Assembly (NCBI RefSeq): GCF_022818495.1
Contig: NZ_CP089291.1
Coordinates: 1,458,501-1,522,500, forward strand
Reading direction: 5' to 3'
From: Fodinisporobacter ferrooxydans
GTDB taxonomy: Bacteria; Bacillota; Bacilli; Tumebacillales; MYW30-H2
Length of the DNA: 64,000 nucleotides
The position numbers were made by a program, and so were the translations under genes. A model generated the notes under the pieces. That model was not told the DNA's origin. It did not search any database and saw only the letters and a list, made by a program, of their open reading frames with translations. Of this stretch, positions 1-64,000 are shown piece after piece (the first letter of the stretch is position 1; each line of letters opens with the position of its first letter).

Positions 1-656
1 GATGTCTGCCGCTTTAGCTGGTGTAGTTATGTGTATCTGGGTGATTTTCGGAGGGATGCTAGGTACGGCGTGGGGTGATCTAGTACATTGGTTTATATTT
101 GTGATAGGTCTTATAATTCTAATCCCGTTAACGTTATCACGTGCAGGGGGGCTTAGTCATGTATTGACTGCTCCTGGCCTTAAGCATGGATTTGGGAACA
201 TATTTAACATTTCACCTGGTGTTGCAATTGGTTTTGTAATTCTAACTCTTCCGTCAATTTTTGTTCGGCAAGCATATTTTCAGCGTCTATTATCTGAAAA
301 GAGTGCAAAAGACGGATTAGTTGGAACTATAATTGCAACCATAATCATGTTCCCAATTTACTTGCTTATTCCGGTTATCGGCTTATCCGGGCATTACCTC
401 TTTGCTCATATAAAGGCTTCGGAAGTCTTTCCCAGTATCGCAATTAACCTTTTCCCTACAGCATTAGGAGTAATTTTCTTTGCAGCTTTAGCTTCTGCTA
501 TCATGAGCTCTGCTGGAGGAGAGTTATTGTCTGCAACTTCAAATGTAACACAGGACATATACGTTCGATTAATAAATCCCTCTTCCTCTGAAAAAACAAA
601 AGTCAGAGTAGCACGGATTGTGGTCGTTTTACTAACGATAGTATCGTTCCTAATGC
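1..656 (+). pseudogene. Sodium:solute symporter (SSS family), 5' part, disrupted
   Basis: Open reading frame entering from the left edge (frame 2) that encodes several hydrophobic helices of an SSS-family Na+/solute symporter. The stretch SAIMSSAGGELLSATSN resembles the conserved core helix of this family. The coding frame stops just after position 656, where a transposon begins. The frame resumes at 4226: joining 656 to 4233 gives a continuous helix reading TIVSFLMLLLIPNILSLL, which shows the two pieces were one gene. The start of the gene lies outside the window. The deacylase gene downstream (4667) suggests the substrate was an N-acylated amino acid or similar, but this is inference. The gene is probably inactive while the element is present. 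Confidence 0.85.
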
Positions 657-936
657 TGTGAATTTGCACAATAAATCGGCTTAGGATTTGCAAATTATTT
701 AGGTCCCATATCGAAAGATTTTAGGCCCCTTTTTCAGAATAAATTAGCCAATGATTAAAAAATTTGCACGCTTTCGCGGTCTTCTGGCGAGTATTTCATT
801 CCACTATTATCCAATCCATCCTACTTCAACTACACTTTATCCCAATTCCGCTCTTGTTCAAATCGTTCATTCCCTATATACTCGTCTAATACGTGATCAA
901 GTTTGCTTTTTTCCTAACGCGCTATCGCTTGTTGCA

Positions 937-981
937 CCCAGTAGAAAGGCAATAGCATTTAGCTATTGCCTTTCTACTGGG
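937..981 (-). terminator. Perfect 20-bp stem hairpin at left end of transposon
   Basis: CCCAGTAGAAAGGCAATAGC (937-956) is followed by a 5-nt loop and its exact reverse complement (962-981). It lies about 30 bp downstream of the last transposon gene on the minus strand. There is no clear T-run, so it may be a terminator or an insulator that stops read-through into or out of the element. Confidence 0.6.
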
Positions 982-1010
982 TCTAAGAAGTAATCACTTG
1001 TCACTCTTTG

Positions 1011-1316
1011 TTAATCGACTTTCACTTCGTATTTCTGTTTTGGATGTAAATAAAATCGAGTTTCCCGAAGGTATAACAGCCATTCACAGCCAAGTTCTAT
1101 TCTACAAGGGATATACTCATAGCCTACCTTAATCTCGAAACAATCGCCGCAGTGAAGGTCGTAAGAATGGTCTATCTTTTGGATTTGCCAGCGTTCCTTG
1201 GCAGGACAATAGACGAGGATTCCTGGTTTTTGGGTTCGGGTCATCATGATTCTTTCCTTTCCTGAGAATATTTGGGGATCAGGGTTGTCCCCTTTGACTC
1301 GTTCTAAGCCATCCAA
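1011..1316 (-). CDS. Small transposon accessory protein (DUF5348-like)
   Basis: A 101-residue protein, the last gene in the transposon operon, starting one base after the ATPase stop. It contains a segment like LVYCPAKERWQIQKID followed by HSYDLHCGDCFEIKVG, which resembles the small DUF5348 proteins found next to such ATPases; that assignment is from memory. No catalytic motif is visible. The position immediately after an ExeA-like ATPase and the shared strand argue for a role in transposition or its control, but none is established. The true start could be the ATG about 75 bases inside the frame (MMTRTQKPG), since the first residues look less conserved. Confidence 0.55.
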   Translation of the reverse strand: MDGLERVKGDNPDPQIFSGKERIMMTRTQKPGILVYCPAKERWQIQKIDHSYDLHCGDCFEIKVGYEYIPCRIELGCEWLLYLRETRFYLHPKQKYEVKVD

Positions 1317-1317
1317 G

Positions 1318-2127
1318 CTATCTCAATGCCAGACCGCACTCCGGGGCGATGATCCGGATGACTTCGGCATCGATCTGTTCTTTTTTGTTTTGGCTGCCAT
1401 ATAATAGGGCGTGCATAGCCAATAAATTAATCAGGCGTGGATATCCATTGGAACAGGCACTAACAGCTTCTATTGCGTCTTCCGTGAAAATCGGATATTT
1501 CGCCCCGGCATAGGCAAGGTGATGCTCCATATATCCCTTGACCTCTTCCTTATCCAGCGGCTCGACCTGATGTCGAACCAAAAGCCGCTGGGATAAGGAT
1601 CTATGTGGGTTTAACGACAGACGGTCCCGTAAGTAAGGCCAGCCGCATATAAGAAGGACAAAAGGATTCTGGGTATCCATGTGAAAATTAAAGAGCAGGC
1701 TCAAATCTTGTAAAAAGACATCTTTGGCCATTTGCATCTCGTCAAGGATGAAAACCGGCGTAATCTTTTGTTCGTAGAACAAACGGCTAATCGCCTGTTG
1801 GATTTGGCGAAACAGATCCACTTTCCGACTTTGTGGCTGTTCTCCTAGGCCGAAGGCCAATCCACGGTAAAAGTCAGTTACTGTTCCTGTAGACAACGGG
1901 AAATAGATGACCTTGTAGAGCGATTGGCCCAAGCCTTCGGCAAATGCACCCAAGGCGTAGGTTTTACCGGCTCCCGGGTCGCCGACAACAAGTGCCATGC
2001 CGCGAACCTGCTTCATGTAGGTTAAACATCCCATTGCTTCTTGAAAGGAACGGGAAGTATAGGGCGACATACCTTTGGTTTCCTTGGCAAAAGGGATTTT
2101 GGAAAGGGAATAGAATGCCATGATCAT
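1318..2127 (-). CDS. ExeA-like AAA ATPase, transposon-associated
   Basis: A 269-residue P-loop ATPase. Walker A GDPGAGKT lies near residue 50 and Walker B VFILDEMQM near residue 125. A C-terminal lid region carries LINLLAMHAL, typical of the ExeA/TniB/MuB-like proteins that act with a DDE transposase. The family is thought to choose target DNA and activate the transposase. The ATG overlaps the transposase stop by 4 bases (ATGA), implying translational coupling. The frame is complete and shows no decay. Confidence 0.85.
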   Translation of the reverse strand: MIMAFYSLSKIPFAKETKGMSPYTSRSFQEAMGCLTYMKQVRGMALVVGDPGAGKTYALGAFAEGLGQSLYKVIYFPLSTGTVTDFYRGLAFGLGEQPQSRKVDLFRQIQQAISRLFYEQKITPVFILDEMQMAKDVFLQDLSLLFNFHMDTQNPFVLLICGWPYLRDRLSLNPHRSLSQRLLVRHQVEPLDKEEVKGYMEHHLAYAGAKYPIFTEDAIEAVSACSNGYPRLINLLAMHALLYGSQNKKEQIDAEVIRIIAPECGLALR

Positions 2128-3389
2128 TCCCTATCTTCTCCTTTCCTGTCCATCCCTTGCATATCAGCGAAGGAGATGGCGGGTCGTTTTCGTTTTACAT
2201 GAGCATTATCATGAAAATTCACTTCAGAAGCGCGAGCGACTGGTTTCCCGTCCTCATAGATATGCACGCCTTGTTCATCGTAACGAATCTCGATCTTTTG
2301 ACCTATAAATCGCTCGGGAACTTCATACAGCTGGTTATTGAGCGAAAACGTTCCGTCATGTTTGACAGTTCGATTCTCCCGTTTAAGAAAGATAGGATCT
2401 AATTTGGCAGGGTCGTCGACCATCCGTACTTGATCAATCTGGGACAAGTACACTTCGAGCGGCATTTTTCCATTGAGAGAAGAATGTGGCTTGCGATGGT
2501 AGTCTTCCTCCAACCACTTCCAAAACCGTTCATTCAGTTCTTCCAATGAAGAAGCCGGTTTTGCTTTTAACAGCGAATAGAAACGCGTCTTAATCGTTCC
2601 GAACAGGCGTTCTATTTTCCCTTTGCTAGCGGCATCATAGGGCTGCGTGTGCAGGAGGTGTATGCCTAATTCTGCACAAGCCAAATGCAGCGTATCGGAA
2701 CGAAAGATCTTGCCGTTGTCGGTATACAGCATCTTGGGAATGCCTCTGCGAAGCAAAGCTTCTTTCAAGACTGTGCGTAGCCCGTCAAATTTCTCGGATG
2801 GGACAAATTGCGCAAATGTGCATAGGCGAGAGCAATCATCGATCACCGCAATTAAATACGTCTTGATTTTTTTGTCGCCTGTACGAAGATATGGCCCATC
2901 TGACAGGTCGGTTTGCCAGAGCATATTGACCGTATCATGAGAAAACCGTTTTCGTTCGGGCGAACGCACTATCCCCTTCCCCAGCAATCCCTCCTTTTTC
3001 AGTAAGCGATAGATAGAGGTATAAGATACATCCTGCGGTAAAATCTCTCCTTGTTGCACCAATTGGTCATAAAACACCGTCACTGGCATTCCTTGATTTT
3101 CTTTACGCAGGGATACCAAGTGCAGCTGTAATTCACCGGATAACGATCGGGATTGTCCTCGATCCGAACGTGCCTGGGGCTTTAACGCGTCAAAACCATT
3201 ACGGCGATATTGCCTTAGCCAAGCTAAGATTGTCTTGGGTGTAAATTCTTTGGAACCATAGTAAGGGACTTCGTGGGTTTTGGCAGACACCTCAGCCAAA
3301 TATGTGGCGCGATCCACCTGTTCATTGAGCAAGGGAGCGATGATCCCATAGCGAAAAAGGGCCACGCGTTCCCGGTTTTGTTCATCCAT
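2124..3389 (-). CDS. DDE transposase (integrase-core, Mu/Tn552/IS481-like)
   Basis: A 421-residue transposase. An N-terminal helix-turn-helix region (TPKTILAWLRQYRRNGFDAL) is followed by an rve-type catalytic core. The first Asp is in LWQTDLSDG, the second in LYTDNGKIF and the Glu in KGKIERLFGT, so the DDE triad is complete. The C-terminal part (SLNNQLYEVPERFIGQKIEI) resembles the beta-barrel that follows the core in Mu-type transposases. The TG...CA ends and short target duplication fit this enzyme class. It overlaps the ATPase gene by 4 bases. The protein looks functional. Confidence 0.9.
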   Translation of the reverse strand: MDEQNRERVALFRYGIIAPLLNEQVDRATYLAEVSAKTHEVPYYGSKEFTPKTILAWLRQYRRNGFDALKPQARSDRGQSRSLSGELQLHLVSLRKENQGMPVTVFYDQLVQQGEILPQDVSYTSIYRLLKKEGLLGKGIVRSPERKRFSHDTVNMLWQTDLSDGPYLRTGDKKIKTYLIAVIDDCSRLCTFAQFVPSEKFDGLRTVLKEALLRRGIPKMLYTDNGKIFRSDTLHLACAELGIHLLHTQPYDAASKGKIERLFGTIKTRFYSLLKAKPASSLEELNERFWKWLEEDYHRKPHSSLNGKMPLEVYLSQIDQVRMVDDPAKLDPIFLKRENRTVKHDGTFSLNNQLYEVPERFIGQKIEIRYDEQGVHIYEDGKPVARASEVNFHDNAHVKRKRPAISFADMQGMDRKGEDRE

Positions 3390-3534
3390 TGGTTAAGTAG
3401 CCTCCCATTGTCTAAATTGGAAAGAACTGGCGCGCTTTCTCGTTCTTCCTTTTCGAAGGCTAGCCGGCTAACCATTACGATGCATTATAAAACCCGTACA
3501 CGGTCCCTGACGAGGAAAAAGGTATGTGGAAACA

Positions 3535-4140
3535 TTATTCTGTTTTGGCCACGGGTGATCCGTGATAAAATGAATGTGCCATAAAGCTGCTAATGTAATG
3601 ATTGTGCCACTTTCGAATGAAGGTGACTCTGGGGAGAGTTTCAATCATATTCAGAAGCATTATGGCTTTTTCTATGGGATCTTCTGGGAAGATCTGTTTG
3701 TTCCCCTCAAGACGAAAGAACATCTCGATGATTTTGCTTTTGGCCATCAACCGTTTCCGGTAAAAACAAACTAACTGGCGGCTAAATAGCAGTACACAAT
3801 AAGCCCAGAATAGTTGTAAGGTCTGCAAGATGGAAGAGAGCGTGTTCTGAAAGTAGGGAAGCAGAAAATCCGGAAGAATAGCGAATGTTTTGTTACATTT
3901 GGGATTCGGACATTTGTAACGGCAAATGGGAATCCGATATTCTGCATCGGTCTCGATCGCGTAGCGGTTATAAAAACCATGGCGTTTTAACTTCTGTTGG
4001 GACTTACAAATCGGGCAAGATTCAATCACAGGGAAATTATTGGCCCTGCCGAGCTGAAAATAACAGGGAAGATCAACTGGAAAATGATGGGTAATAATCA
4101 CTCGAAACACCGCCCTTATAATTTGCAAAAAGTTTAGCAA
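3535..4140 (-). CDS. Zinc-ribbon protein of transposon (DUF6431-like)
   Basis: A 201-residue protein, first gene of the element on the minus strand. It carries a treble-clef or zinc-ribbon type set of cysteines, CPICKSQQ and then CPNPKCNKTF, similar to the zinc-binding N-terminus of several transposase-associated proteins (family DUF6431 is my best recollection). The rest is helix-rich and hydrophobic. Its position next to the right inverted repeat and ahead of the transposase suggests DNA recognition or regulation of transposition. About 145 bp separate it from the transposase start. No enzyme motif is visible. Confidence 0.6.
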   Translation of the reverse strand: MLNFLQIIRAVFRVIITHHFPVDLPCYFQLGRANNFPVIESCPICKSQQKLKRHGFYNRYAIETDAEYRIPICRYKCPNPKCNKTFAILPDFLLPYFQNTLSSILQTLQLFWAYCVLLFSRQLVCFYRKRLMAKSKIIEMFFRLEGNKQIFPEDPIEKAIMLLNMIETLPRVTFIRKWHNHYISSFMAHSFYHGSPVAKTE

Positions 4141-4184
4141 ATTGAGGCGGCATTAAAATAGCGGTAATCTGTTCCAATGTGCAA

Positions 4185-4220
4185 ATGAGCACTTGTTTCC
4201 TGCGGAAACAAAGTGCTCAT
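4185..4220. repeat. Inverted repeat abutting right end of transposon
   Basis: ATGAGCACTTGTTTCC (4185-4200) pairs with GGAAACAAAGTGCTCAT (4204-4220) across a 3-nt loop with one extra base. It ends 5 bp from the element tip and includes the GAGCAC part of the terminal repeat. It may be a transposase-binding structure or a transcription block. Confidence 0.65.
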
Positions 4221-4225
4221 TCACA

Positions 4226-4603
4226 CTAATGCTTCTATTGATACCGAACATCCTTTCGCTTCTACTATTTGGCTACTACGGAGTTGTTGGTGGAATTACA
4301 TTTGCTTGGCTAGCAGCACTTTATTGGCCACGCGTTACAACTGTCGCAGCTACTTCAAGTATGATAATCGGTGGTGGGGTTTCAATTGTCTTGTATTTAT
4401 ATAACCAGCTTTCCCATACAACTTTATTTGGTGTTAACCCAATAATCATTGGATTAGTCTTGTCATTCCTCACTATAGTTATTGGTTCATTGTCGCAGAA
4501 AGAGGAATATACAAAGTATTTGAACTTTATTGAGGAAAATAATATTGTCGGAATTCGTCATTTCGGTAAGGTATTAACCAAAAACAATAGCGTTGAAGGT
4601 TAA
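4226..4603 (+). pseudogene. Sodium:solute symporter, 3' part after transposon
   Basis: Continuation of the symporter split at 656. The in-frame peptide runs from LMLLLIPNILSLLLFGYYGV through LAALYWPRVTT, an SSS-family signature-like region, into two further membrane helices and a charged C-terminus, ending at a TAA. In the disrupted state an upstream start inside the transposon end (4193) could translate it as a C-terminal fragment, which is unlikely to transport anything. The stop lies 63 bp before the deacylase gene. Confidence 0.82.
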
Positions 4604-4666
4604 GCATTAAAGTAAATATCCTGAATTTACATTCGTAAGTTTAATAAAATTAAAGGGGATTTATTT

Positions 4667-6289
4667 ATGATTGATTTGGTGATCCGCAATGGTTTAATCG
4701 TTGATGGGATGGGAAATCCAGCTTTTGTTGGTGATATTTCAATTCATAACGGCCATATTGTGAACATTGGGGTTGCTGATGAACAAGGGGAGTGTGAGCT
4801 GAACTCCGAGGGGATGGTGGTCTTTCCGGGGTTTATCGATGCGCATACTCATTCTGACATCGCCCTACTTGAGGAACCCGGAGCTGTTGCAAAAATCTCA
4901 CAAGGTGTAACAACAGAAATATTGGGGAATTGTGGATTTTCTGTTGCCCCAATTATTAAAAGTGATACCATAAAATCGTTCCGTCAGTATTGTAAGCCAG
5001 TATTAGGTTTCCCAGAAAGACTATGGACATGGAGTTCATACTCCGAATATATAGATATGTTGAAAGAGGCTCACCCAGCCGTTAACTATGCGTCCCTCGT
5101 AGGTCATAGCACACTTCGATGTGCCGTAATGGGTTTTGAGAATCGGAGCCCAACTGTTTCTGAATTATCACAAATGAAAGCGCTTCTTGAGGAGGCTTTG
5201 CAGCAAGGTGCGTTTGGAATCTCAACAGGTTTAGCTTATACACCTGGAGCATATGCGGGTACCGAGGAACTAATTGAATTGTCACGGGTTGTTGCCAAGT
5301 ACGGCGGTATCTATACAACACACTTGAGAAACCAGGGAGATATGCTTGTTGGTTCTGTTAAAGAAGCAATTGAGATTGGTGTTCAATCTGGGGTAGCAAT
5401 TCATATATCGCATCACAAGGTGGCCGGGGAGAAAAACGCTGGGTTAGTTAATCGAACTTTGTCATTGCTTGATGAAACTTTTCGCCAGGGTATTAAGTCA
5501 AGTTCTGATATGTACCCGTATTTAGCGGGGAGCACAACTCTTGCATCTTTACTCCCACCCTGGTTGCTTGAAGGTGGAGTAGAGAATATGCTTAGTAGAT
5601 TGCGAAATACGGAGACGAGGAAGATAGTAACTGCCAACTTTGAAAACGGAGTTTCAGGTTGGGAAAACCGTATTAATGCTATCGGATATCAAAATGTAGT
5701 AATTTGTTCACTTGAAAGCTTGGAAAACCGAAAGCTGCAAGGTATGGGGCTCGTTGAAATAGCAAAATTAAGGCATGAATCGGAACTAGAATGTATGTTT
5801 AATCTATTACTAGAGGAGAATGGAGATGTTGGTGTAATTCTCAAAAATTCAACCGAAGTAGATTTACAAACAGTATTAAAACATTCACGTACTGTTGTCG
5901 GGTCAGATGGATTATATAGCGGGGACCATCCCCATCCACGATTGTTTGGAACATTTCCAAGAATGATAAGACGTTATGTAAATGAACGGCCTATTCTTTC
6001 ATTGACGGAAGCTATCCGAAAAATGACTGGATTAACAGCTGAACTCTTCAATCTTAGTAAGGTAGGTAAACTACAAAAAGGGTTTCGTGCCGATATTGTA
6101 GTATTTGACCCTAAGAAAATAAAGGATAATGCAACGTTTGATTATCCCTGTTTGATGGCCGATGGAATTCATCACGTGTTAGTTGGTGGGTGTTTTGCCC
6201 TAAAAGACGGGCAAGTAACTGGTCTACGCAACGGAAATTTTTTAGCTCATTCCGTCTTAGGTAGCAAGGCTGCTAATAGTAAGGACTAA
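4667..6289 (+). CDS. N-acyl-D-amino-acid deacylase (amidohydrolase superfamily)
   Basis: A 540-residue amidohydrolase of the D-aminoacylase/dihydroorotase-like group, which hydrolyses N-acyl-D-amino acids to a D-amino acid and a carboxylate. The metal-binding signature GFIDAHTHSD is near residue 60. Later markers are HISHHKVAG (His ligands), VVGSDGLYSGDHPHPR (Asp near the C-terminal part of the barrel) and the closing RADIVVFDP strand. Length is normal for the family (about 480-540). An AAAGGGGAT ribosome site precedes the ATG. It sits directly downstream of the symporter gene, suggesting a former uptake-and-hydrolysis pair. The exact substrate cannot be read from sequence. Confidence 0.85.
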   Translation: MIDLVIRNGLIVDGMGNPAFVGDISIHNGHIVNIGVADEQGECELNSEGMVVFPGFIDAHTHSDIALLEEPGAVAKISQGVTTEILGNCGFSVAPIIKSDTIKSFRQYCKPVLGFPERLWTWSSYSEYIDMLKEAHPAVNYASLVGHSTLRCAVMGFENRSPTVSELSQMKALLEEALQQGAFGISTGLAYTPGAYAGTEELIELSRVVAKYGGIYTTHLRNQGDMLVGSVKEAIEIGVQSGVAIHISHHKVAGEKNAGLVNRTLSLLDETFRQGIKSSSDMYPYLAGSTTLASLLPPWLLEGGVENMLSRLRNTETRKIVTANFENGVSGWENRINAIGYQNVVICSLESLENRKLQGMGLVEIAKLRHESELECMFNLLLEENGDVGVILKNSTEVDLQTVLKHSRTVVGSDGLYSGDHPHPRLFGTFPRMIRRYVNERPILSLTEAIRKMTGLTAELFNLSKVGKLQKGFRADIVVFDPKKIKDNATFDYPCLMADGIHHVLVGGCFALKDGQVTGLRNGNFLAHSVLGSKAANSKD

Positions 6290-6377
6290 CTTAGTTTTCG
6301 AATATAAAAATTCAAGAAAAGACTAATAAATCATTAAACTGCACTCCATCAAGTAGACGGTGAAAAAGCAAAGAAAT

Positions 6378-6596
6378 TTAGGCAGCCTTGGTCAGAACTT
6401 TCATCGGACTGAGGCTGTTTGATTCCGCTTGTAATCGTTTGTAGTTTGAAAGTGTATGTAGCCAAATCATCAATGGCCTTGTCGCTTCAAAAGTAGGGCA
6501 TTGATGCAGATTGTATTTCTTGCACTGTAGTGAACTCGAACCCTTACATGGTTCAGTTGTTAATGCATTTGCAAACGAGTGGCAAGCTTTTGCCAT
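6378..6596 (-). pseudogene. Unidentified decayed reading frame
   Basis: The region 6290-6716 between the deacylase and the alcohol dehydrogenase holds no intact gene. A 72-codon minus-strand frame (ending SLSPMKVLTKAA) has a coding-like composition and may be a transposase scrap, but I cannot assign it to a family. It has no convincing ribosome site. Otherwise nothing is seen in this stretch. Confidence 0.2.
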
Positions 6597-6716
6597 ATCA
6601 TTAGATACTAATTACCTCTTAAATCTTCTCGAGGTATTGAAAACCTCTGTCACTGTACGGCACAGGCTTACTGCGTTAGCTGATTGAAACTCACTAAATG
6701 GTTTTAATCAGCGGTA

Positions 6717-7797
6717 ATGGGTGGGCGGCTTCAAGTTGAGGAAGTGAATTTAGCTGCGTCAAAGGCGAATGAAGTTCTTGTAAAAATAGGAGCAACTGTA
6801 GTATGCCATAGTGACTTGAACGCCCTTCACGATGAAACGACCCCAATCCCTACCATTCTCGGACACGAAGGGGCCGGAGTGGTTGTTGAAGTTGGCGAGA
6901 ATGTCCAGACTGTTAAACCTGGCGACAAGGTCGCTTTAAGTTGGGTCCCATTCTGTGGAACATGTGAGTTCTGTAAAGCAGGTCAGGTAAATCTTTGCGA
7001 ATCTGCTTTCGGCCCAATGTTTGCAGGCACACTCCTTGATGGTACAACCCGGTTAAGCCGAAATGGGGAAATACTCTACCATAACTCCCTTCTTTCCACA
7101 TTTGCAGAGTATACGGTTGTTCCGGAGATGAGCTGTGTTCAGATTCCAGGCGATATGCCTTTGGCTCAGGCTTCCTTGATAGGCTGTGGCGTGGCGGACC
7201 GGTTTTGGGGCCGCTGTTCGAGCAGCAAAGGTAACTCCGGGCTCGACTGTCGCAGTTTTCGGCATCGGGGGAGTCGGAGTTAATGCCATCCAAGGTGCCC
7301 GTATTGCCGGTGCATCGAAGATTATTGCGTGTGATCTCAAACCGCAAAACCTGGACATTGTAAAAACCTTTGGTGCAACACACACAGTAAATGTTGGTGA
7401 CGGAGATACCGTAGAAGCCCTTAAGGATTTGACGGGTGGGTTCGGCGTTCATTTTGCAATTGACTGCACAGGCAATACCAACGCAGCATCAACCGCTTGG
7501 CAAGGGACAAGAAGAGGAGGAACAACAGTTGTCATTGGTGCGTTTAATCCAAAGAAAGAACTAGTCCTCCCAGCAGGCGGATTTCATCGAGTGGGAAAGA
7601 CATTAAAAGGCAGTTTTTATGGAGATGTCCATCCATTTCGGGATTTCCCCATCATTGCGCAACTGTATCTGGATGGGAAATTCCAGTTGGATGAGCTTGT
7701 GCTTTCAAGAATCGGACTGGATCAAATAAATGATGCCTTTGACAGTTTCCATGATTCAGTATCCATAAACGTCGGACGTACAGTAGTAGAGTTTTAA
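6717..7797 (+). pseudogene. Zinc-dependent medium-chain alcohol dehydrogenase, frameshifted
   Basis: Two overlapping frames together encode one medium-chain Zn alcohol dehydrogenase. The first part holds the catalytic and structural zinc regions: CHSDLN, GHEGAGVVVEVG and the four-cysteine lobe CGTCEFCKAGQVNLCE. The second part holds the NAD-binding fold VAVFGIGGVGVNAIQGA and the C-terminus. At 7191-7200 the sequence reads GTGGCGGACC. Deleting one G (7196 or 7197) gives CGVATGFGAAVRAAK, exactly the expected joining sequence. So a single-base insertion breaks the gene, or a sequencing error is present. The N-terminus also appears about 8-12 residues short, suggesting the upstream region was rearranged. 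The class resembles enzymes with a GHEGAG motif that act on primary alcohols. Confidence 0.85.
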
Positions 7798-8331
7798 TAT
7801 TGTAGTGTTAGGCTTCACACATTTATGTGGATCTGACTGTTAAAAAAACCCTGTTTCATAAAATGGGAATAGGGAACTAAGAAATTGATCCTCTAGAATT
7901 ACATCTAAGGGGCTTTTACCAACTGACGAGACATATTTTTGACTTTATAAATGAATGTGAAAATCCTCCCTTTTAATAAAGGAAGACTATCTCGGCTATC
8001 CGGGGCTCTACATATTTAATGTGGAGCCCGGTGTTTTTGCGGACACTAGGCTGTTACTATTTCCGAACGTGCAAAACACGCTACAGAAACATTAGGACGG
8101 TCTCTATTTGGAGATTTATAGCCACAGAAAGTTTGGCTCTTTGGCATTAGGATACTAATTAATTCTAAAGAAGTTCATCCGAACGCTCTAGAATAGCATA
8201 ACATCACATGGGCGACCGAACCGGAAAACCCGCGCAAAATATGCAAAAACACCACATCGTAAAATAACCTGGATTTCTACCCTCTCAATTCCCAAATTGA
8301 TCGCTGATGTTGGTATAGATTCTAAGTTGCG
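7798..8331. other. Non-coding spacer before IS1380 element
   Basis: There is no intact gene in this 534-bp stretch. It contains the terminator listed at 8000-8038 and a short plus-strand remnant near 8049-8120 (peptide VTISERAKHATETLGRSLFG before a stop) that could be the tail of a lost gene. Its right edge, TTGCG at 8327-8331, is the target duplication of the IS1380 element. Confidence 0.5.
8000..8038 (+). terminator. Rho-independent terminator
   Basis: CCGGGGCTCTACAT (8000-8013) pairs with ATGTGGAGCCCGG (8019-8031) with a short loop and one bulge, followed by TGTTTTTG. It is about 200 bp downstream of the alcohol dehydrogenase remnant. Confidence 0.75.
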
Positions 8332-10042
8332 CCTGAATCCGTGACAGCTTTTTAGTTAATGTTTTAGAAATGGATAAACACTCTAATTCTTGTCTGAACT
8401 ATTGAAAATAGCATATGGTTTACTGGTTACTATGACTGTGAATCTTCTTCGACTTATTGCTTTTTGGGGCAAACTCGGATTTTGGCAATATCAAACTAAA
8501 CCCTCTAAACTTATTTTTTTGAGAAGGCATTAGATATCTACGTGCTTGTCGTAAATCTCTTTACAAAGAAGCAGTCGTATACATTTGCTTGACCGTATGA
8601 AACCACGGACAGTAACAGCCAAATCGCAGTTTCCATTTACGAGCGTGTCGAACCAAGCGAGCTGCAAGATAAATCATGTTTTGAATGACCGTTCGAATCC
8701 GTCGGCGCTGAACAGACTTTTTGAGTGGCGAGAATGGTGTTTGCAAGCTTTGTTGGCCGATGATCCGTAGCAAATTATAGGCGAATACACCCGCATGCAG
8801 GATTACGTCATTCGTTTTAAATTTGCCTGCCGGCAGCCGTTCCATATCAAGATCTGTCTTGATTTCGCTGTGAAATTGCTCGCTAGTTCCGTGATCATGA
8901 TACAATTCAATGACTTGCCAAGCGGAACAGGTAAGGGATGTCCAATAGGTATCGACTTCAATTTCCGGCACGAACAACACTTGTCCGTCTTTGGTGATCG
9001 TACGTTCCGTCACTTGAAATACGACACGAACCGACTGTTGCATTTCTTTCACGTAAAGGGAAGTCGAACCGATGTACACCTTTTTCCCTTCCCGTTGTTC
9101 ACAGCAGATTCCTTTGGTTTGAGCGACCGTAAGCCACTCTTCGCGGGATTCCTTGCGTAAGTTGCGTTTGATAATGTAGTCTGCTTTTGTTTCTTCTGCA
9201 TGGCACACGACAAGATTGTCCTTGCTGTCATTGCCCGAATCTAGGCGAACCAATAGAGGCTGTTCTGTGATCATGCGGGCATAGTGAATGCTCTGGCTTA
9301 GAAAGGCGGGTGTCCCATTTTGGCAATGTTGCTTGCCTTCCCGTAATTCGACGTTCATGTTGTATCCTTCCCGAGCCAGATAAGCGAAGATGGGTGCGTA
9401 ACCATCAAACGCCTTGTACGTTCGGGAAGTGCCTTCCTTTTTGGTCTTGGAGTTGTCAAAGGGCGAAACATCTACATCAAGCGGAAGAAACTGTTGTTCT
9501 GTCCCATCGGGCAGTCGGATCATAATTGGAGTAAGGGGAACGTTGATGGTTTTCAATAACGTCGCCGACTCTTCCTTCAATATCGTTTGCCAATCCGCAT
9601 CTTCCGATGCTCCCGCCATATCAAGACGCTGACGCAGTGTGGGACTGGAAGGAACCAATTTCAAGTCCAACGAGAGGGCAAAAAAATCATCTTCACGGAA
9701 AGGCTCGATGGCATCGAAGTCGTTCTTGCCTTGACAAAGCAGACCCAGATAGGAAGACATGATGTCGCCGTTGGAAATGTCAGGAGAACGAACTCCGTCG
9801 AGTTTCGTATGATCCAATCGTTGTGTCAATCGGGTTTGTGCAATCAATTGGCCTATGGCAGCAAGTCCCGAATGCGAAGTCAGGTATTCATTGGATTGTT
9901 CAAATTCAAAATGTACCGGCATATAATGGACACCCCTGTGGTGAAGTTTGTTTATGTAAGAAAAAAACTCGGTTTTCTCCATTATACGTATTAAATCTCT
10001 GTTATTCTATTGTTTTCATAAAAGTAATTTCACGGATTCAGG
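8332..10042 (-). mobile_element. Complete IS1380-family insertion sequence (1,711 bp)
   Basis: The left end reads CCTGAATCCGTGA at 8332 and the right end carries its reverse complement, TCACGGATTCAGG, ending at 10042: 13-bp terminal inverted repeats. The 5-bp sequence TTGCG is present on both sides (8327-8331 and 10043-10047), a target duplication of a size typical for IS1380. It holds one transposase gene on the minus strand. A degenerate copy of its transposase-proximal end occurs at 22743. Confidence 0.88.
8561..9922 (-). CDS. IS1380-family transposase
   Basis: About 453 residues from the chosen ATG (MPVHFEFEQSN), which has AGGGGTG upstream; the frame is open 20 codons further to 9982. 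The features are those of IS1380 DDE transposases: an Asp in FLPLDVDVSPFDNS, a second acidic region in PLLVRLDSGNDSKDN, and the conserved YHDHGTSEQFHSEIKTDLDM region near the C-terminus with the catalytic Glu. Length fits the family (about 430-480). The frame is intact and flanked by matching inverted repeats, so the element may be active. Confidence 0.88.
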   Translation of the reverse strand: MPVHFEFEQSNEYLTSHSGLAAIGQLIAQTRLTQRLDHTKLDGVRSPDISNGDIMSSYLGLLCQGKNDFDAIEPFREDDFFALSLDLKLVPSSPTLRQRLDMAGASEDADWQTILKEESATLLKTINVPLTPIMIRLPDGTEQQFLPLDVDVSPFDNSKTKKEGTSRTYKAFDGYAPIFAYLAREGYNMNVELREGKQHCQNGTPAFLSQSIHYARMITEQPLLVRLDSGNDSKDNLVVCHAEETKADYIIKRNLRKESREEWLTVAQTKGICCEQREGKKVYIGSTSLYVKEMQQSVRVVFQVTERTITKDGQVLFVPEIEVDTYWTSLTCSAWQVIELYHDHGTSEQFHSEIKTDLDMERLPAGKFKTNDVILHAGVFAYNLLRIIGQQSLQTPFSPLKKSVQRRRIRTVIQNMIYLAARLVRHARKWKLRFGCYCPWFHTVKQMYTTASL

Positions 10043-10216
10043 TTGCGTTAAGGTAACTATTGCTTCCCTCATATTGATAGACGAATATTTGGTTAGAATT
10101 GCTGACATTTTCCCATTTATCAGGTGGAGAATATCTTTCCGTTCCAGAACACGAAGTAATAATTACCTGTCAACTCGATCCTTTATTTCTAATTTACTCT
10201 ATGTCGAAGAAGTAAG

Positions 10217-10591
10217 ATGGACCCCTCTGTCAAGACACTGATTTTTAGGTTTAAGTAATATCTTTGTTACTGATATTTCAGATAGCTGTAGGAGGGTGCA
10301 GTGCAGTAAACCCCTCCGGAAAATAGAACTCAGCCGGTGTCCGGTAGTCGAGTGATTGATGTGGGCGCTCGTAGTTGTAGTCATTGATGGATGCAGCAAT
10401 CTGTCGCCTTGCGTCCTTGGGACTGTTGTACTCATGCAGGTAAACATAGTCGTACTTAAGAGTTCGCCAGAAGCGCTCTGTGATGATATTGTCCAGCGCT
10501 CTGTTCTTACCGTCCATACTGATTTGGACACCTGCTTCTTTAAGAAGATCAGTGTACTGGTCACTCGTGAAATGGCTACCTTGGTCACAGG
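10217..10591 (-). pseudogene. IS3-family element remnant (OrfB C-terminus)
   Basis: The minus-strand frame ending at 10278 encodes the C-terminal third of an IS3-type integrase. It has CDQGSHFTS (second catalytic Asp region), then NIITERFWRTLKYD (catalytic Glu) and the family tail INDYNYERPHQSLDYRTPAEF. It is cut off upstream at about 10591, where GAG-rich unrelated sequence starts. At 10217 the motif TGGACCCCTCTGTCAAGAC looks like the surviving terminal repeat of such an element. It cannot be active. Confidence 0.8.
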
Positions 10592-10770
10592 AATTTAAGA
10601 GATTGAGGGGGAGTAGGGGAAAAACGAGGAAAAGGGAATAGGGATTTAGGGAAGGATTTTATTTGAATACAGGAATTGGAAAAAGATGAAAAATGCAGGT
10701 GTGACAAGGGGCTGAGGGGAATTGGGGAGAATGGATGAGTTTAGCAGAGTATCAAAAAACCATATTCTAA

Positions 10771-11328
10771 TTATAGATTCCTCTCTAACAAAATCCCCAC
10801 TTGTTCTGCCATAACATGAGGTGGATAAGGCATTCCATTCTTGAACCACCATTCCACTATCCCTACGTATGAGGTCACAATAAATTGAAGAATAACATCT
10901 TCATTTAATCCTTGATTTTTTCCTTTTGTTGTATCCACTTCGTTCTTGAACTCTTCGATAAGAAACTCATTGAACTGACTACGAAATGAAGGCGCTCCTT
11001 TGCTCGCTAACATGGTCGAAAAGAATAAATAATTCTTTTCGAGGTATTCGAACCAGGGCAAATTCGCCTCAGTAAATTCTACGTCAGCCAACGATTCGCA
11101 CATTTCCCGCATTTCATTAATATGTTCTTCAATTAATTTATCAAGCAAATCATATTTATCCACGTAATGGAGATAGATAGTCCCTCGGCTTACATTTGCC
11201 CTATCCGAAATATCTTGAATTGTTATGTCATCGAAATTTTTTTCAGACATCAGTTCAATAATAGCTTTTTTTATCGCTTCTTGAGATTTAGCTATTCTTC
11301 TGTCTACTTTCACCATTGTGAGATTCAC
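10771..11328 (-). CDS. TetR/AcrR-family transcriptional repressor
   Basis: A 185-residue TetR-type regulator. The N-terminal helix-turn-helix ITIQDISDRANVSRGTIYLHY lies around residues 35-55, followed by a helical ligand-binding domain (TetR C-terminal family similar to the YfiR/PsrA-like group). A GTG start with AAGGAAG upstream is chosen; an ATG 12 bases inside is possible. It is divergent from the aldo/keto reductase operon at 11589. The 260-bp gap holds three TTCAYTAATG-type sites, so it very likely represses itself and that operon. A truncated paralogue with the same arrangement lies at 16430-16732. Confidence 0.88.
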   Translation of the reverse strand: MNLTMVKVDRRIAKSQEAIKKAIIELMSEKNFDDITIQDISDRANVSRGTIYLHYVDKYDLLDKLIEEHINEMREMCESLADVEFTEANLPWFEYLEKNYLFFSTMLASKGAPSFRSQFNEFLIEEFKNEVDTTKGKNQGLNEDVILQFIVTSYVGIVEWWFKNGMPYPPHVMAEQVGILLERNL

Positions 11329-11361
11329 CAGACTTCCTTAAATAATTAACAATTTTAATTG

Positions 11362-11499
11362 ATTTGTTCACTAATGAACAAATTGCGGTCTTTTAACAAT
11401 TGTAAACTCCCTATTTCTATTTATAATTATATACAGGTGTTCATTAATGTATAGATGTTTTAATGGACAGTTTTCATTCGTTTGTTCATTAATGGACAT
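11362..11499. promoter_or_regulatory. TetR operators and promoter region of the reductase operon
   Basis: A perfect palindrome ATTTGTTCA-CTAA-TGAACAAAT occupies 11362-11383. Half-conserved copies with the same core (TTCATTAATG) lie at about 11438-11448 and 11482-11496. An AT-rich TATAAT-like segment sits near 11421. The arrangement between divergent genes fits binding sites for the TetR protein at 10771. Confidence 0.7.
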
Positions 11500-11588
11500 A
11501 ACGCATTCATTTGACCATTTTAAGCATCTTGTTTCTGCTAATAATAACAGGTAGCCAAAATCAGATATTGGAAAGTGAGGAAAAAACA

Positions 11589-12584
11589 ATGGAATATGCG
11601 AAACTTGGAAATACAGGCTTGGATGTATCGCGGCTTTGTCTCGGATGCATGGGTTTTGGCGAGAAGGAACGTTGGGTTCACCCTTGGGTAATTGATGAAG
11701 AGAGCAGTCGTTCTATAATCAAAAAAGCCCTTGATTTAGGTATTAATTTCTTTGATACAGCGAATGTTTATTCAGATGGAACAAGTGAGGAATTTGTTGG
11801 ACGTGCCGTAAAGGATTATGCCAATCGAGATGAGATTGTCCTTGCCACAAAGGTTTATTTTCCGTTGGGTAAAGATTTAAACAGCAAAGGTCCGAACAGC
11901 AAAGGTCTCTCCCGAAAGCATATTATGAGCGAAATTGATAAGAGTCTTAAACGCTTGGGAACAGATTATGTAGACCTTTATATAATCCACCGTTGGGATT
12001 ATAACACGCCTATCGAAGAGACAATGGAAGCATTACATGATGTTGTTAAAGCTGGTAAAGCGAGATATATTGGTGCTTCTGCCATGTTTGCATGGCAGTT
12101 CCTAAAAGCGTTGAATGTGGCAGAGAAAAATGGGTGGACTCGTTTTGTATCGATGCAGAATCATCTAAACCTCATATACCGTGAAGAGGAGCGGGAAATG
12201 TTGCCTCTTTGTAAGGAGGAAAGAATCGGGGTGACCCCATATAGCCCGCTTGCATCAGGAAGATTGACACGTGATTGGTCGGAAACGACACTTCGTTCCG
12301 AAACCGACCAAACTCAGAAATCTAAGTACGATGCAACTGCAAGTACTGACCGATTAATTGCAGAGCGGGTTGCAAAACTGGCAGAAAAACACGGTGTTCT
12401 TCGTTCACAAATTGCAATTGCTTGGTTGTTACAGAAAGAAACCGTAACAGCACCTATTATCGGAGCAACGAAAATATCCCATCTTGAAGATGCAGTGGGT
12501 GCTCTATCCGTTACATTAACACCTGAAGAAATTGCGTTCTTAGAAGAACCTTATGTACCACATCCGGTAGTTGGTGCACTATAG
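11589..12584 (+). CDS. Aldo/keto reductase
   Basis: A 331-residue NADPH-dependent aldo/keto reductase. The tetrad is visible: Asp in NFFDTANVYSDG, Tyr in the same motif, Lys in VLATKVYF and His in YIIHRWDYN. SPLASGRLTRDW and PIIGATK are the cofactor-binding regions. The frame is open further upstream to 11511, but the ATG at 11589 has GTGAGG upstream and begins MEYAKLGNTGLDVSRLCLG, the normal family N-terminus. It is the first gene of an operon with a second reductase, an NAD-binding protein and an MFS transporter under the divergent TetR. The substrate is unknown, probably a reactive carbonyl. Confidence 0.9.
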   Translation: MEYAKLGNTGLDVSRLCLGCMGFGEKERWVHPWVIDEESSRSIIKKALDLGINFFDTANVYSDGTSEEFVGRAVKDYANRDEIVLATKVYFPLGKDLNSKGPNSKGLSRKHIMSEIDKSLKRLGTDYVDLYIIHRWDYNTPIEETMEALHDVVKAGKARYIGASAMFAWQFLKALNVAEKNGWTRFVSMQNHLNLIYREEEREMLPLCKEERIGVTPYSPLASGRLTRDWSETTLRSETDQTQKSKYDATASTDRLIAERVAKLAEKHGVLRSQIAIAWLLQKETVTAPIIGATKISHLEDAVGALSVTLTPEEIAFLEEPYVPHPVVGAL

Positions 12585-12636
12585 ATTGATGGGATTTTTA
12601 GCAGGAGCAGGGTTGATACTCTGCTATGTTTCTTGA

Positions 12637-13512
<876 letters not shown>

Positions 13513-13599
13513 TAATACCCTTTAAATTATTTTTGCGACCAGTTTGTTGGCTGTTTTATTTAGTTAATGTAGTCCTATATCAAAGAGAAGGTATTAAAT

Positions 13600-14187
13600 T
13601 TGAGTAATGTATTAATCCTTGGAGCAGGCGGAGGAATTGCTCGTGTGGCTATAGATTTGTTCTTAAAGGAAACCGATGCACAGTTAACGCTATATCTGCG
13701 CAGTTCACGCAGGCTAATACATCTGGAATCAAATCGTGTTCGAGTAATCGAAGGCGATGTTATGGATATTGAGAAACTACAAGAGGCGATGAATGGTCAG
13801 GATGTAGTCTATGCCAATCTTGCTGGAAATCTTGAACAAATGGCAAAAACCGTTGTACAGGCAATGGATGCGACTGGCGTTAAACGTCTTATTTGGATTA
13901 GTTCAATGGGAATTTATGATGAAGTACCAGGTCAGAAATATAGAAGCATCTTAGACCCGTATCGTGATTCAGCCGCAGTCGTAGAAGCCTCGGACGTTGA
14001 TTATACAATTTTGAGACCTGGTTGGTTTACCAATAAAGATGAAATTGACTATGAGACAACTCAGAAAGGCGAACCATTTAAGGGGCATGATGTATCTCGA
14101 AAAAGTGTTGCAGACTTGGTTGTTAAATTAGCGGTAACACCAGGATTTGAAGTTCGTCGCAGCTTAGGGGTGAACAAACCCGAATAA
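13600..14187 (+). CDS. NAD(P)-binding, atypical short-chain dehydrogenase-like protein
   Basis: A 195-residue NmrA/NAD(P)-binding-like protein starting at TTG with GAAGG upstream. The N-terminal Rossmann motif LILGAGGGIARVAIDLFL is clear. YANLAGNLEQMAKTVVQAM and LIWISSMGIYDE follow the pattern of this family, in which the usual YxxxK is often absent; none is evident here. DYTILRPGWFTN is a typical family strand. The stop overlaps the start of the MFS gene. It may reduce or sense NAD(P)H-dependent substrates; there is no direct evidence. Confidence 0.82.
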   Translation: MSNVLILGAGGGIARVAIDLFLKETDAQLTLYLRSSRRLIHLESNRVRVIEGDVMDIEKLQEAMNGQDVVYANLAGNLEQMAKTVVQAMDATGVKRLIWISSMGIYDEVPGQKYRSILDPYRDSAAVVEASDVDYTILRPGWFTNKDEIDYETTQKGEPFKGHDVSRKSVADLVVKLAVTPGFEVRRSLGVNKPE

Positions 14188-15374
14188 TGGATAATCGAAA
14201 TAATTTGTTGATATTTATATTAGCCCTTGGAGTTTTCGGCATCTTAAATACTGAATTAGGGGTTGTTGGGATACTACCTTTAATTGCTGAACACTTTCAT
14301 GTCAGTATATCTCAAGCAGGTTTGTTAGTTAGTCTCTTTGCTCTTGCTCTTGCTGTTGCTGTTGCTATATCTGGTCCGATTTTACCGCTATTGTTCTCTG
14401 TTATAAATCGCAAGAAGGTAATGTTACTTGTACTTGGTGGTTTTGTTATAGGTAACATTGTTTCCATATTTGCAACAAACTTTACTACTTTATTAATTGC
14501 TCGTGTGATTCCAGCCTTTTTACATCCTGTTTATATTTCAATAGCTTTGACAGTTGCTTCTACCTCAGTTTCCAAGGAAGAAGTTCGAAAAGCTGTTTCT
14601 AAAGTAATTTTAGGGGTATCTGCTGGTATGGTACTAGGTGTACCAATCGCTACTTTTATCGCTAATCAAACTTCGTTAAAAATGGCGATGATATTCTTTA
14701 CTGTCGTTAATTTAATCGTATTCATTGCTACATTGCTATTTGTTCCATCCATGCCTGTTACGGAAAAGCGTTCTTACGGCTCCCAATTAAGTGTATTAAA
14801 AAAATGGGTTACATGGCTAGCCATTCTTGCTGTCGTTTGTCTAAACGCAGCAAGAAATGGGGTTTATAGTTACTTTGCTGTGTATCTTCAAAACGTTACA
14901 AATGTATCTGCAAAAACTTTAACTGTCATGTTAGTTTTATTTGGTGCTGCAACGATTTATGGAAACATGGTGGCAGGGAAAATACTTTCTAAAACTGCCA
15001 TGAAATCTGTGGTCTATTATCCTTTCGTATTCGGAGCATTGTATCTCTTGTTATTCTTCATGGGAAGCTTCACCGGACCCATGTTTATCATTGTTTTGGT
15101 TTGGGGAGTATTATTTGCTTTAGGAACTAATGGTAGTCAATACTGGATTACGTCCGCAGCCCCCGAAGCTCCTGAATTGGCAAATGGTTTGTTTTTGGCA
15201 TTCGGTAATTTGGGAATAACAATTGGTACGTCCGTAAGTGGATTATTCATATCAGGAATGGGTACACAATACGTTGTATTCAGCGGATTACTTTTCTTGA
15301 TATTGAGCTTAGGATTTATTTTGATAAGAAACTACATGTACAGTCCCGTAAAACGAGCTGGACAAAACTTTTGA
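14187..15374 (+). CDS. MFS efflux transporter (DHA1/AraJ-like)
   Basis: A 395-residue protein with about 12 hydrophobic helices. The N-terminal half has the pattern FGILNTELGVVGILPLIAEHF, seen in the AraJ/YdhP-type drug-efflux group, and a loop RKKVMLLVL matching the MFS motif A position. The start overlaps the previous stop (TAATGG), indicating translational coupling. As the last gene of the TetR/aldo-keto reductase operon it probably exports the compound that induces the system or its reduced products. Confidence 0.88.
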   Translation: MDNRNNLLIFILALGVFGILNTELGVVGILPLIAEHFHVSISQAGLLVSLFALALAVAVAISGPILPLLFSVINRKKVMLLVLGGFVIGNIVSIFATNFTTLLIARVIPAFLHPVYISIALTVASTSVSKEEVRKAVSKVILGVSAGMVLGVPIATFIANQTSLKMAMIFFTVVNLIVFIATLLFVPSMPVTEKRSYGSQLSVLKKWVTWLAILAVVCLNAARNGVYSYFAVYLQNVTNVSAKTLTVMLVLFGAATIYGNMVAGKILSKTAMKSVVYYPFVFGALYLLLFFMGSFTGPMFIIVLVWGVLFALGTNGSQYWITSAAPEAPELANGLFLAFGNLGITIGTSVSGLFISGMGTQYVVFSGLLFLILSLGFILIRNYMYSPVKRAGQNF

Positions 15375-15594
15375 ATTTTAATTAAACCATGGATTAGTTT
15401 AGGTTGAGAGCTGCCCTGTAGCGTATCTAAATAAACAGTAATTAGGAAAATAAGAATCCATCTCAGAAAAATAAAGCTATTCCCACACATGGATGAAATA
15501 CTGGTGGTGTTTCTAATTTCAGTCTTGCATTTCATCAATAAAAGCATTTTGGGGAGGAAAATGACGTATTTAGACAAAAACCATCTGATGTTTT

Positions 15595-15735
15595 CCTTAT
15601 TTCTACAGGGCTGGTCATCGTATGAATCGGGATTTTCTTGGAGTTATAGACCGAAAACGACAATGTTAGCTTTTGAATGTACGGAAAGATACGTTTGAAA
15701 ACAAGCAGTAATGTTGGAAAGTGAGCAAATTTTGC
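15595..15735 (+). repeat. Dispersed 140-bp repeat, copy A
   Basis: The sequence shares blocks with 35765-35904 in the same order and spacing: TTTCTACAGGGCTGGTCATC (exact 20-mer), AGACCGAAA-x-CGACAA, GTTAGCTTTT and TGGAAAG...TTGC. The rest of 15375-15852 contains no convincing gene; a 69-codon frame across the repeat is not conserved in the second copy. Confidence 0.7.
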
Positions 15736-15852
15736 AGAAAGATGTAGAAAATTTTAGTATGAGTAATTTAAAATCGGAGTAATCGGCAAATAGTAAAATA
15801 CCTGTTCCTTGGGTATCCAGAAGCAGATGTATAACTTTGGATTATTCACAAA

Positions 15853-16215
15853 TTGCTCAATGAAATGTACATTCATTATGAGGTGAATGATTTGAGTATA
15901 CATTCTGAAACTTGGATATATCCAGGGTGGGGTTGGCTACTTGTAACAGGCTTAATATGGCTTATCGGGTTCTCAATAATCAAATATAGTCTTAGAATTA
16001 GCAAAGAAACACAAAAAAATCAAAGGGTTTTGGATTATGCCCCAAAGTTAACCTGGCTGGGTGGAGGAATTGCAGGCTTTATCTTGGAAATCATAGTTAG
16101 TTTAATCATAGGAATATTTGTAAAACTATTACCCTGGTGGTTCTCAAAAACTATTGGGTTGCTCACTGGTTGCTGGTTTTTCTATTTGGGAATCTTGGCG
16201 TTAAAATATGTTTAA
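15853..16215 (+). CDS. Small hypothetical membrane protein
   Basis: Up to 120 residues with three to four hydrophobic segments (WGWLLVTGLIWLIGFSIIKY; GGGIAGFILEIIVSLIIGIF; TIGLLTGCWFFYLGILAL). Start choice is uncertain: TTG 15853, ATG 15865, or TTG 15892, which has GAGGTGA upstream. I do not recognise a family. It lies between the MFS gene and a deletion scar and has no operon partner. Confidence 0.5.
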   Translation: MLNEMYIHYEVNDLSIHSETWIYPGWGWLLVTGLIWLIGFSIIKYSLRISKETQKNQRVLDYAPKLTWLGGGIAGFILEIIVSLIIGIFVKLLPWWFSKTIGLLTGCWFFYLGILALKYV

Positions 16216-16279
16216 GATGAAGTTGACCATTTACACGTTCGAAAGGAATTTGTGAAAGGATAAAGTAATGGAGATAAAT

Positions 16280-16429
16280 ATGGCAAAATTCTTTCTTAAC
16301 ACCCTCCTGATAAGTTTTGTAGAAACGCTTTATCTGGTAGGTGTTTTTATTGCAATTGGGTTTATTTTAGGATTCATGGAAAAACAATCGAATACATACT
16401 TGGTTCGGACGTTTGGGCGAAAAGAATGA
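16280..16429 (+). pseudogene. 5' fragment of an HExxH membrane protein gene
   Basis: The 49-codon frame (LLISFVETLYLVGVFIAIGF...SNTYLVRTFGRK) closely matches the first 50 residues of the intact protein at 27580 (FLISFVEMLYLVGAFIAVGF...SNTYLVRAFGRQ), including similar upstream sequence GTGAAAGGATA. It ends abruptly at 16429, where sequence of a TetR gene in the opposite orientation begins. It is a truncated paralogue. Confidence 0.8.
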
Positions 16430-16732
16430 ATAATGACTATCGAAATATTCGCAGAAAACTTCAGTCGCTTCGATCCATTCCAATGTACATGCTGATTTGC
16501 ACATTTCCCTCATTTCGTTGATATGTTCTTCAATGAGCTTATCCAGTAAATCAAATTTATCCGTGTAATGGAGATAAATGGTTGCTCGATTCACATTTGC
16601 CCTGTCGGAAATATCCTGAATCGTAATATCATCAAAGTTTTTTTCAGACATCAATTCAATAAGAGCTTTTTTAATCACTTCTTGAGATTTCAGTATTCTT
16701 CTATCCACTTTCGGCATTGTGGTGGTCACCAA
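16430..16732 (-). pseudogene. Truncated TetR-family regulator (paralogue of 10771 gene)
   Basis: The N-terminal 100 residues align almost residue for residue with the intact regulator at 10771-11328: KVDRRI.KSQE.IKKA, FDDITIQDISDRANV, LDKLIEEHINEMREMC. After SHYSFFS the homology stops and the frame runs into the antisense of the membrane-protein fragment. The ligand-binding half is missing, so any product would be an HTH fragment without a normal dimer domain. It is divergent from the reductase at 16988, as its paralogue is from 11589. Confidence 0.83.
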
Positions 16733-16761
16733 ACTTTCTTAAATAATCAACAAATTTAAAT

Positions 16762-16785
16762 GATTTGTTGAATAATCGACAAATC
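16762..16785. promoter_or_regulatory. Operator-like palindrome of second TetR module
   Basis: GATTTGTTGA-ATAA-TCGACAAATC is an imperfect palindrome with the same architecture as the operator at 11362 but TTGTTGA/TCGACAA arms in place of TTGTTCA/TGAACAA. It lies directly upstream of the truncated regulator. Confidence 0.6.
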
Positions 16786-16987
16786 ACGTTCATTTAACGA
16801 TTGTAAGCATCTTGTTTCTTTTTTATTATTATAGACGGATGTCGTTTAATCAATCAACATCGATTATGTTGGTGCAGCAGATGGATACAGAGGTAATGCA
16901 CACCATTTCAGTGTTAAAAAGAAACACTCGTGAATGCGGGGTACGCCCGTCTTTATCCTTCATACCAAGTTTCAAGGAGGTATAGCA

Positions 16988-17968
16988 ATGAACTATCGCA
17001 CAGTAGGAAAAACGGGAATTCAGGTTTCCAGTTTATGTTTTGGCACCATGTCGTTTGGTGCAAACGCCGATGAAGAAACATCCAAAGAAATGTATAAACG
17101 TTGTAGGGAAGTTGGCATCAACTTCTTCGATACAGCCGATGTATATGCCGGAGGGCGTTCGGAAGAAATTCTAGGTGAGTGTATTGCACACGAGCGAGAT
17201 CATATCGTTCTTACGACAAAAGTGTTTTGGAACACGGGTGCGGATGTGAATGCAAGAGGCTTATCTAGACGTCATATTAAGCAAAGCATTGAAGCAAGTC
17301 TTAGGCGCTTAAAAACAGATTACATTGATTTTTATTTTGTTCATGATTTTGATGAGTTGACTCCAATGGAGGAAACCCTTCGCGCACTGGATGATTTGCA
17401 AGCACAAGGCAAAATTCTCTATCCCGCAGTTAGCAACTGGGCTGCCTGGCAAATCACCAAAGCATTAGGGATCTCTGCGAAGGAACAACTCGCTCGTTTT
17501 GAATTGATTCAACCGATGTACAACTTGGTGAAACGACAAGCTGAGGTGGAAATTTTGCCGCTCGCTGTGTCCGAACAATTGGGAGTGATCTCATACAGCC
17601 CCTTAGGAGGTGGACTCTTCACAGGAAAATATGGGGTAAATAAACGACCTGAGCAGGGGCGATTGGTCCAAGAAAAACGGTATACGGATCGATATGGAGA
17701 CGAAATGAATTTTGTTGTAGCGGATTGGTTTACCGCGCATGCTGCGAAACGTGGTATAAACCCATCAACGCTTGCTGTTGCGTGGGTTATGTTCAATCCT
17801 GCTATTACAGCACCGATTATCGGAGCAAGAAATGTCGAACAGCTTGAGGATTCACTCGCTGCCCTCGATGTGGATATGACACCAGAATGGCGTGATGAAA
17901 TATCTGCACTTTCCGTTACCCCTCAACCAGCAACGGACCGCGGAGAAGTATTGAAAGGCTGGAGATAA
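16988..17968 (+). CDS. Aldo/keto reductase
   Basis: A 326-residue aldo/keto reductase. FFDTADVYAGGRSEE (Asp, Tyr), IVLTTKVFW (Lys) and FYFVHDFDEL (His) make the tetrad. SYSPLGGGLFTGKYG and PIIGARN bind cofactor. The ATG at 16988 follows AAGGAGGTATAGCA, a strong ribosome site; the frame is open further upstream to 16934. It resembles the reductase at 11589 and lies in the same relation to a TetR gene, so the two modules share an origin. With the regulator truncated, expression may now be constitutive (inference). Confidence 0.9.
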   Translation: MNYRTVGKTGIQVSSLCFGTMSFGANADEETSKEMYKRCREVGINFFDTADVYAGGRSEEILGECIAHERDHIVLTTKVFWNTGADVNARGLSRRHIKQSIEASLRRLKTDYIDFYFVHDFDELTPMEETLRALDDLQAQGKILYPAVSNWAAWQITKALGISAKEQLARFELIQPMYNLVKRQAEVEILPLAVSEQLGVISYSPLGGGLFTGKYGVNKRPEQGRLVQEKRYTDRYGDEMNFVVADWFTAHAAKRGINPSTLAVAWVMFNPAITAPIIGARNVEQLEDSLAALDVDMTPEWRDEISALSVTPQPATDRGEVLKGWR

Positions 17969-18149
17969 TCGTTCTTAGAGCGCATTGTAAACAATAACAA
18001 ATGAGAACTCCCCGTTCTAAATGAGTAGCCCTATTGTTATGTGAACATTGGGGTTTTCATGTAAATTACAGTCGGTTTTTTTATGTTTGAAGCGATTACG
18101 AGAGGATGAACCGAAAGACTTTTAAATGATTCGGATCATCCTCCATTTT

Positions 18150-18866
18150 TTACCGTTGTTTTGGTTTGTAGTTTAAATCCTTAAATAATTGATTGAGTTC
18201 TTTCTTTGATAAATCTCTCCATTTTCCAAGGGGAAGATTGCCTAAATGTATATTCATGATTCGTATTCGTTGTAGTCTGTACACTTCATATCCCAATGCT
18301 TCGCACATTCGACGAATTTGGCGATTTAACCCTTGTATTAAAGTGATTTGAAAAACATATTTGGAAAGCTGAACTACTTTACAAGGTAACGTTGTTGTAC
18401 CTAGGATTCTTACACCCGCTGCCATTCTTTTTAAAAACTCAGGAGTAATAGGCTTGTCTACCGTAACAATGTATTCTTTTTCATGCTTATTTTCGGCACG
18501 CAATATTTCATTGACAATATCTCCATCGTTCGTAAGGAGTATTAGGCCATCTGAATCTTTATCGAGTCGCCCTATATGAAAAATTCTTAATGGATGGTTG
18601 ACAAAATCAATTATATTTCCTTTAACATGTTTTTCTGTTGTGCTCGTGATGCCTACGGGCTTATTTAAGGCGATATAGACGTAATTATTTGCAACCCTGA
18701 TTGGATTCCCACTGATTCTAACATCATCCCCGTGCTCGACTTGGCTGCCGATTTTTGCTGTTTTACCATTTATAGTGACTTTTCCTTCACTTATTAATTT
18801 ATCTGCTCCGCGCCTAGATGTTTTTCCAGATTCGGAAATATATCTATTTAATCGCAGGTTAACCAC
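18150..18866 (-). CDS. rluF: 23S rRNA pseudouridine synthase, RluF type
   Basis: A 238-residue RsuA/RluB/E/F-family pseudouridine synthase. The N-terminal S4 RNA-binding domain ([20 protein letters not shown]) is followed by the catalytic motif [16 protein letters not shown] with the nucleophilic Asp. [20 protein letters not shown] is the family's closing motif. RluF modifies U2604 of 23S rRNA in E. coli; the subgroup call rests on overall resemblance, and RluE/RluB-type specificity is possible. It starts with GTG preceded by AAGGA. It is single-gene and convergent with the reductase at 17968. Confidence 0.85.
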
Positions 18867-19000
18867 ATCCTTAAGAGGAGAATTTTTTTATTAGCTTAAA
18901 TTCGTTTCCATTTATTTACCAATTAAAAATAGAGACATTTGTCCTCGCCTGTGGTATAGATTCAGTTACCACACAAAAACAATACCCGGAGGATTCACAA

Positions 19001-19418
19001 ATGTCTTATACTGCTACCATACCAAACCACGAATCGATAATCAATTTCTTAAAAAGCCGTGGCATTTTGTTGTATGTTTCAAAGCCTGGCTTGCGGCATA
19101 TTCAAGAATTTATGATTGCAGCTACCGCATTCTCTCATTCACGATATTCGTCGTTACGATCAATCGAATCAGAGTAAAATCGATGATGTTTGTGATTTGG
19201 CAAAAACCATGCCGACTCCACTTCATTCCGGTTATGTATTGGTCGATTCGTGGTATACATGCCCGAAATTCATGAACGCTTTTGCAGAAAGGGAGTACAG
19301 TACACAACAAGGAATGCAAATTAGCAACTATAAATTGATGTATCAAACAGGCTTTGAAAACAACAAATTACGCATTCTCCTAAGAAAAAGCGGGATTCTA
19401 AGTTTTCAGACCATATGA
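19001..19418 (+). pseudogene. Degenerate transposase (IS4-like DDE) remnant
   Basis: A good ribosome site (CGGAGGA) and ATG at 19001 start MSYTATIPNHESIINFLKS, which meets a stop after about 56 codons. A second frame then carries VLVDSWYTCPKFMNAFAE, the conserved second-Asp region of IS4-type transposases, and ends at 19418. The middle and C-terminal thirds are missing, so this is an internally deleted, inactive element. Confidence 0.65.
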
Positions 19419-19452
19419 TAAGATGAGCATAGAGTGTACAGGGGGGCTAATT

Positions 19453-21960
19453 TTGTCTATAAAGTTAAAATTAACGCTCGTCTTTTCAATTATTGTGTCT
19501 GTTATTCTTATTTTAAATAACACGTTGCATTACGCGACAGCTCGCGATCAATTAAAAGATGAACAACTCAAACAAATAAAAGTTTTAGCCGAGCAAATCT
19601 CTGATTCCATCGAACATTATAAATTAGGGTCAAAAAAGATTGAAGAAGTTCTTGGAGACCAGTTACGAATAGCAGCAATTGCAGCCAAAAATCAGTTGAA
19701 TCCTGATTATCACAAAGTCACTAATGAACAGTTAAAAGCATTAAGCAAAGAAATCGGGGCATCTCATATTACCTTATTTGCTAAACAAGGGGATGATATT
19801 GTAGGGGTACGATCATCGGATCCAAAAGAATTGGACTTATCTACAAAAAAATGGGGATATTGGTTTACTGCTTTGCAAGAATTATTACAAACACATGAGG
19901 TTCGTAGCGTAAATAAAGGACAATCCTTGCCGCATTATTGGTCTGGACCTATGGCTATCTCCTCTTCGGATCCCAATCATATAGATAAATACGGCTATTA
20001 TTATGATGGATCAACCAATTACATAATTAATCCATACTTGCAAGATGAGCAGGTTAAACAATTTGAACAATATACGGGACCTGACTCAGCCGTCCAAAAA
20101 ATTGTGAAAACTCATCCCTGGTTTTTGGAGATTACCGGTTTTAATCCGAAAGTATTAGGCAAAACTCCTATTCCTATAACACCGAACAATATTGAATACG
20201 TTAAACTTGAAGATCGACCGATCTATTTTGGTCAACATAAGTATTATAATCCGAAGACAGATGTCGTCGATGTTCAAAATGCGATGAGTACGGGGCAAGT
20301 AGTTTCACACGAAGAAACAATTGACGGGAAACACGTAATTAAAACATTTATTCCAATACAAGATAATTCACCTTATGTTATAGGTTTCGTTACTGATTAC
20401 CAAGTCTTAAATGATGTCCTTCAAAAACAGCTAAAGAATGATATTTGGATTTCTATCGGCATTCTTGTTATCGTGCTAATTGCAAGTTATTTCTTATCTC
20501 GTTATATTGTTAGACCTGTTCATCAACTTCTCCATCAGGTTGATCAAATTGCGGAAGGTAAATTTGATATTCGCATTTCTTCGATACGAAAAGATGAACT
20601 CGGTAAATTGGCAAATCATGTAGATATAATGTCGGAGAAATTGGAGAAATACACCAAACAATTGCAAGAGAATCACGAGCACATGTATTTTCAAGCCCAT
20701 CATGATACATTAACCGGTTTACCTAATCGTCTATTCTTCGGTGAACAATTACAAGAATTGTTTTTCCAAAAAAACAGTGAATCCTTTGCCATCATGTATC
20801 TGGATCTGGATCGATTTAAAAATATAAATGATACGCTAGGTCATACAATTGGGGATCAGCTGCTCATTCAAGTTGCGGAACGGGTAAAAAACAGTCTTTT
20901 GAATCGAGCTACTATCCATCGAATAGGAGGAGATGAATTTACTATTCTGATTGACCGGCCGGAAAAAAATGAGACCCAAGAGGTTGCTCAATCAATTCTC
21001 AATTTATTTGCGCAACCGTTCGTACTTGCCGAGAGTGAATTTTATATAACTGCAAGTATTGGCATTAGTTTATACCCGGAAAATGGAAGTGATATAGAGA
21101 CATTACTGAAGCATGCAGATTCTGCTATGTATGCAGCAAAACAAAATGGCGGGAACCGATATAAGCTGTACGATGCAAAAATCGAATTTGAAACTGCGGA
21201 GCGAGTTGTTTTAGAGAATTATTTGCGCAAAGCCATCAAACAGGATGAATTCTTTCTGCAATATCAACCAAAAGTGGATCTTAAGACGAAGCAAATTACT
21301 GGTGTCGAAGCATTATTGCGTTGGGAACATCCTAAGTTAGGAACCGTGTCTCCGAATAAGTTTATCCCCGTTGCAGAAGAAATAGGACTGATTGGTACGA
21401 TTGGGGAATGGGTTTTGCGATCGGCTTGTGTTCAAAATAAAGTTTGGCAAGAAGAAGGATTGCCGCCTCTGCGAGTAGCCGTTAATTTATCTCTTTATCA
21501 ATTTCGGGAAGATAATCTTGTTCAAAAGATCAAGGATATATTGATGGAAACGGGTTTAGATCCAACATATCTCGAATTAGAAATCACGGAGAGCATGTCA
21601 ATGTATAATGAAGATTATGTTGTCGAAAAACTTTCGGAGTTGCGCCGGATCGGTATTCACATTTCGGTTGATGATTTTGGTACGGGATATAGCTCGCTGA
21701 ATTATCTAAACAAGCTGCCGATTGATACGTTAAAAATCGATAGATCCTTCATGAAAGAGGATAATAAAACCACTATCAAATCTATTATTGGGCTCGCACA
21801 CAATTTAAATCTAAAAGTCATCGCAGAGGGGGTAGAAACTTCTGAACAAGTTGACTTCTTACAACAGAATGGTTGTGACGAAGCACAGGGATATTTCTTT
21901 GACAAACCGCTCTCTACGATTCGTCTTACGAAAAAATTACGAGAATTATGTGGAGTATGA
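19453..21960 (+). CDS. Membrane-bound GGDEF-EAL cyclic-di-GMP enzyme
   Basis: About 835 residues. Order: membrane helix near the start (TLVFSIIVSVILIL), a roughly 290-residue extracytoplasmic sensor region, a second helix (SIGILVIVLIASYFLSRYIV), a HAMP linker (RPVHQLLHQVDQIAEGKFDI), GGDEF and EAL. The cyclase signature RIGGDEFT is intact, and the phosphodiesterase motifs GVEALLRWEHP, ELEITESM, DDFGTGYSSL, KIDRSFM and IAEGVET are all present, so either activity is possible. The TTG at 19453 follows AGGGGGG with good spacing; an ATG at 19423 in the same frame is an alternative. The next gene overlaps or abuts its stop. The sensor family was not identified. Confidence 0.9.
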   Translation: MSIKLKLTLVFSIIVSVILILNNTLHYATARDQLKDEQLKQIKVLAEQISDSIEHYKLGSKKIEEVLGDQLRIAAIAAKNQLNPDYHKVTNEQLKALSKEIGASHITLFAKQGDDIVGVRSSDPKELDLSTKKWGYWFTALQELLQTHEVRSVNKGQSLPHYWSGPMAISSSDPNHIDKYGYYYDGSTNYIINPYLQDEQVKQFEQYTGPDSAVQKIVKTHPWFLEITGFNPKVLGKTPIPITPNNIEYVKLEDRPIYFGQHKYYNPKTDVVDVQNAMSTGQVVSHEETIDGKHVIKTFIPIQDNSPYVIGFVTDYQVLNDVLQKQLKNDIWISIGILVIVLIASYFLSRYIVRPVHQLLHQVDQIAEGKFDIRISSIRKDELGKLANHVDIMSEKLEKYTKQLQENHEHMYFQAHHDTLTGLPNRLFFGEQLQELFFQKNSESFAIMYLDLDRFKNINDTLGHTIGDQLLIQVAERVKNSLLNRATIHRIGGDEFTILIDRPEKNETQEVAQSILNLFAQPFVLAESEFYITASIGISLYPENGSDIETLLKHADSAMYAAKQNGGNRYKLYDAKIEFETAERVVLENYLRKAIKQDEFFLQYQPKVDLKTKQITGVEALLRWEHPKLGTVSPNKFIPVAEEIGLIGTIGEWVLRSACVQNKVWQEEGLPPLRVAVNLSLYQFREDNLVQKIKDILMETGLDPTYLELEITESMSMYNEDYVVEKLSELRRIGIHISVDDFGTGYSSLNYLNKLPIDTLKIDRSFMKEDNKTTIKSIIGLAHNLNLKVIAEGVETSEQVDFLQQNGCDEAQGYFFDKPLSTIRLTKKLRELCGV

Positions 21961-21962
21961 TA

Positions 21963-22742
21963 ATGATGAATATCTATTCATTTGGACAAGGACAAGCAAT
22001 TATTTTCATTCATGGTTTAGTTGGAAATCATAATGCCTTTCGAAAAGAAATGGCCGAGCTTTCTACTGATTACCATGTGCTATCGTATGATTTGCTGGGA
22101 CATGGTGAAGATAGAGGAGTTGAAGTATCTTTCACCCTCGAAGATCTTCTCCAACAACTGCATCAAGTGTTTCAAAAGTCTGGAATTGAGCAGGCGCATT
22201 TATGCAGCCTCTGCTTCAGTAGCTATATTGCCAATGCCTATGCTTACCGGTACCCGACCAAAGTCTTGTCGCTAATGCATATTGGGGGGCATTATAATAA
22301 CCCATCTCCTTTATTTGATACGTTTCAATCTATAGGAGACATTCAATCTTTGCCATATGAGGAATGGATATATCAAATCGCCACGAAAATTAATTGGAAT
22401 AGTCCTTACGCCGAGGAGTCCATTGAAATTTTCACTCAATATGCCCGAAAGATTCATCCGTCTGTTTTAAAGCAAGCATTTCAAATTCGATTACAGTCGG
22501 ATATTAAAGAACTATTAAAAGAAATCAAGCACCCCGTTATGTGGATAATGGGGGAGTACGATTACCTGTATAAATCTGCGATTTATGACTTGCACCAAAT
22601 CGTCCCGCATGTTCATTATGTAGAAGTTCCAAGTGCAGGGCATGTAGTCCAAGCGTACCAATCCAGGTTACTTATTGATATATATAAACAATTTCTTTCA
22701 AAAATTCAAATTAAGGGCGACATGGTTGTTCGATCAATATAA
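21963..22742 (+). CDS. Alpha/beta hydrolase with Cys at the nucleophile position
   Basis: A 259-residue alpha/beta-hydrolase-fold protein. IIFIHGLVGNHNAF is the oxyanion-hole HG motif. At the nucleophile elbow, where relatives have GHSMGG, the sequence is SLCFSS (Cys codon 22212-22214), so the Ser is replaced by Cys and the flanking Gly by Ser. Candidate acid and His are in GEYDYLYK and SAGHVVQAY. The start is ATG 21963 or 21966, using GGAG at 21952; ATG 21957 would overlap the upstream stop as ATGA. It is tightly coupled to the GGDEF-EAL gene, suggesting a shared signal. Substrate unknown. Confidence 0.82.
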   Translation: MMNIYSFGQGQAIIFIHGLVGNHNAFRKEMAELSTDYHVLSYDLLGHGEDRGVEVSFTLEDLLQQLHQVFQKSGIEQAHLCSLCFSSYIANAYAYRYPTKVLSLMHIGGHYNNPSPLFDTFQSIGDIQSLPYEEWIYQIATKINWNSPYAEESIEIFTQYARKIHPSVLKQAFQIRLQSDIKELLKEIKHPVMWIMGEYDYLYKSAIYDLHQIVPHVHYVEVPSAGHVVQAYQSRLLIDIYKQFLSKIQIKGDMVVRSI

Positions 22743-22979
22743 CCTGAATCCGTGAAATTACTTTTACACAAACAATAGAACGATAGATATTGAATGCATA
22801 TAATTTATAATTTCCTTACATAAACAAACTTCACTACAGGGGTACCCATTATATGATAGTATATTTTGAATTTGAACAATCCAATGGATAGCTGACTTCG
22901 GATTCAGGACTTGCTGCCATGGGCCAATTGATTGCACAAACCGATTGGCACAACGATTCGATCATACGAAACTCGACGG
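22743..22979 (+). pseudogene. Remnant of IS1380 element (transposase 5' end)
   Basis: It begins CCTGAATCCGTGA, the same terminal repeat as the complete element at 8332-10042, and follows it through the leader and first codons (FEFEQSN, LAAMGQLIAQT-like) with many substitutions, a TAG stop and small indels. The match ends after ACTCGACGG near 22979. It is an old truncated copy. The remaining 22980-23207 holds no gene; a TATAAT at about 23060 may serve the next gene. Confidence 0.85.
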
Positions 22980-23207
22980 GCAACGGAAATTGTGGATTTG
23001 TCTAGTTCTCACCAATATTTTGAACATTTTTTTAAAAAATCTATGCGAACTAAATTCTGTATAATAAGTAAACTGTAAGTAAATAGTATATCTTATATAC
23101 AAGAAAGAATAAAAAAATACTTAACACTCTACTAATTGACAAAGTATGAATTGCTGACATAATAAAGTTGTTAATAGTTACTTTTTACGCTTGGAGAAGA
23201 GGTTTAT

Positions 23208-25463
23208 ATGAATATCGAACCTTGGTATATTGTTGAATCGAAAAAGAAATGTAAGGATTTAGGGATCGATCCACAAGGAACTCCTTCATTTTCTACAATT
23301 CTTTCAGATAGTGAATTACGTCGAAAGAGAGTTGAGTACGAAGAAATTTTGTCTGTTATAGATTTCTTTGCTCACAAATTGTTGGAATTAATGGAAGGTA
23401 TACCCCTTCTTATAATCACTTCGGATGAATGCGGTTGTATTTTAGATATGGCTGGAGATGCAGCTATAAAAAATATTATAAACGAAACCGGAATAAAAAT
23501 AGGCCTAATATTTAAAGAAGAGGAAGCCGGAACAAATAGTTTAAGTCTTGCTTTACAATACCGCAAACCGATCCAACTTATAGGATCCAATCACTATTTT
23601 AAATTTTTGGAGTCGTCTGCTTGTTATTCGGTTCCTTTTCAATATTCGGATGCTAATGATGTTTTAGGTACGATTACTATCATGACGTCCATTGATCAAC
23701 ATAATCCTTTTTTATTAGCGATGCTATGTACATTAGTAGATTCAATTGAAAGAGAATTATTATTAATAAAGCAAAATAGAAAATTACATATATTAAATCA
23801 AATTGTAATAGAAACTACAAGAAACGGAATTATTATAACAGATAAAGAAGGAAAAGTAACAGAATTCAATAAATTTGCAGAGATACTAACCGGTGTAAAA
23901 AAACAAGATATTTTACAAAAAACTATAACAGATGTTGAAATAGGTCATTTTATTATCGAAGTTCTAAAAAACGGAAAGGAATACGAAAATATTGAATTAA
24001 GTATCAATCAAGAAAACCGACACCATGAACAAATTGTTTGTTTATTTGATTCATTTCCCATTTATGATAAAAAATCACAATTAATGGGCGCTTTTGGGCA
24101 GTTTCGGGATATAACGGAACGACATAAAGCACAAAATCAAATCAATTATCTTGCTTACCACGACGATTTAACTGGATTGCCTAACCGAAGATTTTTTATA
24201 AAACACATAACCGATTTATTGGAACATTCGGAAAATAATAAGAGTACATTTGCAATCATGTTTCTTGATCTGGATCGTTTTAAGATTATAAATGATAATC
24301 TCGGACATAACACTGGAGATATCTTGCTTCAATTAGTTTCGGAGCGTTTAAAAGGTTGTCTGTCACCAAATGATGTAGTTGCAAGACTTGGTGGTGATGA
24401 ATTCACAATCCTTTTAAAAGAAATCACTTGCATTTCAGACGCTATATATGTTGCAGATGGAATAATTAAGGTGTTTGAAAAACCATTTTCGGTAAATGAT
24501 TATGAATTTTATATAACAACAAGTATTGGTATTTCGTTTTATCCCCATGACGGTATAAACGCCGAAATGTTAATGAAGCATGCCGATATTGCAATGTATC
24601 GGGCAAAAGAGCAAGGTAAAAATAATTATGTCGTTTACAAGCCAACGAAAGATAATAGAGGGATTGAACATCTTACATTAGAAAGTTCCCTACGAAAAGC
24701 GCTACAAAACGAAGAATTTGTAGTGTTTTATCAACCTCAATTTGATTCAAAAACGGGTACAATTATTGGTGCTGAAGCACTTGTACGATGGAATCATCCA
24801 ATCATTGGTTTAATTCCTCCTGGAAAATTCATACCCATTGCAGAAGAGACAGGCCTTATTGTTTCAATAGGGGATTGGGTTCTTCGGACGGCTTGTGGAC
24901 AAAATAAAAAGTGGCAAGAACAAGGTTTTCCACCAATCAAGGTAGCAGTAAATCTTTCTTCACGTCAATTTTTGAAACAAGATTTGGTACAGAATATAGA
25001 AAATGTATTATTTGAATCAAAACTCGATCCTAAATATCTTGAACTTGAAATTACGGAATCTATGACTATTAATGTTAATTATGCTGTTGAAGTTCTTGGA
25101 AGATTGAAAAATCTTGGTATTCAAATTAGTATAGATGATTTTGGTACCGGCTACAGCAATCTCTATTATCTTAAAATTTTCTCGATTGATACTTTGAAAA
25201 TTGATCAGTCGTTTATTAGGGATATGATGACTGACAATAATAATGCAGATATTGTTGCTACAATAATTTCCATGGCACATACTCTTGGACTTGATGTAAT
25301 CGCAGAAGGTGTTGAGACAAAAGAGCAGATGGATTTTTTAAATACTTTGGGGTGTTACGGAATTCAAGGGTATTTATTTGCACCACCATTACCTGCAGAA
25401 AAATTTGAAACTCTACTTAGGAAACCAACAACTAAAAGCCAAGCGATAGAGGTGAACAGATGA
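23208..25463 (+). CDS. GAF-PAS-GGDEF-EAL cyclic-di-GMP protein with AcoR-type sensor
   Basis: A 751-residue soluble protein; no membrane helix is seen. Residues 1-190 resemble the N-terminal GAF sensor of AcoR-type sigma-54 activators (SKKKCKDLGIDPQGTPSF, IITSDECGCILDMAGD, EEEAGTNSLSLALQYRKPIQL). A PAS domain follows (NGIIITDKEGKVTEFNKFAE), then GGDEF (RLGGDEFT near residue 395) and EAL (GAEALVRWNHP near 523, IDDFGTGYS, KIDQSFI). Both catalytic motifs are intact. GGAGAAGAGG lies upstream of the ATG. The stop overlaps the start of the thiamine-diphosphate enzyme gene by 4 bases. AcoR senses acetoin, so a small keto compound linked to the next enzyme is a reasonable, unproven signal. Confidence 0.9.
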   Translation: MNIEPWYIVESKKKCKDLGIDPQGTPSFSTILSDSELRRKRVEYEEILSVIDFFAHKLLELMEGIPLLIITSDECGCILDMAGDAAIKNIINETGIKIGLIFKEEEAGTNSLSLALQYRKPIQLIGSNHYFKFLESSACYSVPFQYSDANDVLGTITIMTSIDQHNPFLLAMLCTLVDSIERELLLIKQNRKLHILNQIVIETTRNGIIITDKEGKVTEFNKFAEILTGVKKQDILQKTITDVEIGHFIIEVLKNGKEYENIELSINQENRHHEQIVCLFDSFPIYDKKSQLMGAFGQFRDITERHKAQNQINYLAYHDDLTGLPNRRFFIKHITDLLEHSENNKSTFAIMFLDLDRFKIINDNLGHNTGDILLQLVSERLKGCLSPNDVVARLGGDEFTILLKEITCISDAIYVADGIIKVFEKPFSVNDYEFYITTSIGISFYPHDGINAEMLMKHADIAMYRAKEQGKNNYVVYKPTKDNRGIEHLTLESSLRKALQNEEFVVFYQPQFDSKTGTIIGAEALVRWNHPIIGLIPPGKFIPIAEETGLIVSIGDWVLRTACGQNKKWQEQGFPPIKVAVNLSSRQFLKQDLVQNIENVLFESKLDPKYLELEITESMTINVNYAVEVLGRLKNLGIQISIDDFGTGYSNLYYLKIFSIDTLKIDQSFIRDMMTDNNNADIVATIISMAHTLGLDVIAEGVETKEQMDFLNTLGCYGIQGYLFAPPLPAEKFETLLRKPTTKSQAIEVNR

Positions 25464-27097
25464 AAAAAAAGGTATATGAATTGTTAGTTGAACATTTTAA
25501 GAACTGGGGAGTCACTCATGTTTTTGGAATCCCTGGTAAGTCTATCTCTCCTCTTATGCTGGAGTTAGAAAATCATGAAATTACATATGTTTTAGGGCGT
25601 CATGAAACTGGATGCGGCTATGCAGCTTCGGGATATGCACTTGCTAAAAAAACTTTAGGCGTAGCGATTGGAACATCAGGTCCAGGAGGAACAAATCTTC
25701 TTACGTCAGCCGGACAGGCAAAGGAATTTAATCTTCCAGTTCTATTCATAACAGGGCATCCATCCGCTCAAGAAACAGGCCGTGCTTTAAGCCAGGAGTC
25801 AAGTCAGTTTGGAACTGATTTAGTGAAAATGTTCGAACCCGTAACATTGTTTAGTGCTCGCGTGGATCGCGGGGACTTTTTACCAATGTTCCTTCGGCAT
25901 GCTGTAGAAAAAGCATATACAGGGGAGAAAGGCCCTGTGCATTTATGTATACCATTTGATGTTCTTATGGAGGAAGTTGATCCATTCTTTATTCCATTAC
26001 CAGATCATATTTCAACTGTGGTATCACCAGATATAGAAAAGGCGATTTCTTTGTTAGAAGATGCAAAAAGGCCTGTTCTTTTTCTTGGAAAAGGTGCAAT
26101 TTTGTCAGAGGTTTGTAAAGAAATACGAATACTCGCGGATTATTGGAACATTCCGGTGATTACAGCTCCAGGCGGAAAAGGTGCATTCCCTTCAAAACAT
26201 CCTTTGCACTTAGGGGGATTTGGACTTGGTGGAACGTCGTCTGCGACTGAATACTTAAAATCTGGTGTAGATCTTATGATTGTGATTGGATCTAAATTAT
26301 GTGATATGGCGTTATCTGGTTTTACATCAGAAATGTATCCGGAAAAAGTTATGCAGTTTGAATATGATCTTACATTCGTCGGCAAATCTATACCTGTACA
26401 AACTCAGGTAATACTTGGAGATATCAAATATAACTTAAAGAAGTTAATAGAATTAAGTGGAGCATCGGGAAAAAAATACGAATTGCCTTCTGAACAAGAG
26501 ATTAAGTTAGATACGAAATTAAACCCTATGGTATCTGCGAAAGCTGCATTCGAAACGCTTCGTTCTTGTCTTCCAAAAGAATCTATACTCTTTGGTGACG
26601 CTGGAAGCCACTCATTTTATGCGGTTCAACATTTCGAGATTATTGAACCGGGAACTTTCTATTTTGATGAAGTATTTATTTCAATGGGTGCAGCTATAGG
26701 ATATTCCATTGGTGCAAAAATCGCACGGCCCGACCGTTACATCGTTTGTGTTACCGGTGATGGGTGTATGATGATGCATGGAACAGAGCTTTCTACGGCT
26801 GTAAACTATCAAATTCCAGTGATTTTCTTTGTTTTGAACAATGGTCGATTGGATATGGTAGAAAAAGGAATGTCATATAATACAGGACGATCTGTCGGAG
26901 CAGTTTATGATGTACCGTTAAATGTTGCACAATTTGCCCAATCAATGGGTGCATATTCTTTTTGCTGTCATAATGAAACCGACATTATGGAGGCAGTACA
27001 TTTTGCTTTACAATCAAATGGTCCAACGGTTATTGAAGTCATGGCAGATCCGCAGGAAATTCCACCAATTCTAACAAGATTGCTTAATTTAGATTAA
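25460..27097 (+). CDS. Thiamine-diphosphate-dependent enzyme, acetolactate synthase/decarboxylase-like
   Basis: A 545-residue protein of the POX/ALS/benzoylformate decarboxylase superfamily. The N-terminal PYR domain has VFGIPGKSISPLM and the catalytic-type Glu in GRHETGCGYAASGYA. SGPGGTNLLTSAGQA is a family signature. The C-terminal TPP motif starts GDGCMMMHGTELSTA and ends VLNNGRLDMVEKG. It is catalytically complete by motif, but the reaction (2-keto-acid decarboxylation or carboligation) is not determined. ATGA overlap with the c-di-GMP protein gene implies coupling, and a carboxymuconolactone-decarboxylase-family gene follows after about 15 bp. Confidence 0.88.
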   Translation: MKKKVYELLVEHFKNWGVTHVFGIPGKSISPLMLELENHEITYVLGRHETGCGYAASGYALAKKTLGVAIGTSGPGGTNLLTSAGQAKEFNLPVLFITGHPSAQETGRALSQESSQFGTDLVKMFEPVTLFSARVDRGDFLPMFLRHAVEKAYTGEKGPVHLCIPFDVLMEEVDPFFIPLPDHISTVVSPDIEKAISLLEDAKRPVLFLGKGAILSEVCKEIRILADYWNIPVITAPGGKGAFPSKHPLHLGGFGLGGTSSATEYLKSGVDLMIVIGSKLCDMALSGFTSEMYPEKVMQFEYDLTFVGKSIPVQTQVILGDIKYNLKKLIELSGASGKKYELPSEQEIKLDTKLNPMVSAKAAFETLRSCLPKESILFGDAGSHSFYAVQHFEIIEPGTFYFDEVFISMGAAIGYSIGAKIARPDRYIVCVTGDGCMMMHGTELSTAVNYQIPVIFFVLNNGRLDMVEKGMSYNTGRSVGAVYDVPLNVAQFAQSMGAYSFCCHNETDIMEAVHFALQSNGPTVIEVMADPQEIPPILTRLLNLD

Positions 27098-27112
27098 TAA
27101 ATGGAGGATCTA

Positions 27113-27511
27113 ATGGAAACGACTCGTTATGAAAAAGGTATAGAATTATTAGAAAAAATGATAAGTAAGGAAATTATGGCGGAGACAATTGAAAAAGTAA
27201 AACAATTTAGCCCTGACATTGCGAGACTCATTGTTGAATTTGCCTTCGGAGATGTTTATTCTCGTCCTACATTAGATTTAAAACAAAAAGAATTATTAAC
27301 AATTACCTCCTTAGTTACTCTAGGAGCAGAATCACAGCTTGATTTTCATATTAATGGGGCTCTTAATGTGGGGCTTTCTCCAAATGAAATAGTAGAAGTA
27401 ATTATACATTGTATACCCTATGTAGGTTTCCCTCGTGCTTTAGGAGCATTACAAGTGATAATGAAGGTCTTTGAAAAACGTAATGTAAAATTGGACTCGC
27501 ATATAAAATGA
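27113..27511 (+). CDS. Carboxymuconolactone decarboxylase-family protein
   Basis: About 132 residues. LKQKELLTITSLVTLGAESQLDFHINGALNVGLSPNEIVEVI followed by PYVGFPRALGAL is the gamma-carboxymuconolactone decarboxylase (CMD/AhpD-like) signature. The AhpD-type CxxC pair is absent, so peroxidase activity is unlikely. ATG 27113 is preceded by GGAGGATCTA; the earlier in-frame ATG at 27101 overlaps that ribosome site. It is the third gene of the GAF-GGDEF-EAL/TPP operon and probably acts in the same pathway on a related acid. Confidence 0.85.
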   Translation: METTRYEKGIELLEKMISKEIMAETIEKVKQFSPDIARLIVEFAFGDVYSRPTLDLKQKELLTITSLVTLGAESQLDFHINGALNVGLSPNEIVEVIIHCIPYVGFPRALGALQVIMKVFEKRNVKLDSHIK

Positions 27512-27579
27512 TTATTTAAATGAAGAAAACCAAATGTTGAACTGAAAAAGGAAATGAGTGAAAGGATACAAGAATAAAG

Positions 27580-28404
27580 ATGAATATGGAATCATCTTTT
27601 ATACATACCTTCCTGATAAGTTTTGTAGAAATGTTGTATCTGGTAGGAGCCTTTATTGCAGTTGGCTTTCTCTTGGGATTTTTGGAAAAGTATTCAAACA
27701 CATATTTGGTTCGGGCATTCGGTCGGCAAGGGGTGCTTCTGACAGCATGGATCGGCACACCGATTCACGAAATCGGGCATCTTATTCAGTGTATTTTGTG
27801 GCGGCACAAGGTAACAAAGGTGAAGCTCCTGCAGGTAAACAGCTCTGACGGAGTGCTTGGTTATGTGGAGCATCAATACAACCGAACCAGTATGTATCAG
27901 CAAGTCGGAAACTTTTTTATTGGTTTAGGACCTCTCTTTAGTGGGATTGGTTCTTTAATATTGGGGATGTATCTTCTTGTGCCTCAATCCTATGCCACCT
28001 TCAAAGCTCAGATTCATCAGCATATAGCCTTAGGGAAAGTGGATATAAATGTGTTAAAAACAATAGGAGGAGCAGTCATTGCGATAAGCAGAAGTCTCTT
28101 TACCCTGCATAATCTGATGACGCCTTCCTTCTGGGTTTTTATTGTGCTGGCAATCAGCATTTCTTCCCATATTGCATTAAGCAAAGCGGATATCCGAAAT
28201 TCCGCAAATGGACTTGTGATGATTTTTTCCTTGCTTGTTTTGTTTAACATTGTTGCGGTATTTTTGCATGTGAACAGCTATAAGATGATTGTTCAGCTTG
28301 GAGAATATAATACCTATGTACTTGCGTTTTCAAGTATAGCGGTGCTCTTTTCGCTTGTAACGCTTGTGTTCAGTTATCTTCTCTATAAAGTTAAAATAAC
28401 ATAA
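27580..28404 (+). CDS. HExxH-motif integral membrane protein (putative metalloprotease)
   Basis: A 274-residue protein with six or more hydrophobic helices. The motif HEIGH in WIGTPIHEIGHLIQC (about residue 63) is the zinc-binding HExxH of membrane proteases, placed at the start of a helix as in site-2-type enzymes. A third ligand cannot be assigned. Hydrophobic segments follow around VGNFFIGLGPLFSGIGSLIL and the C-terminal third. I do not recognise the exact family. The 5' end of a paralogue survives at 16280-16429. The bidirectional hairpin at 28414 closes the transcript. Confidence 0.65.
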   Translation: MNMESSFIHTFLISFVEMLYLVGAFIAVGFLLGFLEKYSNTYLVRAFGRQGVLLTAWIGTPIHEIGHLIQCILWRHKVTKVKLLQVNSSDGVLGYVEHQYNRTSMYQQVGNFFIGLGPLFSGIGSLILGMYLLVPQSYATFKAQIHQHIALGKVDINVLKTIGGAVIAISRSLFTLHNLMTPSFWVFIVLAISISSHIALSKADIRNSANGLVMIFSLLVLFNIVAVFLHVNSYKMIVQLGEYNTYVLAFSSIAVLFSLVTLVFSYLLYKVKIT

Positions 28405-28413
28405 AAATGAAAA

Positions 28414-28442
28414 GACCCTTCTTAATGAGCCACAGAAGGGTC
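28414..28442. terminator. Bidirectional terminator hairpin
   Basis: GACCCTTCT and AGAAGGGTC form a 9-bp stem with an 11-nt loop between convergent genes (27580 forward, 28620 reverse). On the minus strand it is followed by TTTTCATTTTTAT, so it works best for the HD-GYP gene. Confidence 0.7.
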
Positions 28443-28619
28443 GCACGTTAAAAAAGAGTTGATTCCTTTTAACGATAGAATCTTATTTTCGATAGAATCT
28501 AATTTTTGTTGTTATATTTTTATGGTTTAGAGTAATCTTTTGTATATTAAGTACAGAGTGTACAATTCCATGTGGTATAAACATAATATGTTTGATACGC
28601 GGTGAACAATGGAAGCGGC

Positions 28620-30116
28620 TTACTCCCATTGTAAAAATTTTTCCTTTTGAACGGTGTCGGTACAACCAACCTCATGAAACGAAAAAATAGAGTTGTGTGC
28701 TGAGTCCGGGATGACAAACCTGCCACTGTTGCACAGGCGGACCCAGGCTTTGACGCAATCCGGATCGAAATGACTGCCGGCATCATCTTCAATCACCCGC
28801 ATGGCGCGTTCATGCGACCATGGTTCGCGGTACGAACGGCGGGAAGTCAGTGCATCGTATACATCCGCTACGGCCAAAACCCTGGCAAGCAGGGGAATTT
28901 GCGTATCTTTCAACTTATCCGGATATCCGGTTCCGTCCCATTTTTCATGGTGATGCCGAATAACAGAAAGTTCTTCCGCCATGAATCCGATGTACTTGCA
29001 TATTTCATATCCCGTGACCGGATGTTGTTCAATCACGGCACGTTCCTCGGCACTCAACTTCCCCGGCTTATTCAGAATGGACTCCGGTACTTGGATCTTT
29101 CCTACGTCGTGGATCAGTCCGCCCCGAACAAGAGCCTTTAATAATTCAGGCTCCAGATTCATCGCCTCGGCCAGTTGCAATGCGTACATGGCGACACGGA
29201 AATTGTGGCCGGCTGTGTATGCGTCTTTCGTTTCGGTGGCGATAATCAGCTTTTGCATGCTGTTGGAGATGCTGATGCGGATACGCTCCATCGGATCGAT
29301 GTCGGACACCTGATGAAAAGTCCGGGTGATGGACACGTTGGATTTGTATTGTGCGATGACTCCGTACAGTAAAATTGCTGTAGATACAACGAGAACCACA
29401 TGGTATAGCCACCAGGCCAATGTCCACATCCTAGTGGTTACCATGATAAGTTCCGTGATCGATAATAAAACTGACCCCAGAACCATAGCGGCATGTATCG
29501 GGAAACGAGCGAACTGATACTGCTGGAAGTAGCGTTTCGCTGCCCGGACGAACAAGACGACGGTGAAGAAAGCGAACGAGTAGTTGAGTGGCATGAAATC
29601 AACCGGAATAAAATCGGAAATATCGGGATATACGAGTGAGACGATGTTCAGAGCGGCAATGAGCGTCAACCACCCAATGACAACTTTGCCGCGGTGTTTT
29701 GAGACATACCGTATGAGCGCATAATCAGCAGGCAGCGTCGATAAAAGAATCCAGACTGCACAGGTAGTCATTGCAATTTGGGAAGACACTCCAGCTAAAT
29801 GATAGGAATCGGAAATGATAAACCCAGGTGTTGAAAGACCGTGGATGAGGAAAAAGCCCGAAAGAGATAAAATGGCCAATGCCAGCATCAGCACGTTCAA
29901 ATCACGGATACGGGCACCTGTCCAGCCAATGATGATGGAACAGATTGTCGCGAGAATCAGAACGGAGGAAATGAAGTAAAAGTGAAACCGCGGGAGCACC
30001 CACATGGTGTTATGGCCTGGAAACGCCTGCAGAAAAACATATAGCAGGATAGGGACGATGGCTGATACAGTCAGCCCAATCAGCAAGGAATTTGAGGAAC
30101 GTGAGGAACGAGTCAT
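28620..30116 (-). CDS. Membrane HD-GYP cyclic-di-GMP phosphodiesterase
   Basis: About 498 residues from ATG 30116, with GGAAGG upstream; the frame continues to 30179. The first half has about seven to eight membrane helices forming an unclassified sensor. The C-terminal HD-GYP domain has LIHDVGKIQVPESILNKPG, the HHHEKWDGTGYPD loop (GTGYP where many have GRGYP), VADVYDALTSRRSYR and GSHFDPDCV. All metal-binding positions expected for the family appear present. The product would hydrolyse c-di-GMP. It is transcribed alone, towards the 28414 terminator. Confidence 0.9.
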   Translation of the reverse strand: MTRSSRSSNSLLIGLTVSAIVPILLYVFLQAFPGHNTMWVLPRFHFYFISSVLILATICSIIIGWTGARIRDLNVLMLALAILSLSGFFLIHGLSTPGFIISDSYHLAGVSSQIAMTTCAVWILLSTLPADYALIRYVSKHRGKVVIGWLTLIAALNIVSLVYPDISDFIPVDFMPLNYSFAFFTVVLFVRAAKRYFQQYQFARFPIHAAMVLGSVLLSITELIMVTTRMWTLAWWLYHVVLVVSTAILLYGVIAQYKSNVSITRTFHQVSDIDPMERIRISISNSMQKLIIATETKDAYTAGHNFRVAMYALQLAEAMNLEPELLKALVRGGLIHDVGKIQVPESILNKPGKLSAEERAVIEQHPVTGYEICKYIGFMAEELSVIRHHHEKWDGTGYPDKLKDTQIPLLARVLAVADVYDALTSRRSYREPWSHERAMRVIEDDAGSHFDPDCVKAWVRLCNSGRFVIPDSAHNSIFSFHEVGCTDTVQKEKFLQWE

Positions 30117-30411
30117 TTTCGATCCAACCTTCCACATAGAATCATGGCAAGTTCGCCAAGTATTGTCATTTTTCGCCACGACCCAGGCAAAATCCTGCCT
30201 GTTCTGCAGAATAAAAAATGGGTTTATTTTCTAAAATTCGATGTCGATATGAAGAGTAAGGATTTAGTCATTTTACATGAGACGATGGCAGCAGATGAAT
30301 GGTTGGTGCAGAAGATTACCCCGATTTAGCCTCCAATTTAGTACCGTAATTTAGTACTATTCCTTCATAATCGGCCAGTTATCATAATAATGGCGAAATG
30401 AAACATGAGGA

Positions 30412-30450
30412 TGTCCCGAAAAAGTCGGTTTATACCGACCTTTTGAGACA
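30412..30450 (-). terminator. Terminator downstream of MFS gene
   Basis: Nested palindrome TGTCCCGAAAAAGTCGGT...ACCGACCTTTTGAGACA, 35 bp below the MFS stop. On the minus strand the inner stem is followed by TTTTT. Confidence 0.75.
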
Positions 30451-30484
30451 CCCCTTAACCATCTTCACAGTTTTTTAAAACAGA

Positions 30485-31750
30485 TTAATATCCGCGTTTT
30501 GCAAGAATCAATCCGCTAATACCGCCGATCAAAGCAAAAATGATCAGATACGGAAAACCGATCGAGAAGGAAATACCCAAAATATATGTGCCTACTGCAG
30601 CTATGATATTTTCCAACCCGTTCAAAAGCCCGGCGCCGGCACCCACATTTTGGCTTGGGAACATCCGCTGCAATGAGCTCCAGATCGTCGGCAACACGAC
30701 ACCGTTCATCGCGCTCGAAATGGAAATCAAAATCATGGCAAGCACGAGATTGCCGGAATGTGTTCCAAGGAATAATCCGATACCTGCAATAAATGTCCCG
30801 ATTGACGCAAAAATGGAGCGCTTCATCAATTTATCACTGGCAAATGCGGTCAGTATGATACAAATCGTCATTAAAATATATGGAAGCATATACCAGAATC
30901 CAGTCATATGCAAGGATAAATGACGTACTTTCATAAGGTACGAAGGAAGCCAGAATAAAATGCCATAGAAAACGGTGGCCATGCCTGACCAGTTGATAAG
31001 CAGCAGCCAAAAATCCCACTTTCTTAAAACTTCGCCGACAGACACGACAGATCCTGTGACTTCATCCTGCCGACCTGCTTGAATATACGCCAATTCTTCC
31101 TTTGAGACATACTTGCTTTCTTCCGGTCGATCTTTCGCGATTTTCCATATAATAGGGAGCATAATAATGATACCGATCAGAGCCAACAAAATAAATGGTG
31201 TTTTCCAGGTGCCGGTAGAAATAATTAACCACGTAACCAAAGGTCCGGTGATGATGGGTCCCATGGTCAGACCGAATTCCCAAAACATGTTGGCGCGTGC
31301 ACGTTCATGTGCAGGGAACCAGGATTTTACCCATTTTGAGTTCAGCGGCCAGTGCATGCCTTCACCTAACCCTAACAGTACGCGGGACAGAATTAAAGCG
31401 GCCGAGCTCCAAATGACCCCTGTGAACAATGTCATCAGCGACCACCAAGTGAGGGCGACAAGTGCAATTTTACGCGGTCCGAAGCGGTCGCTCAGAAACC
31501 CGCCGAAAATGTTCGAGAGACCATACATGAATAGGAATAGACTGTTGGCCAATGCAAGCGCAGCCGGTGTCACAACGCCGTCTTTTATCATGCTTGGGCC
31601 GGCGATCGAGATATTCGTGCGGTCAATGTACGAGACCAGCAATAATACCCATAAAGCAACGGAAAACCACCAGCGAAAGTTGGTTTTGGTCTGTGTGATC
31701 ACAGGCCTGTTGTTCAATTCTGAAACATTTGATCCGCCAAGTGTTGCCAT
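30485..31750 (-). CDS. MFS transporter, anion:cation symporter type
   Basis: A 421-residue, 12-helix MFS protein. LLVSYIDRTNISIAGPSM and the loop FGGFLSDRFGPRKIAL (motif A) match the ACS family that imports organic acids such as glucarate, galactonate and phthalate. GLGEGMHWPLNSKWVKSWFP is another ACS hallmark. AAAGGGAGTG precedes the ATG. It is divergent from a GntR/FCD regulator and a GlcDF-type oxidase, with matched operators in the shared region, so the likely cargo is the 2-hydroxyacid those subunits oxidise. Confidence 0.88.
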   Translation of the reverse strand: MATLGGSNVSELNNRPVITQTKTNFRWWFSVALWVLLLVSYIDRTNISIAGPSMIKDGVVTPAALALANSLFLFMYGLSNIFGGFLSDRFGPRKIALVALTWWSLMTLFTGVIWSSAALILSRVLLGLGEGMHWPLNSKWVKSWFPAHERARANMFWEFGLTMGPIITGPLVTWLIISTGTWKTPFILLALIGIIIMLPIIWKIAKDRPEESKYVSKEELAYIQAGRQDEVTGSVVSVGEVLRKWDFWLLLINWSGMATVFYGILFWLPSYLMKVRHLSLHMTGFWYMLPYILMTICIILTAFASDKLMKRSIFASIGTFIAGIGLFLGTHSGNLVLAMILISISSAMNGVVLPTIWSSLQRMFPSQNVGAGAGLLNGLENIIAAVGTYILGISFSIGFPYLIIFALIGGISGLILAKRGY

Positions 31751-31825
31751 AGAATCACTCCCTTTACCATATAGATTTGTCCCTGGCCCAACTGCACTGT
31801 GAACATAATAGATTGTTAGGCAGTT

Positions 31826-31841
31826 AGGTTGTCAGACAATT
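31826..31841. promoter_or_regulatory. FCD-regulator operator, transporter side
   Basis: AGGTTGTCAGACAATT is the exact reverse complement of the 16-mer at 31948-31963. Its core TTGTCAGACAA is near-palindromic (TTGTC-N-GACAA), as GntR/FadR-group operators usually are. It lies about 75 bp upstream of the MFS start. Confidence 0.75.
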
Positions 31842-31947
31842 CCATCATACGAATCTAGGAATATATTGTCAACGCTTACAATGGGAATTTTTAGATTGCT
31901 TTCTATTGACAATTGAAAGATATGAATTAAAGTAGAAAATATAATTC

Positions 31948-31963
31948 AATTGTCTGACAACCT
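31948..31963. promoter_or_regulatory. FCD-regulator operator, regulator side
   Basis: AATTGTCTGACAACCT matches the opposite-facing site at 31826. It lies 45 bp upstream of the regulator ATG, downstream of a TATAAT-like stretch at 31940, well placed for autorepression. Confidence 0.75.
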
Positions 31964-32008
31964 GACATATATTCTGGTCGATTGAAATCATTGCTTAAGG
32001 TGGACGAA

Positions 32009-32725
32009 ATGACAATTCAAAAAATTCGGAAGACAAAAGTCACAGATGAAGTTGTGGAACAATTAAAAACCCTGATTCAACAAGGATTTTACAAAACGGG
32101 TGAAAAATTGCCCCCAGAAAAGGAACTTGCCAAACAATTTGGGGTCAGCCGTGCATCTATACGGGAAGCGCTATCCGTGCTGTCGGCAGCACAAATTGTA
32201 GAAGCTAGGCAAGGGGAAGGTTCATTCGTGCAAACCATTGACGTGACCCGTTATATTCCGCCTGTTGCGGTTTCTATCCTGTCCTTGCCGGAACAAACGC
32301 TTCATTTGCTCGAAGTCCGAAAAATTTTGGAGGCTTCTGCCGCGGAATTGGCTGCAGAAAGGGCGACAGAAGAGGATCTTGAGCAGCTGGAAGCGGCGGT
32401 TCACGGGTATCTTGACGAAATCCAAATGGGCCAGATCGGTCAAACAAATGATTTGCTGTTTCATCAGGTGCTTGCAATGGCCGCCAGGAATCCCGTGCTG
32501 GTGGAGATGATGCAGCGAATTTCGGATTTGGTTCGTGAAGGCATGCGTTATACGTTGGAGCAAAACATGGGGAATGAGGAACGGAAACATGAGGTATATG
32601 AGGAACATCTCCACATCCTTCAGGCGATCAAGAACCGCAATTCCGAAGCTGCCCGGCAGGCCATGATCACACATCTGGACAATGTCCGGAAAAAGATCCT
32701 TCGGCAAAGGCAGATCACCAATTAA
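32009..32725 (+). CDS. GntR/FadR-family (FCD domain) transcriptional regulator
   Basis: A 238-residue regulator. The N-terminal winged helix-turn-helix has TGEKLPPEKELAKQFGVSRASIREAL, and the C-terminal helical FCD domain has LEVRKILEASAAELAAERATEEDL and FHQVLAMAARNPVL, with His residues in expected metal-site positions. ATG 32009 follows AAGGTGG with good spacing; upstream TTG 31982 is less likely. It is divergent from the MFS gene and ahead of the GlcD/GlcF pair, so it probably controls both using the hydroxyacid as inducer. Confidence 0.88.
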   Translation: MTIQKIRKTKVTDEVVEQLKTLIQQGFYKTGEKLPPEKELAKQFGVSRASIREALSVLSAAQIVEARQGEGSFVQTIDVTRYIPPVAVSILSLPEQTLHLLEVRKILEASAAELAAERATEEDLEQLEAAVHGYLDEIQMGQIGQTNDLLFHQVLAMAARNPVLVEMMQRISDLVREGMRYTLEQNMGNEERKHEVYEEHLHILQAIKNRNSEAARQAMITHLDNVRKKILRQRQITN

Positions 32726-32880
32726 TGTAAAATGGGAGGGACTAGAATATGTCTTGCTGAGGTTCAACAGCGACGGAGAAATCCTGAAAGTATGGATATC
32801 GAACATAAGGGGAATTTCATCTGACCGAATGTTGAAAAGTCATTTGGGGCTAACATTTACGAAAGTTAGGTGTTTTGCTT

Positions 32881-34299
32881 ATGGGGAACAAGATACATGC
32901 GGAAGTGCTGAGCGAACTGGGGTCTGCACTCGCGCCGGAACGTGTATTGACAGCAGAAGCAGACCGCTGGAGCTACTCCTATGACGCTTCTTTTGGAGTA
33001 TATCCTCCGGAATGCGTGGTCCAGCCGATTTCTACGGAAGAAGTCGTCGCATTGGTGAGAATCGCCTGTAAACATAACATACCGCTGTATCCCCGCGGAG
33101 CCGGCAGTTGCTTGAGCGGCGGCCCCCTTCCCGTATATGGCGGGATTGCCGTTGATCTCACACATTTGAATCAGACACTGGAGATTTTTGCGGATGATCT
33201 GGTCGCGGTTGTATCACCGGGAGTCAAAACAGGAGATATTCAAAAAGCGGCGGAACGTTATGGCTTATTTTACCCGCCGGACCCTAGCAGTTCCGGTATT
33301 TCCACAATCGGCGGGAACATTGCGGAAAATTCCGGCGGTCCGCGCGGATTAAAATACGGAGTCACACGGGATTACGTATTGGGACTTGAAGTGGTAACGC
33401 CGGAGGGTAGCGTTTTACGAACAGGCGGGAGGACCGTCAAAAATGTCACCGGCTACGATTTGACCCGGCTGATCATCGGCTCTGAGGGGACGTTGGGCAT
33501 TGTCACAAAAGCGGTATTGCGGCTGCTGCCCAAACCGCAGGCGCGCCGGACCATGCTTGCCGTTTTTTCCGATTTGGTCCAATCCGGACGGGCGATCTCA
33601 AAAGTCTTGACATCCGGAATCCTGCCGTGCGCAATTGAAATCATTGATCAAGCATGCCTGCGTGCGGTCGAAGCATTTCGGCCCGGCGGTCTGCCGATAG
33701 ATGCAGAAGCTGTCCTTTTGGTGGAAGTGGATGGTCATCCTGCTGCTGTTGAAGAAGAAATTTTGCAAGTCGCTGAAATTTGCCGGCAATTGGGTTCCGT
33801 CCATGTAGAAATCGCCAAAGACGAGCAAACGAGGGAACGTTTGTGGTTTGCACGCAAACAGATCTCACCGGCCATTGCCCGAATCAAACCGACAAAAATT
33901 TCTGAAGATGCGACAGTACCGCGCAGCCAGATTCCTGCCATGTTTGCGAGATTAAAGCAAATCCGCGAGAAATATGCCATTGATCTGGTGGTTTTTGGCC
34001 ATGCCGGGGATGGCAATCTGCATCCGAATATTCTCTGCGATATGCGCAATCAAGAGGAAATGCAGCGGGTGGAGCAAGCGGTGAGTGAAATTTTTCAAGC
34101 GGCGCTGGAATTGGGCGGAACGTTATCAGGAGAACATGGGATCGGGACGATGAAGGCGCCTTTTCTCTCATGGGAAGTCGGGGAAGTCGGCATCGATATG
34201 ATGAAGCGGATCAAAACCGCATGGGATCCGCTCAGTATTATGAATCCCGGCAAAATATTTCCGGAACCCGGGAATGATAGGCTGGTGTTGCGTCAATGA
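32881..34299 (+). CDS. glcD: FAD-linked 2-hydroxyacid oxidase subunit, GlcD type
   Basis: About 472 residues. The PCMH-type FAD-binding domain has LYPRGAGSCLSGG, VSPGVKTGDIQKAAERYGLFYPPDPSS and GGNIAENSGGPRGLKYGVTR. The C-terminal domain has VVFGHAGDGNLHPNI and GTLSGEHGIGTMKAPFL, both typical of glycolate and D-lactate oxidase subunits. The ATG at 32881 and a TTG at 32875 are both possible starts. The stop overlaps the GlcF-like gene by 4 bases. With the Fe-S subunit it would oxidise glycolate, lactate or a related 2-hydroxyacid and pass electrons to the quinone pool. The 32726-32880 spacer has no gene. Confidence 0.88.
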   Translation: MGNKIHAEVLSELGSALAPERVLTAEADRWSYSYDASFGVYPPECVVQPISTEEVVALVRIACKHNIPLYPRGAGSCLSGGPLPVYGGIAVDLTHLNQTLEIFADDLVAVVSPGVKTGDIQKAAERYGLFYPPDPSSSGISTIGGNIAENSGGPRGLKYGVTRDYVLGLEVVTPEGSVLRTGGRTVKNVTGYDLTRLIIGSEGTLGIVTKAVLRLLPKPQARRTMLAVFSDLVQSGRAISKVLTSGILPCAIEIIDQACLRAVEAFRPGGLPIDAEAVLLVEVDGHPAAVEEEILQVAEICRQLGSVHVEIAKDEQTRERLWFARKQISPAIARIKPTKISEDATVPRSQIPAMFARLKQIREKYAIDLVVFGHAGDGNLHPNILCDMRNQEEMQRVEQAVSEIFQAALELGGTLSGEHGIGTMKAPFLSWEVGEVGIDMMKRIKTAWDPLSIMNPGKIFPEPGNDRLVLRQ

Positions 34300-35660
34300 A
34301 TATAAATGCCGAAAGCAAGACTGCCGATAAAAACGGTTTGCTGGTTGGAAAAGAATATTCCTTGGCAGATGCGCTTGCATATGAAGATACACTCCGCTGC
34401 GTACAATGCGGATATTGTTTACCGGTGTGTCCGACACACCGCACGATGGGCACGGAAACCCAGTCGCCCCGCGGCCGCATTAACTTGGTGAAGATGGCGG
34501 CAGAAGGAAAAGTCAGTGACCTGTCCGTTTTGGCAGAACCGATTGATTTGTGCCTTGGCTGTCGCGCCTGTGAAACGGCCTGCCCGGTAGGAGTTCCGTA
34601 TGGACATATCCTCGAACAAACCCGACATGTTCTTTGGGAGAAGCAGCAAAAAGAGACAAAACAAACTTGGCGGCAAAAAGCTCAGAACTGGTTTTACCGG
34701 AAAGTTTTCCCGAATGCCAGACGTATGCAGCGTGTCGGGGATCTCCTATGGCTGTACCAACAGACCATCGGACGGACTGGTCATTGGTTCACATCACTTC
34801 CTGTATTTCCTAAGAGTATGCGAGAATTTGCCCGCATCCTGCCAAAGATGGAGAACCCTTTTTATCGCAGACAAATATCGGAATCATATACCCATCAGAC
34901 TGCCGCCATTACATCACAATCAAACATGGCATTCCTGTTTACAGGGTGCATTATGGATGTCATGTTTCACCGGATCAATCGCCAGACCGGCCGGTTACTC
35001 AATCGTTACGATTGGCGGGTGGCAGTTCCGCACACGCAATCCTGCTGTGGCGCATTGCATGCACATATCGGCGATCTTGATACTGCGAAAACACTCGCCT
35101 GCAAGAATATCGAAGCGTTTGAACAATCGGGCGCCGATATTCTTGTACATACGGCGGGTGGATGCGGGGGCATGCTGTTCGAATACGGAAAGCTGCTAGC
35201 CGATGATCCTGATTGGTCGGAACGAGCCAAACGTTTTTCGGAAAAAGTAAAAGATATTAGCGAAATTGCTGCATCTGTACCGCAGGAAGTGTTCGTAAAG
35301 GATGTACCGCTCCGTGCCACATATCAATCCTCATGTCACTTGCGCTACGTAGCCGGTGTAAAAGATGCACCCGTGCAAGCGCTGCAACGCATACCGGGAA
35401 TTACATACGTGGAAATGAAGGAGATGGACAGATGCTGTGGTTCGGCGGGAATCTACAACGTAGTGAATTATGATGCGTCGATGGAAATTCTGGACGAGAA
35501 AATGGAAAACGCCGCAAACACACATGCACAAGTATTGGTGACATCGAATCCGGGATGTCTTCTGCAGATGAAACTGGGAATTGAAAGACACGGGATGTCT
35601 GAACACATGCAAGCGGTTCACTTGGTGGAGCTATTGGCACAATCCTGTGACATTAAATGA
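34296..35660 (+). CDS. glcF: Iron-sulfur subunit of 2-hydroxyacid oxidase, GlcF type
   Basis: A 454-residue protein with two 4Fe-4S motifs (CVQCGYCLPVCPTHR and CLGCRACETACPVG) and two CCG domains in the C-terminal half (HTQSCCGALHAHIGD; SCHLRYVAG with DRCCGSAGIYNV), as in GlcF and LutA-like electron-transfer subunits. The overlap with GlcD and the strong terminator at 35678 define a two-gene unit. No separate GlcE subunit gene is seen; the GlcD frame already contains a full FAD domain. Confidence 0.88.
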   Translation: MNINAESKTADKNGLLVGKEYSLADALAYEDTLRCVQCGYCLPVCPTHRTMGTETQSPRGRINLVKMAAEGKVSDLSVLAEPIDLCLGCRACETACPVGVPYGHILEQTRHVLWEKQQKETKQTWRQKAQNWFYRKVFPNARRMQRVGDLLWLYQQTIGRTGHWFTSLPVFPKSMREFARILPKMENPFYRRQISESYTHQTAAITSQSNMAFLFTGCIMDVMFHRINRQTGRLLNRYDWRVAVPHTQSCCGALHAHIGDLDTAKTLACKNIEAFEQSGADILVHTAGGCGGMLFEYGKLLADDPDWSERAKRFSEKVKDISEIAASVPQEVFVKDVPLRATYQSSCHLRYVAGVKDAPVQALQRIPGITYVEMKEMDRCCGSAGIYNVVNYDASMEILDEKMENAANTHAQVLVTSNPGCLLQMKLGIERHGMSEHMQAVHLVELLAQSCDIK

Positions 35661-35677
35661 AAAAGGATATACAAAAT

Positions 35678-35711
35678 AAAACTGCCCTACTGCTAGGACA
35701 GTTTTATTTTT
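35678..35711 (+). terminator. Terminator after glcDF
   Basis: AAAACTGCCCTA (35678-35689) pairs with TAGGACAGTTTT (35694-35705) with one wobble, followed by ATTTTTT. Confidence 0.85.
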
Positions 35712-35764
35712 TGGAATCGACATCATAATTGAAAGACAAGATACGACAATACAGGATTCTTTAT

Positions 35765-35904
35765 GCTTCATTTCTACAGGGCTGGTCATCAAATGAATAT
35801 ACAGTTTTCCCGGGAAATAGACCGAAATCGACAACGTTAGCTTTTATTTGCACAGGAAGTTACGCTTAATATCAGAACAGAATGTGGAAAGAGACGAATA
35901 TTGC
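35765..35904 (+). repeat. Dispersed 140-bp repeat, copy B
   Basis: Counterpart of 15595-15735: TTTCTACAGGGCTGGTCATC is identical, and ATAGACCGAAATCGACAACGTT aligns with the other copy at all but two positions. It sits in a spacer (35661-36163) with no intact gene. Beyond it a motif ACAGGAGGCAAGCGG near 35950 resembles a ribosome site but has no open frame after it. Confidence 0.7.
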
Positions 35905-36061
35905 TAAATGAGGCAGTTTTTTGTTGTATAAATATTTCAAGGTAGTATACAGGAGGCAAGCGGCAAATCATTATTCATATAAACGATTTGCTTGTGAATT
36001 TTCCAATTATGCAGGTGGATAAAAAATTTTATAAGTATGTTGTTTCATGATATTTTTGACG

Positions 36062-36090
36062 AAAAAAAAAGAAGGAGTTATCTCTCCTTC
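36062..36090 (-). terminator. Terminator of the cytochrome b operon
   Basis: On the minus strand GAAGGAG-AGATAA-CTCCTTC is followed by nine T residues. It lies 75 bp below the last gene of the 36164-38252 cluster. Confidence 0.85.
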
Positions 36091-36163
36091 CTCATAGTTC
36101 GTTGATCACACTGATAAAAATGTGGCTATACTGTTTCCACCTAAAAAAGTAGTATAACAATAC

Positions 36164-36370
36164 CTATTGAACTCTTTGTCGTCGATACGCTTGTCGTGCG
36201 GATGATAATATTTTTCCCGTCATCCAAATTCCGAGAGACAGGATTGGTATTCCGTATATTGACTTCTCCCAAAGACCTTCAAAGATTCCCTGATAGACAA
36301 GAGAAGTTCCATACACACCTATGACTAGTGCAGTAAGCCATATTCCCCATAGTCGTATACCTTTACCCAT
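36164..36370 (-). CDS. Small two-helix membrane protein
   Basis: 68 residues from the ATG that follows AAGGAGGACACT; the frame extends 5 codons further with a GTG. Two hydrophobic segments (IWLTALVIGVYGTSLVY; IYGIPILSLGIWMTGKIL) are followed by a basic tail ARQAYRRQRVQ, giving a probable cytoplasmic C-terminus. It lies 69 bp downstream of the 363-residue protein on the same strand, with a terminator only after it, so it is probably the fourth gene of the cytochrome b operon. No family recognised. Confidence 0.6.
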   Translation of the reverse strand: MGKGIRLWGIWLTALVIGVYGTSLVYQGIFEGLWEKSIYGIPILSLGIWMTGKILSSARQAYRRQRVQ

Positions 36371-36439
36371 AGTGTCCTCCTTCACTCGATTCAGTTGTTA
36401 TTGGTTGGCGGAATCATACGGAATTCAAATGAGTTATGT

Positions 36440-37531
36440 TTATGAATTCGAACCATTTTGATAACACGCAGGTGCAAAACCTGATTTTACTACCGCTTGT
36501 TTGGAATTTCGAAACTCTTGCCGGCAAGATTCCCGAAGCGGGCAATTTGCACAGGTATTGTCACTTTCCAACCGCTTATACCAATCTCTCCATATCAACC
36601 GATGGATTGACAACAGTCGAGGCAATTTATTTAGGCCTGGAATCCATGGGACAAACAGTAAAATTGCGAATAAAACGGCTATTGTATATGCTGCAAGTTC
36701 ATCACCGGCAGATGATGTTGACCAAGGCGGAATTTGATACAAGAATGTATATGGAGTCAGCCACCAAGGACCCGGATATGCCTGCTCATCGTGGTTAATC
36801 CCCCATTGTTCCCCTTTCATATTAATTTTACCTGCTATTTGATGCAGCGTTTTGCCTTGCAAGAATAAAAGATCATTTTGAACGTTCCAACGATAAACAC
36901 CTTGATTGCTGGAACGATCCAATATTCCAGATAGCATTCCTGATTTTGCCAACGATAACTCATCATTCATCATAAGAGCAACGGGGCCATAATTCCCTCG
37001 AGGGATTACCACGTTTCCATTTTCCACGTTTGCTTTTTTCAATGCTTTCGACAAGTTGCTATCCCATGTTTGCTGTTGTTTGACAGAAGCCGACTGGTAC
37101 GTCTGGAGTGCCGATTGCAATTGTTGATTATCGGAAGCATTTGCGAGCATATGCAGCGGTGTCAAAACATCCGTCTTTGCCGCATCAATCGGATAAGGCG
37201 TCCCCCACCAAGTTTGCGGATGAAAGGATCCAATGGATTGAACCCCGTTTTCCTGTCTATTCCAGCCGTTGTTATAGGGTGGCCCGTAACTGGCGATTGT
37301 TCCGGAACCGTCGAGATCGCCCAATGCGGCACGCTCAATCAGGATCGGTGATTTTTGTGCTATTTCTTGATTTGTTACAGCGGCTCGATATGGAGCACCC
37401 CATAATGCAGAGAGACCGACGATGACTACACCCGAGATAACGAGGCTGATCACACCTTCTTTTACCATATCAAAATCTTTTTTTGGAAATTGAAGTGTAT
37501 TCCGGTTAAATCGAAGTACCTTCATTTTCAT
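36440..37531 (-). CDS. Membrane-anchored protein of unknown family in cytochrome b operon
   Basis: 363 residues. An N-terminal membrane helix (GVISLVISGVVIVGLSAL, about residues 26-44) is followed by a roughly 230-residue domain, probably outside the membrane (LGDLDGSGTIASYGPPYN, FHPQTWWGTPYP, WWLTPYTFLYQIPPW). A second helix follows (YTIAVLFAILLFVPWIPGL), then a cytoplasmic tail with TCANCPLRESC and a further Cys in FAPACYQNG. No CxxCH heme motif and no Rieske motif is present. Its start overlaps the cytochrome b stop by 4 bases, so it is very likely a partner subunit. The four-cysteine tail could bind a metal. I cannot name the family. Confidence 0.7.
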   Translation of the reverse strand: MKMKVLRFNRNTLQFPKKDFDMVKEGVISLVISGVVIVGLSALWGAPYRAAVTNQEIAQKSPILIERAALGDLDGSGTIASYGPPYNNGWNRQENGVQSIGSFHPQTWWGTPYPIDAAKTDVLTPLHMLANASDNQQLQSALQTYQSASVKQQQTWDSNLSKALKKANVENGNVVIPRGNYGPVALMMNDELSLAKSGMLSGILDRSSNQGVYRWNVQNDLLFLQGKTLHQIAGKINMKGEQWGINHDEQAYPGPWWLTPYTFLYQIPPWSTSSAGDELAAYTIAVLFAILLFVPWIPGLNKLPRLLSIHRLIWRDWYKRLESDNTCANCPLRESCRQEFRNSKQAVVKSGFAPACYQNGSNS

Positions 37532-38139
37532 ACACCATCCTTTTTCTTCAGGCGAGCTGGATACGGTGGAACGACACCTTTACTTCGAACGGCAAGCAAA
37601 TGCCAGCCAACCAAAATAAACAAAATAAACGGCAGCACAACAATATGGATTCCGTAAACCTGTCCGTTGTTGAGAATATTCAGGAAACCATCCATTCCTG
37701 CGCCGTTAAAAGCATCCTTGCTTTGTACCTGGTTCCATTGAGAAAAAAAGTCTCCTCTGGAGAGATAGCCGGTAAATGCATCTACGACAGAAATTCCAAA
37801 TGATAGTACGCCAATAACCCAAGTTACAGTTCGACCCTCACGCCACGATCCCATAAAAAACTGTACGACCAGGTGCATCGTCATAAAGAAGAAAAATGCT
37901 TGCACACTCCAAAAATGGATGCTTCGCAAAAATTCCCCCAGGCCTGAATACTGATACCATAACGGTCCTTTTGCCGCCATGATCACTCCGGATGCGATAC
38001 AAAATACCAGACTGCTCAGTGTAAAGACGCCAAAACTGTATACCAATGAAGATACATAAACGGGTTGTTCCGAAGGGAGCAAATTTTCCCAGGATAATTT
38101 TTCCGACATGCGAGTGCGTATGGATTTGGTCCAATTCAT
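37528..38139 (-). CDS. b6-type diheme cytochrome b (N-terminal domain only)
   Basis: A 203-residue, four-helix cytochrome b. Two His pairs fit bis-His heme ligation: HFWSVQAFFFFMTMH (13 residues between) and HIVVLPFILFILVGWH (14 between), the latter spacing being b6-like. The region after helix C reads TGYLSRGDFFSQWN where b6 proteins usually have a Pro-Trp-Asp motif. The subunit IV half with the PEWY quinol site is absent, and no Rieske gene lies nearby. ATGA overlaps join it to both the upstream 38-residue protein and the downstream 363-residue protein. It probably moves electrons across the membrane to or from the menaquinone pool with an unusual partner. Confidence 0.85.
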   Translation of the reverse strand: MNWTKSIRTRMSEKLSWENLLPSEQPVYVSSLVYSFGVFTLSSLVFCIASGVIMAAKGPLWYQYSGLGEFLRSIHFWSVQAFFFFMTMHLVVQFFMGSWREGRTVTWVIGVLSFGISVVDAFTGYLSRGDFFSQWNQVQSKDAFNGAGMDGFLNILNNGQVYGIHIVVLPFILFILVGWHLLAVRSKGVVPPYPARLKKKDGV

Positions 38140-38252
38140 GATTTGTCACTCCCCTTTTTATGTGGATATTTACCAATCATGAAAGCGATAAAAACAATCA
38201 ACCAAAGCACCCCGATGTAATAATTGGGCCAAGCATTTGAGATGTCGACCAT
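38136..38252 (-). CDS. 38-residue single-helix membrane protein
   Basis: MVDISNAWPNYYIGVLWLIV begins a single hydrophobic helix ending FIAFMIGKYPHKKG with a charged tail. AGAAAGGAG lies 9 bases upstream of the ATG. Its TGA overlaps the ATG of the cytochrome b gene (ATGA), so it is the first gene of the operon. The size and single helix recall the tiny subunits of b6f-type complexes, but no specific homology is claimed. Confidence 0.75.
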   Translation of the reverse strand: MVDISNAWPNYYIGVLWLIVFIAFMIGKYPHKKGSDKS

Positions 38253-38314
38253 TTTTTATGTCTCCTTTCTGTGTTTGAAGTCATTTTAAACAATGATTGC
38301 ACAGAGAAGAAGGT

Positions 38315-38342
38315 AGGATACTACTAATTTGAAATGTGTCAA
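38315..38342 (-). promoter_or_regulatory. Predicted sigma-A promoter of cytochrome b operon
   Basis: On the minus strand, TTGACA (38342-38337), a 16-bp spacer and TATCCT (38320-38315), about 60 bp before the first start codon. Confidence 0.6.
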
Positions 38343-38554
38343 TTGAATTATAAATGGTGTAGTCCAATGTAATAAAAAGTTTTCATTCGTTTGAAATGGA
38401 ATGGGAAACGGCATTTGAACGCGGCTTTTGAATCGGAAATGGCAAACGGCAGATCGGGGAGAGCTTGTTCGAATTAAGGTATAAATTAGGATTTTAATTT
38501 CTAAGGAAATTCTAAGAAAAGGACTGTATAGTTACTTTCAATACTCGAATTCAT

Positions 38555-38585
38555 GAAATTATTTCGCGTATAATGAAATAATTTC
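38555..38585. promoter_or_regulatory. Perfect palindrome around a TATAAT box, upstream of response regulator
   Basis: GAAATTATTTC (38555-38565) and GAAATAATTTC (38575-38585) are exact inverted repeats separated by GCGTATAAT, which contains a perfect -10 box at 38569-38574. A protein bound here would cover the promoter. It lies in the otherwise gene-free 38253-38657 region between the divergent cytochrome operon and regulator gene. Confidence 0.7.
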
Positions 38586-38657
38586 GGTTTGTTTTATTTG
38601 TTTTTATTGCACACCCGTAAAAATCCTCAAAATACTATGAATTGGGTGATTCACTCT

Positions 38658-39299
38658 ATGGCTATTCGGATTGCCGCATTCGATCAGAACCCACTGTTTC
38701 TTTTTGGAGTTGTTCTCACGTTGGAATCAGCTTCAGACTTTGAAATCGTAGGGGTAGGAAGCAGTGAAGAAGAGGCCATTCAAGTTGTAAAGGAATTTAG
38801 CCCCGACATCGTGCTTATTAATCCATTTCATTCTTCTATGCATGGATTAACTACGATTCAACGTATTTTAAAATCTTGCTCAGGTACTAAAATTGTGATC
38901 ATTACAGAAGGGAATTGTAATTTTATTTGTAAACTGGATAAATATAGTATATACGGTTATTTAAATAAAAGTATAGATCCTGACCGTCTTGTTCATTATT
39001 TGTATAACATTTACGCTGAGGAAAAGAATATGTTGGGCATTGAGAAGCGTACATGCGAATGCAGTCTGCGATCGAAAATAGAGGAAATTCCGATCCGGGA
39101 AATTGAGGTTTTGATTAAAATGTCAGCAGGTTCAACAGATCAGGAAATTTCAAGGTTTTTGAAAAGAAATATCCATACTGTACGTAAACACGTATCCAAT
39201 ATTTTGAAAAAATTTCATGTAAAAAATCGAACACAAGTGGTCAGTTATATGCAAACAGGTGTATTTATATCCGGTCGCAATTTTTGGAGTATGAAATGA
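38658..39299 (+). CDS. NarL/LuxR-type response regulator with altered receiver domain
   Basis: About 213 residues from MAIRIAAFDQNP; earlier in-frame starts exist, to 38589. Residues 1-120 form a receiver-like domain: the acidic Asp (AFDQNP) and Lys (GYLNKSIDPD) are in place, but the expected phosphoacceptor Asp is Asn (PDIVLINPFHSSMHG). The C-terminal helix-turn-helix EIEVLIKMSAGSTDQEISRFLKRNIHTVRKHVSNIL is typical LuxR/GerE. No histidine kinase is next to it. It is divergent from the cytochrome b operon and preceded by a palindrome around its -10 box. It is likely a phosphorylation-independent regulator of itself and perhaps of that operon. Confidence 0.82.
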   Translation: MAIRIAAFDQNPLFLFGVVLTLESASDFEIVGVGSSEEEAIQVVKEFSPDIVLINPFHSSMHGLTTIQRILKSCSGTKIVIITEGNCNFICKLDKYSIYGYLNKSIDPDRLVHYLYNIYAEEKNMLGIEKRTCECSLRSKIEEIPIREIEVLIKMSAGSTDQEISRFLKRNIHTVRKHVSNILKKFHVKNRTQVVSYMQTGVFISGRNFWSMK

Positions 39300-39591
39300 T
39301 CTTGTTGTATTAATGATATTAGAACTTCATTGATGGGTATGCGTATGTTGTTATTTAGACAAACCAAAGCATCAGTGAACAAAATGGATTACAAAATGGT
39401 TGAAGAAGAATTGTTGCGATCATTATAAATAATGCGGTCACGAATGTATACATAGACTCGCTCATATAAGTTCCGATTGTCAAAGCTAATCATTTGTTCC
39501 AAAGTTGTCCCCCTAGTTCTTTTCGTCTGCAAATTTGGAAAATTATTTAAATACCAATTGACGAATGATAAACAATTAACTAATATCTAAT

Positions 39592-41279
39592 CATGACTTA
39601 TGCAGTTTGAGGTAAACTCTGGTAAATATCGGGTTTGGGCGTAGCCCAAAGAAGCATTAAGTAATGCTCAGGCCAAAATAATTCAATGAGTCTTGCAAAT
39701 TGCTGCACTTGTGTGTCACAATCAATGTAGATTCGCTGAATACCTTTGTGGTTCTTCACGCGAACCTGGCAACGAGTGTGGAAGAGGCCACGAACCATTT
39801 CGCCGTGGGTGTAGCCTTCATCATCACTCGTTTTTTCTTTGTTCAATTCAAAAAGTGCAACAGCTAATAAGGTCTCGGCAGTGAACAATAATTCGAAATG
39901 AGCATGATGATGCGCTTGAGATTCAGAATGACACTTTTCGAAAGCTAGTTCCTGCTTGGCAGCGCGAAAGAATACTTCGATCCTCCAGCGTTTGATATAC
40001 GTTTGTAGAGCTTCTTTCGGAGTATCATGACGGTTGCTTATAATTAGGTACGCACCTTTGTATGTGGCGGGTGAATCCTCACCTTCGGTTTCTACATTAT
40101 CTGAATCGAGTCGCTCATCTTCCTTTAATCGCATGGCGACTACAGCGGCGATTGGGACATATTTATGTTTGGTCACTTGCTTGCCTTTACGATTGACAGC
40201 GGCATAAGGACGCTTCATGTAAATCCCTGGAATGGAAATGGAGACCAGCCCAGAAGTTGCCTTTCGAGTTAATTCCTTAAACACCTCACGGATGAGCATG
40301 ACAGGAGTTAGCGGCACGAAACGTTCCCTACGGGTACCGGGTTCGATGACTTTACGGAATAAAATTGTGTTGCGTTTGGCTTTGGTAACCCAATCAAAGT
40401 TGTTCTCTTCGAGAAATGTGAAAAACTGCTTACACAAGTACCACCGATCCATCGCAACCCACAAGTGGCAAGTGACGGATTCACGCAGCATCAATAGCAT
40501 TTGCCTAGCGAGATCTAGTTTTGTAATCCCTTCGCCTTTTATTTCTGGCTTATGCCAGACACGGTAAAACAACGGATACTCCAACCCGCTTTTCAGAACC
40601 GCCTGAAGAACCACAAGATTCGTCGCCCATACATAGACTTTCATTGAGTGGTCAAAGAGCCAACTGAGAAACGGAAGTTGCTTGGCATAAGGATGCGCAC
40701 TGTGAGTATCATCGAGATTGATCACATCTCCATCGGTGAGTTGTGTCAAGGGATCTTGTTGTAGTCGTTCGACGCGTTTTTTCCCAAATGTCATCCATGC
40801 AAAGCCATTCGTGAAAAAACGGCTTAACGTAGATTGGGTAAATTTCCAAGGCTGAAACATCGCCTTAAGCAACGTATCCTTGCTGGCCAGTTTCACTATC
40901 TGAACAACAGAAGGACAATTCGAAACAATACCAACGACATAGAGAAAGCAAATTAACCATGACGGAGTTCCACTGCGTTTCATGATGCCTGATTGAGTGA
41001 GTAACAGAGAAAAGTCAAAACGATCCCATAAACTTTTAAGAATGGGTGCCCCTGCACATTCTCCATGATTGAGCTCTTTAAATCTTGGTTTTTGTAACGC
41101 TGACATTAGAAAACCACCTATAATCCAGAAGATATACCTAGTAAATAAAGGTATCCTTCGTGATTATTGTGATAATTTCTAAAAGTCAAGTAGTTTTTGT
41201 GATTTTTTTCGAAATATTATTGAAAATTATTGTTCTGATGAATGATTACCAGTTAATTACTTGAACTGCATAGGTCATG
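39592..41279 (-). mobile_element. Complete IS4-family insertion sequence (1,688 bp)
   Basis: The left end is CATGACTTATGCAGTTTGAG and the right end, read inward, is CATGACCTATGCAGTTCAAG: inverted repeats with three mismatches in 20. The 7-bp direct repeat ATCTAAT flanks it at 39585-39591 and 41280-41286. One transposase gene on the minus strand fills it. Upstream, 39300-39591 has no convincing gene. Confidence 0.87.
39598..41106 (-). CDS. IS4-family transposase
   Basis: A 502-residue DDE transposase. DGDVINLDDTHSAHPYAKQ holds the first Asp, HLWVAMDRWYLCKQFF the second, and YIKRWRIEVFFRAAKQELAFEKC is the Y-(2)-R-(3)-E-(6)-K signature of IS4 that carries the catalytic Glu. The N-terminal helical part matches IS4 subgroup proteins that use LSRFFTN-like motifs. 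The stop lies 6 bp inside the left inverted repeat. The frame is intact, so the element could be mobile. Confidence 0.88.
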   Translation of the reverse strand: MSALQKPRFKELNHGECAGAPILKSLWDRFDFSLLLTQSGIMKRSGTPSWLICFLYVVGIVSNCPSVVQIVKLASKDTLLKAMFQPWKFTQSTLSRFFTNGFAWMTFGKKRVERLQQDPLTQLTDGDVINLDDTHSAHPYAKQLPFLSWLFDHSMKVYVWATNLVVLQAVLKSGLEYPLFYRVWHKPEIKGEGITKLDLARQMLLMLRESVTCHLWVAMDRWYLCKQFFTFLEENNFDWVTKAKRNTILFRKVIEPGTRRERFVPLTPVMLIREVFKELTRKATSGLVSISIPGIYMKRPYAAVNRKGKQVTKHKYVPIAAVVAMRLKEDERLDSDNVETEGEDSPATYKGAYLIISNRHDTPKEALQTYIKRWRIEVFFRAAKQELAFEKCHSESQAHHHAHFELLFTAETLLAVALFELNKEKTSDDEGYTHGEMVRGLFHTRCQVRVKNHKGIQRIYIDCDTQVQQFARLIELFWPEHYLMLLWATPKPDIYQSLPQTA

Positions 41280-41280
41280 A

Positions 41281-41493
41281 TCTAATGTATCAGATGTTAT
41301 TTTTTGTCAAGGAAGGGTATACACATATGAATGTGAAGCCGATTGCGATGGCGAAGAAGACATGATTACGCTCTTCATTCTTGAAGGAAGTATTCAATAT
41401 CTCGATGATCAAGACGACGTATTTAGCAAACTGCGACTCTATGAAGAATACTGCAAAGCGAATCGTATTCCGATTCAAGAATTGAAATATTAA
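41281..41493 (+). pseudogene. Short coding remnant beside IS4 element
   Basis: A 70-codon frame opens at the insertion junction and encodes an acidic peptide (YTYECEADCDGEEDMITLF, then LRLYEEYCKANRIPIQELKY). Left of the element the frame meets a stop three codons upstream, so it is not simply one gene split by this insertion. An internal ATG at 41362 would give 43 residues. I do not recognise it; it looks like the 3' end of a lost gene. Confidence 0.3.
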
Positions 41494-41524
41494 GGATTCG
41501 TTGAGATGGGAGGCGCAAGATTCA

Positions 41525-42697
41525 ATGAAATTACATTCTTATAAATTCTTTATTCCTACAAGGGTGGAATGCGGCAGAGACATTTCCATGAGAACAGGTG
41601 AACTCCTGCAACCATTTGCCCCTGGCAGGGTTTTGATCGTAACGGACCCAGGTGTCCGTCGGGCCAATTTGCTAGAGAATATTGAAAGCGCTTTACAAGC
41701 GCAAAATCTGAATTATGAAATTTTTGATCAGGTGGAACCAAATCCCAGCGCAGAAACCATTCACAAAGGGGCCGATTTTCTAAAAGACTCCAAATGCGAT
41801 GTGGTCTTGGCTGTAGGTGGAGGAAGCAGCATTGATACTGCCAAAGGCATCGCGGCGATGGCAACAAATCCCGGCCACATTCTCGATTATGAAGGAGTTG
41901 GCAAGCTTCAGAATCCGCCCCTTCCTTTAGCGGCTATACCCACTACGGCTGGAACGGGTAGTGAAGGCACAAATTCGACTGTTGTTACAAACAAGGAAAC
42001 GTTGTTTAAAACAGCAGTTCTGAGTCCGTATTTATTCCCCAAGTTGGCCATTTTGGATCCGTCTCTTACCATACGTCTGCCGCAGGAAATAACGGCTGCA
42101 ACAGGCATGGATGCGCTGACACACGGAATTGAATCCTATATCTCAAAAGCTGCCAATCCAGTAAGCCAAGCACTTGCGATTCATTCCATCAAAATCATTG
42201 GTGAAAATTTATCGAATGCTTATTTCGTAGGTACTGATATTGCGGGCAGGGAAAAGATGCTGGAGGCAGCTTTCATGGCGGGTGCAGCATTTGCTCAATC
42301 CCGCTTGGGAAATGTTCATGCCATTTCCCATACATTCGGGGGAGTTTTCAATATCGCACATGGGATTGCAAACGCCACTCTGCTGCCGTTTGTCATGAAA
42401 TTTAATCTCCCGGCTTGTCCGGAGCAAATGAAGGATATAGCGGCGGCACTCGGTAAAGACGTTTCCGGATTATCTGCCATGCAGGGTGCGGAAAAGGCGA
42501 TCGAAGCTGTCCTGGAAATGAATCAGGCATTTAAAATTCCGAACAATATCAAGGATATTGGAGTTACCTTGGATCAATTGCCAAAGCTTGTTGAAGATTC
42601 GATGAGAAGCGGAAATGTTTTGGTGAATCCCAGATTGACCGCCGCCAATGACATCCAGACGATTATTGAAAACGCCTATCATGGAATTTTAGGATGA
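41525..42697 (+). CDS. Iron-containing alcohol dehydrogenase
   Basis: A 390-residue group III (iron-type) dehydrogenase. The NAD(P)-binding segment VVLAVGGGSSIDTAKGIAAM and AIPTTAGTGSEGTNSTVVT are typical. The metal site is made by GMDALTHGIESY (Asp and His), AISHTFGG and NIAHGIANA. The ATG at 41525 follows GGGAGG; a TTG at 41501 is in frame. No pathway genes adjoin it closely; a quinone-oxidoreductase-like gene lies 0.8 kb downstream beyond repeats. Substrate is likely a short alcohol or lactaldehyde-type compound. Confidence 0.9.
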   Translation: MKLHSYKFFIPTRVECGRDISMRTGELLQPFAPGRVLIVTDPGVRRANLLENIESALQAQNLNYEIFDQVEPNPSAETIHKGADFLKDSKCDVVLAVGGGSSIDTAKGIAAMATNPGHILDYEGVGKLQNPPLPLAAIPTTAGTGSEGTNSTVVTNKETLFKTAVLSPYLFPKLAILDPSLTIRLPQEITAATGMDALTHGIESYISKAANPVSQALAIHSIKIIGENLSNAYFVGTDIAGREKMLEAAFMAGAAFAQSRLGNVHAISHTFGGVFNIAHGIANATLLPFVMKFNLPACPEQMKDIAAALGKDVSGLSAMQGAEKAIEAVLEMNQAFKIPNNIKDIGVTLDQLPKLVEDSMRSGNVLVNPRLTAANDIQTIIENAYHGILG

Positions 42698-42710
42698 TTT
42701 TACAGTTTCC

Positions 42711-42733
42711 GTGGGGTGATTCTGCCACCCCAC
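42711..42733 (+). terminator. Weak terminator hairpin after the alcohol dehydrogenase
   Basis: GTGGGGTG and CACCCCAC form an 8-bp stem with a 7-nt loop, 14 bp after the stop. Only a short TTCC follows. Confidence 0.55.
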
Positions 42734-42780
42734 TTCCTCGTAAATCTTTCTTATTCATCATCTGTCCGAATGGAGCAACT

Positions 42781-42912
42781 TCATTTTACCTCGGCTACGT
42801 GCCGTGTCGCATGATCCAATGCCACTCCAGTCGCTTCTTCGTACCCAACATCCTTATCACCTTTTGTAACATAGCCGAAAACATCAGAAAAGTGAATGAT
42901 ACTGTACAATAT
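42781..42912 (-). pseudogene. 3' remnant of an unidentified gene
   Basis: 44 minus-strand codons read SDVFGYVTKGDKDVGYEEAT and end DHATRHVAEVK-stop. A TAG closes the frame upstream, 30 bp before the MITE at 42942. The composition is protein-like but the family is unknown. Confidence 0.35.
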
Positions 42913-42941
42913 GCCCTAACACTCTGCAAAGTACTTCATTC

Positions 42942-43182
42942 TTAAAGAGGATGTTCAAAAAGTAGTCAAAACTCCACGGCGGATTGCTTTGCCGAATCTG
43001 AAAAAGGCTTACTCATGTACCTAACACGTACACTTCGTCGCCTTTTCGTGCTTCGGCTTCGCACTCTTTGTGTCTTACTTAACCACTTTTTGTACGAAAA
43101 TAACATTTTGATACGAAAATAACATTTTCATATCATGTGGTGGCCATAATGATGCCATGTTGGTTTTGAACACGCACTTAAA
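42942..43182 (+). repeat. MITE-like repeat, copy 1 (enlarged)
   Basis: It begins TTAAAGAGGATGTTCAAAAA and ends TTTTGAACACGCACTTAA, near-inverted termini. Its first 150 bp match copy 2 at about 90 per cent by eye; a 75-bp segment containing two ATAACATTTTGATACG-like units is inserted before the right end. It carries no coding capacity. Confidence 0.75.
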
Positions 43183-43326
43183 ATAACACAACGTAGATTT
43201 GATTACACACGAATGCTTGTTTGTTTGCAACATTTGAAAAGCAATATGCTAAAATAGCATACAAGGCAAAACGTGCGGCAACTTGCAGGGGAATGGATCA
43301 TGCTGATTGGCCTTGGCGAATTTGTC

Positions 43327-43492
43327 TTAAAGAGGATGTTCAAAAAGTAGTCAAAACTCCACGGCGGATTGCTTTGCCGAATCCCAAAAAGGCTTACCCA
43401 TGTAGCAAACACGTACACTCCGTCGCCTTTTCGTGCTTCGGCTTCGCACTCCTTGTGTTTTACTTAACCACTTTTTGGGCACGCACTTTAAA
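43327..43492 (+). repeat. MITE-like repeat, copy 2 (166 bp)
   Basis: TTAAAGAGGATGTTCAAAAA at the left and CACTTTTTGGGCACGCACTTTAA-type sequence at the right form terminal inverted repeats. The interior holds a CGTGCTTCGGCTTCGCAC hairpin. It stops 41 bp before the start of the next gene. The 43183-43326 spacer between copies has only an unassigned short frame. Confidence 0.78.
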
Positions 43493-43533
43493 TATTTTAA
43501 AAAATCCATGGGGATCAAATGTGGAGGGATTGG

Positions 43534-44538
43534 ATGAAAGCACTTGTACATGCGGATCATGCAGGTTTTGAAGGACTCTCGTACCGCGAGATGGCAGACA
43601 TACAGCCGAGAGCGGGAGAGGTTAGGGTAAAACTGAAAACGGCTGGTTTAAACCATCGTGATTTGTTTGTTCTCAATCGCCATACACCATCTGATCCACC
43701 GTTGATTATCGGTTCGGACGGTGCAGGGGTAATCGATGCCATCGGCGAAGGCGTAGGGAACGTCCAAATCGGCGAGGAAGTGATGATAAATCCATCTTTG
43801 GGATGGCAGGAAATCAGCGCTGCTCCGCCCCAAGGGTTTGAGATTCTCGGCCTTCCGGATCATGGAACATTTGCCGAATATATAGTCATATCGGCTGACA
43901 ATGTTGTGCCAAAACCCTCGTATTTAACCTGGGAAGAAGCAGGTGTCGTATCATTGGCTGCTCTTACTGCATACCGGGCGTTGTTTACCAGAGGTCGGCT
44001 GCAGCCTGGCATGACCGTGCTGATTCCGGGAATCGGCAGCGGTGTAGCGACGTTTCTATTGCAATTTGCCAAAGCAGTGCAAGCAACCGTGCATGTGACG
44101 TCCCGTTCCGAGGATAAATGCAAAAGAGCCCTTGAACTTGGAGCTGACAAAGCAATTGACAGCAATGGAAATTGGAACACGGCACTTGGCGGGGAAAAAG
44201 CGGATCTCGTCATTGAAAGCGTCGGAGCGGCCACGTTCCACAAATCCCTCGATCAGCTGCGCCCTGGCGGTACCATTGTCACATTCGGAGCATCGGCCGG
44301 TGATGAAATTCAAATCGATATCCGCAAGTTTTTCTATGGTCAGTACAATCTTCTTGGCACGACGATGGGAAGCGGGGAAGAGTATAAAAAAATGCTGCAG
44401 TTGATGCAGACACATCAAATTCGGCCGATTCTGGATCAAATGTATCCGCTGCATCAGTTTGAACAAGCGTTCAAGCGGATGAAAGAAGCAAATCAATTTG
44501 GAAAAATCGGATTTTTTATAGAGGGTATTGAATTGTAA
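43534..44538 (+). CDS. Zinc-type/quinone oxidoreductase (medium-chain dehydrogenase)
   Basis: A 334-residue medium-chain dehydrogenase starting MKALVHADHAGFEGL after GGAGGGATTGG. GLNHRDLFVLNR and IIGSDGAGVIDAIGEGV are the substrate-side signatures, and VLIPGIGSGVATFLLQFAKA is the NADPH-binding turn. The four-cysteine structural zinc lobe is absent. The Cys normally bound to catalytic zinc is replaced in the NHRD motif, so this is more like the zinc-free quinone or enoyl reductases. It is a single gene; IlvE follows after about 100 bp. Confidence 0.85.
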   Translation: MKALVHADHAGFEGLSYREMADIQPRAGEVRVKLKTAGLNHRDLFVLNRHTPSDPPLIIGSDGAGVIDAIGEGVGNVQIGEEVMINPSLGWQEISAAPPQGFEILGLPDHGTFAEYIVISADNVVPKPSYLTWEEAGVVSLAALTAYRALFTRGRLQPGMTVLIPGIGSGVATFLLQFAKAVQATVHVTSRSEDKCKRALELGADKAIDSNGNWNTALGGEKADLVIESVGAATFHKSLDQLRPGGTIVTFGASAGDEIQIDIRKFFYGQYNLLGTTMGSGEEYKKMLQLMQTHQIRPILDQMYPLHQFEQAFKRMKEANQFGKIGFFIEGIEL

Positions 44539-44634
44539 TAATTTGACGTACAAACATGGAAGTCCATATAATTATAATAGTAAAAAGATTCGGGAATCGA
44601 ATCATTTAAATCAGACCAGGGAGATGTTTCAGGA

Positions 44635-45705
44635 ATGACTCTTAATCTTACGATTGTCCAGACTACAACAAAAAAAGAAAAGCCCGATCCCAATCAGCTC
44701 GGATTCGGAAAGTATTTTACCGATCACATGTTTATTATGGACTATGCGACTGAGAAGGGATGGTATGACCCGCGCATTGTTCCTATGCAAAATATTTCAT
44801 TACATCCGGCTGCAAAAGTGTTTCATTATGGACAAACCGTGTTTGAAGGTCTAAAAGCATACCGGACAAAAGATAATCGGATTCTTTTATTTCGGCCTGA
44901 TAAAAATATGGAGCGATTGAATCATTCCAATGAACGATTGAGCATTCCTCCTGTTGACGAAGAATTTCTACTTGAAGCGTTAAAACAATTGATTGCGATT
45001 GAAAAGGATTGGATTCCGCCTGCAGAGGGAACATCCCTTTATATTCGCCCATATATCATCGCAACAGAACCCGCTCTTGGCGTATCGCCGTCCAATCATT
45101 ATTTATTAATGATCATTTTATCGCCAGTTGGCTCTTACTATGCGGAAGGCATCCACCCGGTAAAAATTTATGTAGAAAATCAATATGTGCGTGCGGTTCA
45201 AGGCGGAACAGGGACGGCGAAAACAGCAGGAAATTATGCTGCAGGTCTGAAAGCGCAAGAAGGTGCGTCCGAGAAAGGCTACTCCCAGGTTTTATGGCTG
45301 GATGGAGTTGAGAAAAAATACGTAGAAGAAGTCGGAAGCATGAACGTCTTCTTTAAAATCAATGGAGAAGTTGTTACTCCTGTGCTGAACGGAAGCATCT
45401 TAAACGGGATTACACGGAATTCCATTATCCATCTTCTGAAACACATGAACATTCCCGTCGCGGAACGAAAAATTTCCGTCGAGGAACTCTATCAGGCACA
45501 TGCCAACGGTACATTGGAAGAAGCGTTTGGCACAGGCACAGCCGCCGTTATATCACCGATTGGCGAATTGAATTGGCAAGACAAGAAAATGGTGGTCAAC
45601 AACGGGGAAACAGGCAGCCTGACAAAGGAATTGTATGATACGTTGACGGGAATCCAAAATGGCAGCGTGAGCGATCCATTTGGTTGGATTGTAGAAGTAA
45701 AATAG
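44635..45705 (+). CDS. ilvE: Branched-chain amino acid aminotransferase
   Basis: A 356-residue class IV PLP enzyme that interconverts Leu, Ile and Val with their keto acids. The PLP lysine region is GGTGTAKTAGNYAAGLKAQE; VLWLDGVEKKYVEEVGSMNVFF and SILNGITRNSIIHLL are family signatures. Length matches the BCAT group (about 355-365). A GGGAGATG ribosome site lies upstream. It stands alone, with no ilv genes near it, and ends at the strong terminator at 45763. No T-box leader is visible in the 95-bp upstream gap. Confidence 0.93.
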   Translation: MTLNLTIVQTTTKKEKPDPNQLGFGKYFTDHMFIMDYATEKGWYDPRIVPMQNISLHPAAKVFHYGQTVFEGLKAYRTKDNRILLFRPDKNMERLNHSNERLSIPPVDEEFLLEALKQLIAIEKDWIPPAEGTSLYIRPYIIATEPALGVSPSNHYLLMIILSPVGSYYAEGIHPVKIYVENQYVRAVQGGTGTAKTAGNYAAGLKAQEGASEKGYSQVLWLDGVEKKYVEEVGSMNVFFKINGEVVTPVLNGSILNGITRNSIIHLLKHMNIPVAERKISVEELYQAHANGTLEEAFGTGTAAVISPIGELNWQDKKMVVNNGETGSLTKELYDTLTGIQNGSVSDPFGWIVEVK

Positions 45706-45762
45706 GTACGAATAAACACGAATTTTTGTAAAATCCTTATTGTATTTTAAGCGTTGTTTGGG

Positions 45763-45806
45763 GATGGAGAGATACATGCGCGACTGGATGCATGTATCTC
45801 TCCATC
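45763..45806 (+). terminator. Strong terminator after ilvE
   Basis: GATGGAGAGATACATGC and GCATGTATCTCTCCATC make a perfect 17-bp stem followed by TCTTTTATT. Confidence 0.9.
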
Positions 45807-45876
45807 TCTTTTATTGTTGAAATTTGATGTCCAATTTTATTGTATTTAACAGCATTACTGTAGTATTCATGCAACG

Positions 45877-46317
45877 TTACTGAAATCTTTGGCTATACAT
45901 GTCTTTTGCATGCTCTGTAGACAAAAAATCGCCGCGCATGGCTTTTAAGGCGAATGTTTCTTCACTGATTTCCTGGGCGGTTCGGACTCCAAACCTTCTA
46001 AGGAGAGATAAGGGTGGGCACCAACCTTTTATTGCATGCTGCAGTAAAAAATATCCGGCGATTCCGGATGCCAACTGCCAACGCTTTTTTCTCAGACCTA
46101 AAAGGGCACCTATCGTGACGACACTTGCAGCACTTACTTCAAATGCTCGTTCAATACTCCATTCATGCTCTAGTTCCTGTATTCTTCGCGCGATTTCCTG
46201 ATCATTTTTCCCCGCATAAAAGTACAGATTGGATCGGGTTTTTTCGCGGATGCGTTCATTGATTTCATCATCAGCGGGATCCCCGGAATGTATAAAACTA
46301 GGCGGCAAAATGCTCAC
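45877..46317 (-). CDS. DUF2892-like membrane-associated protein
   Basis: A 146-residue protein with a central hydrophobic part (FEVSAASVVTIGALLGL; WQLASGIAGYFLLQHAIKGWCPPLSLLRRFG). The segment GYFLLQHAIKGWCPP resembles the short transmembrane domain of YgaP-type DUF2892 proteins. The N-terminal 60 residues are charged and helical. Function is unknown; relatives often sit near rhodanese or redox genes. It is divergent from the acetyltransferase gene. Confidence 0.6.
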   Translation of the reverse strand: MSILPPSFIHSGDPADDEINERIREKTRSNLYFYAGKNDQEIARRIQELEHEWSIERAFEVSAASVVTIGALLGLRKKRWQLASGIAGYFLLQHAIKGWCPPLSLLRRFGVRTAQEISEETFALKAMRGDFLSTEHAKDMYSQRFQ

Positions 46318-46505
46318 CAGATTCGCCCCCTTTTGTATTTTGTAAGTATGTTTTCCTGAGGGGGTTGGTACTATACTGCTAAAAACATGAAAATGAAATA
46401 TTGATTTTATTTGGTAAGATGCATACTTTTAATTAGTTCAATCGTATGATACTATTATACCGTCCAAGAAATATCGCTTCATATTACGGGATAGGGGATA
46501 GTGCG

Positions 46506-47042
46506 GTGGGATTGAAACGGGAACTGATCATTCGGGATGCCGGGAAGAATGACCGGGATGCAATACAAGCAGTGACATTGGCGGCGTATCAGGAGTATGC
46601 CGAGATCATGCCGGCTGAAGCGTGGATTCGATATAGAGAAGGATTATTTCCGACACTTGATACAGATTTGCCGGTCGAACGAATTGTTGCCGAACAGGCC
46701 GGAGAAATTGTCGGCAGTGTACAACTTTACCCATCTGGATTGAACATCTACTCCTTTTTGGATCGCAGTCTCCCATATCCGGAAGTTCGCATATTGGCTG
46801 TGTCGCCATCCGTACGGGGACAGGGAATAGGGAAAGCGCTTATGAACGAATGCGTGCTGCGTTCCCGAAAGTTTGGAGGCATTGGCTTGCATACGTCTGA
46901 TCATATGAAGACTGCCCAGGAATTGTACCTTCGTATGGGCTTCGTTCGTGCGCCTGAATTCGATTTCACTCCGGGTCAAGGTATGGTAGTAAAAGGGTAT
47001 TTTCTTAGTCTGAGAGAACGGGAGGGAGATTTTTTTGAGTAA
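46506..47042 (+). CDS. GNAT-family N-acetyltransferase
   Basis: About 178 residues from GTG 46506, preceded by GGGGATAG; the frame is open to 46446. The acetyl-CoA motif A is VRILAVSPSVRGQGIGKALMNE, and a later LYLRMGFVRAPEF is motif B. The substrate is not predictable. The end overlaps the start of the pirin gene by 8 bases, so the two are co-translated. Confidence 0.85.
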   Translation: MGLKRELIIRDAGKNDRDAIQAVTLAAYQEYAEIMPAEAWIRYREGLFPTLDTDLPVERIVAEQAGEIVGSVQLYPSGLNIYSFLDRSLPYPEVRILAVSPSVRGQGIGKALMNECVLRSRKFGGIGLHTSDHMKTAQELYLRMGFVRAPEFDFTPGQGMVVKGYFLSLREREGDFFE

Positions 47043-47880
47043 TCCATTGAAAAAACAGCGAGACATCAGCCGTGTTTGGACCGTGGAGCCACAAAGGGAA
47101 AGCTCCATTCATACAGTAGCCATGGTGCTTGAACCGGGGCGCTTTGAGGAATATGATCCGTTTTTGATGCTGGCGGAAGACTGGTTTCAGCAAGGGACTT
47201 TTGATGTTCATCCACATCGCGGCATCGAAACAGTGACTTTTGTGATTGATGGAATACTGGAACACTATGACAATAATTCCGGGAAGGATCAATTGCTGCC
47301 GGGTGATGTGCAGTGGATGACTGCCGGACGGGGTGTCATTCATAAGGAGGATCCGGCAGAAGGCGAGACCGTGCATAGCTTGCAGCTATGGATCAATCTC
47401 CCTGGTGACAAGAAAATGACGGCGCCTCGCTATCAAAATCTGCGCAGCAAAGACATGCCGATGCGGCGTGAAGCAGGAGCGGTTGTTCGTGTTTTTTCCG
47501 GCTCATCGGCTGAAATCGTATCAAGCACATTGAATCATGTTCCCGTAACGATGGTGGAGATGATTCTGGAACCTGGTGCGACTGTAACACAAGATCTGCC
47601 TGGAAGTTATAACGGTTTTCTATATGTATTGGAAGGCAGTGGCACGTTCGGAGCCAATGCAATGGAAGGGAAGAAAAACCAGGTAGTATGGCTCGGTTCT
47701 GCCGATGATGCAAAGGAGAGTGAAGTGACCATTCGCGCCAACGAAAAACTGCGAGTATTGCTCTATGCCGGCGAACCTGTCAAAGAACGAGTCGTTCAAT
47801 ACGGACCCTTCGTGATGAATACGGAAGAAGAAATCCGACAAGCCATTGATGATTATCGCAACGGGAAATTTTCTTCATGA
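47035..47880 (+). CDS. Pirin-family bicupin protein
   Basis: A 281-residue pirin. The N-terminal cupin carries the metal-binding pattern DVHPHRGIETVTFVIDG and later GRGVIHKEDP (three His and a Glu). The C-terminal cupin is degenerate, as usual. TTG start with GGGAGG 7 bases upstream. Some pirins are quercetinases or redox-sensing regulators; activity here is unknown. It is co-translated with the acetyltransferase. A second, distinct pirin lies at 51664. Confidence 0.88.
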   Translation: MSNPLKKQRDISRVWTVEPQRESSIHTVAMVLEPGRFEEYDPFLMLAEDWFQQGTFDVHPHRGIETVTFVIDGILEHYDNNSGKDQLLPGDVQWMTAGRGVIHKEDPAEGETVHSLQLWINLPGDKKMTAPRYQNLRSKDMPMRREAGAVVRVFSGSSAEIVSSTLNHVPVTMVEMILEPGATVTQDLPGSYNGFLYVLEGSGTFGANAMEGKKNQVVWLGSADDAKESEVTIRANEKLRVLLYAGEPVKERVVQYGPFVMNTEEEIRQAIDDYRNGKFSS

Positions 47881-47961
47881 AAATTGTGTATGAGCCTTAA
47901 AATATAGTACGGAAATTGTATGGCGAAGTAAAAAGTCGGCCCGAATGGATCGACTTTTCTA

Positions 47962-48729
47962 TTAAAATTCAAAACAGAGATAGCTCAATGTTCCCAAATC
48001 ATAACTTCGATGGATCACTTTTGCTTTCGCTTGCGGCTCGCCGCTTCCCATTGCGATCAAGAGCGGAACGAAATGTTCGGCCCTCGGAACGGCGCGGCGT
48101 GCATGTGGAGCCAATTCCTCATAATGGAAAAGGGAACCCAAATCCCTGTTTTGTATCACATCAATCAGCCAGTCATCGAATTCTACCGCCCATGGTTCGG
48201 GAGTAGTCTGTCTCCATTTGATGATTCGCAAATTATGAACAGTGACTCCGCTGCCGATAACCAAAATATCTTCCTTTCCCAGTCCTTGGATCGCTGTTCC
48301 GATTTTATGTTGTTCAGATGCAGGAAGATACGGATTGACAGAGAGTTGAATCACAGGTATATAAACGTCTGGATACATCCGTGACAAAAGGGTCCACGAA
48401 CCATGATCCAAACCTCGAGTGGAATTTTTTTTCACAGATATTCCTTGTTTCTCAAACATTTCTGCTAACTTGGAAGCGATCCGAGTGGATCCTTTTGCTG
48501 GATATTTGATGGCATACAGTTGATCCGGAAAGCCATAAAAGTCATAAATCGTTTCATATGCATCGTCCGTTGAGGATATGGTAAGGACTTCGCTTTCCCA
48601 ATGAGCAGTAAAGATGACAATGGCTGTTGGCTTCAATCGTTTACCGAGATTTGCAAGAAAATCAACATATTCATTCGTTTCGATCGCAAGCATTGGGGAA
48701 CCATGTGCCAGAAATAAAGACGGAACCAT
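47962..48729 (-). CDS. Class III extradiol ring-cleavage dioxygenase (LigB/DODA-like)
   Basis: A 255-residue protein of the LigB superfamily. SLFLAHGSPMLAIE and VIFTAHWESE carry the expected metal His and Glu residues; LDHGSWTLLSRMYP and GSGVTVHNLR carry further conserved His. This subgroup (YgiD/4,5-DOPA dioxygenase) opens catechol rings. It is divergent from an HxlR regulator with a shared palindrome, suggesting induction by an aromatic or quinone compound. The start is followed by a normal N-terminus, and TTTCTCCTCC on the plus strand is its ribosome site. Confidence 0.88.
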   Translation of the reverse strand: MVPSLFLAHGSPMLAIETNEYVDFLANLGKRLKPTAIVIFTAHWESEVLTISSTDDAYETIYDFYGFPDQLYAIKYPAKGSTRIASKLAEMFEKQGISVKKNSTRGLDHGSWTLLSRMYPDVYIPVIQLSVNPYLPASEQHKIGTAIQGLGKEDILVIGSGVTVHNLRIIKWRQTTPEPWAVEFDDWLIDVIQNRDLGSLFHYEELAPHARRAVPRAEHFVPLLIAMGSGEPQAKAKVIHRSYDLGTLSYLCFEF

Positions 48730-48750
48730 GTTTTCTCCTCCTTTATTATT

Positions 48751-48807
48751 TTAGTTACTTTATATAAGTTAGTATATAATTATAATAAATATATTTCAAG
48801 TAACTAA
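48751..48807. promoter_or_regulatory. HxlR-type operator between divergent genes
   Basis: TTAGTTACTT (48751-48760) and AAGTAACTAA (48798-48807) are exact inverted repeats 37 bp apart, overlapping the very AT-rich promoter region. GTAACT-type half sites are common for HxlR/YodB-like regulators. Confidence 0.65.
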
Positions 48808-48881
48808 ATTGTACATAATAACTTATTTATCTAAAACAAGTATTTTTGAGTTATAATACGTATTATAGAGAGGTGTTTACG

Positions 48882-49202
48882 ATGGACTATTCAACATTGT
48901 GTCCGCGATTTGAGAGAGGGATACAAATAGTAAGCAAACGCTGGAATGTATTGATTATTTATCGACTGCTTTTTGGTCCTCAGCGATTTTGTGCGATTGA
49001 ATCCGCACTTCCGATCAGCGGCAGACTTTTGTCGGAGAGACTGAAAGACTTGGAACATGAAGGAATTGTCAAGCGCGAGGTATTTCCGGAAACTCCTGTT
49101 CGGATTGAATATTCTTTAACTGATAAAGGGCTTGCCTTGGAACCAATCATTCGTGATATTGAAAAGTGGTCGCAAGCTTGGGTGAAGTTAGAAAGAGAAT
49201 AG
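48882..49202 (+). CDS. HxlR-family winged-helix regulator
   Basis: A 106-residue regulator with the HxlR signature: a Cys near the N-terminus (STLCPRFERGIQIVSKRWNVLIIYRLL), the recognition helix around ISGRLLSERLKDLEHEGIV, and the wing RIEYSLTDKGLAL. The N-terminal Cys corresponds to the redox- or quinone-sensing Cys of YodB-type proteins. ATG 48882 follows AGAGGTG. It is divergent from the extradiol dioxygenase and probably represses it. Confidence 0.88.
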   Translation: MDYSTLCPRFERGIQIVSKRWNVLIIYRLLFGPQRFCAIESALPISGRLLSERLKDLEHEGIVKREVFPETPVRIEYSLTDKGLALEPIIRDIEKWSQAWVKLERE

Positions 49203-49398
49203 GAAGAGAAGAAAAAGCAATTTGCTGTGAAATCGTACAGCGATTAGGTTGTATATTATATACATTACATTAAAATATTCGTTATAATGAGAAAAAAAGG
49301 GCATAATGAAAAAACAGCGTATAAAGGAAATACGCTGAAATGAAATGGTAGTCTTTTTGTCATTTTGTATTTGGCCGCAATTTTGACGAAAGAAGTTG

Positions 49399-49797
49399 AT
49401 GGAAATGATGAAATATGGGAAAGCGTTTGTAATTAAAATTCTTCGATTCGCTCTCAATTTATTTCTTTTTGTCGGAATCGTGTTTAACGAGCCATTTCGT
49501 GTAGCATTGACCCTGGTTCTGGTATTAGCTCCTGTGACTTTTTTACTGGGTGATATGTTGATTCTTCCTAAATTAGGTAATGTAGGCGCCGTTCTCTTGG
49601 ATGCACCGCTTATATTCGGAGGAATACTGGCACTGCATGTAATGCTGGGCGTCCACTTGACGTATGGTCATTTCTTTCTCTTTTCCTTGATTACGGTTGC
49701 TCTTTGCATCGAGGAATTCATGTATCATAACTATATCGAAAGAAAAGTGTTTGGCAAGGATATTCCCTCACTTTCAGAAATGATCAACAATCTCTAA
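49399..49797 (+). CDS. DUF2512-like (YndM-type) membrane protein
   Basis: About 132 residues with four hydrophobic helices (ILRFALNLFLFVGIVF; VLAPVTFLLGDMLILPKLGNV; LLDAPLIFGGILALHVML; FFLFSLITVALCIEEF). GDMLILPKLGN is the region that recalls DUF2512 proteins of sporulating Bacillota. Function unknown. The exact start is unsure (TTG 49396, ATG 49399 or ATG 49408). Confidence 0.7.
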   Translation: MEMMKYGKAFVIKILRFALNLFLFVGIVFNEPFRVALTLVLVLAPVTFLLGDMLILPKLGNVGAVLLDAPLIFGGILALHVMLGVHLTYGHFFLFSLITVALCIEEFMYHNYIERKVFGKDIPSLSEMINNL

Positions 49798-50291
49798 GCG
49801 GCATCATCAAAAGGATCGTTTTCATGCCTGGATGTATCCGTCAATTTTTATTTTTGTATGGGCCATTCTGCTCTCATATTAAATCGGACAATTTCTTATT
49901 ATAATCTTCTATTATAAATTACTGTAATTCTTTAAATAATTCCCCAAAGGGTTCCCTCAATTACAAAAATTCGAATTTAAGTTACCTTACCACTTTTTGA
50001 ACACGCACTTCTAAATAAATTCCCGGAAATATTTCACATACTTCCCCCAATTTCTTATACTCCAGGTTTTCTTTATCCAATAACTACATGCAACAATCTC
50101 GATGCTTGATGCTGCAAACAGATATCTTGCGATTGTCTCCATGTGAAGATATTGGTTTAACGCACAGTAAGTTACTGCATGCCTCAAGAATATCAGCAAT
50201 CTAAATAAAGAAGGATATATACAGCCGAGAAAAAATTCGTCATATGCTTGGCTTGTTTAAGGATTCTCAGTCCGGAAAGGGATGATGAAAA
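49798..50291. other. Spacer with MITE end
   Basis: No convincing gene in this 494-bp stretch. At about 49984-50010 the sequence TACCTTACCACTTTTTGAAC followed by ACGCACTT matches the right end of the MITE-like repeats at 42942 and 43327, without a left end. A short minus-strand frame beyond it (50011-50199) shows no family features. Confidence 0.6.
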
Positions 50292-50948
50292 GTGGCAAAA
50301 GTCTTGTATATTACAGCAAATCCTAAAACAGAGAATGAATCCTATAGCTTATCTGTTGGAAAAGCATTTTTAGACGCGTATCGTCAGGAAAATCCCAAAG
50401 ATGAAATTATAAAACTGGATGTTTACAATACCAAAATCCCTTATATCGATACAGATGTGTTTAGCGGTTGGGGCAAACTTCAAAAAGGAACGGCATTTGA
50501 ACAACTTTCTGCGGACGAAAAGGAAAAAGTGAGTGCTCTTAACACGTTAGTTGATCAATTTGTGGCAGCAGATAAGTATATATTTGTAACACCCATGTGG
50601 AACTTTAGTATTCCGCCGCTCATGAAAGCATATATTGATGCCATTTGTATCGCCGGAAAAACGTTCAAGTATACAGCCGAGGGTCCGATTGGTTTGTTGC
50701 CGAAAAAAAAGGCCGTGCATATTCAAGCGCGTGGCGGTATGTATTCAGAAGGTCCGGCAAAGGAAATGGAAATGGGAGATCGGTATATTCGGACCATTAT
50801 GGGCTTCTTTGGTATCACCGATATGGAGTCTATCATTGTTGAAGGTATGGCAGCCATGCCGAATGAAGCGGAAAACATTAGGGCAAAAGCCATTGAACGG
50901 GCAAAAAAAGCAGCCAAGAATTTCGCTAAGGAACTTGTAACAGTTTAA
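50292..50948 (+). CDS. azoR: FMN-dependent NADH azoreductase
   Basis: A 218-residue flavodoxin-fold reductase of the AzoR/AcpD family, which reduces azo dyes and quinones by two-electron transfer. [20 protein letters not shown] binds the FMN phosphate, and [21 protein letters not shown] and [13 protein letters not shown] are the flavin-contact loops. GTG start with GGAAAGGG upstream. It ends before the strong terminator at 51062. It probably contributes to the quinone or electrophile defence also suggested by the HxlR, pirin and DoxX genes. Confidence 0.9.
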
Positions 50949-51061
50949 GTTTTTGCCGATACAGTAATTTAACAATACAGTAATTTTATAAAAACAATAG
51001 GAAGTTAATTGAAGATAGTAAAGAATTTCCATGGATGTTAATGTTTTTTATGAAATGAATT

Positions 51062-51106
51062 AAAAAGCCGATTTTCCTTTTTCGTCGCAGGAAAATCGGC
51101 TTTTTT
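51062..51106 (+). terminator. Strong terminator after azoR
   Basis: AAAAAGCCGATTTTCCT pairs with AGGAAAATCGGCTTTTTT across a short loop, a long AT-flanked stem ending in a T-run. Confidence 0.9.
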
Positions 51107-51136
51107 CTTGCTATGCAGTAGAGAATGAATGCAATT

Positions 51137-51188
51137 CAGCTTCGCACTCCTTGTGTCTTATTTAACCACTTTTTACACACACACTTAA
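51137..51188 (+). repeat. MITE right-end fragment
   Basis: GCTTCGCACTCCTTGTGTCT followed by TATTTAACCACTTTTTACAC and ACACACTTAA matches the last 50 bp of the 43327 repeat. The left part is missing. Confidence 0.65.
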
Positions 51189-51198
51189 AAACACTTTA

Positions 51199-51225
51199 TT
51201 GACAAAATTAATTATATTATATAAT
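51199..51225 (+). promoter_or_regulatory. Predicted promoter of doxX-pirin operon
   Basis: TTGACA at 51199-51204 is followed by an AT-only stretch containing TATAAT (15-bp spacing) or TAATAT (17-bp). TTATATTATATAATATA is near-palindromic and could be a repressor site. Confidence 0.55.
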
Positions 51226-51283
51226 ATACTGATATAAAGTTAGCAACAAATAATTAAAAAGCAACGAACAGGAGGTATTATTC

Positions 51284-51667
51284 ATGATCAATATGGGTCT
51301 TCTTATTATTCGCCTTATTGTAGGATTCACCTTTGCCGGACATGGGGCACAGAAGATGTTCGGATGGTTTGGGGGGTATGGCTTGAAGGGAACTGCCGGG
51401 TGGCTTGAATCCATTGGAATGAAACCGGGCATAGTAATGGCATTCTTGGCAGCGTTGGCCGAAATTCTTGGCGGTCTTTTCTTTGCATTTGGCTGGTTGT
51501 TGCCAATTGGTGCAGCGCTGATCACTTTGACTATGCTGGTAGCGATTTTTACTGTACATGGCAAAAACGGCTACTGGGCGACACAAAATGGATATGAGTA
51601 CAATTTGATTCTAATCGCGATTGCCATCGGGGTCGCACTCATTGGTCCAGGGGGTTATGTGCTATGA
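51284..51667 (+). CDS. DoxX-family membrane protein
   Basis: A 127-residue, four-helix protein. LIIRLIVGFTFAGHGAQKMFGWFGGYG and FLAALAEILGGLFFAFGWLLPIGA are the DoxX/YphA pattern. Such proteins are often induced with azoreductases and catechol-responsive genes. CAGGAGG precedes the ATG. The stop overlaps the pirin start (ATGA), making a two-gene unit. Confidence 0.88.
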   Translation: MINMGLLIIRLIVGFTFAGHGAQKMFGWFGGYGLKGTAGWLESIGMKPGIVMAFLAALAEILGGLFFAFGWLLPIGAALITLTMLVAIFTVHGKNGYWATQNGYEYNLILIAIAIGVALIGPGGYVL

Positions 51668-52371
51668 TTCAAATGTACCCGGCGGAATCGCGTTTCGGTT
51701 CCGATCATGGATGGTTAAAAACGTACCATAGCTTTTCATTTGCTGATTATTATGATCCGGAAAATATGAATTTTGGACCGATGCGAGTACTGAATGACGA
51801 TACAGTACAAGCAAAAACAGGCTTTGGCCCTCATCCGCACCGGGAAATGGAAATTGTTTCAATTGTCTTGAAAGGGCAATTGCAACACCAGGACAGTACG
51901 GGCACCACCGAAATCATACGACGCGGGGAAATACAACGGATGAGCGCGGGAACGGGTGTCATTCATTCGGAAATGAATCCATCCGAAACGGAAGACGTGA
52001 ATTTTTTGCAACTCTGGTTTGAGCCAAATGAAAGAAAATTGTCCCCATCTTATGAACAGATCGCGTATGATGAAACACAAATGAAAAACCGGTTATTGCC
52101 GGTGGTTTCACATCGTGATTTTGGAAAGAATGTAGCTCATATTCATCAAGATTTGACGATTTATCTTGCAAAACTGGAAGCGGGACGTGCAATTTCTTTT
52201 GCACAAGCAAAAAATCGCAGAACTTTTCTTTTCCTTATGGAAGGGGAACTTATGCTGAATCAAGAGCAAACATTAAAAAGGCGGGATTCCGCGCGAATTG
52301 CTGAACTTACCAACCTGAATCTGCAGGCGAGCGGGTCAGGATCCTATTTTATGTTGATTGATTTGCCGTAA
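51664..52371 (+). CDS. Pirin-family protein (YhhW-type bicupin)
   Basis: A 235-residue protein with the pirin motif GPHPHREMEIVSIVLKG and GTGVIHSEMNP (metal His residues and Glu). Length and the N-terminal SFSFADYYDPENMNFG match YhhW, whose E. coli form has quercetinase activity. Overlapping start with the DoxX gene indicates coupling. Confidence 0.9.
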   Translation: MIQMYPAESRFGSDHGWLKTYHSFSFADYYDPENMNFGPMRVLNDDTVQAKTGFGPHPHREMEIVSIVLKGQLQHQDSTGTTEIIRRGEIQRMSAGTGVIHSEMNPSETEDVNFLQLWFEPNERKLSPSYEQIAYDETQMKNRLLPVVSHRDFGKNVAHIHQDLTIYLAKLEAGRAISFAQAKNRRTFLFLMEGELMLNQEQTLKRRDSARIAELTNLNLQASGSGSYFMLIDLP

Positions 52372-52485
52372 AGGCTTTGATTTGACATCAGATTCATGCT
52401 TGAGTGGAGACCAAAAATCTTAAAACAGACTTTTGGAATCATCTCCATCAACAGCAGATCGAAAAAAGGAAAAATAAGCTTGTAA

Positions 52486-52532
52486 AAAACTAACACCATT
52501 AGTTATACTTTAACTAATAGTGTTAGTTTTTT
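52486..52532. promoter_or_regulatory. Long palindrome between pirin and TetR genes (operator and/or terminator)
   Basis: AAAAACTAACACCATTAGTTA and TAACTAATAGTGTTAGTTTTT are inverted repeats with one unpaired base and a 4-5-nt loop. The TTTTTT after it would make it a terminator for the pirin gene. The TTAGT/ACTAA symmetry and position 90 bp before the TetR gene also fit an operator. Confidence 0.7.
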
Positions 52533-52620
52533 AGTGCTGTCAGAAACCGTAAATTTTAGAGGTTGATTGTAAAAGCCGAACGCAATCTGGCACATTTTCG
52601 GCAGTAAAGGAGCAACGAAC

Positions 52621-53211
52621 ATGTCCCCAAGAATTGGACTTGATTTGCATACCATTTTGCAAGCCGCTTCAGAAATTGCCGACACACATGGCATCGATGC
52701 GGTAACATTGGCTTCGTTGGCCCAAAAACTTGGAATTCGCTCTCCTTCGTTATACAACCATGTGAACGGTTTGCAAGACTTGCGAAAAAAGCTCGCCATC
52801 TATGGTATTGAGCAGCTTCATAGCGCCTTGGCGAATGCTGCTGTCGGACGATCCGGAGCTGATGCGGTGCATGCGCTCGCAGAAGCATATATAGCCTTTG
52901 CCCGTACTCATCCCGGATCGTATGAAGCCACACTGCTGGCACCTGATCCGAGGGACCCGGAGGTTCAACAGGCGGGGAATGAAATTGTGGATCTTGCCGT
53001 ACGTGTACTGAATGCGTATGGTCTGGAAGGCGAGGCGGCCATTCATGCTACGCGCGGATTGCGAAGCATGCTCCATGGGTTCGCTTCCTTGGAGCAAAGA
53101 GGGGGATTCAATCTTCGGCTTGATGTTGATAGGAGCCTCCATCTATTGATCGATGCGTTTCTTGCCGGGATCCATACGATGAAGCAATACGGAAAACCGG
53201 ATCGTGATTGA
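52621..53211 (+). CDS. TetR-family regulator with WHG C-terminal domain
   Basis: A 196-residue regulator. DNA-binding region VTLASLAQKLGIRSPSLYNHVNGLQDLRKKLA; the C-terminal part with GLRSMLHGFASLEQRGGF matches the TetR WHG domain. Family members commonly govern neighbouring oxidoreductases or transporters. The last 52 codons and 66 bp downstream are duplicated at 54882. Confidence 0.85.
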   Translation: MSPRIGLDLHTILQAASEIADTHGIDAVTLASLAQKLGIRSPSLYNHVNGLQDLRKKLAIYGIEQLHSALANAAVGRSGADAVHALAEAYIAFARTHPGSYEATLLAPDPRDPEVQQAGNEIVDLAVRVLNAYGLEGEAAIHATRGLRSMLHGFASLEQRGGFNLRLDVDRSLHLLIDAFLAGIHTMKQYGKPDRD

Positions 53212-53277
53212 GAAATCATCTTTTCATGACTTCTTCATAAGTTCTTTATTTTTCGGGACTATTCTAAACATGTAAGG
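53056..53277 (+). repeat. 222-bp direct repeat, original copy
   Basis: Identical to 54882-55103 except for two base changes (CCTCC/CTTCA region and GTGATT/GAGATT). It covers the 3' end of the TetR gene and its downstream flank, so this copy is the native one. Confidence 0.9.
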
Positions 53278-53380
53278 GACTTTGCAAGTGATGAAATATG
53301 ATTCATGATTTGGAATTTTTACAAAATAATCTTTTTTAAATTTGGTATTCTGGATGCTATATACATACAATGATTCACTT

Positions 53381-53402
53381 GAATCCGTAACGTTACGGAT
53401 TC
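53381..53402. terminator. Perfect palindrome GAATCCGTAACGTTACGGATTC
   Basis: An 11-bp-arm perfect palindrome 6 bp from the lipoprotein stop (53408), followed on the plus strand by TGGATTTATTTTTG. It is probably a bidirectional terminator. Confidence 0.6.
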
Positions 53403-53407
53403 TGGAT

Positions 53408-53713
53408 TTATTTTTGTAGACCTTTAGATTTATACCAAATATCTTTTCTTATAACCTCCACGTACCCATTATTTATTTTGAGTGCTATTTCTTCCCTTAT
53501 ATCATGACCTGGAATTTCATAAAAGTCACTATGATTCATAGTTCCAATTTCCTTACCTATTGATTTAACGAGATTATTCGTAACGACATATTGATAGCCA
53601 TTAAAATTTACAAATGCAATTGTGGTTGAGTTCTCTTTTAAAGGACTTTGTAAAGTTGAACATCCAACCAAAGAAATACATAGACTCAAAATACCAAGAA
53701 ATATTTTAAACAT
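53408..53713 (-). CDS. Small lipoprotein
   Basis: 101 residues from the ATG that has AAGGAGGAATTGTT upstream; the longer open frame to 53890 runs over the peptidase promoter and is unlikely. The signal peptide MFKIFLGILSLCISLVGC ends in a lipobox (LVGC). The mature part has no known motif. It is divergent from the G1 peptidase gene inside the same inserted segment, so a chaperone, inhibitor or unrelated role are all possible. Confidence 0.7.
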   Translation of the reverse strand: MFKIFLGILSLCISLVGCSTLQSPLKENSTTIAFVNFNGYQYVVTNNLVKSIGKEIGTMNHSDFYEIPGHDIREEIALKINNGYVEVIRKDIWYKSKGLQK

Positions 53714-53865
53714 AACAATTCCTCCTTGTATAATTATTGACGAAATCCCAGTTGGAAAAGTTACAAAAAATTGAAAACTATTGGAAATTGTTCTGACTAG
53801 TATTATACTGAATATGGTAATATAATACAAAAATGATAGGATAGGTGAAAAAGTATGAAAAAAGT

Positions 53866-54873
53866 ATGAAAAAAGCATTAAAATTGTCACTAGGTGCTAT
53901 TGTATTATCAAATTTATTAATTCTTCCTAGTGCATTAGCTACTTCTAGTAATACTCAAGAAAGTATACATTTTGTTGCTCCGCCAGCTACTTTTAATCCC
54001 TTAAATGCAATAAATGATGAACTTAAAAAGTATGGATTTCCCGAAAAACCTAATGATCCAAAAGAACTATCAGTATGGAAAGATCATATGAGTCATGCAA
54101 AACACTTCATACCTCCCGTTTTAAAAACTGTAGTAGGAACTACCCATAAAACTCATGTTAAATCGACAAGTGATACATACACTCCTAACTGGTCTGGATG
54201 GGTAGCGACCCCGAATTCAGGTTTTTCATTCGCGAAAATTGCTGGTGACTTTTATGCTACAGATATCTCTTCATCTACCGTGGATTCCCATGTATCTAGT
54301 TGGGTTGGCTTAGGGGGTCTTAATAACAGTAAACTAATTCAAGCTGGTGTTGAAGGTGTTGCTACAACACATTGGCTTTCTTCAACAACGACGGCCTATT
54401 ATGTATGGACAGAAATGCTACCTGATCAACCTTACGAACAACAAATTTCCAGCTTTCCCATAAATTCTGGTGATCATTTGTATGTTCACATTGTGTATGG
54501 AACCCATCAGGATTCTTCTGGTAATACAATTGGGGATGCTACCTTTTACATTGAGAATTTAACACAGAATAATTATACATACTATGCGACTAGCACTCTA
54601 AACGCAACAAACGATTATTATGGTGGAACCGCTGAGTGGATAGATGAAAGACCAACAGTAAATGGATCTTATTCAAATTTGGCTAAGTTTGGCACTGACA
54701 CTTGGACTAATTTATATGCAGGAACTCCTTCTGTTTCGGCATCCTTAGGATCGTGGGCCAACTATCCATTAAATATGAGAAACCCAAATAATTATAATGA
54801 TTTATTAGCGGGGCCAGGTTCATATAATTCAGCTTCAAATTTGTTTGTTAACTATTGGTATAATTATAATTGA
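53866..54873 (+). CDS. Secreted G1-family glutamic peptidase (eqolisin)
   Basis: About 335 residues. The signal peptide KKALKLSLGAIVLSNLLIL ends near ALA-TSS, and a propeptide of about 75 residues follows. The mature region starts near TPNWSGWVA. The family catalytic pair is recognisable: Gln in LIQAGVEG and Glu in GTAEWIDERP. SSWVGLGG, DATFYIENLT and FGTDTWTNL are other eqolisin strands. These proteases work at acidic pH. ATG 53866 is chosen; a GTG at 53845 is in frame. It lies in a 1.6-kb segment bounded by 222-bp direct repeats. Confidence 0.88.
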   Translation: MKKALKLSLGAIVLSNLLILPSALATSSNTQESIHFVAPPATFNPLNAINDELKKYGFPEKPNDPKELSVWKDHMSHAKHFIPPVLKTVVGTTHKTHVKSTSDTYTPNWSGWVATPNSGFSFAKIAGDFYATDISSSTVDSHVSSWVGLGGLNNSKLIQAGVEGVATTHWLSSTTTAYYVWTEMLPDQPYEQQISSFPINSGDHLYVHIVYGTHQDSSGNTIGDATFYIENLTQNNYTYYATSTLNATNDYYGGTAEWIDERPTVNGSYSNLAKFGTDTWTNLYAGTPSVSASLGSWANYPLNMRNPNNYNDLLAGPGSYNSASNLFVNYWYNYN

Positions 54874-54881
54874 TTATAGTT

Positions 54882-55103
54882 GGATTGCGAAGCATGCTCC
54901 ATGGGTTCGCTTCCTTGGAGCAAAGAGGGGGATTCAATCTTCGGCTTGATGTTGATAGGAGCCTTCATCTATTGATCGATGCGTTTCTTGCCGGGATCCA
55001 TACGATGAAGCAATACGGAAAACCGGATCGAGATTGAGAAATCATCTTTTCATGACTTCTTCATAAGTTCTTTATTTTTCGGGACTATTCTAAACATGTA
55101 AGG
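54882..55103 (+). repeat. 222-bp direct repeat, second copy
   Basis: Repeats the last 52 codons of the TetR gene and its downstream 66 bp, 8 bp after the peptidase stop. It carries no start of its own and is a footprint of the event that placed the peptidase segment here. Confidence 0.9.
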
Positions 55104-55173
55104 AGCTTCACAAACTTGAGAATTTGCAAAAGGCTAAATATTTTGAGGCCCCGAAATGAAAGGAGAGAGTGTT

Positions 55174-55470
55174 ATGAAAAAGATGTTTCTTACGTTTTTA
55201 CTTGGAGGAGTGCTAATTGGAGGAGTTTCTTATCAGGCGTTTGCATCAACCCAGGCATCTCCGGCTCCCTCAACGCCTCCAGGATATGGGTATGGTCAAA
55301 TGATGAACGGTACTTCCAATGATTACAATCAAATGACGAATGCCATGGGAAATTACCTGAACAGTAAGGATGGCAAACAAATGGTGCAAGCTTGTACGAA
55401 CTATATGGAACAGTATAAGGGAGGCAATCCATCGACTACACCGAAAACTTCATCCTATCATTTGCAGTAA
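55174..55470 (+). CDS. Small secreted protein, unknown
   Basis: 98 residues from an ATG preceded by GAAAGGAGAG. The signal peptide KKMFLTFLLGGVLIGGVSY is followed by AFA-STQAS; the mature part is rich in Gly, Asn, Met and Pro (PPGYGYGQMMNG, NQMTNAMGNYLNS) with a single Cys. No recognisable domain. The terminator at 55478 follows closely. It lies just downstream of the duplicated segment. Confidence 0.7.
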   Translation: MKKMFLTFLLGGVLIGGVSYQAFASTQASPAPSTPPGYGYGQMMNGTSNDYNQMTNAMGNYLNSKDGKQMVQACTNYMEQYKGGNPSTTPKTSSYHLQ

Positions 55471-55477
55471 TGCGAAT

Positions 55478-55510
55478 AAAAAGGCCCGGATCAATCGATT
55501 CGGGTCTTTT
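55478..55510 (+). terminator. Terminator between convergent genes
   Basis: AAAAAGGCCCGGAT and ATTCGGGTCTTTT form a stem with a CAATCG loop and T-tract. Confidence 0.75.
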
Positions 55511-55520
55511 GCGATTATCG

Positions 55521-56600
55521 TCATTCTTGGATGGAATGGAGGGTGTCCGTAACACCGCGGATAAGACGAGACATGAGTTCCTCGACAGACGCAAGTTGGC
55601 TTAGTGAAGCTGCCTGTCCTGCCCATAATGACATATATTCCGTATTTTCCTGCCCGGCTGCTGCTTTCCGCATTTCTTTTGTAAGAGCATTTTGAATTGG
55701 GTAATGAGGAATCTTTTTGCCGTATGTATCCATCATCGTGATAAATTCGTTTTTAATACCACGAGCAGGTTTCCCGGAAAACGCCCGAGTAATCACAGTG
55801 CTGTCATCGGAACTTGTAAGAATGCGCTCTTTATATTTCGAATGAGCCCCACTCTCGAAACTGGACAAGAATGCAGTGCCCATTTGAACACCGGCAGCCC
55901 CAAGGGCGAGACTTGCCACAATGCCCCGGCCATCCATGATTCCCCCGGATGCAATTACAGGAAGCCGGACACGATCGGCGATTTGCGGGACAAGTGCCAT
56001 CGTACCCACGAGAGAAGACTCGAATGATTGGAGAAATGTTCCGCGATGACCTCCAGCTTCACTTCCTTGCGCCACAATGGCATCGACACCACGTTCTGCA
56101 AGCAAAAGGGCTTCTTTGACGGTGGTGGCAGTTCCTATAACCTTTGTCTGATTGGAATGCAGCGCTTCAATTGCAGCAGCGTCTGGAATCCCAAAAGTAA
56201 AACTGAAAACAGGTACGTTTTCCTCCAGGATGACAGAAAGTTGTTCCGCAAATGACTCTGCGTAAATTCCTGGCTTACGATTGGATGTGCTTTGAATCCC
56301 CAAACGGGTTTCAATACCTTTTAAATATTCCTGCATTTGGAAAATTACTTGCATGTCTTCTTCGTAAGCGCCTGGGACGAATAAATTGACTCCAAACGGT
56401 TGGTCCGTTCGCTCTCTGATATCTGCAATTGCTTTTCGCATCTGCTCAGGTGCCATATATCCGGCACCCAATGTGCCAAGACCTCCTGCGTTGGATACAG
56501 CAGCCACCAATTCTGGTGTGGTAGAACCGCCTGCCATGCCGGCCTGAATGATTGGATACTTGATGCCGAGCAATTCCGTCAATTTCGTATGAGGCCACAT
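55521..56600 (-). CDS. Nitronate monooxygenase / FMN-dependent 2-nitropropane dioxygenase-like
   Basis: A 359-residue TIM-barrel flavoprotein beginning MWPHTKLTELLGIKYPIIQAG after GGAGGGAATTT. FSFTFGIPDAAAIEAL, GVDAIVAQGSEAGGHRGTF (catalytic-type His region) and LPVIASGGIMDGRGI (phosphate-binding) match the NMO/FabK-like family. Such enzymes oxidise alkyl nitronates or act as quinone reductases or enoyl-ACP reductases. It is a single gene convergent with the small secreted protein. Confidence 0.88.
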   Translation of the reverse strand: MWPHTKLTELLGIKYPIIQAGMAGGSTTPELVAAVSNAGGLGTLGAGYMAPEQMRKAIADIRERTDQPFGVNLFVPGAYEEDMQVIFQMQEYLKGIETRLGIQSTSNRKPGIYAESFAEQLSVILEENVPVFSFTFGIPDAAAIEALHSNQTKVIGTATTVKEALLLAERGVDAIVAQGSEAGGHRGTFLQSFESSLVGTMALVPQIADRVRLPVIASGGIMDGRGIVASLALGAAGVQMGTAFLSSFESGAHSKYKERILTSSDDSTVITRAFSGKPARGIKNEFITMMDTYGKKIPHYPIQNALTKEMRKAAAGQENTEYMSLWAGQAASLSQLASVEELMSRLIRGVTDTLHSIQE

Positions 56601-56833
56601 AAAATTCCCTCCATTTCCGTTGCGTGTATATAGTATGAATTTTACTATTGCTGGAGTATCCTGTAAAACAGGAATCAATGGATGAAAACCATTACTTTAC
56701 ATGATCATCAGAACTATAGAATATTCACTTCTCTAGTCATAGATTTGTCATGGAAAGGACAAGTGCAATTGACAAAGGAAATGTGGTAAGGTTGAATTGT
56801 AGCGAAATGGACAGAGCAGGAGGGATTCTTTCG

Positions 56834-57184
56834 ATGACGAATCAAAATGAAAATCATACATTACCGCCAAAAACTTGCACCATTGACCGATTAATTACTC
56901 TTCAGGCCGATATTGAAAAAGTACTTGCAGGCAAGAAAACAGCGACACGACGGAACGGGAGATATGCAGACGTTGGTGAAGTCATGAAACTTGATAATCA
57001 ACAGTTTGTCGTTAACCGGGTCTATTCCCAATCCCTTGGTGAATTGACTGATGAGGATGCCCGGCGAGAAGGGTTTGTAAATTTGGAAGAATATAAGCAA
57101 TCCATTTTGTCCATCCATCCCGGAATGCCGTGGCTGCCGCACATGCGTGTCTGGGTTCACGAGTTCCATCCCATTCAGGATTAA
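56834..57184 (+). CDS. ASCH-domain protein
   Basis: A 116-residue protein with an ASCH/PUA-like pattern: LITLQADIEKVLAGKKTATRR (the conserved G-K-K-T-x-x-x-R turn) and MKLDNQQFVVNRVYSQSLGEL. The domain is found in RNA-linked or nucleotide-modifying proteins; the specific role is unknown. ATG 56834 is preceded by GGAGGGATT; the longer frame to 56750 lacks a ribosome site. The next gene starts 12 bp after its stop. Confidence 0.75.
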   Translation: MTNQNENHTLPPKTCTIDRLITLQADIEKVLAGKKTATRRNGRYADVGEVMKLDNQQFVVNRVYSQSLGELTDEDARREGFVNLEEYKQSILSIHPGMPWLPHMRVWVHEFHPIQD

Positions 57185-57196
57185 CTTGACAGTGTC

Positions 57197-57634
57197 ATGA
57201 ATCTATTACAATTGCTCCTTTATATTCATATCGGCAGTGTCATTTTGACAATTGGTCCATTTTTTGTGCTGATTCCACTCGTCAAAAAACTGCGTGCGGC
57301 AGAGTCCCAGGCACAAAAAGCGTATTTGGAGACGTTTTGGTTTACCGTTCGGTTGACCAAACATGCCGGGCATGTATTAGTCATATCTGGAATATTGCTG
57401 GTGATCGTCGGTTCATGGTCTTGGACGACATCTTGGATTGTACTGCCATTGATCCTTTTGCTAAGTTCGATATTTTTCCTGGCCCGGGCATTTTCGCCTA
57501 TTCTCCGTAAATTCGGCGAATCGGATTATGACAGGGGAAGCTTGGCACAGAAACTTACCCGTTCCATTTGGATTTACATCATTATTATGATGGCTGTATT
57601 ATGGTTTATGGTAACAAAGCCAGTACTGTGGTAA
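57197..57634 (+). CDS. DUF2269-like integral membrane protein
   Basis: A 145-residue, four-helix protein (LLLYIHIGSVILTIGPFFVL; LTKHAGHVLVISGILLVIVG; WIVLPLILLLSSIFFLARA; WIYIIIMMAVLWFMVTKP). His residues in helices 1 and 2 (YIHIG, TKHAGH) recall DUF2269/CopD-like proteins, which may bind heme or copper. It is co-transcribed with the ASCH gene by spacing. No experimental function is known to me. Confidence 0.7.
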   Translation: MNLLQLLLYIHIGSVILTIGPFFVLIPLVKKLRAAESQAQKAYLETFWFTVRLTKHAGHVLVISGILLVIVGSWSWTTSWIVLPLILLLSSIFFLARAFSPILRKFGESDYDRGSLAQKLTRSIWIYIIIMMAVLWFMVTKPVLW

Positions 57635-57637
57635 TCA

Positions 57638-57675
57638 ACTCCTGCCAACTTGCGTTTTTAAAAGTTGGTAGGAGT
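57638..57675 (+). terminator. Terminator-like hairpin
   Basis: ACTCCTGCCAACTT and AAAGTTGGTAGGAGT pair across a 9-nt loop just after the DUF2269 stop; only CTTGG follows. Confidence 0.65.
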
Positions 57676-57711
57676 CTTGGCTGTCTGAAGGGTGTATTCA
57701 ATTTGTTTTAT

Positions 57712-57852
57712 TTACTCAATAGACAAATTTAATTGATAATTCCCAAATCGAAGAATTTGATCGAGAATTGATGTTAACTCCTCATTTGTGCTCGCAAGTA
57801 TTTTTATCGAATAACAACCATGTCCGCTTACACGAAATGCCTCTACTATACA
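57712..57852 (-). pseudogene. Lrp/AsnC-family regulator remnant (C-terminal domain)
   Basis: A 46-residue minus-strand peptide, VEAFRVSGHGCYSIKILAST then EELTSILDQILRFGNYQLNL, matches the RAM/AsnC effector domain (V-x-x-x-x-V-x-G then a long helix and final strand). A TAA cuts the frame upstream, so the helix-turn-helix half is lost. Confidence 0.65.
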
Positions 57853-57933
57853 TTACTCATACTATTCTCATGCATCAGGCATATTTTACAATTCATAGCA
57901 TAGACATTTTGGTTTGAATTTAGATTTATAGAA

Positions 57934-58323
57934 ATGTTGAAAATGTGTTTCTGCAAATGCCGTAAAATTTCTCAACTCAATATTTCTTCCTTTGATTCTC
58001 TTTTCGAAGGATTTGAAGATATTTTGCAACCTCAAGATCAGGGAACATTGAAAAACGATTGCTTTACAAATACTGAGTGTGTGACTGAAGAAAATAACTG
58101 GGGTGGGATCAAAATCATTCGCACAGGTGGCAGACATGGCCGGGGTGAGATGGCGCAAAAAATGGGGCCTGTCTCTGGATTTGTTTTGCAGGCGGTAGAT
58201 GAACCAATATTATATATTGTTGGTGATACGATTTGGTGCCCGGAAGTGCAGAATGTTCTTGAAACACATCAGCCTGACGTAGCAATTGTAAATGCGGGTG
58301 CTGCTCAATTTTTGACCGGATAG
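57934..58323 (+). pseudogene. Metallo-beta-lactamase-fold hydrolase remnant
   Basis: The frame's second half reads TGGRHGRGEMAQKMGPVSGF, then EPILYIVGDTIWCPEVQNVL and PDVAIVNAGAAQFLTG, the C-terminal part of UlaG-like MBL-fold hydrolases (GDTIW holds a metal Asp). It stops where relatives continue with PITM. The first 45 codons are not family-like, and the HxHxDH half is missing. Both ends are therefore lost. Confidence 0.7.
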
Positions 58324-58425
58324 TTTAATTGTGCATACCAAATCTAAATCGTTACATGCTGTTGTATCGGGTTTGGGATGGCAGGATAAAAAATGCAGGT
58401 TCCACAAATTAATTGAAGGAAGTGG

Positions 58426-59298
58426 GTGATTTTACTGGCTACTGAGATACAAATGAAGGAAGTAAAAACTGCTTTGAATCGACAAAAAGGGGGATTTCTC
58501 AATACGTTCACACATACGCTTCAACCTTATACGGGCTGTACTTTCGGACAGAGAACATTACATGGGCAAGGATGTCCGTATTGCTATGTCAGAAAATTGC
58601 CCGTCGCATTATTTAAGGCTCGGGAATGGGGTTCCTGGTTGGATGCAAAAGTGAATGTTGCTGCAGTTTTGCGGAAGGAATTGCAAAACCATGAACGTAA
58701 AGGCACATTGAAGAACCTGCGAATCTTTATGAGCTCCGCTACAGATCCATATCAAGGAGCTGAAATAAACATGGAATTGACGAAAAGTTGCCTCGAGGCA
58801 TTTAAAGATTATCCACCAGGCTTACTAGTAGTACAGACACGTTCTCCTCTTATTATTCGCGACATTGCTCTTCTGAAAGAGTTGCGGGAACATGTGTGGG
58901 TTAGCGTAACGTTGGAGACGAATAACGATGATGTAAGAAAAAATATTACACCAACGTCTCCCACTGTGCACAGTAGATTAAATGCAATGAGAATTCTGCA
59001 TGAAGCAGGAATTCGTGTACAGGCAGCCGTTAGCCCCATGTTGCCAAATGATCCTATAGAATTTGCGGATATGTTAGATCAAGCCTGTTCTCGAGTTGTT
59101 GTCGATACATTATTCCACGGCGATGGCGCGAACGGGAAAAGGTCAGAATCACTAGGAATGAAGCACCTTTTCGAACAGTATGGATATCAAAGCTGGTATC
59201 ACCCGGAAGCACATGGTACCCTACTAGCAGTACTTCAACGAAAACTTGGAAATAGTCGCGTTGTTTTTAGTCAAGAGGGGTTTAATACAATCCATTAA
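58426..59298 (+). CDS. Radical SAM protein of the SPL (spore photoproduct lyase-like) family
   Basis: A 290-residue protein. FTHTLQPYTGC followed by GQGCPYCYVRK provides the three cysteines for the 4Fe-4S cluster. However, 11 residues separate the first Cys from the CxxC pair, where most radical SAM enzymes have three. Barrel strands include IFMSSATDPYQGAE, LLVVQTRSPLIIRD, VWVSVTLETNN and GIRVQAAVSPMLPNDP, as in SPL-like proteins. It starts at GTG 58426 or ATG 58453. The substrate is unknown; DNA repair is one option only. It stands alone before the rRNA operon. Confidence 0.8.
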   Translation: MILLATEIQMKEVKTALNRQKGGFLNTFTHTLQPYTGCTFGQRTLHGQGCPYCYVRKLPVALFKAREWGSWLDAKVNVAAVLRKELQNHERKGTLKNLRIFMSSATDPYQGAEINMELTKSCLEAFKDYPPGLLVVQTRSPLIIRDIALLKELREHVWVSVTLETNNDDVRKNITPTSPTVHSRLNAMRILHEAGIRVQAAVSPMLPNDPIEFADMLDQACSRVVVDTLFHGDGANGKRSESLGMKHLFEQYGYQSWYHPEAHGTLLAVLQRKLGNSRVVFSQEGFNTIH

Positions 59299-59781
59299 TA
59301 TTTCTTGATTTTTTTTACTTGCAAACTTGAATTAATGATTCTGTGACGATTAACGTGAATACATGATATAACGCAAGAAATGATGAGAAAATAACAAATA
59401 ACAGATGATTTTGTTGCTATTTGTTTTAAAATCAGTATTGAACTTCATGTTCGTATCATGGTAAGATAACACCTGTCGCTTCGAGAGCGGCGTTAAACAA
59501 ATAGACATTTTCGGTATTTAAAAGTTGCGAATAATTGATCGTAAAAAATACCAGTTGATTAAAATGTTGAAACGTGATAAATTATAAAACGTCGCTATTG
59601 CGAATCCCTCTTTGATAATAAAGAGTGGTGAAGTTCCTTGAAAACTAAACAAGTGCAGGGAGTTATTATGTAACTCCTGTCATTAGTCAGCAATGATTCT
59701 GACAGGGTCAAGTAATGAATAGGTAGCTCCGACAACCTTCGGTTGCGGAGTAAATTCACACGAAGTGCTGAAGCACTTAGT
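59299..59781 (+). other. rRNA operon leader region
   Basis: There is no protein gene between the radical SAM stop and 16S. It contains the 16S processing-stem half at 59633-59660, hairpins CAGGGAGTT...AACTCCTG (about 59656-59679) and GACAACCTTCGGTTG (about 59730-59745), and a GAAGTGCTGAAGCACTT palindrome just before 16S. Promoters probably lie near 59560-59600 (TTGATTAAAATG..., TAAATTATAAAA) but cannot be fixed with confidence. Confidence 0.5.
59633..59660 (+). ncRNA. 5' half of 16S rRNA processing stem
   Basis: GTTCCTTGAAAACTAAACAA followed by GTGCAGGG is complementary, with few mismatches, to 61388-61414 downstream of 16S. Together they form the long stem cut by RNase III-type enzymes when 16S is released. 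Confidence 0.75.
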
Positions 59782-61337
<1,556 letters not shown>

Positions 61338-61387
61338 AAGTCCCTTATGGGGATGCGAAAAAGAATGTTTGTGTTACACGAACATTG

Positions 61388-61414
61388 CCCTGCACTTGGT
61401 TAGTTTTGAGGGAA
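61388..61414 (+). ncRNA. 3' half of 16S rRNA processing stem
   Basis: CCCTGCACTTGGTTAGTTTT followed by GAGGGAA pairs with 59633-59660. Confidence 0.75.
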
Positions 61415-61691
61415 CCTCCCTCAAATGGAAACATCTGATGATTGCATCGCTGGATGCAGCGTATTAAGATGGATTTCCTGCTTCCGCAAGGAAGCGTGAA
61501 TATGGAATGGCTTTTTTATGTACTTTGTTCTTGATGTTCTTTGAAAACTGGATAGCGAATTCTATCGTATACAGGATGAATACAATGCGTGGTAACTGCG
61601 CAAGCAGTACACAATTTCATCAAATGTTTTACCCGAGCGCTTAACGATTTTTTGGTATGCATGTTTTATGCAGCACCAAACTGCGACTCGC

Positions 61692-61915
61692 TAGCGGCGA
61701 GAAGTGCTAGGAAGAGATTTCGTGAAGAAGTGAGCATAATGGAATTATGTGAACGATGAACGAAAGATCTGACAACGCAATTCGAAGCCGATAGATAGAG
61801 TGAAGTCGAATCAGAAGCGAGAAATGCAAGGAAGAGCGTTTGTGGAGGAGGGAGCGTACGAAGTGGGTACGTGACTGACGGAACAAACGATCTGACACAG
61901 CAGTTCGACGCTTAT
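61692..61915 (+). repeat. Imperfect tandem repeat in the rRNA spacer
   Basis: Two about 105-bp units share GCGAGAA-x-TGC-x-AGGAAGAG, then GTG-x-A-x-GA-x-G-x-GAGC, then GAACGAAAGATCTGACA or GAACAAACGATCTGACAC, then CA-x-TTCGA-x-GC. The first runs about 61692-61785, the second about 61809-61915. Each has its own internal short hairpin (ATAATGGAATTAT; GTACGAAGTGGGTAC). No protein frame is shared. Confidence 0.7.
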
Positions 61916-61928
61916 CATTCGACGAATA

Positions 61929-64000
<2,072 letters not shown>

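Follow-up and report, generated by a model that had tools for sequence, protein, structure and literature searches.

Four tightly packed genes lie on the minus strand of the window (the whole stretch of 64,000 nucleotides of Fodinisporobacter ferrooxydans DNA that was analysed). The organism is an iron oxidiser of the Alicyclobacillaceae and MK-7 is its only quinone (PMC11123200). In the direction of transcription, the genes encode a 38-aa protein with one helix (38136-38252), a b6-type diheme cytochrome b of 203 aa (37528-38139), a 363-aa protein with two membrane anchors (36440-37531), which is probably a divergent subunit IV, and a 68-aa protein with two predicted hydrophobic helices (36164-36370, counted from its ATG). 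All four are open reading frames at the places given to them by an earlier interpretation of the letters of the window, here called the sequence-only reading, and the first three do overlap by 4 bases, at 38139-38136 and at 37531-37528. A purine-rich, ribosome-binding-like stretch can be read directly in the sequence 5' of each of the four starts. A consensus scan places a putative promoter (TTGACA-16-TATCCT, 10/12 matches) upstream of the operon at 38315-38342 and a terminator-like hairpin with a T tract at its end (36068-36093, a consensus-scan match only), both on the minus strand. GlcD/GlcF-like (glycolate-oxidase-type) genes converge on the operon at one side and a NarL/LuxR-type response regulator gene (38589-39299, plus strand) diverges from it at the other; the four-gene set is thus complete in itself and not a piece of a larger, canonical operon. 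The GlcD/GlcF-like genes, together with an MFS transporter and a GntR-type regulator (30485-35660), probably form a glycolate or lactate utilisation cluster unrelated to the operon. The response regulator gene has no adjacent kinase gene. Regulators of the same type adjoin the operon in three other loci (L017, L018 and L021) and lie near it in a fourth (L066), and the divergent regulator may control the complex.

A first survey, of a species-level genome collection, found 18 loci, including those of Alicyclobacillus ferrooxydans, A. tolerans, A. montanus, A. mengziensis (which has three copies of the system), A. hesperidum and Sulfoacidibacillus thermotolerans. The cytochrome b, 38-aa and 363-aa genes keep the same order in 17 of these loci, and the 68-aa gene is present in ~16; across close loci, in nearly all of which a homologue of the 38-aa protein is encoded 5' of the cytochrome b, identities are 72-85% for the cytochrome b and 56-70% for the 363-aa protein. 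The family of the 363-aa protein was looked for more widely within the Bacillota: 14 of 399 genomes of the class have it, 6 of 398 sampled across the phylum, and 34 of 121 in the Sulfobacillus class; no plasmid record carries the system. Nearly every homologue of the 363-aa protein sits 3' of a cytochrome b of this type, and the distance matrices of the two proteins correlate with r 0.94 (permutation maximum 0.17), so that the co-occurrence across Bacillota that the sequence-only reading had proposed for checking is borne out. Dozens of genomes have the genes of the set in this order, far beyond what chance would give. Three clades can be told apart. Clade A has the four-gene set, includes the window's and belongs to the Alicyclobacillaceae. 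Clade B (33-45% identical) consists of cytochrome b-363-aa pairs in Sulfobacillus and others and also takes in second copies in Alicyclobacillus. Clade C (24-29% identical) includes a second locus in the genome of the window (L025) and L067. A solitary homologue, which immediately follows a murB-like gene and has no cytochrome b beside it (L016:8001-8987), comes from a MAG contig that may be rearranged or misassembled. Transposase-like genes flank the operon in the window (2124-3389, 8561-9982 and 39598-41106); together with its absence from the 13 same-order relatives in the class, they suggest that the operon arrived horizontally.

By its sequence, the cytochrome b is a member of the bc/b6f family and not of the hydrogenase type. 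It scores 50.3 bits on PF13631 (cut-off 27) and 40.2 bits on PF00033 in Pfam, and its ligand histidines, H75/H89 and H165/H180, have the b6-like spacing of 14 and 15; all four are invariant in the 71 cytochrome b homologues. The best match in NCBIfam is ExtP (NF040969), at 65 bits far under the curated cut-off of 290. Several landmarks of the family have gone. The Pro-Trp-Asp that follows helix C (in the cd1 helix, at the Qo site) reads Arg-Gly-Asp in the window, a change that the sequence-only reading had spotted; among the 71 cytochromes b, P139 of this motif is replaced by R, Q or N and the position of D141 is D or N. The heme-ci cysteine, Cys35, is Ser in the window; S, L and M are the commonest residues there in the family, the cysteine being lost in most members and kept in clade C. 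In the GG pair the second Gly has given way to another residue, and Asp20 is lost. Kept are Y34, G37, T40, G51 and the equivalent of Arg207 with the Gly that follows it, the latter near the inner quinone site of b6f. On the outer side, a set of new residues (Q134, W135, Q139, K141, D142, N145, N154, N157, G159 and Q160) is near-invariant, clustered between the end of helix C and the start of helix D. Landmarks lost while new outer residues are all but fixed point to an outer site that is altered and still constrained, rather than to decay.

Two-heme b proteins often serve as enzyme anchors, and the complex might likewise hold in the membrane, and conduct electrons for, a dehydrogenase or some other enzyme that is encoded elsewhere, like the b subunits of hydrogenase or formate dehydrogenase. 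The outer domain of the 363-aa protein could then be a docking site, and a weak match of the cytochrome b to PF01292 (hydrogenase-type b) would fit. That match is below cut-off, however, the protein falls in the bc/b6f family, and no enzyme gene recurs beside the operon in the neighbourhoods of the 18 loci; we regard the anchor as quite unlikely.

The nature of the 363-aa protein is harder to pin down. Searched as a single sequence or as a profile against Pfam, NCBIfam and the sequences of the PDB, it returns nothing above chance, and a construct from which the insert described below had been deleted finds no match in Pfam either, PF00032 (subunit IV/cytochrome b C-terminal) included. Profile-profile comparison is more telling. 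With the insert removed, hhalign aligns the 363-aa profile to a profile of Bacillota QcrC and PetD with 87% probability (P 4e-6); the full-length profile gives 64.5% and the C-terminal part 73.8%, against <3% for reversed-profile controls. The aligned ends run PYTFLYQIPP..LLFVPWIPG in the 363-aa protein and YFLFLYQLLKY..LLAPWLD in subunit IV, and the three match scores exceed those of all 200 hydropathy-preserving window shuffles (40.4 versus 31.5, 38.8 versus 33.2 and 33.7 versus 30.5). With a larger subunit IV set the probability at the same place is 77.5%, and with an independent set it is 42%; a PetD-only profile, which is without power, gives nothing, and the N-terminal anchor taken alone does not rise above its shuffles. 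A structure predicted from 73 homologues (mean pLDDT 78; an earlier, poor model from 21 sequences had reached 55) has anchors at residues ~22-44 and 276-292, the second closely preceded by a short helix (256-265), and an outer domain that is helical; Foldseek and VIA-align find no fold match for it in the PDB.

Taken together, the profile matches, the matching topology and the gene order (cytochrome b, then subunit IV) make it probable, if short of assured, that the 363-aa protein descends from subunit IV by a remote homology. Most likely, its first anchor is the counterpart of helix E, the ef helix and helix F are represented by the last 100 residues, and helix G is gone; the ~200-aa extracytoplasmic insert probably sits in the ef loop. 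The statement of the sequence-only reading that no subunit IV is encoded is, by the same comparison, probably wrong; the relationship to the bc/b6f subunit is probable and distant rather than the clear homology that, to that reading, would have spoken against its proposal. No acidic residue stands at the position of the PEWY Glu. Since no member of the family has the heme c motif CXXCH (0/73), most (54/73) have no cysteine at all and no metal-type residue is invariant, the outer domain is probably free of cofactors. At least four cysteines occur in 13 of the 73 members. In some clade A members only, a C-x2-C-x4-C motif with a further Cys ~20 residues on follows the second anchor (36440-36580 in the window), and is possibly a metal or Fe-S site on the cytoplasmic side. 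A fusion of cytochrome b with the 363-aa homologue, suspected from open frames of ~540 aa, was not confirmed.

The two small proteins match nothing above chance in Pfam or NCBIfam. A short hydrophobic ORF nevertheless ends near the start of the cytochrome b in 64 of 77 locus rows, in clades A and B, and this recurrence makes the 38-aa protein probably a general subunit and not a stray ORF. Homologues of the 68-aa protein, 35-64% identical, are present in most clade A loci, with weaker ones in some loci of clade B. By analogy with b6f, which has small subunits of its own, both may be small accessory subunits.

The cytochrome b has very probably been met before. Justice et al. (2014) described a di-heme, petB-like cytochrome b in Sulfobacillus that comes without cytochrome c or iron-sulfur protein and belongs to "not canonical bc complexes" (PMC4378227). 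The only PF13631 cytochrome b of S. acidophilus belongs to this system, and the species has no PF00032 protein; a CtaA-like gene comes first there, followed by the genes for the cytochrome b and for a 326-aa homologue of the 363-aa protein. In the RNA-seq analysis of strain TPY by Guo et al. (2016), the "petI operon" comprises TPY_3081, a protein for cytochrome oxidase assembly, TPY_3080, a cytochrome b that rises from 150 to 4771 RPKM (32-fold) between sulfur and FeSO4, and TPY_3079, a "cytochrome c subunit" that rises from 471 to 6029 RPKM (13-fold; RT-PCR value 4.92) (PMC5114278). Gene order and the sole cytochrome b of the sister strain identify TPY_3079-3080 as very probably an orthologous, clade B pair; "petI" is probably a misannotation, and the partner apparently bears the name "cytochrome c subunit" although no member of the 363-aa family has CXXCH. 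The S. thermosulfidooxidans "cytochrome b/b6 domain" genes Sulth_2730/2731, which are also higher with Fe(II) (log2 1.8 and 1.4; PMC6315122), may be the same pair, and S. thermotolerans is recorded as having no bc1 complex and two genes for a "cytochrome b subunit of bc1" (PMC6803676). These published RNA data suggest that Fe(II) switches on close relatives of the window's system. The sequence-only reading had proposed a quinone-linked complex not yet described: the system is indeed self-contained, conserved and probably quinone-linked, but its cytochrome b was noted in 2014, so that this protein is not wholly undescribed, and the pair figures in RNA-seq as "petI". No description of the complex, the 363-aa subunit or the small subunits was found in the literature searched, nor did that literature yield the identity of the partner, the spread in the Alicyclobacillaceae or a connection with the RNA-seq data on Fe(II).

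The sequence-only reading was right that neither a Rieske protein nor a cytochrome c is encoded here. The operon has no Rieske subunit, nor is one a recurring neighbour (a few clade B loci were read by eye only), and no cytochrome c1/f or other heme c subunit lies in the operon. Rieske proteins are present in every genome tested, however, the heme ligands of the cytochrome b are intact, and a cytochrome b followed by a subunit IV-like gene is the order of petBD and qcrBC. One might accordingly suppose an ordinary bc/b6f complex that recruits Rieske and cytochrome c subunits in trans. Against this, a complete, canonical qcrABC is already encoded in the host genome, at 3.71 Mb, the Pro-Trp-Asp is lost and the acidic residue of PEWY is missing, and the Rieske proteins encoded on the chromosome of S. 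acidophilus lack an anchor and look soluble; recruitment in trans is very unlikely. A mutual exclusion between the system and canonical PF00032 proteins was looked for and set aside, as the two are not associated in the Sulfobacillus class (PF00032 in 15 of the 34 genomes that have the system and in 31 of the 87 that lack it).

A bc core without a Rieske protein cannot bifurcate quinol electrons, but electrons can pass through a two-heme b protein from a quinone site to an outer carrier or back. In the acidic surroundings of acidophiles, the potential of an outward-open quinone site is higher by ~60 mV for each pH unit, so that donors of high potential reduce quinone more easily. The complex would have kept the electron-conducting core of bc/b6f and dropped the Rieske-dependent, bifurcating half. 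The two b hemes of the cytochrome b would carry electrons across the membrane, linking the menaquinone pool with a separate one-electron carrier outside the cytoplasm (sulfocyanin or cytochrome c), and the inserted outer domain of the 363-aa protein could serve as a cap and docking platform. We infer the substrate, the partner and the direction; that the complex is a bc-type menaquinone oxidoreductase which works without a Rieske protein and trades electrons with a carrier on the outside seems to us about evenly poised between right and wrong.

A candidate for the carrier comes from the 121 Sulfobacillus-class genomes: a sulfocyanin (PF06525, E <= 1e-6) is found in 21 of the 34 with the system and in 1 of the 87 without it, an association that is a lead only, being confounded by phylogeny and descent. 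S. acidophilus has the system and no PF06525 match. A cupredoxin-like (sulfocyanin/rusticyanin-like) gene lies ~3-4 kb from a clade C copy in genome G289 (L067:12415-13062). Two single frames of 529 and 517 aa (L138, G600:C10:777-1967; L139, G831:C49) match the subunit IV and sulfocyanin models in a row, the former also the cytochrome b model; these are apparent cytochrome b-sulfocyanin fusions.

The direction of electron flow invites a different proposal, the main rival to the oxidoreductase just outlined: a menaquinol dehydrogenase that delivers electrons to an acceptor outside the cell, Fe(III) or another, in the manner of the inner-membrane quinol dehydrogenases of extracellular electron transfer (EET). 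Many bearers (Sulfobacillus, A. tolerans) do reduce Fe(III) anaerobically (PMC8790237), and ExtP, the nearest NCBIfam model, is the b cytochrome of a reductive operon. The cytochrome b is nevertheless no member of ExtP by the cut-off of that model, induction was seen on Fe(II) and not under Fe(III) respiration, and no multiheme cytochrome gene was recognised near the operon. The outward direction is, in our judgement, unlikely. The low-pH effect on the quinone site and the Fe(II) induction make quinone reduction by iron-derived electrons the first choice: in iron oxidisers, Fe(II) electrons would most likely reach menaquinone through the complex, this being the uphill branch needed for NADH. 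A bolder formulation, of a third bc-type architecture that is Rieske-free, has subunit IV as a cap with a large ectodomain and admits Fe(II) electrons into the menaquinone pool of Gram-positive iron oxidisers, is conceivable and on present showing doubtful. Some bearers, such as A. hesperidum, are not known to us to oxidise iron, and the complex must accordingly have some other role as well. Counting against the iron-to-quinone role, a-type cytochromes dominate the spectra recorded in situ for A. ferrooxydans and S. thermosulfidooxidans on iron (PMC5143472).

Gram-positive biomining acidophiles oxidise Fe(II), several of them without a recognisable bc1 (PMC6803676, PMC4062416). The complex is a concrete candidate for the passage of their electrons to quinone and NADH; if the assignment is true, it fills the uphill branch whose components are missing from the published models of Sulfobacillus and Alicyclobacillus iron oxidation. 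Published RNA-seq data probably contain it already, under a name that misleads. It would also be a case of a bc core that stays strongly conserved although the Rieske protein and both canonical Qo motifs have gone, a point of interest for the origin and the possible loss of quinol bifurcation.

How does the complex compare with known systems? A further, putative complex with an unusual cytochrome b is encoded in the same genome at ~181 kb (L026:7348-9276); its 642-aa cytochrome b (95.8 bits on PF13631) has a long extra C-terminal part, and genes for a response regulator and a multicopper-oxidase-like protein lie close by. The clade C loci are among the closest known systems: the second system of the genome of the window (L025, ~1.852 Mb) and L067 pair a cytochrome b with homologues of 339 and 309 aa at the clade's 24-29% identity to the 363-aa protein, but their cytochrome b keeps the heme-ci cysteine (WYCMGG), and no 38-aa partner was found there. 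The petB-like cytochrome b of Sulfobacillus (PMC4378227) and TPY_3079-3080 (PMC5114278) very probably represent the same system in its clade B form; neither paper recognised the partner protein or the small subunits, and the window's set is the clade A form with its 38-aa and 68-aa genes. With the Bacillus-type QcrABC and the PetB/PetD of b6f, the complex shares a split cytochrome b (a four-helix diheme protein, then a second membrane protein), the b6-like histidine spacing, the conserved Y34, G37, T40, G51 and Arg207-equivalent, and, on profile comparison, a C-terminal part of the 363-aa protein that matches helices ef and F of subunit IV. Unlike them, it has no Rieske protein and no heme c, a changed Pro-Trp-Asp, no PEWY Glu, a heme-ci cysteine that is mostly lost, a ~200-aa insert in the ef loop, no helix G and other small subunits. 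Sharing the bc/b6f core and departing from it in the Rieske protein, heme c and the Qo motifs, it should not be called a bc complex.
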